64,000 bases of DNA from Parietichytrium sp. I65-24A. Its lineage: Eukaryota; Sar; Bigyra; Thraustochytrida; Thraustochytriidae. The position numbers were made by a program, and so were the translations under genes. Below, piece after piece: positions 1 to 64,000 of the stretch (position 1 is the stretch's first letter; every line of letters begins with the position of its first letter). Location of the stretch: contig BLSF01000019.1 of assembly GCA_012862575.1 (NCBI GenBank), positions 186,001 through 250,000 of the forward strand, given 5' to 3'. Below the pieces are notes generated by a model. The model saw only the letters and a program-made list of their open reading frames with translations, did no database searches and was not told where the DNA came from.

Positions 1-518
1 CGCTTACGTTTCACGTCGGGTTTGGCAGCGCTGGGGCAGGTTTGAGCACGTTTAGCGCCACGTTCGAGACACTGTTCCTTTCGCCTTTTCTGGACTCATG
101 GGACGACATACAGGCCACGGAAACAACTGGAACGCTGGGGATGATCTTGGCGCTCTTTTACATTCTCTTTGGCACCATCACTCTCAACCTGCTCATTGCG
201 ATCGTGACGGACGTATATCCCAGTTGTCGCTCCGCCAGCGACCGTCTGTGGGAGGAGATCATCACGCAAGGTATCGAAGAAAGCCTGAAAGATCTTGTGC
301 ACGGCAATTATACCAAGAAGAACGCCCTGCATATAGACTTTTGGAACGAGGAGATGCTGCTCTCCGGCAAAGACGGCGTCAAGCACTGGCGCAAGGAGCC
401 AGAGCGCAAGACTTCCGAGGTCGCGGACCTCAGGTCCCAGATCGCCTACCTCACCAAGCTCGTCGAGTCCCTCGTCGCCGACCGCGACCAGCCCCCATCC
501 TGCGACAAGCAGAACTAA
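1..518 (+). CDS. Cation channel, C-terminal part (TRP-like or related 6-TM channel)
   Basis: The frame is open from the window edge (first whole codon at base 3), so the gene begins upstream and only about 171 residues are seen. They start in what looks like a pore region (STFSATFETLFLSP, then LDSWDD) followed by a long hydrophobic helix with the sequence LFYILFGTITLNLLIAIVTD. The NLLIAI ending is typical of the last pore-lining helix (S6) of TRP, polycystin and voltage-gated-type channels. The cytosolic tail after it is charged and ends in a short heptad-like stretch (VADLRSQIAYLTKLVESLV), which could be a coiled coil. Such channels pass cations across the plasma or ciliary membrane. The subfamily cannot be fixed without the upstream part. 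The TTG at base 42 is not a plausible start, because the frame is open before it. Confidence 0.6.
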   Translation, partial: LTFHVGFGSAGAGLSTFSATFETLFLSPFLDSWDDIQATETTGTLGMILALFYILFGTITLNLLIAIVTDVYPSCRSASDRLWEEIITQGIEESLKDLVHGNYTKKNALHIDFWNEEMLLSGKDGVKHWRKEPERKTSEVADLRSQIAYLTKLVESLVADRDQPPSCDKQN

Positions 519-946
519 CTGTAAATGAAATGCACCCACCCCCGCGCGGCGCCGGCTCTTGCTCCAATCCGGAGAGAGAAAGAGAGAGAGAGAGAGAGAG
601 ACAACTAATAAACCAACAGTAACCTACCCTGCCCGTCCTTTTCAACCTCTCCTCCAACTGCAAGCAAGCCTTGCCCTTGTTCCCAACGCTGTGCGTTCCC
701 GCACCAGCGCCTAGCTGCTCTTAGTCTGCCCTCCTGCCCCGCCGCGTACGTGCCCGCGTACCCAGTACCTATTACCTAGTACCTAGTACCTCCCCACCAA
801 CTTGAACATACTTGACTGTGAGTTGAACATACTTGGACACTGTTTGAGCAGGTAGGTACTGAGTACCGGTACGTACGTACAAGTCCTCGAGTACCCTAGC
901 GTCCTCAGCGTATGCGCAGGTGTCCTCGCAGGGCGCTGTTCCAAGC
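519..946. other. Intergenic region, FAM21 5' side, with simple repeats
   Basis: This stretch holds no convincing gene. It carries a (GA)n run at 571-601 and two clusters rich in GTAC and AGTACC words at 755-791 and 851-881, the second containing the palindrome AGTACCGGTAC. Promoter function for FAM21 is an inference from position only. Confidence 0.6.
851..881. repeat. GTAC-rich palindromic cluster
   Basis: The sequence contains GGTACTGAGTACCGGTAC followed by GTAC repeats. The same AGTACCGGTAC or AGTACTGAGTAC core recurs in other gene-free stretches of the window (25044-25065, 18029-18054, 29430-29440, 34391-34430 and inside the 126-bp repeat near 16934). Its role is unknown; a regulatory site or a simple repeat are both possible. 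Confidence 0.5.
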
Positions 947-1297
947 ATGAGCGACGGCACTCTGTCCCTGCGGCGCGCGGTGCTGCACGACCCCGTCGAC
1001 CGGGGAGTTTCGGGCGCGGACACTCGCGTACGCTGGTCGGCGGGCGCGGACACAGCGCTGCGCGAGGCGGTGGAGCAGCTGTGCTCGCGCGTGGACCAGC
1101 GGCAGCAGCGTGTGGCCGGCAAGCTGGCGCAGCTGGCGGCGGGAGCTGGCGCTTGCCGCGCGAGGGCCAGGTGCGCCGCGGCGGGGCTGCGCGCGCTGGC
1201 AGAGACGCACTTTATAGAGTTCAGGGTGTATGACGACGATGGGGACGCGCAAGTCGATCCTGGAGACCAGCGCAAGGGCCAGCAACAGCAGCAGCAA

Positions 1298-1329
<32 letters not shown>

Positions 1330-2956
1330 GCAGCAAGAGCTGCCGGAGAGCATGAACGCCGTGGAGAGGAGGGCGAGGACGCTGCGATGGGCGCTAGCGA
1401 ATGTCGCACTGGCGGACGGGGTATCGGCGTCGCCAGAGATACAAGAGGTGCGAGAGCCACAAGGCGTTGGAGAGCAGCCTGAGCAGCAGGGGAGTCCGGA
1501 GCGGCTTGCAATGCTGTCGCCGAATGAGACGCAAAAGTCGCAAGGTGATGATGCTGGAGCGTCAGATAAGAGTGATGCTGGGGAGTCAGCTGATTGTGGG
1601 GGGCAAACAGGGTTTTCAGCCGCACTGGCTGCAGTGCTGGCCACGAGAGTTGCCGCAGCGGAGAACGATGCTGTAATGGTTGAAGATCTCTCTGGCATGA
1701 AGGAGAAGAACCTCGTGAAAGGCTTGATCACGTCGAACGAAATGGCGCAGGACGATGGAGAAGGCGCTAGGAGCTCGTTGCCTTCCGAGTTGGTCGAGAA
1801 GTCTCCGCTTGTGGAAGACCGCGCTCAAGCGGGCGACATGGCGGCAGACGAGGGTCAAGTAGCCAGTAGCGACCAGGGGTTTAGAGAGAGCTTGGCAGCG
1901 TCAGTCGCTCGGCGCGGACCTCCCTTGCTCCCGAGACCTGCTCAGAAGCTTCCCAAGGGCAACGAGGAGCAATCTTGTGAAACTTTGCCGAATCATATGC
2001 AGACAGACTCCCCCCCTCCGCCTCCGCCAGTGCCATCCCGCCGTACGGCTCCTCCTGCTCTGGAGCAAGAGGTGACCACTCCACTTGTAACAAAGGAAGA
2101 GGGAGTCTTCAGGGGAAACAATATTGTGGGAAAGAGCCAAAGTCCTTCAAGCGAAAAGGAAAAGACTTCAGACGAGGTTTCGGATCCGCGCTCGAAGTTG
2201 GTCGTAGAAGGATCCGAAAGACTTGAACAAGACGAGCGTTCTCCAGTCAAAAGTATTAACGAGGCCGCAAGCAGTGGAGATGCTGCAGACAAAGGCGACG
2301 TTACCCGTTCACAGAATACAGCAAGAATAAGCTTCAAAGGTCTCTTTGGGGATATGTCCGACGACGAAGATGGTGATACAGAACTTTTCTCCCGAAAGCC
2401 ACCGGTGCAGCGAAAAGCATTTTCTCAGGCACTGTTTGACTCAGAAGAGGAAGATGGTGGGGGTGTGACAATCTCTAAGGTTCCCACCCGGTCTCCATCT
2501 ACAGCGCCAGCCTTAGCGCAACGAAAGTCCTTGCTCTTCCTTACGTCAGACTCAGATTCGGACGATGAGGAAACCGGCTTATTCTCTTCAGCACGGAGGC
2601 CACGAGACAAAACGGTCGGATTACATTCATCTGGGTTGGTGGGCGAGGGCACAGATAATAGTGCAATGGCGTCTCGCCCTGATGCGAGCGACGCACAGCG
2701 GCGGCCAACGAATGCCCTGCATGGAGGATCAACGCACGAGAAGCACGTCACAAACGAGTCGACCAGTACCCAGGCGGGTGTTGTCAAAACTGGGAACACG
2801 AAGGGTGCTTCTCGGCGACTAAATGGCCCACGAGGTCTTTTTGATTCTTCTTCCTCTGACGAAGAAGACATTTTCGCGTCTTCTTTCCGTCGCAGATCAA
2901 AAGTGACGGGAGGTACTTCCAAGAGTCTGTTTGACGACGACGACGACGATGTGTAA
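947..2956 (+). CDS. WASHC2: WASH complex subunit 2 (FAM21 family)
   Basis: FAM21 is the long-tailed subunit of the WASH complex, which triggers Arp2/3 actin branching on endosomes; its tail binds retromer and capping protein. The 669-residue protein starts with a helical head that ends in THFIEFRVYDDD, closely resembling the FAM21 head motif TQFIENRVYDEE. A long low-complexity tail follows. Its C-terminal third holds several acidic LFa-type motifs, in which LF is followed by acidic residues and another LF or F: LFGDMSDDEDGDTELF, LFLTSDSDSDDEETGLF and LFDSSSSDEEDIF, ending in SLFDDDDDDV. A 19-residue glutamine tract sits near residue 112, and a proline run (PPPPPPVPSRR) lies in the tail. I chose the ATG at 947; the frame is open further 5' but only with a GTG. 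The protein is shorter than the human one (about 1300 residues), mostly by having fewer LFa repeats. Confidence 0.88.
1280..1336 (+). repeat. Polyglutamine-coding CAG/CAA tract in FAM21
   Basis: Nineteen consecutive glutamine codons, mixed CAG and CAA, lie just after the conserved FAM21 head. The interruption by CAA codons should slow length change compared with pure CAG. Confidence 0.95.
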
Positions 2957-3410
2957 TAGTTGTGTTGATTAGTGGAGCGCTGCAATCGCTGAAGAGAAAA
3001 GTGTTGCCTACCTTGCCCACGTGTGTTGTGCGTTTATTTAAAAAAGGATGTTTCGTTTCCCACAAAGCGCATATTTTCTTGCGGCAGCACTCAAGCGTCG
3101 TCTTTGCAGTTACTTTGAAAACAAAACGAACCAACAACTCATGATGCCTCCGTGCCCATTTATCGTGTGTAAGATCTAATTGTAAAAATTAAGTGTACGT
3201 AATTTAGGAGTGTGGTGTAAAATTCAAAAGACAACCTCACGACATCACAAAGTCCGCCGACACGAATCATGCAATGCTTTCAACACAAGTAAGTGAGGAG
3301 GTGCCCTTCTCAAAGACTTCCAGCAGTGGAAAGTCTTAGAATATAACAAAATTCTCGAGGTTCTCTCGAGACGCTTTAGCCCTTATGAGAGGGCCAAAAC
3401 ATTGTACAAG
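2957..3410. other. Convergent intergenic region
   Basis: This is the AT-richer 3' flank shared by FAM21 (plus) and the histidine kinase (minus). I see no gene, RNA or repeat in it. Confidence 0.6.
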
Positions 3411-5813
3411 CTACGAGATGCCAGCAGAGAGAATGCCAAGCGCAAGTTGTTTGCACATGACATCTTTGGTGGGAAGTGGCTTTCCCCAAATCAGGTTGAA
3501 CAAGTCTGGCGCAGCTGGAGCAGCGTTCCCGGTTGTGCTGATTAGATAAGGCTTTTTCAAAATCTCTTTGGACTGAGAAATCATCGCAGCAACTTGGGAT
3601 CCCGTCGGCCCGCTTCCAAGGTCCTCATCCAGGATAACGATGTCTACCTTGTTGGCAAGGATAAAGTCAATGGCAGAGGGTCCGTTGGATACCTCTGCAA
3701 TATCCAGAAGAGGAGCAAATCTCCGAATCGAGCGAACGAGAACGGTCCTACAAACCGCGCTGTTGTCTACGACCAGCACGCGCTTTTTCTGTGAGAACGC
3801 TATGACAGGGAGAAGGCGGGACTGGAACGTGGAGTCGTCAGGCAGAGGTTTGAGAAAGAACGAATCTGCCCCTGCACTCTTGTGCAGAGTTGCCACATCA
3901 GTTCCTGACACACCAATGATCGTCGAGGTGCAGCCAAGTGAGCGCAGACGAGCGATGGTTTTGTCCCCGGTCATCCCCAGTTCCGATCCGGACGGGAGAT
4001 AATGGTCCATAAGAATAAGCTCGAAGTCTGACTCTCCGGCTGCTCGGCGAGCCAGAAAACTGTCCACCGCCGCTTCACCAGTCGAAGCCTCAATGGTGGT
4101 CAGATTTGGGAAAAGTCTCAAAAGACGCCTTTTGACAAGAGCCCGGCCGACCGAATCGTCATCCACCAAAAGGCATGCCCCTCTCAAATGGAACATTTTT
4201 GGGATGGCAACCTCGGGGATCACAGATGCATCCACCAACTCTTTAGCTTCTCGTTTGGAGAGCACCTTGAGGGGAAGAGTGACGACAAAGCGAGACCCTG
4301 GCTTCCCTTCGACCCCTGAATCATAGGTCTCATCAAGACTCACAACACCGCCCATGACCTTGGTCATCGAGAAGCAAAGGCTCAAGCCGAGACCAGACCC
4401 GTTACAACTGCTGCTTGCGCTAACAGGCAGCTGGTCAGCAGAGGCGAAGAGAACCTCGCGGGTGCTCTTTGGAACACCGGGACCGGAATCCTCGACAGCG
4501 ATTTCAACGAAACCGTTCTGCAACACTCGGGCGGTCATTCGCACAAAGCCCTCCACCGTGAATTTCATGGCGTTCTTTGCCAAGTTGAAGATAATTTGCT
4601 TCAAGCGAAGAGTGTCCGCCATAACAAGCATATCTTCCGAGCAATCGAATGACACCTGGATAGAGCTTTTGTCCCGATGAAGCATACTCTTGATTGGGTC
4701 AAGAATATCTGTGCGCATTGACGCCAAGATTGGTTTGAGTTTCATTTTCCCGGCTTCGCTCATATCCAGATCGAGCGAGTTCGACACGAGATCATTAATA
4801 AACTGCAAACTGGAGCTAACGAGCTCTAGATCTGCGCGAGCCAGTGACATCATTGCAGGATCAGACAACTTATTGTCATCGACCACCTCTTTAATGAACG
4901 TGGTGGCCGAGATTGCGACACTGAGCGGGTTACGAACCTCGTGAGCAAGAAATTCAGTGAGCTTGCGGTCGCTCGAGCTGGATGAACTTTCCACGGAGCC
5001 GGTGTCCTCGACGGCGTTGACTTTATTTTCCTGAACCTTCATTGTTTTTTGTAGAGATAGCATGTATCCGAAAGTTGCTAGCGGCGTGGCCACCACATCC
5101 ACGTTTATTTTGTCGCCGTTGCTTTTCAGACTCGCCACGTTGTGATACTTTCTTGAAAGCGCCTTGACTTCCAAATTTGAGCTCATTGTGTCCTTGTTCT
5201 CTAATGGTCGAAGACCTGCCATCTCCAGAAGTAATATAGCGTCAAGAGCGGTGCCAACTAGCGTTCTGGGAGCGAAACCCAAGAGAGCGCCGCACGCGGC
5301 ATTGACAAAGGTGATCTCCTCGTTGCTGCCAATCAGCATGCATGGACTTGTCAGAGAAGAAAGAGCCGACTCGTACAGATCTACGTTCGTGACCTTTTTC
5401 TCAACCTTTGCGAAGATTGCCACATAGCCAAATGGACGATTTGCTTTCAAGGTGACCGTCCAGACCGAGCGCGACAAATTCGAATGAGCAACTTCCGCCG
5501 TGACCACGCAATGATTCCCGGCAGTCGCAGGTGTCACCCCTCCTTCAGGGGAGAAGACGCGAGAAAACATTCTATTCAAGGAGACACCAGCTAACAACGA
5601 CGATTTGTACCCGAACTCGTTTTCCAGAGCATTATTTGTGAATGTGATGCACAGATTCTCATCTGCTATGCAAACTGGCGTAGGCAGTAAGTTGAACGCC
5701 GCCTCAAACGCCAACATTTCCGAGCAAGGCCACGTCCCAGACTCTGACCTGGGCCTCTTGCAGCGAGAGGCGCTCGCCGCCTCCCACCTGTCTGTGGTCT
5801 CCAACCGACTCAT
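3411..5813 (-). CDS. Hybrid histidine kinase: PAS-PAS-HisKA-HATPase-REC-REC
   Basis: This is a soluble two-component sensor kinase of about 800 residues. From the N terminus it shows a PAS-like domain (near FNLLPTPVCIADENL), a second PAS (near SSLTSPCMLIGSNEEI), and a HisKA domain with phospho-acceptor His in the motif FLAHEVRNPLSVAI. The HATPase follows, with an N box (NLAKNAMKF) and G boxes (VEDSGPGVP and NGSGLGLSL). Two receiver domains complete it. Receiver 1 keeps VDDDS, the Asp of ILMDHYLPS and the Lys of FLKPLP; receiver 2 keeps VVDNS, the Asp of ILDEDLG and the Lys of WGKPLP. All key residues look intact, so phosphotransfer is likely, probably on to a separate HPt protein. No membrane segment is seen, so the PAS domains probably sense something inside the cell. 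I chose the ATG at 5813; the frame is open for 117 more codons 5', but that part is Arg/Glu/Lys-rich and probably leader. Confidence 0.9.
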   Translation of the reverse strand: MSRLETTDRWEAASASRCKRPRSESGTWPCSEMLAFEAAFNLLPTPVCIADENLCITFTNNALENEFGYKSSLLAGVSLNRMFSRVFSPEGGVTPATAGNHCVVTAEVAHSNLSRSVWTVTLKANRPFGYVAIFAKVEKKVTNVDLYESALSSLTSPCMLIGSNEEITFVNAACGALLGFAPRTLVGTALDAILLLEMAGLRPLENKDTMSSNLEVKALSRKYHNVASLKSNGDKINVDVVATPLATFGYMLSLQKTMKVQENKVNAVEDTGSVESSSSSSDRKLTEFLAHEVRNPLSVAISATTFIKEVVDDNKLSDPAMMSLARADLELVSSSLQFINDLVSNSLDLDMSEAGKMKLKPILASMRTDILDPIKSMLHRDKSSIQVSFDCSEDMLVMADTLRLKQIIFNLAKNAMKFTVEGFVRMTARVLQNGFVEIAVEDSGPGVPKSTREVLFASADQLPVSASSSCNGSGLGLSLCFSMTKVMGGVVSLDETYDSGVEGKPGSRFVVTLPLKVLSKREAKELVDASVIPEVAIPKMFHLRGACLLVDDDSVGRALVKRRLLRLFPNLTTIEASTGEAAVDSFLARRAAGESDFELILMDHYLPSGSELGMTGDKTIARLRSLGCTSTIIGVSGTDVATLHKSAGADSFFLKPLPDDSTFQSRLLPVIAFSQKKRVLVVDNSAVCRTVLVRSIRRFAPLLDIAEVSNGPSAIDFILANKVDIVILDEDLGSGPTGSQVAAMISQSKEILKKPYLISTTGNAAPAAPDLFNLIWGKPLPTKDVMCKQLALGILSAGIS

Positions 5814-7967
5814 CTTCTCCTTCTCCTGCTCCTTCTCCGCCTCTCTCTTCCTTGCTCTCCCCTCAATCCTGCCCTCTGCTCTCTGCTGCGCCCGACCACT
5901 CCGCAACTCTCTTTCGCTTCCACTGCCCGCTTCAGCGTACTGCGCTGCGCTACTTGCGACTATAGGTGTGGGGCGGGTGTCCTCGCAAAAGTGCGCGGGT
6001 GCCCTCCTGTGGTGATTTGTGAGTGAAGTTTGTTGATTGAGCTGTTGGTTGTGGCTCTCCTTCTCTCTCTCAACACACATTCTCCTTTCTTTCTTTATTT
6101 TTTCTTTCTTTCTAACTTTCCCTCTCTCTCTCCCTCTCACACGAACAGTCAATTTAGGAGCCAAATTAGAAGCTCTTGCTTCCGCCTTGCTTTCTCCAGA
6201 TCTCCCCCCTTCACCTTCCTCCCCAAGGACTATCAGATGCTATTCTGTTTTTAAGTACCCTCTCAGCTTGCAGCCGAATTCCCGCGGCTACGGCTATTTA
6301 TACGATTCCGTCTAGCGCTTTGGCATGCCCTGCCACCAACCTCGCCGACGAGGAGGAGAAGGAAGGCGCTATTTGGGTATTTATAGTATAAACAATAATC
6401 AGGCGGAGGTGAAGGAGGAGAAGTTTGGATTCTGGCCAATGACAAATGGCTCAAAATAGGAGGTGCCACTTCATAAATGAAAGAGGAGGATGCAAGACTA
6501 CGATGATTGGTTAGTGGGCGGAGGAAGTCAGACACAAAGGTGTACCAAGTCTTATAGTTGGGACTAGGAACGCCTATGGTGCTACACCCGCTTTTGTCGA
6601 GACCGACTGCTTGACTTCCCTTTTAGACCCTAATCAATTATCAAGGAAAACGATGATGGGAATTGGAACGCAGACTAACTTCTCTCACTCCAGAAGCTAC
6701 CGCTACGCCGTTGCTTATAGGGCCAATATTACTATCCCAATCCGTAATTAAGGGCTAACGGCGGGGCACAGGGGGGGAAGGACCGACAAGCACTCTGAGA
6801 GGGGTCTGCTTTACTTGCAACCTGTGAAGAATTTCTGAGGAGCAGTCGCAACTGCCCTCTAGCAGTTGGCTATTCTCAGTTGCAGTGTCGGAGAAGCTAC
6901 TGTTGAGTCGTCGATAATGCAAGAGCTAGCAGAACTGAGCAGTGCTACCTGGATCCTTATCAGATTCCTATCGCGGACAGCTTCCCTGACTTGACATTGA
7001 CGACACCTCCAAGCCTTAAGCCTGGCTACTTGGTCCCTAATTCGGGCTTCGCAGGCCATTGTTGACTGGAAGAGAGGAGGGGTATAGTTTAGATAAGGGT
7101 AACTATAAGCGTCGAGGGTGCGGAGTTGATGATAAGCTACTTTTACGAAGCACATTACTGGTATTCTTATTATATTGTTAAAACCTAACCGCCCAGAGTG
7201 TTTGGTTGGAAAAAAAAGAAGTAGCGTTTCAAGAGAGCTTTGGAAGAAGCTAGAGAGGGTTGACCCACCAGTGCGCTATCCCTTTCTAGTGGTAGATGCT
7301 TCACCTTCATTCAGTGGTGGAACGAACTGCAAATGTGCAGCACCAGAAGAGGGTAACAGTAGTGAGTCCTATAGCTCAAACGAAGCATTGAAATACAGGC
7401 GACAAGCAGGACAAGCACTGGAAGGTAAAATGGGTACCAGTACTCGGGTTGGGGAACCCAGCTTTCGCAGCTCATGCCGGGGGCAAATGTGAGTGATTCT
7501 GAAGAGGGACAAAATTCTTGAGCCATTGTTCATTTGTGAATCATTTTGAATCCCAAGAAAATGAATGATTGAAATTCTTCTACCCTCTTTAGTTGATTAG
7601 TGGCGATTAAATCCGAACCATTATGGAATACTAGTATGCGCAGACCTAAACGGTAAAGAGTATTTTCAATTTACTCTAAATTCTAATTTGCATCATTGAC
7701 ATAATTGACATGCCTAAAGCATTTTTTAAATCAATTTGACAGTGGAAATTTTGTGTTAGGCTGGACCTTGTTCGAATACGGACACATCTGGACTGGGGGG
7801 CCTCTTGTCGGCCCCCATTGGAACTAGAAACTTTTGTAAAACTGGTAGCTGTGGAGCGTTAGGGTTACGTCACTTCGCGAAATATATACCAGGATGATAT
7901 CCCCACCTACTGTTTACTCTATAATGCGCTGCACTGTCGGATCGGGACTTGTTACCGAGAAAGTTCA

Positions 7968-8275
7968 AAAAGTGAAACTCGGGAAGAAATCTCTTGCAAG
8001 ACGTTTGGTTTTGACACAGAGAATACAGGGGAAACAAGTGCTAGTATGAAACTAGTGCGGGGCTGAGGCCTGGGATTGGCCGGGACTAACAACTGATTAC
8101 CGTTCAGATAGAAATGAAACTCGGTAAGAAATCTTTGGCAATTTTTTCGTTTTGATACAAGGACAAGTGCCAGTTCTAGAAGTGAAACTCGATAAGAAAT
8201 CTCGCAAAACGTTTGTTTCCCGTACAGGGAGCACAGGGGAAACAAGTGCCGGTATGAAACTTGTGCGGGGCTGTA
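7968..8275 (+). repeat. Three diverged direct repeats of about 80-110 bp
   Basis: Each copy contains GTGAAACTCG followed by AAGAAATCT, a run near CAAGACGTTTGGTTTTG, then ACAGGGGAAACAAGTGC and ATGAAACT. Copies begin near 7968, 8110 and 8187. The first and last end in the same GTGCGGGGCTG word, and the middle one is shorter. They are clearly related but diverged. I see no coding potential. Confidence 0.75.
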
Positions 8276-8448
8276 GAGCCACGAGGGTAGGGGTCTGAAT
8301 ACTGCCTGGGGATAGTTTTTTTTCTAGCTAGAGCTAGACTGGTCGTCTCAAAAAAATAAAAATAAAAGAGGGCGCGGGTAGTGCGGGTAGTACAGCATGG
8401 TAAGGTGCAGCGTAAACAACCCCTATTGGACGGTAGGGCATGGTTCCA

Positions 8449-8520
8449 GAACCCATTTACTGCGGAACTCATTTACTCCGGAACCCATTTACCTCAGAAC
8501 CCATTCACTGCGGAACCCAT
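8449..8520 (+). repeat. 16-bp minisatellite, about 4.5 units
   Basis: Units begin at 8449, 8465, 8481, 8497 and 8513, exactly 16 bases apart, with consensus GAACCCATTTACTGCG. It lies 0.25 kb upstream of the URB1 start. Confidence 0.9.
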
Positions 8521-8736
8521 ACAGCCTAGCCAGCCATTTGGGATGTGCATCAAGTGCATCAAGATGCATCAAGTGCATCAACAAGTCCATCATCACTGGA
8601 GCTCCTTCTCTCCTTCCTTCTCTCCTTCCTTCCTCTTTGTGTCCCTCACCCGTCGCGCGTACACCTCACTTCTTGAGGGAGCTTGGTAGGTGCGGGGCGT
8701 TGTAGTGTAGAGCAGGGCGGGCGGCAGGCGGCAAGG

Positions 8737-11700
8737 ATGGCGCTAAGCGTGGCGGAGCAGGAGCGCATCGCTCCGCTGGTGGAGGCGTTGAACAGCAGCT
8801 CATCGGAGCAGGTGGAGCACGGTCTTCAGGCGCTAGTGCGCGAGACAAGGGAAGAATGGTCCGCGGCGAAAGGGGCCAAGGATGGAGATGTTGGAAAGGA
8901 GGACAAGGAGGCAGAGGCGGCGGGGATGAAACGGCCGCAGTTGGTGCCAAGCTATCTGAAGGCGTCGCCGCGCTGCATGGAGATCTTCGAGTGGTGGGAC
9001 AAGGCCGAGGCGGGCAAGCTAGGGCAGAAAGAGAAGGGCGGGGCGCAGTTTGTAGCGGCGATCATGGACGCCCTAGGGGTCATTTTGCAGTCTGAAGTGG
9101 CGGCACTGGTCCCGCCGAACGCTCAGAGTATGGTGGCGCGGCATGTGCTCAAGGCGAAGATGAGAAGCGTGGCGTCCTTTTTCAGCTCGACGATGGACAC
9201 GCGGCTCCTGCACAAGGGATTGAACCTGCTTGTGGGGATTGTCAAGTACGGGCCGGCGGTAGTGAGGGAACTTGTACACAAACTGGACATTGGCATGTCC
9301 AATATCACGCGCTTAGCTGGAAAAGTGTCTCGTGGGAAGACACCCGAAAAGGAACAATCTGCAGGAGCACGGTTTGGTTCCCCGAGATTCAAGTGTCTTC
9401 AGCTTTGCCTTGCTGTGTTAGAAAACGGAGATGTTAGCGTGAAGAAAAGCATTTCAGGCTCTCACGGTCTCGTGCAGTCGCTTTTTAAAGACCTGGCTGG
9501 CGACCCGATTGGGATGGTGACCCTTTTTTTCGAAGCACTCCGGGTACACGTTCTTGCCGATCGCTCAATGGGTAGGAAAATTAAAATCAGTCTGTTCCAC
9601 CCGCACTCTACTATTTTGCACGGGATCGTCCCGATGTACCAAAACCAGGAACTTCGGCCCCTGGCTCACAACCTGCTCAAGGATATCTTCATGTCTGAGG
9701 AACTGTCGATATTTCCCAGTCCGAGCGACGCCAACGACAGTATCGGTATGGACAGCAAATCGACGCATCTCGCGGAAGAATTAAGCCGCTGGAGAGAGAG
9801 CGCAAGGTCAGCCAGGCTCGTGCTCCTCAACTCCTTGCAGCCTCTTGATGATATGCTTCAGCGCGAGATGGTCTTCGAATTGCTGCGGTATGACGCCAGC
9901 TCTGCTCCGCGATTCCTGGCAAGCAGCGTTGGAAGACTCAACTTGGAGCCGAGAGAGTCCTTTCGATGGGTCAAGTCCGTACACTACCTTCTGCAGCTAC
10001 TAAAGCTTCCAGTCGGGGAGTCACAGGGAGCCTCAGTAAGGAATACAATCGCGACACTGACAAACCAAAAGGCAGTGGCAATTGCAACGGCAGAGTGGGA
10101 ACAACTTGCGGATGATTACATTGCCTGCTTTCTTCCGACCGTCAAAGCACTTCCTAAATCTCTTTTGAGCAGAGGGCTCCAAAGCGATAGCTCGTTGGTC
10201 ACCACCTTATGTCTGGATGTGACCATGGCAATCCTCGCAAAAGGCCGGCAAGTAATCTCTCTTGCTGTAAAGTCGACAACCTCAGCCTTCATCCAGGAAC
10301 GACTACAGCAGAGCTTACAGTCCAAGCTAATGCAGCACGTTCCAAATGTGACCCTTCTGTTGCCGTTTCTTGCGGCTGTCTCCCCGGAGCTATCAAGCCA
10401 GACTAACAAGAGTCAAGATGGAACAGCTCTGGCTTCTTCAAAGCCGCTGTCCGAGCTGGAGTGGATTGCCCTGCGCTCTAGCAGAGCGTTGCTCCTTTAC
10501 TGCAATGCCATTCCTCTTGCGTTACGTACTGGTGTGGATCTAGCCAAATTGATTGGGCAGGCTAGTATCGAAACCTCGAGTCAAACGAGGCTCCTCACTG
10601 ATTTTACGCTCATGCAGTGCCTGCCTTGCGTGCCAGTCTTACCAACCCGGTGGTCGTCAGAGTCAGCTTTGGAGAGCCTCTTCCGAATCCGCGCCGTGGC
10701 GTTCGCTCACTTGAATGCCGAATCCTTGGCGGAGATTGATGCAAGTGCCCTTTATGTGTTGACTTTGATCATATCGGCGGATCACTCGGAGCTGGTTTCT
10801 GCGATGGTAAAGTCTCTTGTGAAGACCTGCACCAGTCTTTCGGCAGCAAAATTCGCCTCCACAGTCATATTGGCAGCTATTGGCAAGCCAGAACAACTTT
10901 TGGCTCAAGTTGTCCGTGCTGCACAAAGCGACATGGCTTCGTTTCAAGATATCGTCGCGGATTTAGTGGTCGAAACTGTGACTGATGTGCTCGATCCTCG
11001 ATCTCTCCTTGGAGACGAAGGTATCGTGTCTCTTCTGGGTGAATTTGAAGGCGGGCGGCGCGTTTTGAGCTATTGTAATGTTCTACTCGGATATGATAGT
11101 CACGCGAAGCTCTCGAGCTTGGCTTTCCTCATGCCCAAAAATCCATACGTAGATGTACAAGGCCTCTTGCGTCACATGGTGTCTGCAGGCATAAAAGACA
11201 GCTCTCGGACAAGACTTTTTGGTGTGAAATTCATACAGCCTGTCGAACAGGTTGTTGCTCTCACGACAGATGTGTTCCGCCGCATGCCGGTACAGGAGGC
11301 GAAGACTACAATTCGAACCCTTGCAAGGCTGCTTGGTGCATTCTTGTCCGAGAACGATTCACTTGATGAGCTTTGCCTCGCCGATGTCCACTTTGCCCTC
11401 GATCTCCTACAGATCGCAGTAAGTGTCTCCCCATCAGATGTGGCTGAGATTTTCTCCCATCCTCACTTTCTCGAGGTCACTTCACTTCATAACGATGTCC
11501 TCACTCGAATCGCGCTGCTGCTTGACAATGCAGAACGCAATGCTCCAAAGGCTTCCTTGAATGCCGAGCGCTTTGCAGACCTCTTGATTACAGAGGGCGG
11601 TCGTCTCTTCAAGGTGACGAGCCGTACCGGATCCCAGGAGGCTCGCCTGAATGTTGTTTGCCACGCTTTGCTGCACATGCGTTACTTTCTCACCAAGCAT

Positions 11701-14700
11701 TCGTCACTGCGAGAGCTGAGAATTCCACTGAAAAGCCTTGGAAATATAGGGTCAGATTCTCAGTTCGCGCTCCGCATTTTGGCATTCATGAACGTTGAGC
11801 TGTCCGTTAATACCTTCTTGGAGCTCGCCGAGTATATCATTGAGACAGGCTCGACAAAGCTTGATCGCACGCTTCTAGCGTTATCCTCAGAACTGGTTGC
11901 GCATTCGGGAGCACAGGTCGGTATTGAGCTTGCAGGTCTTTTCTCGGACCAGATTCAAGTTCTGAAAAACCTTATCGCTTCTCCGAATCGCGAAAGAATT
12001 GAATCGATCACTGCGTTTGCAGCCTTCGAAGATCAAATAGCTATTGCTGCTCTGCAAGTTCTGGCGAAGGCTTGGGGAGAGAAAGGTGACAAGGCGCGCA
12101 AACAACATTCTTTCGCTCTATTCGCGCCCCTTCTTCAGATGATCGCTTCTCAACGTCGAATGGAGCTGTCACCTTCCATTCGCCAGTTTGTGTCTTCTCG
12201 AATAGACACGTTCGCAGACATTGTTGCACATATTCGTACTCAGTTGCTAGGACGTTGGGTTGCTGGCTGGGGACAAGACGACATCAGCATGATGAAGTTC
12301 TGTTTTCAAGTGCATGCTTCTGCCCCGGCGTTGATGGAGATCCTCAAGCTTGCTCTTCTCAATCCTCCTCAGAATCCTACTCAGCTGGCTTGTATTCAGG
12401 ACTGTCTTTTCTGGCAAGCCACCTCCAGCGAGAGCGAGGGCGAACTGGAACCCATCTTGAGACGCTTCGTCGAGGTCGCCCTGCCAGAGTCCATGGCTGT
12501 GGAATGGAATATCGTCGCGCTCCTACGCCACCCGAAGATGTCCCCTCTTCTGCCAGTTTTCATAGAAGCTTTCACAGATCGCCTTGAGGCGATCCAGTCT
12601 ATGTGGACTCCAAATTTGACGAATTGCGTCTCCGACGTGGCACTCAATTGCGATCTGTTTCCTTCAAAAGCTGTGAAAAGGTTTTGCTCGGTTGTTTTTC
12701 GCCCTCAAGTGCTCGAAACCAACTTGGAGAGCCTCATTTCAAATGATGAATACACACTGACAAGATTCGTTCAAGGCTGGGTTGCATTGGCTGATGCCTG
12801 GCCAAAACTCGTCTGCGACCCTGCCTGCTACCAGCTCGTGCTTGCAATGTATGACGGGAGTTTAGGTGAAAAGGACTGCGCCGTGCGCCGAATTATTCAG
12901 ATCTACGAAGACTCTGCTAAGGTGTCGATGAGCATGTCTGGGTTTCGAATTGGAAAGCTTGCAAAGGAAGATTGCAACTTGGATGCACCAGGAAGGGAAG
13001 GCTCCCTGAAGGAGGACATTTCTGCGGTCATAGGGTCTTTTGACTGGCTCTACAACGTGCAGTTCAAATCTTCGCTTGGAGCGAATTTCCCGTTGCTACG
13101 TAGCATGAGACCGCTCTCTACCAAGCCAGCATGCGAGTCTGCTTCCCGTGACATTTTTGTATTCGGTCGCAACACAGACTCTTTGCCTGCTGGTGCCGGC
13201 TCAAAATCAATGGCAAACAATGCCGATGAAGCTATTGGACGCAACGCCCAGGGTGGGGAGCAGAGCGACGATGATGCTGACGACGACAATGACATGGTCG
13301 ACGCTGTGGATGATAGGGTTGAAGACAATCAACGTGGTGGTATCGCCCTCGTGTTCAATTCTCGCGAGGCTGCACTTGAAGCCATTGAAAATACTCCTTT
13401 TTCGAGTGCCTCTCTTGATCCCAGCTTCTTCTTAAGTGCAATTGAGCAGTTGCTCACATTGCACGCTCTACTCTTGGACTTGCCAAAGGAAGATGTTGAG
13501 GCAGAGAACAACGAAGGCAAAGAACCTGAAAATGATTCGGACGATGAGGTGTCAATGTCTGCCGCGTTTCGCTTTTCTTTTGCGACTCGTCGATTCATTG
13601 ACAATGGTGCGCTAGGCTACTGCCTATGGGGACTGAGCTCTCGCTGCGAGGACGTGCGATTGAGAGCTGCTTCGTGCGTTCAGATATTTGGCCAAATTCT
13701 TTCCAGGGACAAAGCCTTTTCCGAGAGACTTCAATTCCTAGCACTCCTGCAAAGCTTGCGAGGTAGTGTCGTGGCGCCTGGTATGCCGTTACCGCCTCTC
13801 TTCTCCAGCTTCACATCTCACGCTGCCGAGATTCTTCTGCGGCCGGCTTCGCCTTTGTATGCCGAGGTGAATAAATTCATGCTGTCTCGCCCTTGGCTGA
13901 ATATTCACAGAACGCCGATGTTCTTCCATTTCTTTATGTCGCAGTCAACGACTTTCAAGAGCGAGCGAAGCTGGATCATGCGAGTCATTCGGGACGGAAC
14001 CAGAACTGTGCACGATGCTGATATCCTATTTGGTTTCAGCTCGTTCAGCATTATCATGGGATCTGCAGAGTCGCTCGATATCACAGATGCCTACATGCTG
14101 CACGGTGTATTGCAAGTCATCTTGAATTGCGCCAAACTTGGATCGTATGGTGTGAACCGCCTGCTGCGTGAGGGAGCCATGGTGTGGTTGTCAAACATTC
14201 TTCATAGGTTTGAGACCTCGCAAGCTCAATTTGAGTCTGTTGAAGCCGCTCTCCAGATCTTTGAATGCTTGACTTGCAAGCCCGGTGCGAAAACGGATCG
14301 CAGCAAGGAAATCACTCTCGCAGAGCAATTCGAGGCCGCTGTCGAGCAGTCAATGGTGCTAGTCCCGGTTATTTCGCAGATGGAGTCAGTACTAACCAAG
14401 TGCTCGCACTTCAAGCTGTCGGAGCAGCGCGACCTCTTTTCCGTGCTGCTAAACGGTCTTCACAACGCTTGCAAGCACTCCAAGCTGCACTTGCCGCCTC
14501 AAACTGTCCTCGCGCTCATCCAGATGTTTGACAAATTCAGGGAACTTGGCACACAAGAGATGTCCGAGAAGCTCCTGGACATTATTGTATCTATTCAGTT
14601 GATCTCGAGCATGCAAGTGCCAGTGTGGGCTGAAATCGTCCGAGCTTGCGTAGAAATGTGCCACGACGACAGGAGCACAGAAACTTTTCTCAGCTATCTG

Positions 14701-14985
14701 GATAACCTTGTGGAGACGCCAGCTTTATCTGAGGAAGTTAAAGCTTCCGTTTGCTCGGCGGCGATGGATGCACAACTTGTGAAACTTCGATTTAGAGCTA
14801 GCGCGGAGCAGACTCGAGCTCAGGTGGCTGCAACTCTCGGAAAGTTCCTTGCTCTGACAACAAAAGTTGAGGGTGGTCCGCATGATGTGCGCACCCCGTC
14901 GAAAGAGCCGTCTAAAAAGCGTGTCATGAGCTCCAAAACGGAGGTGAAAAAGAAGTCCAAAAAGAAGCGCAAAAAGTCCCTGTAA
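8737..14985 (+). CDS. URB1: URB1/Npa1 nucleolar pre-ribosomal-associated protein
   Basis: URB1 is a large helical scaffold of early pre-60S particles in the nucleolus, needed for 25S/28S rRNA processing. The 2082-residue protein fits the family (yeast about 1760, human about 2270). The N-terminal Npa1 domain lies at about residues 130-460 and includes a stretch near GLVQSLFKDLAGDPIGMV that matches the family pattern. The C-terminal NopRA1-type domain lies at about residues 1610-1810, recognisable from FIDNGALGYCLWGLSSR, RAASCVQIFGQIL, RPWLNIHRTPMF and RSWIMRVIRDGTRT. An acidic insert (near DDDADDDNDMVDAVDD) precedes it. The C terminus is a run of lysines and arginines that should act as a nuclear or nucleolar signal. 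I chose the ATG at 8737; the frame is open 18 codons 5' only from a TTG. No intron interrupts its 6.2 kb. Confidence 0.93.
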   Translation: MALSVAEQERIAPLVEALNSSSSEQVEHGLQALVRETREEWSAAKGAKDGDVGKEDKEAEAAGMKRPQLVPSYLKASPRCMEIFEWWDKAEAGKLGQKEKGGAQFVAAIMDALGVILQSEVAALVPPNAQSMVARHVLKAKMRSVASFFSSTMDTRLLHKGLNLLVGIVKYGPAVVRELVHKLDIGMSNITRLAGKVSRGKTPEKEQSAGARFGSPRFKCLQLCLAVLENGDVSVKKSISGSHGLVQSLFKDLAGDPIGMVTLFFEALRVHVLADRSMGRKIKISLFHPHSTILHGIVPMYQNQELRPLAHNLLKDIFMSEELSIFPSPSDANDSIGMDSKSTHLAEELSRWRESARSARLVLLNSLQPLDDMLQREMVFELLRYDASSAPRFLASSVGRLNLEPRESFRWVKSVHYLLQLLKLPVGESQGASVRNTIATLTNQKAVAIATAEWEQLADDYIACFLPTVKALPKSLLSRGLQSDSSLVTTLCLDVTMAILAKGRQVISLAVKSTTSAFIQERLQQSLQSKLMQHVPNVTLLLPFLAAVSPELSSQTNKSQDGTALASSKPLSELEWIALRSSRALLLYCNAIPLALRTGVDLAKLIGQASIETSSQTRLLTDFTLMQCLPCVPVLPTRWSSESALESLFRIRAVAFAHLNAESLAEIDASALYVLTLIISADHSELVSAMVKSLVKTCTSLSAAKFASTVILAAIGKPEQLLAQVVRAAQSDMASFQDIVADLVVETVTDVLDPRSLLGDEGIVSLLGEFEGGRRVLSYCNVLLGYDSHAKLSSLAFLMPKNPYVDVQGLLRHMVSAGIKDSSRTRLFGVKFIQPVEQVVALTTDVFRRMPVQEAKTTIRTLARLLGAFLSENDSLDELCLADVHFALDLLQIAVSVSPSDVAEIFSHPHFLEVTSLHNDVLTRIALLLDNAERNAPKASLNAERFADLLITEGGRLFKVTSRTGSQEARLNVVCHALLHMRYFLTKHSSLRELRIPLKSLGNIGSDSQFALRILAFMNVELSVNTFLELAEYIIETGSTKLDRTLLALSSELVAHSGAQVGIELAGLFSDQIQVLKNLIASPNRERIESITAFAAFEDQIAIAALQVLAKAWGEKGDKARKQHSFALFAPLLQMIASQRRMELSPSIRQFVSSRIDTFADIVAHIRTQLLGRWVAGWGQDDISMMKFCFQVHASAPALMEILKLALLNPPQNPTQLACIQDCLFWQATSSESEGELEPILRRFVEVALPESMAVEWNIVALLRHPKMSPLLPVFIEAFTDRLEAIQSMWTPNLTNCVSDVALNCDLFPSKAVKRFCSVVFRPQVLETNLESLISNDEYTLTRFVQGWVALADAWPKLVCDPACYQLVLAMYDGSLGEKDCAVRRIIQIYEDSAKVSMSMSGFRIGKLAKEDCNLDAPGREGSLKEDISAVIGSFDWLYNVQFKSSLGANFPLLRSMRPLSTKPACESASRDIFVFGRNTDSLPAGAGSKSMANNADEAIGRNAQGGEQSDDDADDDNDMVDAVDDRVEDNQRGGIALVFNSREAALEAIENTPFSSASLDPSFFLSAIEQLLTLHALLLDLPKEDVEAENNEGKEPENDSDDEVSMSAAFRFSFATRRFIDNGALGYCLWGLSSRCEDVRLRAASCVQIFGQILSRDKAFSERLQFLALLQSLRGSVVAPGMPLPPLFSSFTSHAAEILLRPASPLYAEVNKFMLSRPWLNIHRTPMFFHFFMSQSTTFKSERSWIMRVIRDGTRTVHDADILFGFSSFSIIMGSAESLDITDAYMLHGVLQVILNCAKLGSYGVNRLLREGAMVWLSNILHRFETSQAQFESVEAALQIFECLTCKPGAKTDRSKEITLAEQFEAAVEQSMVLVPVISQMESVLTKCSHFKLSEQRDLFSVLLNGLHNACKHSKLHLPPQTVLALIQMFDKFRELGTQEMSEKLLDIIVSIQLISSMQVPVWAEIVRACVEMCHDDRSTETFLSYLDNLVETPALSEEVKASVCSAAMDAQLVKLRFRASAEQTRAQVAATLGKFLALTTKVEGGPHDVRTPSKEPSKKRVMSSKTEVKKKSKKKRKKSL

Positions 14986-15392
14986 TTCAAACCTCAATTG
15001 TCAGTTCTCATTCTCCCGTTCTTCCTCACTCTTTCTCGGCGACGAAAGGATAAGGGCCGTATCCATCGATTCGCGGGTGGCATTTATCACTCTCTTTCTT
15101 CGATTTGCTTTGCTCACACACCGTCCGACTGATCATGGCCAAACAATATGCAGCAAAGAGTTACCTGCATAATGCTGGTTTTGCAATGGGGTGCCTCACG
15201 CCACCTTCGTTGTGAGGGGCAGCAGACCTACGTGGTGCACCAGATACCGGAATATTTGCGAAACGCTTTTGCTTCGGTGTATTATCGTGCAATAAGAATA
15301 TATACGAAATATGATAAGACCAAATTATATAGAAATCTATGGTGATCTGATTGACAGTGAATTGGGTGACACATGCAACGTGACCTCACATG
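14986..15392. other. Convergent intergenic region
   Basis: This is the 3' flank of URB1 (plus) and of the gap-truncated gene (minus). There is an AT-rich patch near 15290-15350. I see no gene or repeat. Confidence 0.5.
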
Positions 15393-16064
15393 TCAAGTCA
15401 CGTCTGGTCGATATCTCTTGCACTGCTCCTCACCAGCTGGTCTACACCGCTGCTCCGGGCTTCGCTCAGCTAAGCGCTTTGAGCGCCTTGGCGATGAGCT
15501 CTCTGCGACATTCTTTGAACCAATGGAAGCCGACGGGCTGGTGGGTTCTTCAAAGTCGTAGTTCAAGTATGAGAGCCATTCTTGTGAAGCTTTTGCTTCT
15601 GCATCTTTCAATGCTTCCATCCTTGTAGTGAAACAAAGAAGATCGCTATCGTTGAAGCCAAGCCGTGGCGTGCCCATTTGTACAGCGCTGAGAAGTTCAT
15701 TGTCCCAGCGATAAAATTTTTTGAGCCATTCAGGCTGAAACTTAGGATAGATCTTGATGAGAGTGTGAGCAATGGACCCGTTCCGCCGATGCCCAATGTG
15801 CCAATATACTGATGCCTCGTCCATCGGAAGGAAACTGTATGCGAAAATATCTTCGGAGCTAATGGTGACTTGCTCTTGCGCCAGAGAAGCGCTTGAAACA
15901 ATCACTTGCAACAAAAACCCTGACGGACTGCCATCTCTTCTCTTGGGCCTGATTCGAATGGTGGGGAGCACAAACTCTGTGCCCAGGAGCTCATCAAGAT
16001 ACGAGGCTTCAAAGCAAATCTGAGTGTCCCCCGTTTCACTAAATTGGAGAACTGCGCTGGCAAG
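15393..16064 (-). CDS. Unknown protein, 5' end lost in assembly gap
   Basis: On the minus strand the frame ending at 15393 stays open through the GTG at 15971 and into the run of Ns at 16065, so the true start is in or beyond the gap. About 223 residues are visible. I recognise no domain. The visible part opens with a segment near LQFSETGDTQICFEASYLD, continues with a folded-looking stretch rich in aromatic residues (SVYWHIGHRRNG, PEWLKKFYRWDNELL), and ends in a basic, Ser/Arg/Lys-rich tail (SSPRRSKRLAE) that could be a nuclear signal. Its composition looks coding. It converges with URB1. Confidence 0.55.
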   Translation of the reverse strand, partial: LASAVLQFSETGDTQICFEASYLDELLGTEFVLPTIRIRPKRRDGSPSGFLLQVIVSSASLAQEQVTISSEDIFAYSFLPMDEASVYWHIGHRRNGSIAHTLIKIYPKFQPEWLKKFYRWDNELLSAVQMGTPRLGFNDSDLLCFTTRMEALKDAEAKASQEWLSYLNYDFEEPTSPSASIGSKNVAESSSPRRSKRLAERSPEQRCRPAGEEQCKRYRPDVT

Positions 16065-16911
16065 NNNNNNNNNNNNNNNNNNNNNNNNNNNNNNNNNNNN
16101 NNNNNNNNNNNNNNNNNNNNNNNNNNNNNNNNNNNNNNNNNNNNNNNNNNNNNNNNNNNNNNNNNNNNNNNNNNNNNNNNNNNNNNNNNNNNNNNNNNNN
16201 NNNNNNNNNNNNNNNNNNNNNNNNNNNNNNNNNNNNNNNNNNNNNNNNNNNNNNNNNNNNNNNNNNNNNNNNNNNNNNNNNNNNNNNNNNNNNNNNNNNN
16301 NNNNNNNNNNNNNNNNNNNNNNNNNNNNNNNNNNNNNNNNNNNNNNNNNNNNNNNNNNNNNNNNNNNNNNNNNNNNNNNNNNNNNNNNNNNNNNNNNNNN
16401 NNNNNNNNNNNNNNNNNNNNNNNNNNNNNNNNNNNNNNNNNNNNNNNNNNNNNNNNNNNNNNNNNNNNNNNNNNNNNNNNNNNNNNNNNNNNNNNNNNNN
16501 NNNNNNNNNNNNNNNNNNNNNNNNNNNNNNNNNNNNNNNNNNNNNNNNNNNNNNNNNNNNNNNNNNNNNNNNNNNNNNNNNNNNNNNNNNNNNNNNNNNN
16601 NNNNNNNNNNNNNNNNNNNNNNNNNNNNNNNNNNNNNNNNNNNNNNNNNNNNNNNNNNNNNNNNNNNNNNNNNNNNNNNNNNNNNNNNNNNNNNNNNNNN
16701 NNNNNNNNNNNNNNNNNNNNNNNNNNNNNNNNNNNNNNNNNNNNNNNNNNNNNNNNNNNNNNNNNNNNNNNNNNNNNNNNNNNNNNNNNNNNNNNNNNNN
16801 NNNNNNNNNNNNNNNNNNNNNNNNNNNNNNNNNNNNNNNNNNNNNNNNNNNNNNNNNNNNNNNNNNNNNNNNNNNNNNNNNNNNNNNNNNNNNNNNNNNN
16901 NNNNNNNNNNN
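16065..16911. other. Assembly gap (847 N)
   Basis: A run of Ns. Open frames reported through it are meaningless. The exact tandem repeat on its right edge suggests that the gap reflects an unresolved repeat array. Confidence 0.99.
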
Positions 16912-17163
16912 TGTCCAAAAACGACCTTGCGGTGGTACCGGTACAGTAACCAAGTCTGCAGCTCGCTCGACGCGAGCTATAGGCTAGCTCTAGAGGAGAG
17001 AAAAAGAGATGCCAGACTTTACTGTCAAGATTTGACTTGTCCAAAAACGACCTTGCGGTGGTACCGGTACAGTAACCAAGTCTGCAGCTCGCTCGACGCG
17101 AGCTATAGGCTAGCTCTAGAGGAGAGAAAAAGAGATGCCAGACTTTACTGTCAAGATTTGACT
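16912..17163 (+). repeat. Exact 126-bp tandem repeat, two copies at the gap edge
   Basis: Two copies (16912-17037 and 17038-17163) look identical base for base. Each holds GGTACCGGTAC and the near-palindromic CTATAGGCTAGCTCTAGAGG. The first copy starts at the first base after the gap, so more copies probably lie in the gap, or the second copy is an assembly artefact of gap closing. Confidence 0.9.
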
Positions 17164-18381
17164 TTGCACACGATCTTTGACGGCCCAGCTCGCGGCGAGT
17201 GCGAGCCACCGCCTGTGAGGCTTGTGAAACGCCCTGCCAAAGCAGAGTAAGTTCTCGCGGTCAGTACAGACACAGCCAGTAGCACCTCTCTCCTCTCTCC
17301 TCTCTCCTTTCTCTGTACGTGTGTGTGTGTCTGTGTCTCGCGTGCGCAGGCGAAGCAGTGAATCTTGTAAATGTTAAATTGACAGCGGGTGTGGTGAATG
17401 TTGTGTGTGAAGCCATTTCATGACGTCTGCGACACTCTAGGTGGTGTACCACCAAAGATACAAAAGATCCTCTTGGTGGGTGCCAGTGGATGGATGAGTC
17501 AGTGAGTTTGATAGCCAACTTAACTATTGGTACTTACTCGATGTCAGCACCGGTGAGTGATTTGGTTGATTTGGTCCTGAAAACCCGGGAGGCTCGACCT
17601 TGCAACCTCACGTTCAAATTAGACCCATTTCAAAGTTTGCAATCATTTGCAACAGGCTCCTAGGCTCTACAATCTCTGGAAAGTCGGATCATCATATGAT
17701 CAAGCAAGCTCTGGCGTCTGACATTGGTGGATTCGAAGTTCTGTTTGACGTTCTCTAGCTTGGCTGACTCGTCGCGGTCTCGTCCATGTCGAATTGGCTG
17801 ACAGCAGCACCGCAACGCATCGACATTTGCCGCTGAGAGAGCCTCCGTGTCTGCAAGTCCTGGCCAGCAAACCCCGAACATACCCACGCCGAACAAAGCG
17901 CGAACATCTGGGAGCTCGCGGCCATCGTGACGCAAGAACAGCACCCAGTACCCAGTGCTTGAGAACCAGCACTGACTGTGAGCACTGACTCTTGCATTGC
18001 GCGGCTCGCACGTATCGCTTCGCCTTCCAGTACCGGTACTCGAGTACGTAGTACATCCATCCATCGTTCACATTCCCGCCACTCAGACGCTCAGCTGCAC
18101 AGTAAGCTAAGGTCAGTCACTCAGTCACTCACCACGAACGCTACTTAAGTGAGAAGTGGGAAGTGGTAGGCGAGGTAGGCGACCTGGAGAGAGGGAGGGC
18201 TTCGACGCATTTCGACGCACAGTGGTACTGTGAGTACAGTCGTATCTTTGTTTTGTCACAGTTGCCATCTGTTGGCAAGTCTTTGGCAGCTTAGCTCTCG
18301 ACGATTGCAGGGCGTTGCAGTGCGCGCCCGGAGGAGCTTGCATAGGATCGCAAAGGAAGCCGTTCGCAGCGGAGACCGAAG
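17164..18381. other. Intergenic region, 5' side of the mitochondrial carrier
   Basis: No gene is seen. The stretch holds a GT-rich simple run near 17318-17338, a GTAC-rich cluster at 18029-18054 (AGTACCGGTACTCGAGTACG) and TCAGTCAC repeats near 18112-18133. Short frames here lack any recognisable domain. Confidence 0.55.
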
Positions 18382-19284
18382 ATGGAGGCCAAGATGAGCG
18401 GCAGAGACGGCGCAGTGGCGTACTCTGGTGCAACGAGCGGAGGCGCAGTCAACTTGGCGATTGGGGGCATGATCCAGTGCGCTGAGGCGGCGACGCTCGG
18501 CATGCCGTTCGAGGTCTGGAAGACGCGCATGGGCAGATACAGAAACGAATCCACGATTGAGTCGCTTAAGAACGTGTACAAGAACGGCGGGGTGGGCGCT
18601 TTCTGGAAAGGCACAGGCCCCAAGATGGTGGAGTCTGCCACAAAAGGTGCAGTGCTCATGTACTCCAAGGAGAGCGCCAACTCGGCACTTCTTACCATGG
18701 GAACTGGCCCGACCGCTGCGGGGCTGCTGGCCGGCGCATTTGGAGGCTGCTGTCAGACCGTGGTCATCTCGCCGATGACTTACCTGGTGACCGGGGCAGT
18801 CACCGGAGACCAGTCTATCACCACGATGGATCGCGTTAAACAAACCTATGCGAGGAGTGGTATAAAGGGGTTCTACCCTGGCGGAACTGCAATCGCTTTT
18901 CGCCAAGCGACAAACTGGGCAAGCAGGCAAGGATTCACCGAGGCAGTGCGCGTGCGCTTCAAGATGTTCTTTCATGGGCGGGAGGACGCAAAGCTCACCA
19001 AGGCCCAGGAAGTCGGTGCAGGAGTTGTGGGCGGCACCCTTGCATGCTGGAACCACCCTTTTGAAGTCGCGCGCATTGAGATGCAGGCAAGAGCTGATCA
19101 GGGACAGAAGAGCTTGTCGATGGTTGGTGTATTTCGTGAGGTCGTTAAAGAGTATGGTGTGGGCGGCTTGTTCAAGGGAATCGTGCCACGGATTGGGCTC
19201 GGAGTTTGGCAAACTCTCTTTATGGTGACTGGCGCAAAGCTGCTCAAAGACCAACTAGAAGAATCCGGAATATTGAAAAAGTAG
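18382..19284 (+). CDS. Mitochondrial carrier, Yhm2-like citrate/oxoglutarate type
   Basis: This 300-residue protein has the three-repeat build of the SLC25 family of the inner mitochondrial membrane. The signature P-x-[DE]-x-x-[KR] is clear in repeat 1 (PFEVWKTRMGRY) and repeat 3 (HPFEVARIEMQA). Repeat 2 is degenerate (SPMTYLVTGAVTG, no acidic or basic pair). The end (GLFKGIVPRIGLGVWQTLF) closely resembles the end of yeast Yhm2, which exchanges citrate and oxoglutarate and supplies cytosolic NADPH. The substrate is inferred from that resemblance. The ATG at 18382 gives a normal carrier length; a second ATG four codons later is also possible. The 5' coding part is GC-rich compared with the 3' part. 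Confidence 0.82.
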   Translation: MEAKMSGRDGAVAYSGATSGGAVNLAIGGMIQCAEAATLGMPFEVWKTRMGRYRNESTIESLKNVYKNGGVGAFWKGTGPKMVESATKGAVLMYSKESANSALLTMGTGPTAAGLLAGAFGGCCQTVVISPMTYLVTGAVTGDQSITTMDRVKQTYARSGIKGFYPGGTAIAFRQATNWASRQGFTEAVRVRFKMFFHGREDAKLTKAQEVGAGVVGGTLACWNHPFEVARIEMQARADQGQKSLSMVGVFREVVKEYGVGGLFKGIVPRIGLGVWQTLFMVTGAKLLKDQLEESGILKK

Positions 19285-19630
19285 ATGTTTTTTGTTTACC
19301 TCTTGTCCAGCGAGCTCGGGCAATCTTAGATTTCTAGTCTGGAAGAGCGCGCCCGGCCCCTTTCTCAAATTTCCTTTCTCAGCGTGCAATTTACCAAAGA
19401 ATTGGACGCAACATCTCAAAGTCGTAGCTGTTTGTTGTCGTGTCGTGAGGCAGCTAAGCTCTCTGGACGCGAGGACGCGTGCTAAAACGAAATAATTGAA
19501 GAAAAAGGGGGTGTCAATCTTAATTGAATATCATCAGCGATGTTAAAAAGAGAGTTGGAAAGCAAAAACAAACACCGCGTAGCCTACATCTTACGTGATC
19601 CAAGAGCAGTTTTGTACTGAACGAACTGAT
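19285..19630. other. Convergent intergenic region
   Basis: This is the 3' flank of the carrier (plus) and of the Csm1-like gene (minus). I see no gene, RNA or repeat. Confidence 0.6.
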
Positions 19631-21349
19631 TCAGATCTTTGTATTCACAGTGTAGGCGCCAGCCGAAGAGGTGCCTAGAGCTTGCTTGCTTGTGGCGACG
19701 GGTTCAGGATGATTCTCTTTCCCGGTATCCCCGCTATTGAAAAATCCTTGTAAGAGGTGACCGTGGAAGATTGGCAAGTCTTGAACGCGCATGATCACAC
19801 TCTTTTCGCGAAAATTGCTTGGAATAAACTCTGGATTGCCCGTTGCTGTGAAAACGATCTCCCCCTCCTCGTCACCGCTCTCCAAGGTATACTCGACGAC
19901 CCTCTTCCGAACGTCATCGCGGAGAGTGCAAGTGACAACATCACCTTCCACGCTGAGATTAATTCCAGTCATGGATGAAATGAGTTGCAACTTGTGCTGT
20001 AAGGCAGCGAAAGCCTCTTTTTCAGGAGGTGGCAGTTCGTTACCAGTAGATGACTTCTCGTCGCTGCTTGCCTCCTGGGCAGGAGCATCATCTTTGGCGT
20101 CCAACTTTTCGCCTAGCATCTTTGCGATTTGAGAAGAGAGCTGGGCCTTCTCTTCACGCAATTTGGCGACCTCGTCTTTGAGGTCACGCTGAGCCTCGTC
20201 TCTCATCTCAAGCTGCTGAGAGTAGTGACCAACCTGTTCCTTGAGGATCTTGATCTGCTCTGTCTGGGCTTCAGTTCTTAGATGGTAAATCTTTTGACTG
20301 CTTTCCAGGAGAAACTCGGCCTCAGACTTTCTCAGACGAGTAAATTCGTCAAACATTTTCTCCACTCGAGAGGACTGTCTCTGTGGCCTCTCGGCTTCTA
20401 TGGACTGGTCGTCAACGACTTCTCTGAGCAATCGTAGTTCCTCTATGTGATCAAATACCAGCTTTTCTTGGAGCTGAACCTGTTCTAGCTCCACTTGGTC
20501 GGCCAACGCACGTGGGTCTGTAATTTCCGCCTCCTGCAAAACCTCCGGTTCCTTCTCCTCTTCTAGAGTATCAGAGCTAGGATCGTTGGCACTTGCGGCA
20601 GGCTCCGCTTCGCCCTTTTCCTTAGTGGACTCCTCTGCTCCATTTGAAGGTTGTGAACCCTCGCCATCGGCAGCTTTCTCTTCCATTTCTTGATCATCCT
20701 CGCCTAGCTTGCTTTCTGTTCGAAGATTTTCCTCGCTTTCTGCGCCCTGCTCTTGGTCTCGCTCTTGCATGTCTTCGTCGACTTTTGCGTCGTCATTTTC
20801 TTTGGGCGAGTCGTGTGCTTCCTCAGCTCCGACATCATTAGCTTCAGGTTTGTCCTGCAGTGCCGCTTCAGTGTCTGTCATTTTCACATCGTCCGGACTG
20901 GCCACGTCGTTGCCAACTTCTTCCGACTTTGCTCCATCCTTGCCTTCATCCAATCTGATCTGATCGTCTTCATGATCCGATTTGACCTCTTCATTGTCAT
21001 CCTCCGATTTGGTTACATCTTTCTCGGCGGCTTTGTTACCGCCTTTCTTTGCGTCGCGCTTCGATTTGGCTGCGGGCATGCGAACCTCCTTTCCTTTCCC
21101 CTTGGCAGCTCGAGCAACTGGCCCTGACTCCTTGGTCTGCTCCTCGGAAGACGCCGCGTCTTTGAGTCGCTTGGACTGCCGCGGAGCATCGGCAACATCC
21201 GCGCCCTTCCTCTTGCCAGCGTTCGCCTGAGCTACGCTTTCCCCAGCCGTCTCCGTCTCCGTCTGCTTGTTGTTCTTGCGACGGTTCAATTTGACCTCCG
21301 TCTCCGGCTCCTTCTTCTTGGCCTTCTGCCGCCGCTTCGTTTGCGCCAT
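19631..21349 (-). CDS. Csm1/Pcs1-like chromosome segregation protein
   Basis: In fungi, Csm1/Pcs1 is the globular-headed coiled-coil subunit of monopolin, which clamps kinetochores or links rDNA. The 572-residue protein starts with a basic, Lys/Arg-rich tail, continues with a long acidic low-complexity part (to about residue 290), then a coiled coil (about 290-435, with heptads such as LKDEVAKLREEKAQL), and ends in a globular domain at about 450-550. That domain (LQHKLQLISSMTGINLSV, then VVTCTLRD, VVEYTLESGDEEGEIVF, LPIFHGHLLQGFF) follows the order of the Csm1 C-terminal RWD-like domain: a helix with TG, beta strands, then a helix. The match is by eye and partial. Another RWD-type kinetochore protein (Spc24 or Spc25) is the main alternative, but the long disordered N terminus is unlike those small proteins. 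Confidence 0.58.
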   Translation of the reverse strand: MAQTKRRQKAKKKEPETEVKLNRRKNNKQTETETAGESVAQANAGKRKGADVADAPRQSKRLKDAASSEEQTKESGPVARAAKGKGKEVRMPAAKSKRDAKKGGNKAAEKDVTKSEDDNEEVKSDHEDDQIRLDEGKDGAKSEEVGNDVASPDDVKMTDTEAALQDKPEANDVGAEEAHDSPKENDDAKVDEDMQERDQEQGAESEENLRTESKLGEDDQEMEEKAADGEGSQPSNGAEESTKEKGEAEPAASANDPSSDTLEEEKEPEVLQEAEITDPRALADQVELEQVQLQEKLVFDHIEELRLLREVVDDQSIEAERPQRQSSRVEKMFDEFTRLRKSEAEFLLESSQKIYHLRTEAQTEQIKILKEQVGHYSQQLEMRDEAQRDLKDEVAKLREEKAQLSSQIAKMLGEKLDAKDDAPAQEASSDEKSSTGNELPPPEKEAFAALQHKLQLISSMTGINLSVEGDVVTCTLRDDVRKRVVEYTLESGDEEGEIVFTATGNPEFIPSNFREKSVIMRVQDLPIFHGHLLQGFFNSGDTGKENHPEPVATSKQALGTSSAGAYTVNTKI

Positions 21350-22089
21350 CTTCCGATCTTCCGCTGTTTCGCTGTTCCGCTGGGCAGGAATGACGAACCC
21401 TTCTTACGCGCCGCCCTCCCGAGACTGGAGACTGGAGACTTGAGACTTGCGCTGGCAAGTCGCGTGCGAACGAGAACGTCTGCTTTCCTTCAGCGCTGAC
21501 GCTGGTCAGTCGCTGTTGCTATTATTGTTTGTTGCCTCTGTAGCTGCTCCGATCTGAGCGGCCACTGGCGACCTTGGTTGTTTGTGAGTGGATTCTGGAG
21601 AGTTGAGAAAGTCGGCGGCCGCGGGGACACCCACGAATTGGCTCGAGGTCCTCGGCGAGTACACGGTAGCAATGTGGGCTAGCAAATGGATGGAACACTA
21701 GCTCTTTTCCTCTCTCTTCTCTCTCAATTGAGATTGAGATTGAGAGATTTGAAAAGGAATGTGTTTGTGTTTTGGTTTTTGGACTCGTGATTTTGAAATT
21801 TGAATTGTGGGCTAGTAGTTACTTTAGACCTCAGTAGTGACAGTTGCGTGAACTTCGTTAAAATTTGTGATGGGACGAATAGGACGAATGGACGTTCGAC
21901 AGGTTCGATGATGATCGAATATGATCGATGGAATCGATGGGGTTGATTGTCGGGGTCGATAAGTTCGATAGGATTGATGTGGGATCTTTGGAAAAAGGGT
22001 TTGTCTTCAGCTCTGAAAAAGAGGACTTCTTGATTCAATGTCAATTCTCTAGAAATGCGAAGGATGGTTGAATGCGACGAGTGCCCTAG
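21350..22089. other. Intergenic region with a TCGAT-rich stretch
   Basis: This lies between two minus-strand genes. From about 21865 to 21985 the words TTCGAT, GATCGA and ATCGAT recur densely, a cryptic simple-sequence patch. A GAGATT repeat lies at 21728-21745. I see no gene. Confidence 0.6.
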
Positions 22090-24375
22090 CTATGATTGTA
22101 CGGCGGATGCAGGACGAGGATCCTTGGCGGAAGCCAGCTTCCCGAGTGGCGTGGTCTTGGCGAAAATGGCGGACTTTGGCCTGTACAACTTGCGAGGCTT
22201 TTCAGGTTCGAGGGTCACTGCAGACGTGGACTTGGAAAGCTGCTTTCTCTTGACCTTCTTTCCGAGGACTTGTTCCACGGATGGAACTGGAGGCCTCGAG
22301 AAAAGCATGGGGACGTCAGCATACATGTCCCTATTGACTTGTCTCAGAAAGTTCGCGTGAGATTGAATTGTCGTCGACTCTGCAAGGGCTCGTGGGGATG
22401 AAACTCGGCTCTGGGTGTGAGTCTGCTCAGTGATACAAGGCTCGTTCTTACCCTCCTGAGTCAGACGATTACTTTGCAGTTGCGAGTCATTTTGCAGCTG
22501 CTGTTTTGGCGTCGATGGAATTCCAAAAAGCTCAGATGCAAAGTGATGTAGCCGCCTTTTACACGCAGTTCCGCCGTTTGTTGGGGTCGGAGGGAAGTGT
22601 GCATTAGCTTGCATTTCCTCTTCCAGATCGAGCAGAGCCTCGCTCTCGCACTGCTGGTCAGCCCCACGAAACACCCGCACCCACTTCTCCCTCTTCCATC
22701 TGCGGAATACTTCTTGTATACTGCGGGCCGCAGCCTCCCTTTTGTCATGCTCTCGTTGTTGCTCTATGTTCGTCTGCGCCCGGATCTGCTCCCACACCAG
22801 AGTTGGTACCTGGAGCTCCAGCCTTTGAGCTAGAGCACGAATTCGGGTCTGGTCCAATGTGTGCTGCTGAGGAGAGCCCGGGTCTATCTTGCGAAGGCTG
22901 TTCCTCCTCATATGCCCAAGCACAAGCAAAAGACCGTGAGCGTCGTTTGGGGATACGGGACTGCTGGTTGGTGACTGGGAGGGGGATCGCTGCTTTCCTT
23001 TCTTCAATTTAAGATCTTGAAAGGTCTCCACGAGCCTGCCATTTAGGTAGTCTTCCACCCCAGATTTGCCCCGCGCAAATTTTGAGGTGGGGTCGTACGC
23101 GAGGTACCTTTCGTCGGACTTGTGGGCGTACGAGCTCATTTCTTTGCGAATCATCTTTGGAAACAACATTTGATTTCTTTGGTTTTCTCGCACCTCGCGA
23201 ATTTGGGTTTGTGCTTTGGACAGCACTTGTTGAGCTGATGGAACCTTCTTGATGCTGGCGTTCGCAAAAAGCTGCACAGTCCACAAAGAGGATCCTTCCA
23301 CCGTGTTCTTGCTGCCACCGACGAGAACGACATGTTCCTCTCGTGTCGTCAAAAATGTGTTGTTGTGCTCCAATCCGACATAGTCCAGATGAGAAAGCGA
23401 CCTCATCTTTTGGTCGGCGGCAAAACAAGACAAGACGTTTTGCGGATCTACTATGCGCCACTTTGCAGTTAGGAGGGCTCGATAATCGCTATCCACTGCA
23501 CTCACCTGCAAGCCCTTTTGCGATCTTACAAATTTTGTGCCGAGGGCTTTCTTCATACTCACCGTACAGAACCCCACGCGGTCTCCGAACAGAACCGGAG
23601 CTGTACTATGCGGATCGTCCAAATTAATAATCACGAAGCGTGCTATGCTTTTGGCCAAGGACACCTCCTCCTGCGTGCTCGACAAGGACAAATAGGTGCC
23701 GTTCTGAGGGTTGTACAGGCCAACCTTGGCACCGTAAAATATTTTCTCGCGGGCCCTCATCCGCTTACGCGTCGTTTCTTTCCCTTGCAAGTTGTCCAAG
23801 TTGGTGATCTGCAGGCGCCTCACTTTATCCACCTCTACCCGATCATACTGCTGCTGTTCCACAACTCGAGTCAGCTGTTGACCCCAATTTAATCTTTGAA
23901 CACGTACGTTCGACTTTTGGACGCGCTTCCACACTTTAGATCTGTTCTTCGTCAAATCAAAATTTCCGTCGTTGATATCCTCTAGCTCCACGCGAAGGTC
24001 AATCTCCTCCTCATTTTCGACTTTGGGTGGGAGCATGACCTTTTCCTCTTTGTCTGGATCATTCTCACTCTCATTTTCATTGTTCTGCTCGGCAGTCAAA
24101 GGCCCTTTCTTGCTAGAGTGGTCAACTCTTTGCGACGCCCAAATTAGTTTCTCCACCTGGCTTCTTGTTCTCGGCCGCTCTGGCGAACGAGTTCCGCTCT
24201 TGTCTCTACCTTTTCTTGACTTCTTCTTCGGCAGCTTCTTCACCTGCACATGATCTGCATAGTACGAGCTGATGCTATTCCTTGGCCGCACCGGGCTCAC
24301 GTTCCCTGTTCCGTCAACATACCTGCCTCTCGTCATGCGCCTCTGCCTTCTCTGCGCTTCGGCTTGCTTCTCCAT
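22090..24375 (-). CDS. IQ-motif protein with a possible beta-trefoil domain
   Basis: I do not recognise the family. The 761-residue protein has a basic, Arg/Lys-rich N terminus, an acidic stretch (NENESENDPDKEEK), and a beta-rich domain at about residues 210-380. Within that domain, segments such as VGLYNPQNGTYLSLSS, AKWRIVDPQNVLSCF and SSLWTVQLF are spaced like strands of a beta-trefoil (MIR or fascin-type). At about residue 546 a perfect IQ motif (IQEVFRRWKR) predicts calmodulin or a centrin/myosin-light-chain-like partner. The C-terminal quarter is low complexity, with a proline-rich patch (FSRPPVPSVEQVLGKK). No membrane segment or signal peptide is seen. Basic low-complexity proteins with an IQ motif are common among ciliary and cytoskeletal proteins, but that is only a suggestion here. 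The start ATG is well placed and there is no frameshift. Confidence 0.75.
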   Translation of the reverse strand: MEKQAEAQRRQRRMTRGRYVDGTGNVSPVRPRNSISSYYADHVQVKKLPKKKSRKGRDKSGTRSPERPRTRSQVEKLIWASQRVDHSSKKGPLTAEQNNENESENDPDKEEKVMLPPKVENEEEIDLRVELEDINDGNFDLTKNRSKVWKRVQKSNVRVQRLNWGQQLTRVVEQQQYDRVEVDKVRRLQITNLDNLQGKETTRKRMRAREKIFYGAKVGLYNPQNGTYLSLSSTQEEVSLAKSIARFVIINLDDPHSTAPVLFGDRVGFCTVSMKKALGTKFVRSQKGLQVSAVDSDYRALLTAKWRIVDPQNVLSCFAADQKMRSLSHLDYVGLEHNNTFLTTREEHVVLVGGSKNTVEGSSLWTVQLFANASIKKVPSAQQVLSKAQTQIREVRENQRNQMLFPKMIRKEMSSYAHKSDERYLAYDPTSKFARGKSGVEDYLNGRLVETFQDLKLKKGKQRSPSQSPTSSPVSPNDAHGLLLVLGHMRRNSLRKIDPGSPQQHTLDQTRIRALAQRLELQVPTLVWEQIRAQTNIEQQREHDKREAAARSIQEVFRRWKREKWVRVFRGADQQCESEALLDLEEEMQANAHFPPTPTNGGTACKRRLHHFASELFGIPSTPKQQLQNDSQLQSNRLTQEGKNEPCITEQTHTQSRVSSPRALAESTTIQSHANFLRQVNRDMYADVPMLFSRPPVPSVEQVLGKKVKRKQLSKSTSAVTLEPEKPRKLYRPKSAIFAKTTPLGKLASAKDPRPASAVQS

Positions 24376-25604
24376 CTCGACACTCTATCTGTGGCAAGCA
24401 CCCATACCCGACAGACACCACAGCGTATACTCAGTAACAAACGCCCAGTGCCGCCTGCTTCTATGAGCCTCCCAGCGATAATCTTATTCGCAATGTATGT
24501 CACGCGTGAGCTCTTTCTCCGAGTACAACTGGGCAGTCCTCGCCTTTCCATCGTCCATCATCCATCTGTTAGACCATCGCTAAGGTGAAGTGCTACTTAT
24601 CTCTAGGGCCTCCGAAGGTCCGTTGGTTGGGGTTAGCAGTGGACTATGCTCAACTACGCTCAACTCTTCGCTGGCTCGCATGCAAATAATGCCAAAAGCG
24701 TCCGGTTTTTCGGTTCTCAAGTTCTCCGGTTCTCAAGTTCGGGATCGAGGCGGGCTTTTTGACAGTGAGTGAAAAGTCACATACCAGCGCGAGTGCGTCC
24801 TGGGCTCGTTCAAACTCGAGAGAATCAGCAACTTGAAGCGATTTTAATCAGCAAAACATCTTGAATGGAGAGAATTTCGTCAAGCTTGTCTTGCATGGTG
24901 ATTAGATAGCACGGCGCTACTCAAGAGCCTATGCATCCAGTAAGCCAGACTCCACCAGCAGTTAGAAGAAGAGAAGACTGACGAGCTTGCCACACTCCAT
25001 TCCACTGAACAGCAAGCCTATTGATCGTTTCCGCCGCTGCATCTACTGAGTACTGAGTACTGAGTTTTGCTGCCGAGTGAACTCAGGGCTTCCAAGTTGG
25101 AGCTCGCTTCATCTCAGAGGCCGAGCCAGGGTCTATGCTAGAGCTCTGTATAGCTATCATAGCCTTTAGTTAGCGAGAGCTAGTGGCGTTCAGTGAGAAG
25201 TGAGAGGTGAAAAGTGTCGCGTTGTTATCCATTTCTATACGGGTGTATAGGCTCACCACAGGTGTGCACAGAAAAAAATAGTGTTTTAGTACGTGTACAC
25301 TACAGTGGTTGCGCTAGTTGCGCGAGAAATAGACCAACAGGAAGTACTTTAGTTGAGGAAGAGGTCCAAGTGGTTCAAGAGACAGGAAGGAATGGAGAAA
25401 ATGGAGGGAATGGAGGATAAGGAGTGAGCGCTGTGGCACCGAGACAAGAACGGAGACGGTCAGGCAAAGCGCGGGGTGAGTAAATGCGCATTGCTGAGAC
25501 GGGAGTTGGCCCCATCCTTTCTTTGATTGTTTCGTTTGTTTGTGTGGATTCTGGTTGTGGAAAAAGGAAAGAGGAAAGAGGAGAGAGGGAAGACGCTTGC
25601 GGGA
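24376..25604. other. Divergent intergenic region
   Basis: This lies between the IQ protein (minus) and paralogue 1 (plus). It holds the tandem ACTGAGT cluster at 25044-25065 and, close to the paralogue, purine-rich leader DNA (25560-25600). I see no gene with support. Confidence 0.55.
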
Positions 25605-26375
25605 ATGAAAGGCTTGAAAAGTGCAGCGATCGCCGGAGTGGCGCTGGGAGCCCCGCTGGCAAATGGCCTGAAGGCTGTGCAGATGTTCACGTATGATTCT
25701 GGCACCGAGTGCGCGGGCACACCGTGGCGTGACTCCCTGGATATTCACAGCGTGGTGAACGTCTGCGTCCAGTACAATAGCGGGGGTACTATTCGCTCTT
25801 CATGGACGCACATGTCCACGGAAGACGACGTGGTGTCGGTGGTGACATATGACTATAGCGACGGCCTGTGCAGCGGGCAAAACACGGTGCAACAAAGCTT
25901 TGAGTTCATTGATGGTAAGTGTGAGTACAACCAGAAGTTCTCTATCGTAGAGGTGGACAATAGCTTTGCAGCCGTCTTTTCACAATCATTAGCTGGCACT
26001 AGTGAGGAGGAGTTTTGCACCACCAACGGAGGGGGCTCAGGCTTGGCGACCGAATATATGGCGGGCACTCCGCTGTCTTCCGGTTTTGTTAAGACCGGTG
26101 TATGCAGTATCAGTTATGGCGGCCCCTCGTTCATGTTCGCGAAGGATGGAACATTTACGCAGTATGCCACTGAGAACTGCACGGGCGCCAAAGTAAAAAG
26201 TGGCGTAAACTGTGCATCAGCGGGATCCTTCGTCATGATATCTGGGCCTTCTTCTGAATTCACCAAATTTGTCGAAGGCCTTCAGTCATCGGCGAAAAAT
26301 AGCAACGATACCTCAGACGCCAAGTTGTATGCCGCTCCTCTGCTGGTCTCTCTCGCTTTAAACCATCTCGTTTGA
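25605..26375 (+). CDS. Secreted eight-cysteine protein, paralogue 1 (probable GPI anchor)
   Basis: This is one of four related genes in the window; I do not recognise the family elsewhere. The 256-residue protein begins with a signal peptide (MKGLKSAAIAGVALGAPLA), which fixes the start at 25605 rather than at the longer open frame. Eight cysteines sit in contexts shared with the other paralogues (TECAGT, NVCVQY, GLCSGQ, GKCEYN, EFCTTNGG, GVCSIS, ENCTGA, VNCASAG), enough for four disulfides. The C terminus is a polar, Ser/Asp-rich stretch followed by a hydrophobic tail (YAAPLLVSLALNHLV) with nothing charged after it, the pattern of a GPI-attachment signal. A cell-surface location is inferred. 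A decayed fragment of the nuclease gene lies just downstream, as the intact nuclease lies downstream of paralogue 3. Confidence 0.85.
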   Translation: MKGLKSAAIAGVALGAPLANGLKAVQMFTYDSGTECAGTPWRDSLDIHSVVNVCVQYNSGGTIRSSWTHMSTEDDVVSVVTYDYSDGLCSGQNTVQQSFEFIDGKCEYNQKFSIVEVDNSFAAVFSQSLAGTSEEEFCTTNGGGSGLATEYMAGTPLSSGFVKTGVCSISYGGPSFMFAKDGTFTQYATENCTGAKVKSGVNCASAGSFVMISGPSSEFTKFVEGLQSSAKNSNDTSDAKLYAAPLLVSLALNHLV

Positions 26376-26530
26376 TCCTCTTCTGTATTCGTACCATGTA
26401 AAGTAAACCCATGACTTTGACTTCGTTCTTCTTCTCTTTGTCCATGAAGTTCCCGTCTCAAATATTTCTTAAAAATTTCGCTCGAACAATGGAATGCAAA
26501 CAGCTACGTGCCCATGCTCTTCAGATCAAG

Positions 26531-26660
26531 TTGACAGAGGCCCAAAGGTGCGCGCCTCGTCGAAGACGCGCGAAACATCGATGTGTGGGCACCTTGCAGA
26601 AGTCACGCAGCACATCGCAGGACTGTCAAGTAAGACAACCTTGTTGGCAACGCGCTCAAA
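26531..26660 (+). pseudogene. Decayed fragment of the TDP2-like nuclease gene
   Basis: This stretch aligns by eye with bases 31011-31135 of the intact nuclease gene. Shared words include TTGACAGA, GCGCGAAAYATCG (GTGCGAAATATCG in the gene), CAGAAGTCAC and GGACTGYCAAG. In the first 46 aligned bases I count about 11 mismatches. The reading frame is lost. It sits in the same orientation and the same place relative to paralogue 1 as the intact gene does relative to paralogue 3, so it looks like the remains of a segmental duplication. Confidence 0.75.
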
Positions 26661-26774
26661 GTCGTTCCAAGTCTCAGTGCGAACGCGTAGGGCTTCCAAC
26701 TCGATATTTTCAGCAAATATGTACATTTTTTCACTCCCCGCACACGCTCAGACACTAAATTTGACCACAGCATC

Positions 26775-26946
26775 CCGTGCTTGGTTCTTCAGGCGCTGGC
26801 TCTCCAAGCTTCTCCGCTATGATGCGCCTATTTTTTGAAGCTTTCCAGTTCGGGATCGCATTAGTTACCATCTGCGAAGTCTCAACTCAGCAGTTGTACG
26901 TCTGTTCCCCAACATTATGGTTGGCCACTATCATTCGCTTCCGCTG
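26775..26946 (+). repeat. Diverged copy of the palindrome spacer/arm sequence
   Basis: GTGCTTGGTTCTTCAGGCGC matches the arm sequence near 29196 (GTGCTTGGATCTTCAGGCGC). GTCTGTTCCCCAACA, followed by ATTATGG or CCATGG and ATCATTCGCTTCCGCTGG, matches 28827-28888. It lies just outside the left outer end of the inverted duplication. Confidence 0.7.
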
Positions 26947-27030
26947 GAAGACGTATGACGAGAACTTTGCGGACGAAGAGACGAATGGTGAAATCGAAGT
27001 CTTGGGTTTGCTTTTACACGGGTGAGATAA

Positions 27031-27810
27031 TCAAACGAGATGGTTTAGAATGAGAGTGATCAACAGAGGAGCAGCAAACAACGTGGCGCTTGATGTGTCG
27101 TCGCCAGGCAGTGGTTGCGGGTCTTCGATGAGTTTGACGAATTCAGAAGAAGGTCCAGAAACCAAGTAGATGAAGCCACCTGTGTCTGCGCAGTTTACGT
27201 CAGTATTTGCTGGTGTGCCGGTGCAGTCTGGAGTGTTGTATTTCGTGAATGTTCCATCGGTTGAGAGCAAGAGTGACTTGGAGCTGCTCATGAACGAAAC
27301 ACGTGTGCACACACCAGCCTTTATAAAACCGGACCAGTCTGGGTATCCCGCCAAATAATCACTCGCCAAGTCTGAGCCCCCGTTGGTGGCACAAAACTCT
27401 TCCCCGGTTGTGAATGATTGCTCCTTATATGCAGCTACGAAGCTGCTGTCCACCTCTACGATAGAGCGTCTCGATAAACTGGTGCAGTTCCCCTCCGCAA
27501 ATCTATACATTTGTGTGAAACTGCGCCTCTCGCTGCACAGGCCGTCACTATAGTCATATCTCTCGACCGTCACCACGTTGTCTTTCGTGGTCATATTGTT
27601 GTACAAAGAGCGAACAGTATCCCATTGTTTGTATTGGACGCATTGGTTGACCACATCTTCCATTTGCACAGTTTCGCTGTCCGGTTCGCCTAAACATTCG
27701 TAATCATCAACATCGTGAGAGTACGAAGTCTTCAACACAGCCTTCAGGCCATTCGCAAACGAGGCTCCCAGCGCCACTCCGGCGATCAGTGTAAATTTCA
27801 AGCCCTTCAT
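27031..27810 (-). CDS. Secreted eight-cysteine protein, paralogue 2 (inverted pair)
   Basis: The 259-residue protein has a signal peptide (MKGLKFTLIAGVALGASFA), the eight family cysteines (YECLGE, NQCVQY, GLCSER, GNCTSL, EFCATNGG, GVCTRV, PDCTGT, VNCADTG) and a hydrophobic C terminus (FAAPLLITLILNHLV) like a GPI signal. It is head-to-head with paralogue 3. By eye the two proteins are about three-quarters identical, while the DNA between them is far more alike. Differences cluster in the first third (after LKTSYS), in the stretch after GLCS, and near the last cysteines. Function is unknown; a surface protein under diversifying pressure is an inference. Confidence 0.87.
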   Translation of the reverse strand: MKGLKFTLIAGVALGASFANGLKAVLKTSYSHDVDDYECLGEPDSETVQMEDVVNQCVQYKQWDTVRSLYNNMTTKDNVVTVERYDYSDGLCSERRSFTQMYRFAEGNCTSLSRRSIVEVDSSFVAAYKEQSFTTGEEFCATNGGSDLASDYLAGYPDWSGFIKAGVCTRVSFMSSSKSLLLSTDGTFTKYNTPDCTGTPANTDVNCADTGGFIYLVSGPSSEFVKLIEDPQPLPGDDTSSATLFAAPLLITLILNHLV

Positions 27811-27811
27811 T

Positions 27812-28006
27812 CTACAAACAAGAGTCTTTCGTCGACTTGAGCTCCACTTTCAAAAACTCGGGATTCCGATGGATGATTGGGGTCTGCTTGAGTGTCTGCA
27901 TTGCAGCTATTTTCTCTGCAGAGATATCACAGAGTATTGAAGCGACCTTGCTCACATCATCATCCAGTTCCACGAGATTTCGATCTGCACATCTAATCAC
28001 CCACAC
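27812..28006 (-). other. 64-codon upstream ORF of paralogue 2
   Basis: This ATG-started frame ends one base before the ATG of paralogue 2. Its peptide is identical to that of the matching ORF in front of paralogue 3. It could be a true upstream ORF that controls translation or simply part of the highly similar arm. The frame lies at a +1 offset to the main frame. Confidence 0.4.
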
Positions 28007-28684
28007 ACACTCTGACTGACGTATGCATGTCGCAACGAGATGTGCCGGCTGTGAGTACTACCATGCCATCAATGCCATCGGTATCTTTTCAACGATCTCG
28101 GCTGGCAACTCAACTGGAAATGATCCGGGTTTGCTTACCAGTACTAATACATAACTTATTTAGTACTCTGACCGTCACGGTGTGTACCTATGAACACGCA
28201 AGTGCTGCTCACAGTCAGTACTGGGAAATGAGAAGTCTTAGGCCGGGGATCTCGAGACTGTACTCCATCCAGTTAGGTAGCTAAGCACACAAACTGGTCG
28301 AATGTCACATGTGAGCTGTGATGATGGGTCCGTAGAGCTTATGCGTTTCCGAACTGGAAAACTGAAAGAGATATCGGAGAAAATTAGAATTTCAGCGCCT
28401 GAAGATCCAAGCACGAGATACTCGGCATATTTTGCGCCTGAGTGAAGTGAAAAAAATAACTGTTTGCTGAATTCTGAAAGTCTCCGAAGTATGTTCGTAC
28501 TGATTTGAAGTGAGATTTGAGCTGTAAGCCAAAACTTGTCTTGGGGAGCCAAAGCCAGCACTTTGCAGCCGGGAATATTGGAGCGATTATGGCAAGGATT
28601 GCCGCTGGTCACAATCGTTCGCTTCCGCTGGAACTAGACTTGCGCTGGAACGTGCTGAAACTGTATAATCGTGATGTGCAAACG

Positions 28685-28903
28685 TAAGTTGCAATTTTCA
28701 ATTCAAATAATTAATCAGACAATGACGATGAAATTAAACCACGACATCCATGTTTCACCTCCCCTTGCCGTAAACAAAGTCACAGCAGGAAAACTTCTGC
28801 GATGTCTCGACATCAGCAGTCAGAGTACATCTGTTCCCCAACACCATGGCTGCGGTTACCGCTGGTCATTATCATTCGCTTCCGCTGGGTCAGCTCCGAC
28901 TTC
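28685..28903. other. Spacer at the centre of the inverted duplication
   Basis: These 219 bases are not mirrored between the arms. They contain a fragment of the 5'-nucleotidase gene (28721-28789) and a copy of the GTTCCCCAACACCATGG repeat word seen near 26900. Confidence 0.8.
28721..28789 (-). pseudogene. Fragment of the HAD 5'-nucleotidase gene
   Basis: The stretch matches 32195-32263 of the intact nucleotidase gene with about 7 differences over 69 bases, including an unbroken match through AATGACGATGAAATTAAACC. On the minus strand it covers the part coding for the MSWFNFIVIEA region. It is in the same orientation as the intact gene. No other part of that gene is recognisable here. Confidence 0.85.
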
Positions 28904-29568
28904 CGTTTGCACATCACGATTATCACGTTGCGTCAATCTTTTTACAGTTTCAGCACGTTCCAGCGCAAGTCTAGTTCCAGCGGAAGCGAACGATTGTGAC
29001 CAGCGGCAATCCTTGCCATAATCGCTCCAATATTCCCGGCTGCAAAGTGCTGGCTTTGGCTCCCCAAGACAAGTTTTGGCTTACAGCTCAAATCTCACTT
29101 CCAATCAGTACGAACATACTTCGGAGACTATCAGAATTCAGCAAACAGTTATTTTTTTCACTTCACTCAGGCACAAAATATGCCGAGTATCTCGTGCTTG
29201 GATCTTCAGGCGCTGGAATATTAATTTTCTCCGATATCTCTTTCAGTTTTCCAGTTCGGAATCGCATAAGCTCTACGGACCCATCATCACAGCTTAGCTG
29301 CCTAACTGGATGGAGTACAAACTCGAGATCCCCGGCCTAAGACTTCTCATTTTTGTGAGCAGCATTTGCGTGTTCATAGGTACACACCGTGACGGTCAGT
29401 GAGTTCCAGCGCTAGCTAAGTTATGTGTTAGTACCGGTAAGCAAACCCGGATCATTCCCAGTTGAGTTGCCAGCCGAGATCGTTGAAAAGATATCGATGG
29501 CATTGATGGCATGGTAGTACTCACAGCCGGCACAACTCGTTGCGACATGCATACGTCAGTCAGAGTGT

Positions 29569-29763
29569 ATGTGGGTGATTAGATGTGCAGATCGAAATCT
29601 CGTGGAACTGGATGATGATGTGAGCAAGGTCGCTTCAATACTCTGTGATATCTCTGCAGAGAAAATAGCTGCAATGCAGACACTCAAGCAGACCCCAATC
29701 ATCCATCGGAATCCCGAGTTTTTGAAAGTGGAGCTCAAGTCGACGAAAGACTCTTGTTTGTAG
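29569..29763 (+). other. 64-codon upstream ORF of paralogue 3
   Basis: The peptide is identical to the ORF in front of paralogue 2; its TAG stop is followed by one base and then the ATG of paralogue 3. In paralogues 1 and 4 the same relative frame (+1) is also open upstream and reads into a similar ending (DACGNE and DSCGNE against DSC here). Confidence 0.4.
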
Positions 29764-29764
29764 A

Positions 29765-30541
29765 ATGAAGGGCTTGAAATTTACACTGATCGCCGGAGTG
29801 GCGCTGGGAGCCTCGCTTGCGAATGGCCTGAAGGCTGTATTGAAGACTTCGTACTCTCAAGTTTTGGGTGATACCGGATGTTCAGGCGAACCGTACAGCG
29901 AAACCGTGAAAATGGAAGATGTGGTCAACCAATGCGTCCAGTACAAGCGATGGAATTCTGTTCGCTCTTTGTACAACAACATGACCATCAAAGACAACGT
30001 GGTGACGGTGGAGAGATATGACTATTATGACGGCCTGTGCAGCAAGGGGGGTAGTTTCACAGAAATGTATAGTTTTGTGGATCGGAGCTGCGAGGGCGAT
30101 TCGGTGCTCTCTATCGTAGAGGTGGACAGCAGCTTTGTAGCTGCATATAAGGAACAGTCATTCGAGGGAGAGTTTTGTGCCAACAAAGGGGGCTCAGACT
30201 TGGCGAGTGATTACTTGGCGGGTTACCCAGACTGGTCCGGTTTCATAAAGGCTGGTGTGTGCACAAGAGTTTTTTTCATGACATCCAGGTCGCTCATGCT
30301 CTCGACCGATGGAAAATTTAGGTTATACGACACTCCAGACTGCACCGGCACCCCAGCAAATACTGACGTATATTGCGGAAACGCAGCTAGCAGCACCAGC
30401 ATCTACTTGGTTACTGGACCTTCTTCAGAATTCATCAAACTTACGCACGACCCGCAATCACTGGCTGGCGGCGACACATCAAGCGCCGCGTTGTTTGCTG
30501 CTCCTCTGTTGACCACTCTCATTCTAAACCATCTCGTTTGA
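29765..30541 (+). CDS. Secreted eight-cysteine protein, paralogue 3 (inverted pair)
   Basis: The 258-residue protein has a signal peptide (MKGLKFTLIAGVALGASLA), the family cysteines (TGCSGE, NQCVQY, GLCSKG, RSCEGD, EFCANKGG, GVCTRV, PDCTGT, VYCGNA) and a GPI-type hydrophobic tail (FAAPLLTTLILNHLV). The intact TDP2-like nuclease lies 358 bases downstream on the same strand. This gene and paralogue 2 share long conserved blocks (SLYNNMT, DNVVTVERYDY, SIVEVDSSFVAAYKEQSF, SDYLAGYPDWSGFIKAGVC) separated by diverged patches. Confidence 0.87.
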   Translation: MKGLKFTLIAGVALGASLANGLKAVLKTSYSQVLGDTGCSGEPYSETVKMEDVVNQCVQYKRWNSVRSLYNNMTIKDNVVTVERYDYYDGLCSKGGSFTEMYSFVDRSCEGDSVLSIVEVDSSFVAAYKEQSFEGEFCANKGGSDLASDYLAGYPDWSGFIKAGVCTRVFFMTSRSLMLSTDGKFRLYDTPDCTGTPANTDVYCGNAASSTSIYLVTGPSSEFIKLTHDPQSLAGGDTSSAALFAAPLLTTLILNHLV

Positions 30542-30898
30542 TTATCTCACTCGTGCGCGTGTAAAAGCAATTTCAAGACTCCGGTTTCGCCCTTCTTCTC
30601 TTCGTCCGCGAAGTTCTCCTCAAGTTCTCGTCATACGTCTTGCAATTTTGTATACAAATTTACATTAAAAACGAATTGTCAAAAATTCAATCAGAGCTTC
30701 TGTCAATAGAGTACAATCGAAACCAACGCGTGCATGGAAAGCTTTTTGTCATGGTGCCATACTCTGTGCCAGTGAGAGCACAATTCCTCTGAAGGAACAA
30801 TTTTCGTTCGTTCGTTCGTCAGGGAGGAGGATAGTTTCGAAGCACGTTCCGTTCCAAAGCTAAATGTCACGGTCACGGTGGTGCGAGATATACGGGAG
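30542..30898. other. Intergenic region
   Basis: The first 100 bases belong to the inverted repeat arm. The remainder is the 5' side of the nuclease gene, with a CGTT-type short repeat near 30805-30820. I see no gene. Confidence 0.55.
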
Positions 30899-31744
30899 AT
30901 GAAAGGCGCTTTGTGCGGTTTGGGCAATTGCTTGTTTGGGGAGCCGGCCGAGGAAGACGAAGAGAGAATGCTGCCTGAGAATATCTCCCTACTCACGTGG
31001 AACATCTGGTTTGACAGAAGGTCCAGAGATGAGCGCCTTGCCGAGGTCGTGCGAAATATCGTTGCACTGGCGCCCTCAATCGTGGCGCTGCAAGAAGTCA
31101 CACAGGACTGCCAAGATAAGCTTGTTAGCAATGCGCTCCTTCGAGACTTGTACGATTTCAGCCCTTTCCGGGTTGGACAGTATGGGGTACTCATGTTGTG
31201 TTCCAAAGAGTGTCCGTGTATATTCGAAATGATTGACATGCCAACGAGAATGGGGAGGCACCTGCTCTGCGCGAAATTCCAACAGGACGGCGAAGACGCT
31301 TTGATCGTTTGCACGGCGCATTACGAATCCTTGAGCAATCACAAAACTCGCATTGCCCAGCTTCAAGTAACGGAGTCCACGAGTCAGCCTTATGCAAATG
31401 CTATCGTTTGTGGAGATTTTAATTTTTGCTCTGAGAAGAATTTCGTGCCGTGGGTGTCAAAATTGGAAAACGACAGCCTTCACGAAATCATGCCGCTTTT
31501 TGTGGATATCTGGCCGACACTCAACATTGATGATGTTGGCTACACGTTCGACGGGAAGGTGAATCCAATGATTGGTAAGAGTGAGCAGTCCAGGTACGAT
31601 CGGATTTTGTGTCGCGGCCCAAAGCTGAGACCCACCTCCATTCGTTTAGTAGGAACCGCGCCATTCACGGAGGACCAGTACGGAGTCGTGCTCCCAAGCG
31701 ACCATTTTGGCCTGTATTGCGATTTCTCATTTCTTTCAACCTAA
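30899..31744 (+). CDS. Endonuclease/exonuclease/phosphatase family protein, TDP2-like
   Basis: This family (DNase I fold, Mg2+-dependent) cleaves phosphodiester or phosphotyrosyl bonds; TDP2 removes trapped topoisomerase II from DNA 5' ends. The 281-residue protein carries the four family motifs in order: LLTWNIWFD, IVALQEV, VCGDFNFCSE and the C-terminal PSDHFGLYCDF. TDP2 has the same TWN, LQEV, GDxN and SDH set. A YDRILCRG strand lies where expected. The short N terminus leaves no room for the UBA domain of animal TDP2. I chose the ATG at 30899; the frame is open 7 codons 5' only from a GTG. The substrate is inferred; another EEP phosphatase is possible. A decayed partial copy lies at 26531-26660. 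Confidence 0.82.
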   Translation: MKGALCGLGNCLFGEPAEEDEERMLPENISLLTWNIWFDRRSRDERLAEVVRNIVALAPSIVALQEVTQDCQDKLVSNALLRDLYDFSPFRVGQYGVLMLCSKECPCIFEMIDMPTRMGRHLLCAKFQQDGEDALIVCTAHYESLSNHKTRIAQLQVTESTSQPYANAIVCGDFNFCSEKNFVPWVSKLENDSLHEIMPLFVDIWPTLNIDDVGYTFDGKVNPMIGKSEQSRYDRILCRGPKLRPTSIRLVGTAPFTEDQYGVVLPSDHFGLYCDFSFLST

Positions 31745-31834
31745 AAGTGGCATAGCCGAACGCGACAACAGAGGAGGAAAGTAGTACGGAACGAGATAGA
31801 CTTTTGACAACGACATAAATACTTTTAACTGCCG

Positions 31835-33589
31835 TCAGAGAGTGAGGTTCTCGGCGAATTCTTTGAGGGAGTCTATCTGCATGACGCTGTGCGCAGAGGC
31901 AAGACTTCCCAAATAGGATAGCGGAGAGCCGTCTAGGCAGACTCGGCGCGCTTCCTTCTCTAAAAGTGCGACGGTGCTCCAACCAAGCGTGCTGCTTGGC
32001 CATGCCACGTCTTGCTCCACGTGGTCGCCAACGTACAGGACCGAGTTCCCTTCAGAATATAGTACATTTTCACACAGCCATGCCGCGGACCCACCTTTGT
32101 AGACGCGGGCCGTAAGCTGATCATCAGTAGTTCTGGATCTGTCGCTGCATGCTGTCGTATTTTCCGCGTTAAAAAATCGGGATTTGGAAGCCTCAATGAC
32201 GATGAAATTAAACCACGACATCCACGCCTCACCTCCCGTTGCCGTACCCAAAGTCACAGCAAGGTGCTCCCAAGTCGCATTAGTGATTAGCATCAGTTTC
32301 GTTTTCCCCTCCTTCTCCTTGCTTTGCGTTGCACGAATTTTCTTGATCCAGCTCTTGAATTTCTTGGGCATTGGCGTCACAAAACCCTTCGCGCCACCGC
32401 TTTCCTGACTCAAGATGGACTCGAATCCGTAGTCACAGAATTTACTCTGGCAGAAGACAACGACTTGCCGGATAAGGTCATACCACTGCACTCGACATTC
32501 TTTGCTCTCTCTCGTTTCAGGAGTCATATTTTCCACAATTGCAGTCACAAAGGCAGCCATGGGCTGTTCGAAGCGAGTGCTCAGCGTCTTGTAGCGGGCC
32601 GCGCTTGCGTTGACATCAAGCACCAGCGGCGTGTCCAACTTATCCTGACTCACATAGCCCGCGGCTCTCATTTGCTCTGGCGTGAGCGGCTCCAAGCCGT
32701 CGAAGCCAAACACTATCTTTTTTGCGCCATCCAGTTGCAACAAATACAATGTATGAGAGTCTAGCACGAGGCCACGTTGAGCGATTGATCGATAGTCGTC
32801 AGTCAGCACGATCTCGCGAACTTCGCACTTGAGATGTTTCGCAGGCAGGTCTGAAAGCTCCCCCAGCCTCCGGACATACGCGTTAAACTTGACTCGTAGC
32901 ATTGTGGTCCAGTCATACTCCACAAGAGTATTGTCCAAGTCGAACCCGATCCAATCGTACTGGGTCCATTGCAGGCTCTGTCTGGTTAGACGATTGGCTC
33001 GCGCAGCGCTGAGCGCCGCCTTGTATTCTTTCCCCTTTACGAACGATTGGGGGCTTATGTTTGCCTCTCGAAGGACCTCAGCGTGGGCTTCAGGAGGATG
33101 CTGAGCGCAGATTTTCGCTGCTTGTCTTAGCAACTGAGCTTGAAACATGTGGGTATCTGTTAAAAATAACCCTATTAACCTCAAGAACGTGTCTTCTGGA
33201 AGCAACCCGTACCCGAGTTCCTCTACGAGGCGATTTGCAACATTCGACTCCAGGAAACGGATCTCCCCGAGGTCCTCCACCCCTTCTCTTGACAATTTCC
33301 ACGCGCGTTCCGGATCGTAGCGCATCAACCCTCGAAGCGCCACGGTGACGGCGGCGCGTGGGCCCGCATTCTCGGTCATTGCCACGGCAAGCCGCTCACC
33401 TTGCTGCCGAGCGATGCAGAGGACTTGCACGGCCTTTTTCGCGGCGTCCTCCGGCGCCAGCTCCTTTGCTAACGCGTCGGCGCTCTTCGCTGCGCCTTTC
33501 ACCAGAAGCGTTGCTACTCCGCTGTCTCCCCCAGCGCACGCCATCCAGAACCCCACGTCCTTCCCCGTCGTCCGTCTGCGTCGGAGCAT
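31835..33589 (-). CDS. HAD-type IG family 5'-nucleotidase (NT5DC/NT5C2-like)
   Basis: Members dephosphorylate purine nucleoside monophosphates or are close relatives of unknown substrate. The HAD motif I is clear: IGFDLDNTLVEYD at about residue 213, with the nucleophile and acid/base aspartates intact, followed by a family-typical stretch (LVLDSHTLYLLQLDG). Later motifs include LMLITNATWEHL (motif II) and SVLYVGDHVEQDV (motif IV with GDH and D). The 584-residue protein has about 200 residues before motif I, rich in alanine and helices; in NT5C2 motif I lies near residue 52, so this N-terminal extension is unusual and unassigned. I chose the ATG at 33589; the frame is open 50 codons 5' only from a GTG. 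A 69-base piece of this gene also lies at 28721-28789. Confidence 0.87.
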   Translation of the reverse strand: MLRRRRTTGKDVGFWMACAGGDSGVATLLVKGAAKSADALAKELAPEDAAKKAVQVLCIARQQGERLAVAMTENAGPRAAVTVALRGLMRYDPERAWKLSREGVEDLGEIRFLESNVANRLVEELGYGLLPEDTFLRLIGLFLTDTHMFQAQLLRQAAKICAQHPPEAHAEVLREANISPQSFVKGKEYKAALSAARANRLTRQSLQWTQYDWIGFDLDNTLVEYDWTTMLRVKFNAYVRRLGELSDLPAKHLKCEVREIVLTDDYRSIAQRGLVLDSHTLYLLQLDGAKKIVFGFDGLEPLTPEQMRAAGYVSQDKLDTPLVLDVNASAARYKTLSTRFEQPMAAFVTAIVENMTPETRESKECRVQWYDLIRQVVVFCQSKFCDYGFESILSQESGGAKGFVTPMPKKFKSWIKKIRATQSKEKEGKTKLMLITNATWEHLAVTLGTATGGEAWMSWFNFIVIEASKSRFFNAENTTACSDRSRTTDDQLTARVYKGGSAAWLCENVLYSEGNSVLYVGDHVEQDVAWPSSTLGWSTVALLEKEARRVCLDGSPLSYLGSLASAHSVMQIDSLKEFAENLTL

Positions 33590-35106
33590 GTTTTCCCCTG
33601 GCAATGTGTTCCTCCTCCAACGCTCAGCTACGCACTCATGCTCTTGTTTTCCACCGTTTTCGACCTGGAGCCACACTCCGCGCGCTCTGACACCACGCAC
33701 TTGTGCGCCTTGCGAATTCGAATGCACTTGGCCCAACACTCCGTCTCCGCCACTCTCACCGTCCGCTCACGCAGGAAGGACCTGAGCTTGCGTGGATGCG
33801 TTGAGCGCCGTAAAGGCGAGGCACTGCAGGTGTGGGGAGCTAGTGCGCGGAGGGTTGCCGGAACGTTCCGAGTAAGGATGCGTTTAGCGGACTGTACGCC
33901 CCGCGGACAAAAGAGAGAGCGTGTCCCCGCAACGATACAAGCTGCTGCCGAGGTGGGCTGTCAACTCACTCATTCACAGTCAATTATTGAACAATGATGT
34001 CCAATGTCACTCAGCTAACTCAGCTAACAGTCGAACACCAACTCCTCCCTCGGAGGCGGCTCCTGAGACTCGCAAAGTGGGTGGGTCAGCTATGACCTGC
34101 TACAGCATGGAGAGCAAAGAAAGAAAGCAGTGGTGACTCTGATGGCCGGGCTCATCATGTCGGCGTTGGGCGCGTTGAAGTCACCCCACCTTCCGATAGG
34201 GTTTGTTTACGCTGTCACTTCGTGGCTTCACTTGCGTTGAAGCTGGGCCGCAATGCATCACTGCATCACTGCATCGATGGTGGTCAAGATTATCAAAGAT
34301 TGTCTAAAACTTGTCAAAGACTGTCAGAGATTGTCCAAATCATCGAGAGATGACTGTTGCGGATACGGTACTCAGTACTGTGAGTATCTGTGAGTACCGG
34401 TATTTTGGTACTACTAGTACCAGTACCGGCGGTTTACTCTTTTCCCACAAGTTGAAGTAGATGAGAAAGAGGTGCCAGACACCTGCGATGGATTTCGTGT
34501 GCACCCAGGAGCGCGATCCCGCAAGATTATCGTCGATCCTTCATTGTCTGTGAACAAAGAGAACAAAGCCAATGTTACAGCACTGCTACCGCGGCCTCTA
34601 TCACTTGCTACCATCTCCCTCCCTCCCTCCCTCCCCGCCCACCACCGCGTTCCACACCGAGACACTTCCACGGGCCTCCTTATCCTCGACACGCGCCCGT
34701 GCGCCTACTCGCGGACCTAGCGCACCCCCAACGCCCCCATCGTGCGTACGTGCGTACGTGCGCGGAAAGCGTTCCGCAGAGTTGCGGAAGTTGTGTAAGC
34801 TGCGGGAGATTGTGCGTGCTGGTTTGGTGACTGGGGAAAGTGCGGGTTTGCGACTTGCGAAGCTCGCTATAGCGCACGCAGCAGCAATACAAAGCAGGGA
34901 CATATAGCCCTTTGTTTCATTTTGTTTCTCCATTCTCCATTCGTTCCGCAAGGATAAGAGAGAGCCCCGGTGTAGAAGCTGCTCAATCAAGAAGTTGTCT
35001 GCGACCACGTTTTTGGCAGTGCAAGTTTAGGAGACTGTGAAAAGTGCGATTTGGACTTTGAAAAGTGCGATTTGGAGGAAAAGTGCGATTTGGAGTCCGT
35101 TGGGAG
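33590..35106. other. Divergent intergenic region (nucleotidase / ABC transporter)
   Basis: About 1.5 kb without a supported gene. It contains GCATCACT repeats near 34252-34277, an imperfect repeat built on AAGATTGTC and AAGACTGTC at 34286-34345, a GTAC-rich cluster at 34371-34430, a CCCT run near 34617-34636, GTGCGTAC repeats near 34741-34762, and the repeat in front of the ABC gene (35037-35095). Confidence 0.55.
35037..35095 (+). repeat. Threefold AAAAGTGCGATTTGGA repeat upstream of the ABC gene
   Basis: Three copies of AAAAGTGCGATTTGGA (the first may begin with one A fewer), spaced about 18-21 bases, end about 12 bases before the likely start codon, so they probably lie in the 5' leader. 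Confidence 0.85.
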
Positions 35107-37908
35107 ATGGGAGGATGGGCGTGCTGGGGTGACGGGTGGAGAGAAGTATGCGCGTTTCTTTGCGTGCTGTTGGCGGACGCGGGACTGTGTCTGGCGTTCG
35201 ACATGAGCGCCAAAGGCCTGGGCTCTTGGCGAGAAGGCATTGTGGCGCTGAGCGCGGGGCGATGCGCGGTGAACGTGGTGACGCTGCTTCTGTCGCTGAG
35301 GTGGGGGATTGTGAACAAGCATATCCAGGCAGAGGGCCTGGCGGCCGCGTATTCGGTGCTCTCCACGCCAGAGTTCAAACGGCCTCTGCTGCGCGGCCGC
35401 AATGGGTCGGTGTGGGATGAGACTCCGGAGGTGAGGGCGTACCGCGAGAGGCGACGCGCTGAGATGTGGCGGAACTTTTTCCTTGGAACGGCGTTTGTAG
35501 TGAACACGCTGGTGACATTCTACGTCTCCCTTCGGTGCGTATACATCGACTTTGTGACAGACTCTGCTCAGGCGCCTTTGCTCTTCGCGATCATCATATT
35601 GGCATCGCTGGAGTTCCACGTGCTCAAAGCCGCATGTGACGCAGTCACTCGCGTCAAAGGGCATCGCATCGATGGTCTCCACCCTCACAAACTGTATTTT
35701 TGGCCCAAGCTTCCATTCCACACGTGCGACCTCTGCCAGGCGCGCATCGCTGGGAAGGGGTACCGGTGCAAGCGATGCGACTTTGATGTTTGTCATCGCT
35801 GTTTCGCAGCCGCCATTAAACTGGAGGAGAGCTCCAAGGCCGGGGGCGAGAGCGAGAGCGAGAGGGCAAGCTCCCCGATGGCCCTTCGCGGGAACGGGAA
35901 TGGGGTATTGCGTCGTGACGAGGAGCCCGAGGCGAGAGTTCTTGTCATGGACAATGCTGCCTCTCCTCGCTCGGCGAATGGAACCCGGCATGTTAGCGCA
36001 AGTCTTGCGAGTGGCGCCGAGGAGGAGAATGCGGGTGAAGAAGATTGCGATCTTTTGCATGACGATTCCGCTGCCCGCCGAAAGTTTTTCGAGTCAAAGC
36101 GAGAGGCCCAAGTTTCGGCCGCAATTAAGAGAGCTGAGCAGAAGATCATCTGGTCGCTCCTAAAGCCCCACTCCGCGCTCCTCTTGGTCTCTGCGGTCTT
36201 CACTCTCGGATTTGCAGTCTCAAGAATCGGACTTCCAAACTTTCAGGGAAACATCATTGACGCAGTGTTCGAGAAGGACGTCGATAAATTTCACGGGCAG
36301 GTGATCATGCTCGCAAGCTGCAGCGCAGTGCTAGTCGTCTTCGGAATGGTGCGCGACGCCGCGATATCGGTAGTAGGTCGCAGAATTGCGACCGAAGTTC
36401 GCAACAGGCTCTTCGTGGCAATGATGCATCAGGACCTGGAGTTTTTTGAGAGAAATATGTCGGGGTACCTCACTGCGAGTATTACGAACGATGTGAACGC
36501 GATGGTGGCTCCTTGGAAGTCCATGCTGACAAACACCATCAGCAATGTCTTCATCGTAATTGGTGGCGTGGGCATGTGCCTTATCACTTCTTGGAGGCTT
36601 GCTGCAATCGCTGTGACCAGTCTCTTGCCGATGGGGTACGTCGCCCATGTCTACACAAAGTGGTCAACGCAAATAAACCGAGAAATTTGGTCTGGGATCT
36701 CGGATGCAAACTCGGTGGCGACGGAGGCTCTTGCAAACATCCGCACGGTAAAGTCCTTCGCAATGGAGGAGAAAGAGGTGCAAAGATTTGTTGGAGCAAC
36801 GAACAATGCTCTTGGCAAGGGCATTCGGGATGCCATCGGCACCGCGATCACAAACGGAATCTCGCAACATCTAAGCGTAGCAGGCACGGTACTTGTTTTG
36901 GGCTTTGGTGGATGGGAAGCGCTTAATCATCCGCACACTCTTTCCCCTGGAGAGCTGGTTACCTTTCAACTGTACTGGACGATGGTCAATACGGCGTACA
37001 AGAGTGTAAGCGACAGCATGAACGATTTTAGCAGAGCACACGGGGCTGCTCAGCGCGTGTTCGAGATGCTGGCCAAATTGGACAAGCTTAGTGTGGAGCG
37101 GGAGAACTTGCAGCGGACCGAGGTGGTTTCTCTGGATGTTTCCCAGCCGGTCAAGATTGAATTTAACCATGTAGACTTTTGCTACCCTGCAAATCCCACC
37201 GCGCGAGCACTGCGCAACGTAAGTCTCACGATAGAGCCAAATGCTGTCACTGTCCTTGCAGGGCGATCGGGAGCTGGAAAATCTACACTGTTCAATTTAC
37301 TTTGTCGATTCTACAGCCCATCGGGAGGATACATCGCGGTAAACGGCCAACCTTTAGAGAATATAGACAGGGGCACTTGGCGCAAAATGCTGGGTCTGGT
37401 ATCGCAAGATGTTCCTCTTTTCGGGATGACGATTTTCGAAAATTTAATGTATGGGATGGAGCCTTCGTCCGTTACTCCCCAGGAGGTGATCAAGGCCGCA
37501 AAAGACGCGAACGCGCACTCGTTCATTATGAATACCAAATATGGATACCAAACAAAGCTCGGTGAGAGAGGCGTGCAGTGCAGTCTCGGCGAGAAAGCGC
37601 GGCTGGCTATCGCTCGAGCTCTGCTGCGCAAGCCGAAAGTTCTTCTCTTGGATGAGCCAACTGCGAATCTAGATCCAGAGTCTCAGAGGCTGGTGCAAGA
37701 AGGAATCCAGCACCTTGTCGCTGCTAGGTCCTCAACTGTCATTTTGATCACCCATAAGGACTCGCAGTTCGTCCAAAACCACGCAAATAAGATATATGTG
37801 TTCGATGCCGGAACAGTGGCGGAGCAAGGGACGTATGACAAGCTTACTTCCGACGAGTCATCCTTGTATTTCCACTTGTTTCGCCGAAATAGAGCGATGG
37901 CATCCTGA
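35107..37908 (+). CDS. ABC transporter (ABCB-type half transporter) with internal zinc finger
   Basis: The 933-residue protein has an N-terminal membrane part of about four helices (for example CAFLCVLLADAGLCLAF and LLFAIIILASLEF), then a zinc finger at about residues 205-235 (HTCDLC, GYRCKRCDFDVCHRCF) of ZZ or C1 type. A low-complexity linker leads to the exporter core: six membrane helices (about 350-660) and a nucleotide-binding domain (about 680-925). The latter has Walker A GRSGAGKST, Walker B VLLLDEPT, and a degenerate signature, CSLGEKARLAIARA, where LSGGQ is usual. It should act as a dimer on an organelle or plasma membrane; the substrate is unknown. The finger lies on the cytosolic side if the topology is standard and could bind lipid or a partner. 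I chose the ATG at 35107; the frame is open further 5' only from a GTG in a repeat. The 5' coding part is distinctly GC-rich. Confidence 0.88.
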   Translation: MGGWACWGDGWREVCAFLCVLLADAGLCLAFDMSAKGLGSWREGIVALSAGRCAVNVVTLLLSLRWGIVNKHIQAEGLAAAYSVLSTPEFKRPLLRGRNGSVWDETPEVRAYRERRRAEMWRNFFLGTAFVVNTLVTFYVSLRCVYIDFVTDSAQAPLLFAIIILASLEFHVLKAACDAVTRVKGHRIDGLHPHKLYFWPKLPFHTCDLCQARIAGKGYRCKRCDFDVCHRCFAAAIKLEESSKAGGESESERASSPMALRGNGNGVLRRDEEPEARVLVMDNAASPRSANGTRHVSASLASGAEEENAGEEDCDLLHDDSAARRKFFESKREAQVSAAIKRAEQKIIWSLLKPHSALLLVSAVFTLGFAVSRIGLPNFQGNIIDAVFEKDVDKFHGQVIMLASCSAVLVVFGMVRDAAISVVGRRIATEVRNRLFVAMMHQDLEFFERNMSGYLTASITNDVNAMVAPWKSMLTNTISNVFIVIGGVGMCLITSWRLAAIAVTSLLPMGYVAHVYTKWSTQINREIWSGISDANSVATEALANIRTVKSFAMEEKEVQRFVGATNNALGKGIRDAIGTAITNGISQHLSVAGTVLVLGFGGWEALNHPHTLSPGELVTFQLYWTMVNTAYKSVSDSMNDFSRAHGAAQRVFEMLAKLDKLSVERENLQRTEVVSLDVSQPVKIEFNHVDFCYPANPTARALRNVSLTIEPNAVTVLAGRSGAGKSTLFNLLCRFYSPSGGYIAVNGQPLENIDRGTWRKMLGLVSQDVPLFGMTIFENLMYGMEPSSVTPQEVIKAAKDANAHSFIMNTKYGYQTKLGERGVQCSLGEKARLAIARALLRKPKVLLLDEPTANLDPESQRLVQEGIQHLVAARSSTVILITHKDSQFVQNHANKIYVFDAGTVAEQGTYDKLTSDESSLYFHLFRRNRAMAS

Positions 37909-38103
37909 GCTACGAAAAGGCGGCATCCCATCGCATTCGCGTCGCTCGGCTTAAAATGTGTTTTGTGTAGAGTAGATATCAAATATTCTTGTACGTATTC
38001 AGGTCGCTTTGAGCTGGTCCCAAAAGCATTTTTTCTGGCCGCTTGAGTCGATGACCAACGTGGCCTTCAGTTATTTCGACCAATTCGCAAATGTGATTTC
38101 TTT

Positions 38104-38544
38104 CTACGAGGCCTTGATGGACTTTTGCGAAGTATTCTCCTCAAGTAGCACCGCGATTCTTGCCGCGAACGCAAACACGCCTATCAGAACGCTAAACCAG
38201 AACGCAGGCCTGTCGTTGCTGCTCCGGGCTGCATAAATTAGCTGCGCTCCAACAAAGAGGATGTCCGCAATCAGGTGCGCTCCAAGAACTACTCGTCTGA
38301 GCACCGGTCCAGCCTCTCCCTTCTCACGCATTGCCAACGCCAGCGCCACCCCACTGAAAGCGATTGCAATTGCTGCGAACCAGCGCCAAAGCTCGGAGCT
38401 GAGCCCGTTAATCTCTTCCAGGTCCTTCGTACTCACCAGCTGCTGCAACGAATACTCGGGCCATAGCAGCACAAGAGGAAGAAACAGCAGCGCGTTGCTC
38501 CAAGCCTCAAACTCCAACATCCTCCTCGCTAAACGCGAGGCCAT
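38104..38544 (-). CDS. Small four-helix membrane protein, unknown function
   Basis: The 146-residue protein has four predicted membrane helices: ALLFLPLVLLWP, WRWFAAIAIAFSGVALALA, LGAHLIADILFVGAQLIY and FWFSVLIGVFAFAARIAVLL. It has a short basic N terminus (MASRLARRMLEFEAW) and a polar C terminus. I recognise no family. The start ATG at 38544 fits the basic N terminus; a TTG four codons 5' is not needed. It converges with the ABC transporter gene. Confidence 0.72.
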   Translation of the reverse strand: MASRLARRMLEFEAWSNALLFLPLVLLWPEYSLQQLVSTKDLEEINGLSSELWRWFAAIAIAFSGVALALAMREKGEAGPVLRRVVLGAHLIADILFVGAQLIYAARSSNDRPAFWFSVLIGVFAFAARIAVLLEENTSQKSIKAS

Positions 38545-38995
38545 CTGGACTTTCAAAGACTTTGGCTGCTTAATGCTCTGCTCCGCCTCCGCCTCAAAGC
38601 TTCACCGACACGCTGGGTGTGCGAAAGTGCGCCAAAGCACGCATACCAGTAGCGCGTTGACCAAGAGTATCCACGCCTCTACCGCCTACCGAGGAAAGCG
38701 TAGGACAGAGCTCGAAACACAAGAGCGCGCGAACGCATTAAACTTGACCGACGTCCGCGTTTTATATTTTATACGAGTTGGACTTGACTTGTGCAACGGC
38801 GAAAGTGAACAGACATTCACAATTCAAATTATTGCCAATGCCAGTTCGTGACCGTAGAGCACTGTGCATGCGCAGGCGCCAAGGATTTGGTCGGAGCAAC
38901 ATATACCTCGAAACCACTCGGGGATGGCACAGAGAAAGAAGAGAAAGAAATCGAGTCAATGGGTTCACTTTACATCGTTACAGAAAGAATTTTGA
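38545..38995. other. Intergenic region
   Basis: This is the 5' side of the small membrane protein and the 3' side of paralogue 4. I see no gene, RNA gene or repeat, and no nuclease fragment like the one next to paralogue 1. Confidence 0.5.
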
Positions 38996-39841
38996 TCAAA
39001 AGAGGTAGTTTAGAATGAGAGAGATGAATAGAGGAGCGACACAAAGCTTCGTGCTCGAGCTATCGTCGTCGCTGTCACTTGAACCATCGCCACTTGAGCC
39101 GTCATCGCCACCCCCCGATGAGGTTGGTGAGAAGGTTGGCTCAGGCGTTGGAGCTGTCACCGATGACTGCAGATCTTGGATATACTTTGTGAATTCAGAA
39201 GAAGGTCCGGAAGCAATGTACGCGGAAGACATTGATGCGCAGCTTACGCCAGTATTTACTGCGGTGCCCGTGCAGTCTTGAGTGGAGTACTGCGTAAACG
39301 TTCCATCAGTTGCGAAAGTGAATGAGCTCAGGTCTCCAAAGCGATTGCACTCTCCGGTTTTCGCAAAACCGGACAGGATAGAGGTAGACGCAAAGTATTC
39401 ACTCGCAAAGCCTGAGCCCCCGTTGGTAGCGCAAAACTCTTCCTCGGTAGTTCCACTTGACAATTGTACAAAGTAAGCTGCAAAGCTGCTGTCCACCTCT
39501 ACGACGGAGCGCTTCATGCCGTTCGAGCACTCCCCAGCGGTGAACTCCATGGTGGCAATCGTCGAGCTTCGCTCTTTGCACAGGTCGTCACTGTGGTCAT
39601 ATACAACCACCGACACCACGGAGTCTTGCGTGGACATGTGAGCCCAGGTAGAGCGAAGCTCTTCGCCGCTCTTGTACTGGACGCATACGTCAAGCACGAG
39701 CTCAAAATCAGCACTCACCTGCGCCGCGGTGCCCGAGCATTCGTAGTCACCATACAAGGTCGACTGCACCGCACTCAGACCTTTTGCAAGTGGGGCTCCC
39801 AGCGCCACTCCGGCGACCGCCGCAGTCTTCAAGCCCTTCAT
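38996..39841 (-). CDS. Secreted eight-cysteine protein, paralogue 4 (longer stalk)
   Basis: The 281-residue protein has the family signal peptide (MKGLKTAAVAGVALGAPLA) and all eight cysteines (YECSGT, DVCVQY, DLCKER, GECSNG, EFCATNGG, GECNRF, QDCTGT, VSCASM). Unlike the others it carries a stalk of about 35 residues rich in Pro, Ser, Gly and Asp (TAPTPEPTFSP, then DDGSSGDGSSDSDDDSS) before the hydrophobic tail (CVAPLFISLILNYLF). A low-complexity stalk followed by a hydrophobic end fits a GPI-anchored surface protein. It lies about 8 kb from the other three, outside the inverted duplication, and is closest to paralogue 1 by signal peptide and 5' flank. Confidence 0.86.
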   Translation of the reverse strand: MKGLKTAAVAGVALGAPLAKGLSAVQSTLYGDYECSGTAAQVSADFELVLDVCVQYKSGEELRSTWAHMSTQDSVVSVVVYDHSDDLCKERSSTIATMEFTAGECSNGMKRSVVEVDSSFAAYFVQLSSGTTEEEFCATNGGSGFASEYFASTSILSGFAKTGECNRFGDLSSFTFATDGTFTQYSTQDCTGTAVNTGVSCASMSSAYIASGPSSEFTKYIQDLQSSVTAPTPEPTFSPTSSGGGDDGSSGDGSSDSDDDSSSTKLCVAPLFISLILNYLF

Positions 39842-41496
39842 TTCCGCAAGAGTCGTCCGCCTCCTTCAATTCCTCTTTCGCACCCGGATGAACGGGATCT
39901 GCCAATCTTCGCCAGACCTCGATCACGGCTTCCACCTTTACAGTAAACCTCTCCTTTACCGGTATCCTGGCCGTGCAAGCGAGCACGTGCACTTTTACGC
40001 TTTTACACACTCAACCAGTGTACCTTTCGCTGCAGTAAGACTTGAATTAAATCAACTGTGAAACCTTCCTTCCTTGGCGCCCACGCATTCCCTACGAGTG
40101 CGCCTGTCTCGGTTGCCTCTCTGCCTCTGTCTCTGCCGGTGGAGTGTTCGTGTCACCGACATGCACGGACAGCGAGATAACTTATGGACCATCCACGGTT
40201 GGGTGTGCACGAAACCTGTAACCTGAAACCTGCGCTTACTTCGTTGCTCTTGTTCTCTAAGCTTGCTGATGCTTGCTGGCAGGGAGGAGCTAGCAACCAG
40301 GGTGGAATGACCAAGTGTGAGAAGGCCGTAAAGGCTTTTGACAGAAAAATCAATCAATCAATCAATCAATTAAAAATAAAATTCAATCAGTAAACAATCA
40401 ACTGGTGTCGTTAGAGTGCGCAGCTAAATTTTTAGTGCCATGTGTTCGCGATGGATTGCTCCGCTTCCTTTCCACCTCCTCGTTTCAGAGATTTTCGCAG
40501 CCAAAAAGCCAAATTTCAAACTAAAACGAGGTGCGAAGTATCGCAATCGCAAAGATCTTGCTTGGAAGAAGCTGACATCGTACGGTAAGCTTTCAGTACT
40601 AGTAGACATGTCCCGACTGTCGTCCCGGCACAGGTACACGCGAGCTCACACAAACAAGCACGCAAGGGCGAAATGAAACTTGACTTGCCGCACTAAACCA
40701 GCCCCAAGCCATGGCGATCCTTCCATTCGACTTAGAATTGACTGAAGTCGTTTTGAGTGTTTTGAGTCAACAAATGGACAGTTCATTAATAGTCAACATA
40801 ACATATACTACTGAATTGGCTGCGAGTACCATTGCTGGGAGATGAGAGTGTGCACCCCCACTCCACGTTAGCCCCTTCTATATATGATGGTAGCTAAACT
40901 ATGCGATCTTATGTTGATGTAGTAGGTCGTACTGGCCGGCCATTCGGGTGGGGGGCAGGGAGAAGAGGTGCCCGCTACCCCCCAGAAGGGGACGGCGTCG
41001 GGGCGGGATATCCCGCCATTCAAAAAATTTTAAGCCCTGTGCAGAGCACAGGAACTTTTCACAGCAGCCAAAGTGAATGGGCCCTGCTCCAAGTCCGGAG
41101 GGGCTCTTTTGATGAGCCCTTCTCCTGCCTAAGGTAAGTTACCCATACAGAGATCTGCCCCCGAGAGTACTCCCCAGGCTCGGATCGCGTGTCACGGGCT
41201 CATTTGCTCACTCGAGTCTTGACTAATCTTGACTAGTCTTGAATTGCCTTGAGAGGAGGATTGATTGATTGATTTGAGCTCCTTCTCTGCCAAAAAGAAG
41301 AAAGCAGAGACGTGAGCCGCGTTGGTCGCATTGCCCACGTTGTTGAGCGCATTGCGACGTCCGTCGTAGACCGCACTAAACGGAGTGGCCTCAGTTGCGC
41401 CAGAGAGAAAGGAGGCTTGTAGTGGAATCAAACATCAAACATCAAATATCAAATATCAAATATCAAATATCAAATATAATAAAGAGGATATAAAAG
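39842..41496. other. Divergent intergenic region (paralogue 4 / BuGZ)
   Basis: About 1.65 kb with no supported gene. It holds TCAA tetranucleotide repeats near 40350-40369, a GATT run near 41259-41274 and the 7-bp repeat at 41427-41477. The GC-rich patch 40935-41020 has no recognisable content. Confidence 0.55.
41427..41477 (+). repeat. 7-bp tandem repeat ATCAAAY in front of BuGZ
   Basis: About seven units, first ATCAAAC and then ATCAAAT, end about 20 bases before the start codon, so they probably lie in the 5' leader. Confidence 0.9.
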
Positions 41497-42738
41497 ATGG
41501 GTCGCAAGAAGCGGAAGGAGGCGGAGAAGACCACGCCGTGGTGCTACTACTGCGACAGGGAGTTTGAGAGTGATGCGCAGCTACTGCAGCACCAAAAGGC
41601 AAAGCACTTTCGCTGCCCCGAATGCAAGAGAAAATTCCTCAGTGCGCCAGGAATGGGGGTACATATGAAGCAGATGCATCAGAGGGAGCTGACGGTTGTA
41701 CCAGACGCCATAGAAGGAAGGACCAATCCGCGGCATGACATTTCTGGAATGTCCGGCTTGCCGATGCACGAATCTGTAGTCGCAAAGCGATTCAGACCGT
41801 CCGAAGAACAAGCTTCTCAAACGGCTACGCCACAACAGCACCAACAGCACCAACAGCACCAGCACCAACGCGAGCACCAACAGTTCCCACCCGCAGCGGG
41901 TTACGGATATCGTCCAAATATGTACAACCAACAACACATGGCAAACTTTGGAATGCCACCAGTTGGGATGAACCCCATGGGTATGCCCCCAATGGGCATG
42001 CCTCCAATGGGCATGCCACCAATGGGCATGCCACCTTTCGGGACACACGGGCCGATATCTCCTCATGGCATGATGCCAATGCCTGGCGGTTTTCAGGGAC
42101 AGCCTCACATGATGAGCAGACAGAGTTCTGGGGGGTTCAGAGGCAACGAGTCTTATTCAGCGCCAGATCAGCAACGGCAAGCTGCGAAATCGCAAAACGT
42201 TGTGGATAGTATATTGAATCCCTCAACAAGCTCGTCAAGCGCACCGACCAGCACGTCGGACCTGCCAAAGCAAGAGGCTGCACCAGAGGCTGCAGAGCCC
42301 TTAGCCGCGCCTGTCCAAAGCACAGATCAAGCTGCCGCCACCCACATTCCGGAGTCCACTAAAGAGATGCCCCAAAGCGATTCCTACACGAGACCGACAC
42401 CTCCAACGGATCCGTCACAAATTCCGAGCTCTCCATCACGTCAGGCAGCCGGTTCTCCCATCAAAGGAGGGTCACCCTCGAGGCCAGAAGAGCAGGCTGC
42501 TGCGCCGCCTGTCGCGCCTCAAAACTCGGAGCCTCCCAAACCGGTACAACCAGAAGGTCAAATAGCGACGATAGCGAACGAAAAGGTCGAACACGATTTG
42601 GAAGGCTTAGTGTACCGGTTCGAAACTGTCTCCATGGAAGAGCTAAGGGCTGCACTTCCAAGGTATCGATACGATCCGACAAAAAAGACTGCTCAGCTCT
42701 CTCAATTGGATGCAGCGCTGGCTGCGCATTTTGATTGA
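41497..42738 (+). CDS. BuGZ/ZNF207-type zinc-finger protein
   Basis: BuGZ binds microtubules and BUB3 in animals and aids spindle assembly; the plant relative SUF4 is a transcription regulator. The first 90 residues match the family almost motif for motif: MGRKKRKE, PWCYYCDREF, LLQHQKAKHFRCPECKR and MGVHMKQMH, giving two C2H2 fingers, then VPDAIEGRT. The rest of the 413 residues is low complexity: a Gln/His run, four GMPPM repeats (near 41985-42030) and Pro/Ser-rich stretches, as in BuGZ proteins that phase-separate. I cannot point to a convincing BUB3-binding GLEBS motif. The C-terminal 45 residues (VEHDLEGLVYRFETVSMEELRAALPRY in part) look folded and are unassigned. Confidence 0.92.
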   Translation: MGRKKRKEAEKTTPWCYYCDREFESDAQLLQHQKAKHFRCPECKRKFLSAPGMGVHMKQMHQRELTVVPDAIEGRTNPRHDISGMSGLPMHESVVAKRFRPSEEQASQTATPQQHQQHQQHQHQREHQQFPPAAGYGYRPNMYNQQHMANFGMPPVGMNPMGMPPMGMPPMGMPPMGMPPFGTHGPISPHGMMPMPGGFQGQPHMMSRQSSGGFRGNESYSAPDQQRQAAKSQNVVDSILNPSTSSSSAPTSTSDLPKQEAAPEAAEPLAAPVQSTDQAAATHIPESTKEMPQSDSYTRPTPPTDPSQIPSSPSRQAAGSPIKGGSPSRPEEQAAAPPVAPQNSEPPKPVQPEGQIATIANEKVEHDLEGLVYRFETVSMEELRAALPRYRYDPTKKTAQLSQLDAALAAHFD

Positions 42739-42981
42739 CCGTGAAAGTAATTTACGCATTGCATTTGTATTCCTCTCTCTCTCTCTCTGTCAGCGTGTAG
42801 CATTTCCTCCACACCCAACCCACACACGCGAGGAATCAATTCAGCAAAACTGATAGATCAGCCCTTAACAACGAAACAATATCCGACGACCAACAGAAAG
42901 AGGCTCATAAGGCAACAAAAGCTTGCTGTTCTCGTTTTGATTTTAAACAACGATATATACTCTGCAGAAAAATATGTGCGA

Positions 42982-43851
42982 CTAGGCCTGCTCTTCCCTT
43001 CCAGCCGCTGGAATCTTTCCCATATCGATTTTGGCCTTCGCGTTTTTGGTAAACTTGGACATCTTCCACTCAGAATCAGTTTGTGTCTTGGACTCATCGG
43101 TGTGGGACTTGAGGAGAGTAGAGCATTTCGTTTGTCTTGGCTTTGGGAGGCGACCCTTTCTAACCTGGCCAGATGTATCCACGTAGTGCTCCGCCACCTC
43201 CTCCTCCTTCTCGTTGTGAAAGATAATACTGTGAATGTCCTCACCACTGAAAGAAGAGGAAGGCTCGTAGCCGCCATCGCCAGATGGCCCACGAGTCTTC
43301 TTACGACCCATGGGCTTGGGCCTCTGGAGGTGCGGGGCATCGCGGTTCTCGCGGAGGAACTGATTCACCGCTTTGGAGGTCAGCATCTTGTTCTTGACAG
43401 CCTCCTTGTTCACCTTGCGCAGGCTCACGCCCATCTCCTTGCTCTCACTGCGGGTCCCGCTCACCCAGGTAAGAACGACTTCTCCGGCACCTTCTTTATC
43501 AATCTTGTTCTTCTGTCCATAAATGAAAGCGTTGTCTTTCAGGTTTCGAGTAGGGTATTTGACCTTGCCAATCACGCGACGCACGAGAAGCTCGTTGTGA
43601 TGATCAAAGACCCCAGGCTGGGCCTCTACTTTGTACCACTGATACCACAAGTCGAACGGGATGCCCGCCTCCACAATATCAAAGTCGCCGCCAAGGCACC
43701 GAAGCGCGCCTTGAACCTGCACGAGATTACGCGCGTTCGTGGGCACTTCGAATTCCGTCGCAAGCATGTGCAGGTCCTTGAACCTCACAACCCCATCGCT
43801 CCCTGCAATCTTGTCATACTTGACCTTCGCGTCCGACTTGCTGACTGCCAT
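42982..43851 (-). CDS. CFAP77-like axonemal protein (DUF4483 type)
   Basis: CFAP77 is an inner-junction or microtubule-associated protein of the ciliary doublet. The 289-residue protein carries a central region with FIYGQKNKIDKEGAGEVVLTW followed by a basic stretch and AVNQFLREN, which follows the pattern of the DUF4483 domain (YG, then EGA-EV, then W). The C terminus includes SKFTKNAKAKIDM, basic and likely to bind microtubules. No membrane segment or enzyme motif is seen. I chose the ATG at 43851; the frame is open 60 codons further 5', where the peptide looks non-coding. The family call is from memory of the pattern and needs a profile search. If right, it shows that this organism builds cilia. 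Confidence 0.6.
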   Translation of the reverse strand: MAVSKSDAKVKYDKIAGSDGVVRFKDLHMLATEFEVPTNARNLVQVQGALRCLGGDFDIVEAGIPFDLWYQWYKVEAQPGVFDHHNELLVRRVIGKVKYPTRNLKDNAFIYGQKNKIDKEGAGEVVLTWVSGTRSESKEMGVSLRKVNKEAVKNKMLTSKAVNQFLRENRDAPHLQRPKPMGRKKTRGPSGDGGYEPSSSFSGEDIHSIIFHNEKEEEVAEHYVDTSGQVRKGRLPKPRQTKCSTLLKSHTDESKTQTDSEWKMSKFTKNAKAKIDMGKIPAAGREEQA

Positions 43852-44803
43852 CTTCTCCAGCCCGCGCTGCTTTCGGTTAGCTCTGCTGCCTTCCTTCTTA
43901 TGCTCCCCGCTTGCTCGCTCACTGCCTCGCCACCGAGTTGTCGCCCGATCGCACACTGCCACCCAAACCCAGATGCAATACTGGTCTGTCTCGCATGCAA
44001 GCTTGCTGCACATGCGTCTAGCTCCTAGCAATGGCGCAAACCACTCTTTAGGTAGTAAATACGTGGATCAACCTGCCTCCACTGTCTCTCCCCATTGCAT
44101 TTCGCTTTGCGAGGCTTAGTTGATAATTAGGGGATACTTTAGAAAGATCCGTTGACGGATCAATTTCGGCACTGTTCATGTGCGGAGTTGGAAAGAATCA
44201 CTCGATGTGAAATGGAAGCTTAGGTTGCGACATAAGAGATGGAATCGGAAAGGGCGTGTGGCACTTCTCTTGCCGGATAAGAAAATGCGTTTCCATGGTC
44301 CCAGTGATTTTCGTGGCGCTGGCCAGATTGGGCTCCTTGAGATTGTGGGCAGATTTGCTACTCCAGTTAGAGCACGATGAGACAAGCACTGGTTTGCAGT
44401 GCCAAAACAAACCACCAAAGTGATTCGTTTTGATAAATCGGAAAGACATTACATCTTTTGCATCACAAAGCTTAGTTTACATTCTGTTATTTCGCCGCGC
44501 GCCAATATTGGCAACCAGAAGGGATGGTTGCAAAAACGGATTATTTGTGCCAACACGAAGCAACGAACATTCGTGTAGTTCCCTCGGAACGAACGAACGA
44601 TCCAAACGATCCAGCCAAGAGCACCCGTTTTGGCAGGGTTACGAAAAACAATTTGCCTCACTCGAGCGCAAGACGATGACTCTCATCGACATCAAATGCT
44701 ATCTGGACAGCTTTGCACTTCGAGCTCGTCAAAACTGCTCGTCAAAACTACTGAATACGCCTTTCCCTAGTAGAGAAAGAACGAATTAAAAACGTGCTGT
44801 CGC
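43852..44803. other. Intergenic region between two minus-strand genes
   Basis: About 950 bases. Short frames on both strands lack recognisable domains. A GAAC/GAACG repeat lies near 44586-44600. I see nothing else. Confidence 0.5.
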
Positions 44804-47800
44804 TTACTCTGCCAACTTCGCGTGCTTGGACCGACTAAGCGCCAATTGTATGCTCTCCAAAAATTTTCTCTTTCGACGCTTCTTCCGGGAGCGAGAACGT
44901 GAAGATCTAGCGGATGCGATACTTTCCAGCTCCGTTTCCCTCTCCCGAGGACGCCCTCTACGCTCCTCTACCGAAGGTGGAGGCATACTAGCCACTTGTC
45001 GCCTGTGCGGCGCTTGAACCCGGCTCGCTGAGGAAGTGGAACCTCGTCTTGACATCAAAACTGTCCCCTCCATCTCTTCCTCGTCAAAATCGTCATTTTG
45101 TGTTGCCTGTGAATCGTGTATGTGCTCCAGCGGAAGCGCGGGGACTTGAGAGTCCTGCCTAGCCAACTTCCCCACACTTGGAGCCGGAGAATGGATCGCC
45201 GCTTCAGTTGTCCGCCCGTGTGCTCCAAAAGAACGAATGCGACCTGAGGTCGAGGTGAGCTTTTTAATTTTCAGGGTGACCTGGTCGAGGCGATCTGTGA
45301 GAACCGACTCAACTCGAGGAAACGTGCTGGCAAACCCATTCAATGCAGCGCGAAGCGTTTCTCGCGTAGCTGCAGACGCCTTTTCTTGTTCCGCCACCTT
45401 TGAAACTACGTGATGCAATTCCCGCTTCAATACGTCAATCTCACCGACCGCTTCCAGGTGAGATTTTTTGAAGGCCTCTGCTTCGCTCTGGTGTACCTCA
45501 CACTCTGTCTTCCAGCGCTCCACCGATCCTTTCAAGCCCTTGTTGGAGGTAGCCATACTTCTCAACTGCTTTTGAACTGCCTGCAACTCGTTTTCCAACT
45601 CAGCTTTATTTTCAAGTTGCACCCTGAGCTGAATCAGCTCTGCATTTGCTCCGTCCAGAGTAGTCGTAGCTGTCTTCAGAGCGGCCTGCGTAGATAAGAG
45701 CCTCTCTTGACGCACTCCATCATCCGCCTCCAGTTCACGAATTTTAGTCTCGGATCTAGATGTCGACTCAGCAGCGGAGGCCTCCAGCATGCGCACCTTT
45801 TCGTTTAGTTCTCTTACCAGTTGTTCAGCACCTAAACTCTCCGCCCACTTCTCTTCGAGACATGCTTCTAGTCGAGCAACCTCGCCTTGGGACTCTTTGA
45901 GCTGACTACTGAGCGACGTGTTAGCAGACGTCAACTTTTGCACAGATTTTTCAGAATCCAGTACAGTATTCTTCAGCTCGTTGTTTAAGCGCTCGATGTT
46001 CTCTTTGAGCCGTTTCTGCGCATACGATTCGCGCTCGGCCACTGTTGCTTTGGTAGCTTCCAATGACGTTTGCTTCCTTCGGAGTTCTTCAAGCGACGCC
46101 AGAGCAGAGTCCCTTTCTTTTTCAACACCCTTCCTCGCATCGTGCTCCTGTTTCAAAGATTCCTCCATTTGAAAAGCAGACTTTTCCAGCTCGCTCTTAA
46201 GGCGTTCAATAATCTGTTCAAGCCGTTTCGCCTCACGCACGTAGGATTCACGCTCCGCTCCAGTTGCTTGGGTAGCTTCCCATGACGTTTGCTTCCTTCG
46301 AAGATCTTCAAGCGACACCAGAGCGGAGTCCCTTTCTTTTTCAACATTCTTCCTCTTAGTTTGCTCCTGTTTCACAGACTCCTGCATTTGCTGGAACAAA
46401 GCAGTGAGTCGTTCTTTCTCTTGTAATGAGCTGGGCAAATCAACTTGTTGCTTAGACCACTCTGAGCAGAGCCTCTTCACTTCTTGACAACCCGCCTTCA
46501 AGGCACCGAGCTGTTTGGTAAGCACAGGCACTTCCTGCTCAACATAAGAACGAAATTTCTTCCGAATGCCCAACGCCATCGTCAATTCGTCGTTCTTTTT
46601 CTTCAAAGCAACCTCCCGCTTCTCAGCTTGAGATTGCTGTTCTTCCAGCAACTTTTCAAAACTGGATTGTGCACTCTCCAATCTCAAGAAAGCTGCATCT
46701 TGATCCTTGCGAATCTCGCTAACCCACACCAGGATGTCACGTATCGCCTTCTTCAAGAGACTTTTCCCGCCGACGCCTTCCGAAGTGAACGTGCTCGCTT
46801 TCGACTCATTTAAAAATTTTATCAACTCCTGGTACGCCTCCAGAGGCTCATTCGAGCTGGCTAACGTTGACTCCGGCGCAGACGAAGACCTTAGCGGGCT
46901 CCCTCCTTTGGTTTCTTTTCCGACCTGTGCCATCTCCACGTCCTCTCCGTCTAACATATCCATGTCTCCATCCTCATCAGAATCCTGCACCTTCCCGACA
47001 AGGCCAGCATCAGAGGACTCCTGTGCGATAGCCTCTGCAGATTTCTCCTCATCCGCGGTGTTTGATGAGCGCTCTAACCCTGCCGATTTAAGACGTTCAG
47101 CGCACTGCTCGAAAATTGAGCAGTAGGTATCGACGAGGGCGTCTACTCCAGTAAGATCCAAGGTCGAAGGTACTAGATTGCAAGACAATGTCAGCTCGCC
47201 ATTTTGGCACAACACGATGCCATCTTTCACCTCACAAAACCCGCAATCCCAAAGCTCCCCAAAGCCGCCAAAGCACCCAATTATTCCAGACGCTTTGTTT
47301 CTATCGAAGGCACCGATTTTGAAGATTAAATGCATTCCTTTCACATCTGATTTGTTTTCAGCAGAGATGATGTACCGCTTCGTCAAAGGCAGTCCCCCCT
47401 CCATGTCTGCGTGAAGATTCGTGCAAGTTGAGCAACGCCACTTTGATGCGTCCTCCTCGTCTGAGCATTCCGCATGGCTGGGGCTTCCGCAGATTTGGCA
47501 CATCACGAGGTTCGGTATACTCTGCACGACATTCGTTCCTAGAGAGTCGTAACACTTTACGCACGATTTTTTTGTAGGGATCAAATCTGCTTTTGTGTCC
47601 GGGCTGAAGCGATAACCGACTTTAGTAACCCACGAGCCGGCGGCTTCCCACGGACCAGAGAGCGTTTCCAAAGCTAATCCTTTCCCAGTGGCACTTTCTT
47701 TCTTCTCCACTTCTTCATCGAAAATGCTTTCAAACTGGACATCTTCATCTTCACTCTTCTCCTCTTGCTCAGCAGAGCTATGTTCAGTAGTTGCCTGGCG

Positions 47801-48595
47801 CTCCTTCTCAGCTACGACGGATGCTCTGGGCTGGTTTTGCTCCTCGCCTAAAACGCTCATCTCCCCAAATAGATTTTCGTCCCAGCCGCTTTCAAAGTCG
47901 CCATCATTCTCCTCATCCTTGGCCTCATCTTTGGCAGCTGCATTCTTCGGCAAGTCCTCATCAGCTGGATCTCGCGATGCAGCGTTTTTCCTGTTGTCTC
48001 CCGATTGCTCGGAGGGCGGAACGTTCCAAGCTCTCGTGCCTTGAGAAGACACAGTTTCACAGCCACTATTCAGTGATTCTAGTCGATCGAAAAGCTGCAA
48101 AGGAACCAAATATGACCTCTCTTTAAGCCATTCAGTTGTGCCAATCTCATCTCCATCGGGCCAGGAGGAAGATGCAGGCACTACCTCTCCATCTTCGATA
48201 TCAATAAACAACTCAGGGAGCGGCAACTCCGAAAATATCTCGTTGACAGTCAAACCTATCGACGCCTCCCTATCTATCCGATCGAAACGCAAAGCATATT
48301 TTTGAATCCTCAGGCCCACGGAATCCGTGTTCCGCGACAATGAAAGTGACGTGATGCTATCCGCTTTGGCTCTGGCTACACAGCTTGAAACACCGTCCGT
48401 GATAACGAAGCGCACATCGTTGCCCACAAGTGCAACTTTGAGCACTCCAACCACACGAGATGAACAAACGTACTGGGATTTTTCACCAGCTATTGACGCA
48501 AATGGCGATTTATCACGCTTCATGGTGTGACACATCACGAGCACATCCTCCATAAACTTTGAAAGCCATGGTGCATGCTTCGAGGGGGACTCCAT
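44804..48595 (-). CDS. PHD-finger coiled-coil protein with a possible RPA70N-like OB fold
   Basis: This 1263-residue protein is of unknown family. The N terminus (about residues 10-125) has a beta-rich pattern (VVGVLKVALVGNDVRFVITDG, then VGLRIQKYALRF) that recalls the RPA70 N-terminal OB fold (YRLLMSDG, then CQIHRF). An acidic region follows, then a C4HC3 zinc finger of PHD type at about 340-390 (CVKC, CQIC, HAEC, CSTC). A second folded patch, a low-complexity acidic part and a long coiled coil (about 640-1120) follow, then a basic tail (RSSRSRSRKKRRKRKF) likely to be a nuclear signal. The coiled coil holds a 73-residue internal duplication. Together this suggests a chromatin or DNA-damage scaffold; that is inference. 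I chose the ATG at 48595; a non-ATG frame continues 7 codons 5'. Confidence 0.78.
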   Translation of the reverse strand: MESPSKHAPWLSKFMEDVLVMCHTMKRDKSPFASIAGEKSQYVCSSRVVGVLKVALVGNDVRFVITDGVSSCVARAKADSITSLSLSRNTDSVGLRIQKYALRFDRIDREASIGLTVNEIFSELPLPELFIDIEDGEVVPASSSWPDGDEIGTTEWLKERSYLVPLQLFDRLESLNSGCETVSSQGTRAWNVPPSEQSGDNRKNAASRDPADEDLPKNAAAKDEAKDEENDGDFESGWDENLFGEMSVLGEEQNQPRASVVAEKERQATTEHSSAEQEEKSEDEDVQFESIFDEEVEKKESATGKGLALETLSGPWEAAGSWVTKVGYRFSPDTKADLIPTKKSCVKCYDSLGTNVVQSIPNLVMCQICGSPSHAECSDEEDASKWRCSTCTNLHADMEGGLPLTKRYIISAENKSDVKGMHLIFKIGAFDRNKASGIIGCFGGFGELWDCGFCEVKDGIVLCQNGELTLSCNLVPSTLDLTGVDALVDTYCSIFEQCAERLKSAGLERSSNTADEEKSAEAIAQESSDAGLVGKVQDSDEDGDMDMLDGEDVEMAQVGKETKGGSPLRSSSAPESTLASSNEPLEAYQELIKFLNESKASTFTSEGVGGKSLLKKAIRDILVWVSEIRKDQDAAFLRLESAQSSFEKLLEEQQSQAEKREVALKKKNDELTMALGIRKKFRSYVEQEVPVLTKQLGALKAGCQEVKRLCSEWSKQQVDLPSSLQEKERLTALFQQMQESVKQEQTKRKNVEKERDSALVSLEDLRRKQTSWEATQATGAERESYVREAKRLEQIIERLKSELEKSAFQMEESLKQEHDARKGVEKERDSALASLEELRRKQTSLEATKATVAERESYAQKRLKENIERLNNELKNTVLDSEKSVQKLTSANTSLSSQLKESQGEVARLEACLEEKWAESLGAEQLVRELNEKVRMLEASAAESTSRSETKIRELEADDGVRQERLLSTQAALKTATTTLDGANAELIQLRVQLENKAELENELQAVQKQLRSMATSNKGLKGSVERWKTECEVHQSEAEAFKKSHLEAVGEIDVLKRELHHVVSKVAEQEKASAATRETLRAALNGFASTFPRVESVLTDRLDQVTLKIKKLTSTSGRIRSFGAHGRTTEAAIHSPAPSVGKLARQDSQVPALPLEHIHDSQATQNDDFDEEEMEGTVLMSRRGSTSSASRVQAPHRRQVASMPPPSVEERRGRPRERETELESIASARSSRSRSRKKRRKRKFLESIQLALSRSKHAKLAE
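46028..46392 (-). repeat. 219-bp internal duplication in the coiled coil
   Basis: The words TGACGTTTGCTTCC and GAGTCCCTTTCTTTTTCAAC recur 219 bases apart (for example at 46064 and 46283), in frame (73 codons). The encoded copies share ERDSAL, SLE, LRRKQTS and AERESY. Confidence 0.88.
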
Positions 48596-50291
48596 CAGTC
48601 CTCGCCCTTCCTGCACGGCCGCAGCTCGAGCTATCTATTCTCCTTTCCTCGCCAATCCCGCAGCCCCAAATTCCAAGGTCGCACCGCTCCACGATCCACC
48701 TTTCCAGCTCCCAAGAGCCGTCTGCGCGCCCTCAGCACCAGCAGTCCCGACCGACACTTTCGCCGATTCCCGTACGCCAAAAGCAGCGGTGCAATTTTCA
48801 AAATCCGGTCGCGACAAGGATGGTCCAGGGCCACTCCGCTCTCCAAGTCGCTGCGCCAATACGAGACTATACAATTCCCTCCTCAAGCTCGCGCCGTGCT
48901 CCAGCGTGCTCCAGCGTGCTCCAGCGTGCTAGTGTATTGCGTGGTGTTCGCGTAGCGTGCTTGCCAACCCTTCCGCTTGGGCTCCTCGCGTTTCCCTCTC
49001 TCTCGTAAACACTACGGAAACTCTTCTGTTCTGCTTTATTTTTTTGAATCTGTGCTCAGTGTTAGTGAAATTTAGCGCTTGCTACGACCTCGAGCCACGT
49101 TACGCGAAATTCTTAACAGTTGCAAGTTAGGAGGACAGTATAGGAGCGCTCCTAAGGGAGAATGAGGTGTGGAGACATGTGGAGACTTGTGGATGGAACA
49201 AGTAGAGCTGGGTTAGCACTCTGTTGGTAATATGTGTGGTAGGTGGGTATAGGGAATGCGGAGTTCCTTGTGTTCCGATTGTTCCTTGCAGAAGTTGAAC
49301 AATTTGCAATGAGTACTACCAACATGTGCCAACCAAGCTTGGGGAGGTACTGAGTGAGTACACATCACTTTACAACTCACACTTTCCGTACAACTCATAA
49401 AAATTTTGTTTCACAATGTTTCAGATCTGTTTTAAAACGACCCAAGTCTTGCCAAGGAGAGTACTGACTGTGAGTGCAATTCCCTTTTTTGGAACGCGAG
49501 AGAACGTGAGTGTTTTCTCATTTAGTGTTTCAGGTGATCGACCACTCCTTAATTCTGCTAACGAAAACACCGAAACGGCTGGTCAGTAGCGCCTAACCAA
49601 ATACTACTGATGACCGTTTCGCCAAAATTTAACTTGAACTTGACAAGTTGAACTTGAACTTTCATTTTCCACAGCACATTGCAATTGGATTTCTGTTTTA
49701 AAATTGTCAAGTTCCAGTCAGAGTTTCACGACAAACCAGGAAAGAGATGAAAGATGAAACCGAGAACCACATTTCCCCACGGGAAGCGAAGGAAGAGAAG
49801 ATGACTTGCAGTGCGAATAATGCGAATAGAACTCTGTTGCATGGTGGACTGAGCTATGAGTACAGATGAGTACAGAGCAGTTTTGTTGAACTTTGGGAGC
49901 GCGAGACAAGTTGTTGGTTAGTTGCCAGCACCTGCACTCAATCAATCAATCAATCACTACTTCACTCGCAGCACGAGGGGTCTGTGGACTCGGCTGACTA
50001 ACATCACAGTCAGTCAGTCAGTCAGGGTAGAACAAGTAGTCTCGCTCAGTAGACTGAGAGTACAAACACAGAGATTGATAGACAGCGAGCGAGTGCGCGG
50101 GCGAGCAAAAGCTCTCGAGTGAGAAAACGTCTGACAAGAAAAGCGGCTGGAAAGGGCGTTCACCACGAACACGGAGTTTTGTTTGCTGCTTGAGCGCAAC
50201 GGAGACGGGAAGTTGGGCCGCGAAGATTGTTTTATACGTGAGTCCGGCGAAGGAGGTTCATATGAGCACAGTGCTGAGGTAGTGGGTTTTC
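48596..50291. other. Divergent intergenic region (PHD protein / giant NTPase)
   Basis: About 1.7 kb without a supported gene. It contains a 10-bp repeat CGTGCTCCAG (48897-48930), GTACTGAGTGAGTAC-type words (49347-49361), AATC repeats near 49938-49956 and CAGT repeats near 50008-50026. Promoters for both flanking genes presumably lie here. Confidence 0.55.
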
Positions 50292-53200
50292 ATGGACGTC
50301 AAGCCGTCGCTGGCTCTGTGGAGTCCAACGAAGCCTTCAGAAAGAAATAATGGCGCAGCAGGATCGCACTTTCGATTCCGTGGAGGGTCGGGCATGCAAG
50401 CTCCTGGTGAAGAAGGCGGCTTCAAGGAAATCAAAGATGAGAGTATCAAGTCGTTGATGTTCAACAAGTGCAAAAGCTCTGCTTCAGCGGCAGAGAAGAT
50501 GATAGAGGAAGGGCTTGGCATCGAGCCTGATTTGTGGGAGGTGCTCCCTTTGGATAGATTCAGTAGCTTGGACGAGTTCTCTTCTTGGCTCAAGGAGAAT
50601 ATGGTGGATACCTCAAAGTGGGGAGTTGGAAACAGCTCGTCGACGCAGACGCTTTTTGAACAGTTGAGAGCCGGAGAATCGGTGCTGCTTGTGAGGATAG
50701 AAGGTCCTGAGCCTGTAGATGAAATTAAAGCGCAGAGCCCCTCCAAACGAGCCATTCACCCCCTTCAAAATCGCCTGCGAAGCGCCTCTTGCGTCTCCAA
50801 GCCGAAAACTGTTCTGCGATGTATTCGCACTGTCCGCGTCAAGCTGAAACACCGTTTCGGTCGGGACTTCAAGTACTTGGTGCAGTACTCACAGGAAGTC
50901 AAAGCCAAAGGAGAAATTCAATACCGAAATATCTTCCTCTCTTCAAGGATGAAAAACGGAGAAAACGCTTTTGATGCGGCAAAAAGGAGCGTTGAAAAGG
51001 AGTTAAAGAACATTGGTGGGAAGCACGAAGAATACATTTCGCGAGCAGATGTGCTGATACCAAATCGGAGCACAATTTCCTTGGTCCTCGAGGATGCAGA
51101 GAGCCCTTCTTTTCCGGACCTTATGACTCGCTACATACTTTTTACTGTGGAGGTCAGCGTCAAGTATGATTTTCCCGACGGGCCTTTCTTTTCGGTTGAA
51201 AAGTCTCTCTCTACAGGCCTCGCGACCACTCATAATTGGAAGTGGAAGTGCAAGAGAGAAGTGGAATTGATCGAGCAGTCTCCAATGTTTGCAAGTGTCG
51301 ACTTCGACAAGAAGGTCCTTGTCGGTGAAGAGAGTAAAGCAGGAGTCGACGAAAACACTGTGATGTACGACCTGTCCGACTCGGATTTTAATCCGTTCAT
51401 TTCCAATGCGCACCTACGACGGAGGCTCAAAAGGTGGGGCTTTGATAGCTCGGAGATCGCGACCATGTTCGCAATCGCTTCAGCAACTGCCATCGCTGAG
51501 GGGCAAGGCGTGGAAACACCCCAGCCCGATCGCCCAACTTGGATCACGAAGGAGGTGTTCATCCAGTACTTTAAGCCGTTACTAGAGTCCATGTTTGTTC
51601 ATGGCAAGGAAAAATTGCTGGAAGTGATGTCCCAAGAGCACTTGGATATCCTCTCTGAAATGTACTTAGACTGCTCAAGGATTTACCCAAAGCTGCTGCA
51701 TGAAGGCTTTTCCAATTCGTTTGTACTTCAGGTCCAAGCTGTTGCTCCTGGCAAGTTTGTGGATCCCACTATTGTCAAATTGGACAGCCGGCAGCGGATG
51801 GAGGAAGAAGGCGCCAACTATTTAAAATTAGCAGAGTTCATGGGGGACTGCGCGCCAAGCATTTTGAAGTACGAAGTGGATCCTTCCGACAGTCGCAAGA
51901 TTGGGGGTCTCAAATTCGAACTCGTTGGTGCTGTTTGGATGCTTCCCGACTTTCGTCAATCAAAGTCCGCGGTGGAAAGTCAGGCACACCTTCTCAACAC
52001 CTTTACTGCCCTCTACAAACACGAGCTGGCCCAGGAATCCAACGCTTTTCAAGCCCACGTCCTTGGAAAGCTCGGGGTGAGCGAGCGCAGGGCAAACAGT
52101 AGCGTGAAGAAAACGTTATCCGAAGAGAGCTTTATAACCATGGAGCATTCCCGCGAGATGAATTCCCGACAGAGCAAACACTCCCCGGGGTCCATGAAAA
52201 ATATTACCGAGGTGCAGGAATCTAAAAGCCATGATGGCGACTCGACTAGTCGGCTCTCAACAAGCCGGAGCGAACTCGGTGTGAACTTCTCCGATGAGTT
52301 TCGCGACTCAAGAGATGGCGACCTCTCTCCAATTTTCAACGAAACATTGCCTATGGAAGAAGATAACGATCTTGCGGACGTGGAGCAGGCAGCTGAAGTA
52401 TTTGGGAGCGTTCCGCTTGTATTAAAAGAAGTGTTTGGCGAGATTCTTCGAACCACAACGCTCTCTCAGGCGAAAAAACTCGAGGAGGTCAACCTAATTG
52501 AACAGTACAGAATTTTGGCACTCATAGATGAGGTCATCTTACAAACCCCAAATGCGATCCCTCGCCCACATCGAATCGATATTGAACGTTTTGATGCGGA
52601 TAGAAAAGTGCGCAAGCTGTTTGAGACATTCAAGACTTTATGCACCAAAACCGGTCAACACACAGCCAAGCATTCCTATGAAATGAGTTTGGTGCATGGC
52701 GACTTAAATGGGCAGAATAGTAAGTTGGGGCAAGGTTTTTGGTGCGAGAGCGAGATTCGCCAGCCAGCTCGCAAGTCTAACAAATCGGGATGTTCTGTTT
52801 TCCAGTTTTGATTGACTCAGAGGGAATCGTCTGGTTAATCGACTTTGCCCTCTCGGGGATGGGGCACATCCTGCAGGATCTATTAAAGCTAGAGTCGTGC
52901 TTGCTGTTTGAATACGTGTCCGTGGAGAGTGACAAAGAGCTGGAGGTGTTCAAAGACATGGCGAGGGCGTTAATTTATTGCGATGATTTGAGGCTGCAAG
53001 TTGTTTGCGAAAGATTGGATGATCGCTCTAAAATGGACACCTTCGATCCAAGGATGGAAGAGAATATGATTAAAGCGCGGTTCACGTGGGAGGCAATAAA
53101 GACGGTCCGAATGTACATGGGAAACTATGCTTCTGGAAATCCAGAACCCGTGCAAATGGTAATCGGCATGCTCCACTTCTCCCTCAAAGCGCTCTACTAT

Positions 53201-56200
53201 AGGGATCTGGAGGACAAGCGGTTGCCACTTTTTATCGCAACAGAATGCGCTCAAGTTCTGTGTTCTCAGCTTGAGCAACAAGGGTCTTTGAAAAAAGTTG
53301 TCTCCGTGTCGCACGGCCCAAGCGGGGAGAATCGAGTTGCGTTGATGAATCGTGAATTGAACAATTCTCAGCTTGAGTACGAAAAGAAGCGGCATTTTCA
53401 TGACATCTACTTGCGGGAGTCGTTCGTAGTGGACGTCATCACACGTGAACGCATTCGAATCGCAGAACAGCCTGTTGAGCTAGAGCTAGTCGACAATCAG
53501 TCAAAGAAACGCTTCATGGAAAACAAGATGGACGTGGACGAGCTAGAGATCCAGCGTAGTCTGCAGAAACGGCTGAATGAATGGAAAAGTTTTATGAGTA
53601 GCGAGAGCGACTCCAGACTGGCAGGAAGGAAGAATGGGGTAATTTCTGCAACGCAGATATTCAGCGACTTTCAGCGCAAGATAAATGTCGTCATCTTGGG
53701 GGGCGCAGCTTCCGGCAAGTCGTGTTTGCTAAGACGCATTATGTTGTCGGCGGCCGATAGCCAGACCGGGAAAGAGTCAGATGTGATTCCGGTGCTCATT
53801 CTTGTCATCTCTCTTGCGAGATTCTTGAGCCAGCATCCTGAGAACGCGAAAGGGGACCTTCTAGACAAATTCTTGGCTCATCAGTATGGTGAAGGCAGCG
53901 CTCGTGTATCATTCTTGCGCAAAATGAGAGAAGATGGCCGTCTCTTTCTTCTATTTGACGGACTTGACGAAGCCGGGGACTACAAAGGTGTCATCGAGGA
54001 GTACATTCCAACACTCACTACTTCTGTACGCCGGATGGTGATCTCCTCGCGTCTTACAGGCTTCAATAACGAACTTTTCAGAGAGTTCAACTTCTATCAC
54101 ATGTCTCCGCTGACAGAAGAGATGCAGACGCGGATCATATCGTCCCGTGTGAATAACGACTCAAACTTGGCCCAGTCGATCAGGAAGCAGTTGGAAGACA
54201 AAGCGTTCTCTGAAATATCAAAGAACCCGCTAATGTTGACTCTCCTTGTGTCTTTGCTGAGCAAGACGCTAGGCTCAAGAACCGAAACTTCGCTCGAAAG
54301 CTTCCAAGAGCGGATGTACGACTCAGGAAGTGAACCTCGCACTCCCTCCCCAATTCAAAACCGAGCTTACTTGTACGAGCACGCTTTGGACCAGCTTCTT
54401 AATCACAGCTCCATGGTCAAGTTTGGGATGAGAAGAAACCTCAACGACAAGAAAAGAGAGGTCACCATCAAGGTCATATCCAGCGACCTCTGTAGGCTTT
54501 TCCTCAAACTTTTGGCCTACCACGCTCACAAAGAGCGCATTAGAGACTTCGACCGATCACTTACAACGAAGCTGGTAAAAGAGGGCCACTTTGGTCCGGG
54601 CGTTTCACAACGCGATGTCTCCTTCGTGGTGTCCACACTGAACAACGCAGTCTCCGATGGGCGCTGTGGTCTTTTCTCTCTCACGGAGGTGGAGCAAAAA
54701 CGATCTCAAGCAACTGGCTTATCAGGTATAGATGAGAATGACGAGCTTATGGAGCAAAGCCATATCATGCGATTCGTTCATCTTAGCTTCCAGGAATTCC
54801 TCGCAGCGCAGCACATTGTGGAGACATTAGCCGATACGCTGCCGGAAAGTGATGAGGGCCTGGAAACGGAGTCTACCTTAGAGCCTTTTGCAAAAAAAAT
54901 GGCTGAATTTCGACTTCTTGGGGAAGGCAATGTCCTGCACGATCACTGGTGGCAGGGCGTTTTAATGCATATGTCTGGAGTGATGTCGCCCCGCGTGTTT
55001 TATGCGTTTTGCAAAATGGTAATGCTCGAAAAGGACCCTACCAAGGCGACTGTATTTTTGTGTGCAGAGATGTCCAAGGAGGTGTTTAAACGCAAGGTTC
55101 TTGGCCCAGCAACAGACGTGACCAGAATGCGGGAGACTGTGGACACATTCTTGAAGGGCTGGTTCCAGCGGTACACCGAACTGGTTGATCTGATTCGAGC
55201 TCTGATACATCAGTCGAAGAACATCCAGCACTTTGCGCTTCGCGAGGTGCGTCAGTTCTGCGATAAACGTATCACTTTGGACGCTCTGTATGGTATCGTC
55301 TTTGGTCCCGATGCAGATGCGGAAAGCGTGAAAGCTGGTCGCAGTACCGCTCCATTTCTTCGACATGCGGCATGGTATGCAAAGGTCTCTGCGCTGCACA
55401 TTATCAGCTTTTTCCCAGAGATCAAGAGCGACCCTATACTTTTGGACGTTGTTAAAGACCTGTGGATGGATGAGAGCCCCATCGTGCAAAAAGATGCGGT
55501 AGAAAGCATCAAAGCCCTCGGCGCAGAGAAGGAAATGAGTATTCTGTCTGAAGTAATTCGTGAGATCAAGGACGAAATCGAATGCTCGAATGGACACCAG
55601 GTCATTCAAGCGCTTGGTATCACTCAGTCCCCAGTGGTTGAAGAGCTCTTGAAGCAATTGGCCATGGATCCGGAATTTTCTTCTCCGGCAACTGAAACCC
55701 TCAGAGCATTTCCGCTCACGGACGAGGTTGTTGATTGTTTCTGCAGGGCCATAGGTCATAGTGACAACGTACTAGTACGCAAAAGAGCTGCTGAGATCCT
55801 GATTCTGAATCCCCAGGCTAAGTCCATTACCTTTCCAAATACAGTGGACAGCGCCTTTGAAAAGTGGATTCTCGAAGACGATAGCGAACACGTGATTAAG
55901 GCTTTGGAGACCATTCAGCAGCTTGGTGTATACACGGTTGCAGTACGACATGCAGTTGAAAAACTTGTAAAGTCCTTGAGCTCTTCAGCTCTTCTTTTGA
56001 AGGACCAAGTCCCTGTCTGGATTGCTGCAGTGGATGCGGCTAGTGCTTGCGAAGAATTGTCACGCACGGATTGGTACTCCAGGGCAGTTCAGAAGGGAAG
56101 ACAAGACAAACACCCCGCGGTGAGGTGCCACTCAATCCGAATGCTCGAGTCAGCAGTTCGAGCTGATGAAGATCCAAAGCAGCGTTCCAAGTGGATCTCG

Positions 56201-59200
56201 GATATCAAGGAAATGCTTCATCGTGATAGTAATCCTTCTGTTCAGCAAAACGCAATCGAGGTGTTGCATCGCTTGAAGGAGGGGTCTGTGTTGATGTTTG
56301 TGAACCTCTTTGCGGATCCGCAGAACAACAAGGCGGTTAGAGGTTTGAGCGCGAAAATCGCGATAAAGTTGCTTCAAGACAAGGGAGAAACGCCAAAGGT
56401 CAATTTTCAGCAGACTCTAGAACTACTCTTTCGTGCCTCCGCTGAGCACACAGATGAATTTCATACTCTAAGCTTAGTTGCTGCCGCCTCTCTCTGTCTC
56501 TGCATGTTGAGATCCGGAATAGCTACCAAGGATGTTCCTGTAGAGCTGCTTTTTGAACATCTACTTAAACCCTTAAGGCAGGTCAGTGATGGTGAAGGGA
56601 TTGCCGATTTGGGCTCTGTTGCCGCCATCAGCGATTTGTACGAGGACATCTGGAAAGCGTTTGGCGCTACACGTTGTTCTGGTCTTCTCCACGACCTTTG
56701 CTCACTGTATGAGAAGGTTCATCCGGACAGCAAAGAGCAATGGGGTGCAGTCCTCTTGCAACTCGGCGACGCTGGATGGAGGTACGAATCGCCATCGCTT
56801 TGGTCGGATCTCTTCTGGAAGGACTCCTCGGACGGGACGTTAAGACTCTGTTTGCTTTCTCTGGCTCCGACAGACTTTGACAGTGTGTCTCAGCAGGTGA
56901 TTCAAGCGCTTGGCCTTGATACCACAAGCCGGTTTCTTCGCTCTCGATGCCTGATTTGCCTCGTCCAGCATGGGAAATGGGAAGAGCCAGCCGTCCAACT
57001 TGCAGTGCAAAAATGGCTTTTCCAAGAGGACCGTATGGCAACCTTGGACGCCCTGGATACAATTTTGAAGGCCAATATCGGTGGAGAGATTCTCCTCGAA
57101 CTGATCCCTCGAGTGTTGCAGGGCGCTGTAGCTACGATTTGTCCAAGCGAAGTACTCACCGGAAGTGGCAGCCACACTCGCTTGGTTTCGATTATCCGAA
57201 ATGTAAGGGATACCAACGATCTCGCCCAGGGTCTGCAGAAGGGAGATTCGGCCCCAATTCAAATTGGTGAAAATGCGGTCCTTCAGGTCTGGATCGTCAA
57301 AGCAGCGAAGCAAATTTTGCTTCAGCCATCTGTCGAGTTCACCGAAGCTGACCTGCTTCGAATGCTGGAATCTGACGAAACTGGGATGCTCATAGCATGC
57401 ACGGCTCTGGAGAAAAAGGAGTCCGTGCAGATCACTGATGCGATTGCCTTCAGACTGTTTGCTTTACTTGAAGAATATGGCAATACTTCGGAGGTTTCTG
57501 GCATGAATTTGGAGACCCAGCGCAAGATGGGTGTGGTGAGCATCGACGCAGATTTTCCCCCTGCCCAGGTTGTCCCGTATGCTGCTGCATACACGCTGAG
57601 AGCACGTTTCAAGCGGACTCTTCCGTCTTCATGGGCAATGCAAAAGTACGTGACGCATGACCGGGCGATTATACGCCAAACAGCCTGGGCTTGTATATCT
57701 GGCTCACCAAGTGAGCGCTTTTTTGCAGAACTAAAGAGTCAGCTTCTGGATAAAGATGAGGAGCTCACAGTTCGGCTGCAGTGCCTAGAAGTATGCTTCG
57801 ACTGGATTCGAACGGTCCAGTCATCTCTACTCAGGGAAGCAGACGAGGAGCTTTCCGAAGAAAAGCTAGACGACGCGAAGGAGGCCCGCAAGAATGCGGT
57901 AGAGTTGTGCGAAAAGATGGAAGCCACCGTCGTCTCCCTGCTTGAAGAGCTAGGCCAAGGGCATGAAATTATGGATGAAGACCGCCTTTACATTTGCTGC
58001 GTGCAAAATCTCCAGACGCTACCTTCAGGAATCCCCCTCACGAGCTTGGGTGTGCTATATGAGCGGCCAGATTTGCACAGGAATCCGGATGCTAGGTTTC
58101 AGCTTGTCAAATTATTGACAGGCACGGCATTTCGAGAACTCCCACCTTTGAGGAGCGTTTTGAGTCTGCACACCAGCACACCTGAAGCAAGACTTTGCTT
58201 TTTGTCGACCTTGCGGCAAAGCCTTAATCCTGTTCTCCGTGGCGATCCAGGTTCCGCGTTGTCGAACGAGCTTGCAACGGAGGTGTTGGGACACCTCTGC
58301 CGAATCCTGTCAGAGGAAGCACAATTTCTTCACACCAATGCAGATGTTGACGCCAGCGTAAAGGTGATAACAAGCTGTTTCCAGCTTGCACAGTCGGTTC
58401 CACTTGCGATTCCAACGGACTTGATCGTGAGCATACTGCCGCCCATGATGGAGCAGCAGAAAGCGCATCCGGCAGTGCTTCAAACCCTCGAGTACCTCCT
58501 GGAAGCTCCGCACACGCGTCTTTCACTTGCGCTCATAAAAATTATTGTGAGCATTGTCAAACTCAACGTTCAGAAGAATGCTTCCATTGAAAGCTCGGTG
58601 TCCATCAACGCGAATAATTTCTTCAGCAATTACGAAGTTCGAGACTTTGAGGAAGTGTGCAGCCTGATTCGTTTTCTCTCGGATAAGGAGGTCGCAGACT
58701 TTTTGTTTGATTGTATTATCTCCTACTTCCGAACTCAAATGGCCAACTGCGGTGGCCCGAACATCAAACTTCCCGGTTTTGAAGAGGCAAGAAGTTTGAC
58801 CCATTCTTTGCTCGAGGAGAACCCTGGCTCGCTCGAATTAGCTTACCTCTCCAAAGAGATGCAGACTGGCTTTGTGATGCGTGATCACACACTGAACAGG
58901 ATCAATCGAATATCGCTCAAAAGTCACATGAAAATTCGAGAGCAGAGGTCACAACGCGAGGAGAGTCAAAAGATGCTCAAAGAAGAGTGGGACGCAAGAC
59001 GTGCAGAGTGGCCTTGCTTTGCCGCTAGGTCGAAGAGAATGGTTCGTGCAGTGCCGGAATTGCATAAGTACCAGCTTGGCCGGACTGGCATAAGGCGCGT
59101 GACAATGTACGTCAACTCGGTTCCCGGGGAGATGAAGTTTGAATGCTCCCTTCTGTCTCACCTTGTCCTTCCTGAAGTGAATCGGAAGCTCGTTATGATG

Positions 59201-61801
59201 GGGATCCCTGTGGAAGTGGTTGCGCTTGTCCCGAGCCTCTTAGATGTGGGTTTCGTGCCAACAAACCTTATCGGGTGTGCGCCTTCCTCAAGCCAAGAGA
59301 GCGATGATGAGAACCGTTTCGCTCTCCGCCTTGGTGCGCTGCAGTTCTGCATGCCATTTGTAATTTGCTTAATTGGGGAGAGAATCGGGGACCTCATGGA
59401 CGATCCGCAGGTGCTCAAGCTATGGGGCGCAGCAGGAGACCACGAGACACTCCCGACGCTAGAGAGATCTGTAGCATTTCTTTCCCGGCCTGCGCTTCCG
59501 AATCACGCATTGTGCTATTTTCGCAGCTCACAGAGCTTGGAGCCGCTGTTCGTGGGTGAACAACGCAAAGCCGTGGAATTCGAGTATCCGGGAAACCGCG
59601 ATGTAAAAATTGCTTTTGACGAAAACAAGCGCCAGATTCGCTCCCATCCGTATGCAAAGTGCTCGGAGTACACTCTTCCGATAAACACAACCGATACCGG
59701 ATTCCTCGACGACATTCAAGTGGGGACGGATGAAGAACCCACTCAAAATTTTATGAAACGTGTTGTCGAAGACATCTTTCAGAAGCTCGCAAGCGAGTTC
59801 CCGCCTAACCGGCTGCAGCAGCCCCTGCCCAAGCCGCAGATTCATTACGTGCATCAAGAAATGCTGGAACACCTGCCTTTCTTGTTTCATGAAGAGCTTC
59901 GCTTCCACGAGCGGGTCTTACTCAGCAGTTCCTCACTCACAGACGTCTACGATAGCGTCATAGGGAGGTTTCCACGGTGCCGAAGGGAGAATCTGAACGA
60001 TTTGCTGAATTTCTTGACCGAGCATGAAGAAGAAGATAGGCTCGTGCGCTACGATCGCCGGTTTGCTACAAGCAAAAGTCTATGCAGGCCCGACAATGAA
60101 GTCGGAAACATCCCCATCCTCGTCACTGGCAAATCGGGATGCGGAAAGACGTCTTTTTTGGCAACTTTTGCTGATTATCACAGAAATTCAAGCGCCTCGA
60201 CACGAACCCCACTCGTCATTTTCCATTGTTGCGGAGCGTCGCCAGCTTCTACCGACTTGTCAAACACTTTGTTGCGCGTTGGGGCCGAGCTGCTAAATGT
60301 CTTCCCAACCATTTTGGGCGAAAGCCCTGACCTCGCCCCTCCAAGACACGCGGGTATTTCCATCGGTAAAGTTCGCGAATGGTGGCAAGAGGTTCTCAGC
60401 AAGGCTTCAGAAGCTGCTTTGAAGGTTCATACGAGACCGATAGTCATCCTCGACCAGATTCTGGAGCGTACATCCGGCGCAGATGATGAAGACATTTGGG
60501 AAACATTGTTTTCAAAACAGTTTGGCGGTCGAGCACCACCTGGGATGACCTTCATAGTATCCGGATCCGATGGTTGCCAGCGAAAAGAACATTTGGTGGC
60601 TCGGATGTCACGGGAGAAGCACATCAATTTCCATCTACTCCAACTCAGTCCACTAGACCGTGATGAGCGCATTGAAGTGCTGAACTTCCAGGCATCGAAA
60701 TTTGGGGTCAATCTTAGCCAAGAGCTGGCCAAGTGTGTTCTCAAGAAGAGGTCTGCCGGCCACCCGCTCTTCCTGACGCTTTTGATTCAAGAGCTGGCTG
60801 CGAATACCCACTTCTTCGACTCTGAGAAGAAAGTTAGGCAGTGCATTGAAGACTTTCCGGATAATATGAGTTTCGAAGCCGCTTCCCAAGGGGAGAAGGC
60901 GAGAAATTCTCCCAGATCGACCGCGAAAGAGCCATCTAATGGAGAGACCCTTTCCTACGTCACACTAAATAGAGGAGGGGTGTTTGCAACCACTCCTGAG
61001 GATCCTCGGTCCTCAATTCTTCCCTTCATCGCTAGACTCGAAAAGGCGTGTGGCAAAACTCTCACCAAATTTGGGCTTCTTTTCCTGGCGCTTGTGGATA
61101 GTATAGAGGAGTGCATGCTATTTGATCTCTGCTGTCACAAGAGCACAACGGTGTCGACTCGACGCTGGACATGGTTTTGCTTGCTAATAGACCCGCTCAT
61201 CAATTTCATGCCGGTCTATTGCCCTCATCACTTGCCAGCCATTCAAACGAGCGCTCAAGAACTACAAGGAGAGCGAAAGCGCTCTTTTAATGCACTGCGT
61301 CTTCGTAGTTTGGCGCACTACGCCTCTCTTTCGAACGACGAGGCTCTGCTAGTCAAGCACTCTGCGCGTGTTGTTTCACTTCGGAACCGCTGGATGCGCT
61401 CTGCAATTCTTGCCTACTACGATGAGAGCAAGCCCGAACTACACGGGCTCCTTGCCAACTTTTGGCTCGCAAATCTCAAACTTTGGTACCGCTCCAAAGA
61501 ACACCACACACCTTCTTTCCTCATCCAGGGGTTTCGATCCATCGTGTCCCACGCTGTTCAATCAGAAAACGCCATGGAAGTGTTCAAGTCACTGCTGCGG
61601 GAAGAGGACGCCATTTGTGGCCTTGGCAGCCTGAGCCACTTTGGCGATGTTTTCGACGTCACTCTGAACCGCGTCAAGTCGGAGCTGGCCGAAATGGCGC
61701 CTACTGCCGACACCAAGTACCTCACATACCTCTGCGAGCGCGTGCTGGCCCACCGAAAAAGCATCGTTCTCGACCCGCTCACCATCAAGGACCTCATTTA
61801 G
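50292..61801 (+). CDS. Giant protein: Nudix-like, TCAD9 kinase-like, NACHT, HEAT-like solenoid, second P-loop NTPase
   Basis: Two exons (50292-52719 and 52806-61801) encode 3807 residues. A Nudix-like region lies at about 200-345 (YRNIFLSSRMKNGENAFDAA, then KELKNIG, a degenerate box). A kinase-like domain at about 360-870 resembles ternary-complex-associated domain 9: VVDPTIVKLD-like N lobe, then HGDLNGQNILID and VWLIDFALSGMGH, the latter read across the intron. A NACHT NTPase follows, with Walker A LGGAASGKSCLL near 1106 and Walker B LFLLFDGLDEAG near 1190. Helical HEAT-like repeats fill about 1400-2600. A second STAND-like module has Walker A VTGKSGCGKTSFL near 3250 and a weak Walker B (IVILDQILER), followed by a C-terminal helical part. 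STAND NTPases are typically signal-gated switches in immunity or cell death; a sensing role here is inferred. No membrane segment is seen. Confidence 0.85.
52720..52805 (+). other. Intron 1 of the giant NTPase gene (86 bp)
   Basis: It begins GTAAGT and ends TTTTCCAG. Exon 1 ends after the first base of a codon. Joining it to exon 2 restores an Ile codon and the continuous motif HGDLNGQNILIDSEG, while reading straight through gives a stop at 52811. A pyrimidine-rich stretch precedes the acceptor. Confidence 0.93.
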
Positions 61802-61958
61802 CATGAACACCACCTTGCTTCCATTATATTATGTACCCTATCTTCGCCTCTTCACTTCTTTCTTCCCTTCCATCCATCCCTTTTCCATCCAATTTCCCAT
61901 CCATCAATCAATCAATCAATCAATCAACCCTTCCTTCGTCAGTCCTCCATCTCCTCCA

Positions 61959-61997
<39 letters not shown>

Positions 61998-62000
61998 CNA

Positions 62001-62039
<39 letters not shown>

Positions 62040-62399
62040 CTCCCGCCCGCGCGCCAGAACCCACCCGAGAACCCACCCGAGAACCACGAGAACCCACCCG
62101 AGAACCCACGCCACCCGGTTCTTCCCCTCACCCCACTGCCCCAGTCACTCACTCACTATCGCTCACTACCCGTACCCACTAGCCCGGCCCATCCGAACGT
62201 GAACGTATCTTGGTCCACTTGGTCCTCGCCGCGTACTGCCGGGAGAGCGAGAGAGAGAGCGAGAGAGAGAGAAAGTGTGTGTGTGTGTGAGAGAGAGAGA
62301 GAGGGAGCCTGCGGAGTCCTCGGCGGAACGCGGAGTCCTTCCTATGCGTTCCGGGGACCGCGCAGTCAGGTGTCCATCCAAACGTGCCATCGCGCGAGT
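61802..62399. other. Short-repeat-rich intergenic region before the RCC1 gene
   Basis: This holds a TCAA tetranucleotide run (61904-61925), two (CT)n runs around a single unresolved base at 61999 (61963-62035), a 12-bp minisatellite (about 62058-62113), and GA and GT runs (62249-62305). The reading frame is open through it, but its translation is low-complexity and I treat it as the 5' leader. Confidence 0.65.
62058..62113 (+). repeat. GAGAACCCACCC minisatellite
   Basis: About four units of a 12-bp sequence, one of them shortened, lie in the likely 5' leader of the RCC1 gene. Confidence 0.8.
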
Positions 62400-64000
62400 A
62401 TGCGCGGGCACGATATCTCCCTCGCGCGAGGGAACGGTAACGGAAACGTTAACGGTAACGGTAACAGAAACGCCCGAAGACGCACAGAGCCGAGCTCAGA
62501 GCTGGAAGGAGCTGGAGACTTGGGAGACTTGGGAGACTTGGGAGAGGCGGGATCGGGGGCGTCGTCAGGCGCGGCGAGGGCGTACTTTCTGAGCGTGGTG
62601 GAATGGAGCGCGCGGCTGGCAGCGACGGGGAGCGCGGACCTGACGCTGTGCGAGGCCGCGGCCGAGGACGCTCGCGCGGCGCTGGCGAACTCGCGGTCGA
62701 GCGCGGCAGCGCGGGTGTGCCGGCAGCTGGAGGCGATGGCGCAGCACGTGCGCGCGCTGGCGGCCTCCGCGGCGGAGAAGGCGGACGCGAGCGGAATGGA
62801 GGACGAGGACGAGGACGCGGACGCAGCGGACGAGCTGGTGGGATGGGGAGAGCAGGTGGCCGCGGCAGGGGTGCTGGAGGCGAGGCACCGGATCAAGAGC
62901 GTGGCGTGCAACGGGCAGCGCGGACTGTACGTGACGGAGGCGGGGGATGTGTTCAGCATCGGCGATGACGGAACTGGCGGGCCGGGCGGCGCCGGCCTGG
63001 GCAGCGAGGCGCCAAAGGTGGTGGGCGAGCTTGTGCTGGAGAGGGTGCTGCTGGGGCGCAGAGTGGTGTTTGTGGCGTGTGGCCACTTGCACAGCTGCGC
63101 GTTAACACAGGGAGGGAGGTTGTGGTCGTGGTAAGTTTTGAGAGGTTGCTCTGCAGCTTGCTTTCCGGCTTGATATGCTGCGCACTGCGCACTGGTGCTG
63201 GCGCCTGCAGAACGAGGTCCTGGTTTGCATAGTGTTGCTAAATTACTTTGGTGTCGAATACGTGTTTCGCAGGGGATGTGGGCAATATGGCCGCCTTGGT
63301 CATGGAGATGAAACCGACCAGCCCTCACCGAGACTCTGCGAGAGTTTGTTGCAGTGGCATGTTCGAGCAGTGGCATGTGGGGGTGCGCATACCGTTGCAG
63401 TCGTGTCCCCATCCAGAGTATTCTGCTGGGGGCTTGGAAGGCACGGAAGACTTGGGCTTGGTGACAAGAAAGGCGTCTCGCACGTTAGTCCACAGCTGAT
63501 TGAAGTTGATAGTCATATGCACACTGCAACAGAGGCGTATCACGCATTCTTTGGTGCAAAGCTTCCCCAGCGTGTCCAGTCTTTGGTTGACGAGCCTATA
63601 GTGAGCGTAGCGTGTGGTTGGGCATTCACCCTTCTGCTTGGAGCAAACGGGACCGTCCGCGCGTTCGGGGCTGGCGAGGACGGACAGTGTGGTGTTGAGC
63701 CACCCCAGAACCAGCTATATACGGCAGTGATTCCAAGCCTCTCCTCCAAAGGCGTAATCCAGGTGTCTTGTGGGTATCATCACTCTGTAGCGATCACGCT
63801 TGATGGACGGGTATACACCTGGGGAATGGGTGAAGAAGGGCAGCTGGGTCTCGGGCCACTTATCCGGTCGTGCAATAAGCCGCAGCAGGTTCTTTTCCCT
63901 CCCGCGTCTACAACGGCTGCTCAAACCTCTTCTTCCAACTGTGAGCTTGTGGGGGGGTGCAACGCGATTTTTGCAGTGGCAGGACAGTTTCATACTATTT
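62400..64000 (+). CDS. RCC1-repeat protein, 5' part (runs off the window)
   Basis: RCC1 repeats form a seven-bladed propeller; RCC1 itself is the chromatin-bound exchange factor for Ran, but many relatives have other roles. About 486 residues are visible. The first 150 are low-complexity, with Gly-Asn repeats coded by GGTAAC units (62430-62475) and LGD repeats, then an alanine-rich helical part. Blades follow: GLYVTEAGDVFSIGDDG, then [30 protein letters not shown] across the intron, then FCWGLGRHGRLGLGD, ACGWAFTLLLG, RAFGAGEDGQCG and YTWGMGEEGQLGLG. The ATG at 62400 is the most sensible start; earlier ATGs lie in repeat DNA. The visible start is very GC-rich. The Ran-exchange role cannot be judged from this part. 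Confidence 0.85.
63131..63272 (+). other. Intron in the RCC1-repeat gene (142 bp)
   Basis: It begins GTAAGT and ends TTTCGCAG. Splicing joins TG to G to make Trp and restores the blade motif [16 protein letters not shown]; unspliced, the frame stops at 63132. Confidence 0.93.

What the first reader, a model, noticed from the sequence alone, without database searches (positions are those of the whole stretch)
50292..61801. Giant protein joining a TCAD9-type kinase-like domain to two P-loop NTPases
Seen: a 3807-residue frame with HGDLNGQNILID and WLIDFALSGMGH, a NACHT-type Walker A/B pair, a long helical solenoid and a second Walker A. Known: TCAD domains were described, as I recall, mainly in prokaryotic NTP-dependent conflict systems, where they sit with STAND NTPases. 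Inference: a eukaryotic protist has fused these parts into one chain, a possible danger-sensing or self-recognition device. The combination with a second, NPHP3-like NTPase module is one I have not met before.
Basis: partly seen in the sequence, partly recalled or inferred. Interest (0 to 1): 0.85.

Follow-up and report, generated by a model that had tools for sequence, protein, structure and literature searches.

The report
Giant kinase-and-two-switch immune-receptor-like protein
A microbial eukaryote carries one very large predicted protein that strings together a bacterial-type kinase domain, two nucleotide-driven molecular switches of the kind used by immune receptors, and a diverged relative of a domain known to destroy NAD, which suggests a danger sensor built from parts best known in bacterial defence.

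Summary
Two exons (50292-52719, 52806-61801) joined over a predicted 86-nt GT-AG intron give 3807 aa. Splicing raises the Pfam TCAD9 score from 35.6 to 88.3 bits (cut-off 40). TCAD9 is an aminoglycoside-kinase-like fold: a bacterial member modelled at pLDDT 92 matches APH enzymes. The window copy keeps 9 of 9 columns invariant in 25 bacterial TCAD9 rows. NACHT, HEAT_2 and NPHP3_N pass Pfam cut-offs. New here: directly before the second NTPase lies a diverged relative of DUF4062, the TIR-like domain of TEP1/NPHP3: profile P 2e-5, 0 of 200 shuffles as good, top four of 72 scanned stretches all there. It keeps 13 of 25 bacterial-invariant columns, including the presumed catalytic Glu E3029, but not the DL[RQ]WG motif, and fails the Pfam DUF4062 test. 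TCAD9 joined to a STAND or AAA NTPase already exists in bacteria (3 of 8 ORFs scanned). The whole combination in one eukaryotic chain is new as far as I could test; no eukaryotic collection was available. Most likely a STAND-type sensor with kinase output; function is inferred.

The parts
50292..52719 (+). Exon 1 (809 codons plus one base): N-terminal region, then the N-lobe and first part of the C-lobe of the TCAD9 kinase-like domain
   Evidence: ORF; splice join; coding score
52720..52805 (+). Predicted GT-AG intron, 86 nt, inside the kinase catalytic loop
   Evidence: sequence; join; TCAD9 score 35.6 bits before and 88.3 bits after splicing
52806..61801 (+). Exon 2: rest of TCAD9, NACHT, helical solenoid, TIR-like domain, second STAND NTPase, C-terminal region, stop codon
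50940..51005 (+). Weak Nudix-box-like stretch (residues 217-238); a lead only
   Evidence: hhalign probability 2.9 percent over 22 columns, score 19.03; best of 200 shuffles 18.9
51690..53023 (+). TCAD9 domain (residues 467-882, split by the intron), APH-type kinase-like; K496, E506, D804, N809 and D822 kept
   Evidence: fold shown on a bacterial relative
52695..52816 (+). Catalytic loop HGDLNGQN-ILID across the intron
53687..54139 (+). NACHT NTPase core (residues 1104-1254), Walker A 53699-53722, Walker B 53939-53974
   Evidence: Pfam NACHT 62.4 bits, cut-off 26.7; motif positions
54770..54808 (+). RFVHLSFQEFLAA (residues 1465-1477); its likeness to the winged-helix motif that ends NACHT modules is recalled, not tested
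   Evidence: position
54878..59020 (+). Long region read as a helical solenoid, limits approximate; only 56075-56443 matches HEAT/Cnd1 profiles, the rest is inferred
   Evidence: HEAT_2 6.7e-10, Cnd1 5.7e-6
59096..59815 (+). Diverged TIR-like (DUF4062-related) domain of TEP1/NPHP3 type, residues about 2907-3146; presumed catalytic Glu E3029 at 59462-59464
   Evidence: independent profile aligns 2907-3007; full extent and E3029 from alignments that include the window
60026..60790 (+). Second STAND NTPase, NPHP3/TEP1-like (residues about 3217-3471), Walker A 60125-60154
   Evidence: NPHP3_N 32.4 bits, cut-off 24.8; nSTAND1 24.9 bits, cut-off 27.1; BLASTP 5e-9 to a bacterial DUF4062-STAND ORF; 10 of 11 bacterial-invariant columns kept

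Best explanation
A eukaryotic STAND-type (NLR-like) signalling protein with a kinase output. Shown by sequence: one predicted chain holds an APH-type kinase-like TCAD9 domain with the presumed catalytic residues kept, a NACHT NTPase with Walker A and B, a HEAT-matching segment, a diverged TIR-like domain and a second NPHP3/TEP1-like STAND NTPase. Inferred: the solenoid senses a ligand or damage signal, the NACHT swaps ADP for ATP and oligomerises, and this brings the N-terminal kinase domains together to phosphorylate a small molecule or protein. The C-terminal TIR-like/STAND half is a second switch that gates the first or adds an NAD-linked output; loss of the DL[RQ]WG motif makes a scaffold or regulator role likelier than a working NADase.
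For: TCAD9 88.3 bits and APH 31.2 bits, both over cut-off. The window keeps 9 of 9 columns invariant in 25 bacterial TCAD9 rows and 17 of 18 columns at 90 percent or more (alignment). Bacterial TCAD9 model pLDDT 92.2; best Foldseek matches are APH enzymes, probability 1.00, best E 7.3e-7. NACHT, HEAT_2 and NPHP3_N over cut-off. The order TCAD9, STAND NTPase, further domain occurs in bacteria: TCAD9-NACHT-FGE (L099), TCAD9-nSTAND1-WD40 (L037). TIR-like region: hhalign P 2e-5 against a profile made without the window, 0 of 200 shuffles as good, top four of 72 stretches. PMC13174449 (part 1 of 6 and 12 passages seen): DUF4062 is a TIR-like NADase, lies beside a NACHT in human TEP1, NWD1, NWD2 and NPHP3, and acts in bacterial antiphage defence.
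Against: No functional, RNA or expression data. The TIR-like region has no Pfam hit at E up to 5 and no PDB sequence relative, loses 12 of 25 bacterial-invariant columns, and the AF2 model of the module is poor (pLDDT 54.3). The profile made without the window aligns only residues 2907-3007 (83 columns); the alignment that reaches E3029 includes the window. In PMC13174449 only TEP1, not NWD1, NWD2 or NPHP3, had NADase activity. The neighbours named by Pfam are not recognisable immune genes. One copy only in the window, whereas immune receptors often form families; the rest of the genome could not be searched.
Confidence: 0.5

Rival explanations
1. A structural or trafficking scaffold of the NPHP3/TEP1 kind (cilium, vault or other large assembly), in which the NTPases drive assembly and the kinase and TIR-like domains are used for binding.
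For: The C-terminal half resembles NPHP3/TEP1-type DUF4062-STAND proteins; the DL[RQ]WG motif is lost; NPHP3, NWD1 and NWD2 showed no NADase activity in PMC13174449; very large size.
Against: 9 of 9 bacterial-invariant TCAD9 columns are kept, which is not expected for a binding-only domain; TCAD9 is joined to NTPases and enzyme domains in bacteria.
Confidence: 0.25
2. A metabolic or nutrient sensor: an APH-type small-molecule kinase gated by STAND switches, unrelated to immunity.
For: The fold matches shown are small-molecule kinases and APH-type relatives; bacterial TCAD9 also sits with receiver-like domains (L006-L008, read by eye, not scanned) and with isochorismatase plus phosphatase domains (L100; in L101 the isochorismatase match is under its cut-off).
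Against: STAND/NACHT pairing and TIR-like domains are typical of conflict and death signalling (PMC7159879 passages; PMC13174449).
Confidence: 0.2
3. Gene-model artefact: two or more genes merged, or exons wrongly joined.
For: No RNA data; the join is predicted.
Against: Exon 2 alone is a 9-kb open frame; the TCAD9 domain straddles the intron and its score more than doubles on splicing; the reading frame has the best coding score in 12 of 12 blocks.
Confidence: 0.04

Closest known systems
Bacterial TCAD9-NACHT-FGE protein (L099, genome G266, Myxococcota group)
   Same: TCAD9 followed by a NACHT in one chain; its NACHT was one of five places, in 3 of 140 Myxococcota-group genomes, matched by the window NACHT region (E 7.7e-6; the best match, 1.5e-7, is the gene beside it)
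   Different: 1331 aa, ends in a sulfatase-modifying-factor domain; no HEAT, DUF4062 or second NTPase in the Pfam scan
Bacterial TCAD9-nSTAND1-WD40 protein (L037, Anaerolineae genome G003)
   Same: TCAD9, then a STAND NTPase, then a repeat domain
   Different: 2351 aa, WD40 repeats instead of HEAT, nSTAND1 as best NTPase match; one P-loop found by motif
TEP1, NPHP3, NWD1, NWD2 (DUF4062-NACHT proteins)
   Same: TIR-like DUF4062 beside a NACHT NTPase (PMC13174449); the same order in the window
   Different: no TCAD9 kinase mentioned in the passages seen; the window domain is diverged and lost DL[RQ]WG. No human sequence was compared here.
vWA-MoxR-VMAP conflict systems (source of the TCAD name)
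   Same: share a TCAD9-type domain (PMC10910872 passage)
   Different: multi-gene bacterial systems with MoxR and vWA partners; none named by Pfam among the 10 large ORFs of this window that I scanned

Membership tests
TCAD9 (PF19974) | curated profile score | tested here: met
   88.3 bits, cut-off 40, on the spliced protein; 35.6 bits on the unspliced first frame
TCAD9 (PF19974) | conserved columns | tested here: met
   9 of 9 columns invariant in 25 bacterial rows and 17 of 18 at 90 percent or more; the exception is V to I at 494
APH-type kinase fold | fold | tested here: met
APH-type kinase fold | phosphotransfer activity | not testable with these tools
   needs an enzyme assay
NACHT STAND NTPase (PF05729) | curated score with Walker A and B | tested here: met
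   62.4 bits, cut-off 26.7; GGAASGKS and RLFLLFDGLDEA
NPHP3_N (PF24883) | curated score | tested here: met
   32.4 bits, cut-off 24.8
DUF4062 TIR-like NADase (PF13271) | Pfam match | tested here: not met
   no hit at E up to 5
DUF4062 TIR-like NADase (PF13271) | profile similarity in the right place before a STAND NTPase | tested here: met
   hhalign P 2e-5 over residues 2907-3007; 0 of 200 shuffles as good; top 4 of 72 stretches overlap it
DUF4062 TIR-like NADase (PF13271) | conserved catalytic Glu | tested here: met
   E3029 aligns with a Glu invariant in 8 bacterial rows; that this is the catalytic one is inferred, and the alignment includes the window
DUF4062 TIR-like NADase (PF13271) | DL[RQ]WG motif | tested here: not met
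   present in 8 of 8 bacterial rows, absent in the window
VMAP ternary conflict system | MoxR and vWA partner genes nearby | tested here: inconclusive
   none in the 10 large ORFs scanned at E 0.001, out of 31 frames of 250 aa or more; a eukaryotic locus need not keep an operon

The most novel reading that the evidence does not exclude
A single-chain, two-switch immune executioner: an APH-type kinase at one end and a TIR-like NAD-acting domain at the other, each driven by its own STAND NTPase, assembled in a microbial eukaryote from modules otherwise seen here in separate bacterial proteins, so that two signals must agree before the cell commits to death or shutdown.
Probability: 0.2. Interest if true: 0.85.

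Novelty: new variant of a known kind. Interest (0 to 1): 0.6.

Why it matters
It links two groups described apart, prokaryotic TCAD9/STAND proteins and eukaryotic TEP1/NPHP3-type DUF4062-STAND proteins, in one eukaryotic chain. It gives a concrete candidate for testing whether TCAD9, for which I saw no reported activity in the passages read, is a working kinase controlled by a nucleotide switch, and whether a diverged TIR-like domain next to a STAND NTPase still acts on NAD.

Tried and rejected
Nudix domain in the N-terminal region: suggested by eye, not supported. Pfam at E up to 10 gave no Nudix hit, and hhalign against 23 bacterial Nudix sequences gave probability 2.9 percent, score 19.03, with the best of 200 shuffles at 18.9. 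Left as a weak lead; residues 1-466 otherwise have no assignment.

Donor of TCAD9: a tree of 26 sequences placed the window on a very long branch (2.96) with no supported partner, so no donor is claimed. Viral origin: two scans of viral contigs found no relative. Plasmids: one weak Rhizobium hit for TCAD9 (E 4e-3), none for the NACHT part. Phages: searched only with the Rhizobium TCAD9 protein, no match. PDB sequences: none for exon 2 at E 0.01, three chance-level matches for the TIR-like part (best E 1), three weak ones for residues 1-458 (best E 0.44), weak kinase matches for TCAD9 (best E 0.012). The first genome-contig scan found nothing. PADLOC gave only mad8 (4.4e-7) on the NACHT stretch; NCBIfam gave five matches far under their cut-offs.

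The AF2 model of the C-terminal module (pLDDT 54.3) matched AAA+/STAND structures with a plant NLR first, but with low TM-scores; its TIR-like part is too uncertain to use and is not counted as evidence.
Full report
The gene. Two plus-strand frames, 50292-52811 and 52790-61801, overlap in different phases. A predicted GT-AG intron (GTAAGT...TTTTCCAG) at 52720-52805 joins them into 3807 codons plus stop. The join is supported by the domain it restores: TCAD9 scores 35.6 bits on the unspliced first frame and 88.3 bits on the joined protein (cut-off 40), and the APH family reaches 31.2 bits (cut-off 23.2). Codon use matches five neighbouring ORFs in the reading frame better than in either other frame in 12 of 12 complete 300-codon blocks. 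An in-frame TAG lies twelve bases upstream of the ATG at 50292. The setting is eukaryotic: Urb1/Npa1 (8677-14982), an RCC1-like gene downstream and the intron itself; a 5'-nucleotidase, an ABC transporter and a hybrid histidine kinase are also near.

The kinase-like domain. Residues 467-882 are TCAD9. An alignment of the window with a Rhizobium plasmid protein (L001) led to 11 bacterial loci, of which the weaker ones look like plain APH-type enzymes: of 9 of those genomes searched with the Pfam family, 7 have a match over its cut-off. In wider samples 6 of 201 Chloroflexota-group and 17 of 188 Myxococcota-group genomes are over the cut-off; 55 of 201 and 142 of 188 have some match at E 0.001, mostly under the cut-off, and the control set of 14 well-known genomes rings in 6 with none over the cut-off, so the cut-off matters. 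In an alignment of the window with 25 bacterial TCAD9 sequences, nine columns are invariant in the bacteria and the window keeps all nine (E506, H802, G803, D804, L805, N809, I821, D822, D834); of 18 columns at 90 percent or more it keeps 17, among them G472, S474 and K496, the exception being V to I at 494. By general kinase knowledge these are the Gly loop, the VxK lysine, the helix-C Glu, the catalytic Asp, the metal-binding Asn and the DFG Asp. AlphaFold of a Myxococcota-group TCAD9 (L080) with 29 rows gave pLDDT 92.2; Foldseek's best PDB matches are aminoglycoside phosphotransferases, with tryptamine, amicoumacin, maltose and homoserine kinases further down, probability 1.00 in the 50 rows shown, best E 7.3e-7. 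The window copy therefore looks like an intact APH-type kinase. It has a Ser-rich insertion between the lobes; the Myxococcota-group rows lack it, and rows L035-L041 have other sequence there.

TCAD9 architectures in bacteria. Pfam scans of eight bacterial ORFs with TCAD9 show TCAD9-NACHT-FGE (L099), TCAD9-nSTAND1-WD40 (L037), AAA-Pkinase-TCAD9 (L036), Pkinase-TCAD9 (L035, L038), TCAD9-TCAD2 (L039) and isochorismatase-TCAD9-phosphatase (L100; L101 with the isochorismatase match under its cut-off). Three of the eight carry an NTPase. A motif scan of 25 ORFs with the kinase loop, from 27 loci, found a P-loop in three, which are the same three genes; several ORFs were cut short by the ends of their loci. 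Pairing TCAD9 with a STAND NTPase is therefore not new to this window. In 140 Myxococcota-group genomes the window NACHT region matched five places in three genomes. The best (1.5e-7) is the gene beside TCAD9-NACHT-FGE in G266, and the TCAD9-NACHT-FGE gene itself matches at 7.7e-6. NACHT is a broad family, so this is weak evidence of kinship.

The second half. NACHT (62.4 bits) is followed by a long region of which one stretch matches HEAT_2 and Cnd1; the rest of the solenoid is inferred. Before the second Walker A (residue 3250) lies a region that resembles the TIR-like DUF4062 domain of TEP1/NPHP3. Three tests bear on it. First, the only genome of 151 matched by the window module (G105, E 1.4e-4) matched through the NTPase part, in a 1526-aa ORF that also carries DUF4062 upstream (1.7e-12). 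Direct comparison gave E 5e-9 for the NTPase and a short collinear match in the DUF4062 part, CMPFVICLIGERIG against CRPFFLCFLGQRRG, E 0.010. Second, aligned with eight bacterial DUF4062-STAND ORFs, of 25 columns invariant in the bacteria in the TIR-like part the window keeps 13, among them G3000, R3002, G3004, E3029 and R3049, and of 11 in the NTPase part it keeps 10. Third, hhalign against a profile of those eight, aligned without the window, scored 41.25 (P 2e-5); 0 of 200 shuffles reached it (best 26.3), and of 72 stretches of 250 residues along the protein the best four (34-43) overlap this region, while the best that does not overlap it scored 18.9.

Against it: that independent profile aligns only residues 2907-3007; the alignment that runs to 3146 through E3029 uses columns set with the window present. 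Pfam DUF4062 gives no hit at E up to 5, there is no PDB sequence relative, 12 of 25 bacterial-invariant columns are changed, the DL[RQ]WG motif found in 8 of 8 bacterial rows is absent, and AlphaFold of the module is poor (pLDDT 54.3). I treat it as a diverged TIR-like relative, not as a member of DUF4062.

What is known. The preprint PMC13174449 (part 1 of 6 and 12 passages seen) reports that DUF4062 is a TIR-like NADase in a bacterial antiphage system and in human TEP1 (active-site E1008), and that in TEP1, NWD1, NWD2 and NPHP3 it lies beside a NACHT; only TEP1 was active in their assay. PMC7159879 (12 passages) describes prokaryotic NTP-dependent conflict systems; the term TCAD does not occur in its main text. 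PMC10910872 (two passages) names TCAD9 as associated with vWA-MoxR-VMAP. A full-text search for TCAD9 found four papers, two listed; PMC11195610 I saw only in the listing. Searches for NACHT domain with red alga and NLR, NACHT with aminoglycoside phosphotransferase and NLR-like, and NACHT with HEAT repeat, protist and algae gave 0, 0 and 1 paper, the one seen in the listing only. Seven papers hold both DUF4062 and NACHT; of these I read only in PMC13174449. A wider search (NACHT, NPHP3, TEP1, STAND) gave 24 papers, 15 listed. I saw no description of this architecture in these listings, abstracts and passages, but I did not read the other papers, and most subscription journals are outside the library.

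Mechanism. Reported for relatives: TIR-like domains are activated by oligomerisation, and the authors of PMC13174449 speculate that the NACHT drives it in TEP1; STAND NTPases as nucleotide-controlled switches is general knowledge. Inferred for this protein: a ligand on the solenoid opens the NACHT, the chain oligomerises, and the clustered TCAD9 kinases act; the TIR-like/STAND half gates this or adds a second output. I put 0.5 on a STAND-type sensor with kinase output, 0.25 on a structural scaffold, 0.2 on a metabolic sensor and 0.04 on a gene-model artefact.

Limits. No eukaryotic collection could be searched, so the spread and age of the architecture are unknown. No RNA was available. The tree of 26 sequences gives the window a long branch with no supported partner, so transfer from a named bacterial group is not claimed. 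Two viral-contig scans found no relative.

Noticed in passing
L099 73-7440 (G266:C145): A Myxococcota-group genome has a TCAD9-NACHT-FGE gene (scanned) directly beside a second NACHT gene whose C-terminus looks FGE-like by eye (not scanned), on the same strand.
   Followed up: partly
L100 3051-6293; L101 2869-5910: TCAD9 followed by a dual-specificity-phosphatase-like domain, with an isochorismatase-like domain in front (over its cut-off only in L100): a kinase-like and a phosphatase-like domain in one bacterial chain.
   Followed up: partly
L036 3697-7344 (G003): AAA - protein kinase - TCAD9 in one ORF; genome G003 carries many TCAD9 matches with different partners.
   Followed up: partly
L130 3-4580 (G105); L170 1-2694 (G607): Bacterial proteins with TEP1/NPHP3-like order, DUF4062 then a STAND NTPase; L130 has WD40-like repeats by eye.
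   Followed up: partly
window 35062-37905: ABC half-transporter ORF with a C1-type zinc domain match before it (C1_2, 1.4e-6), an unusual pairing.
   Followed up: no
window 3414-6239: Hybrid histidine kinase (PAS, HATPase, receiver) in a eukaryotic setting.
   Followed up: no
window 16065-16911: Run of N, probably an assembly gap, which makes false open frames on both strands and the low GC value of that block.
   Followed up: partly
window 50940-51005: Degenerate Nudix-box-like stretch in the N-terminal region; not above shuffles by a useful margin.
   Followed up: yes
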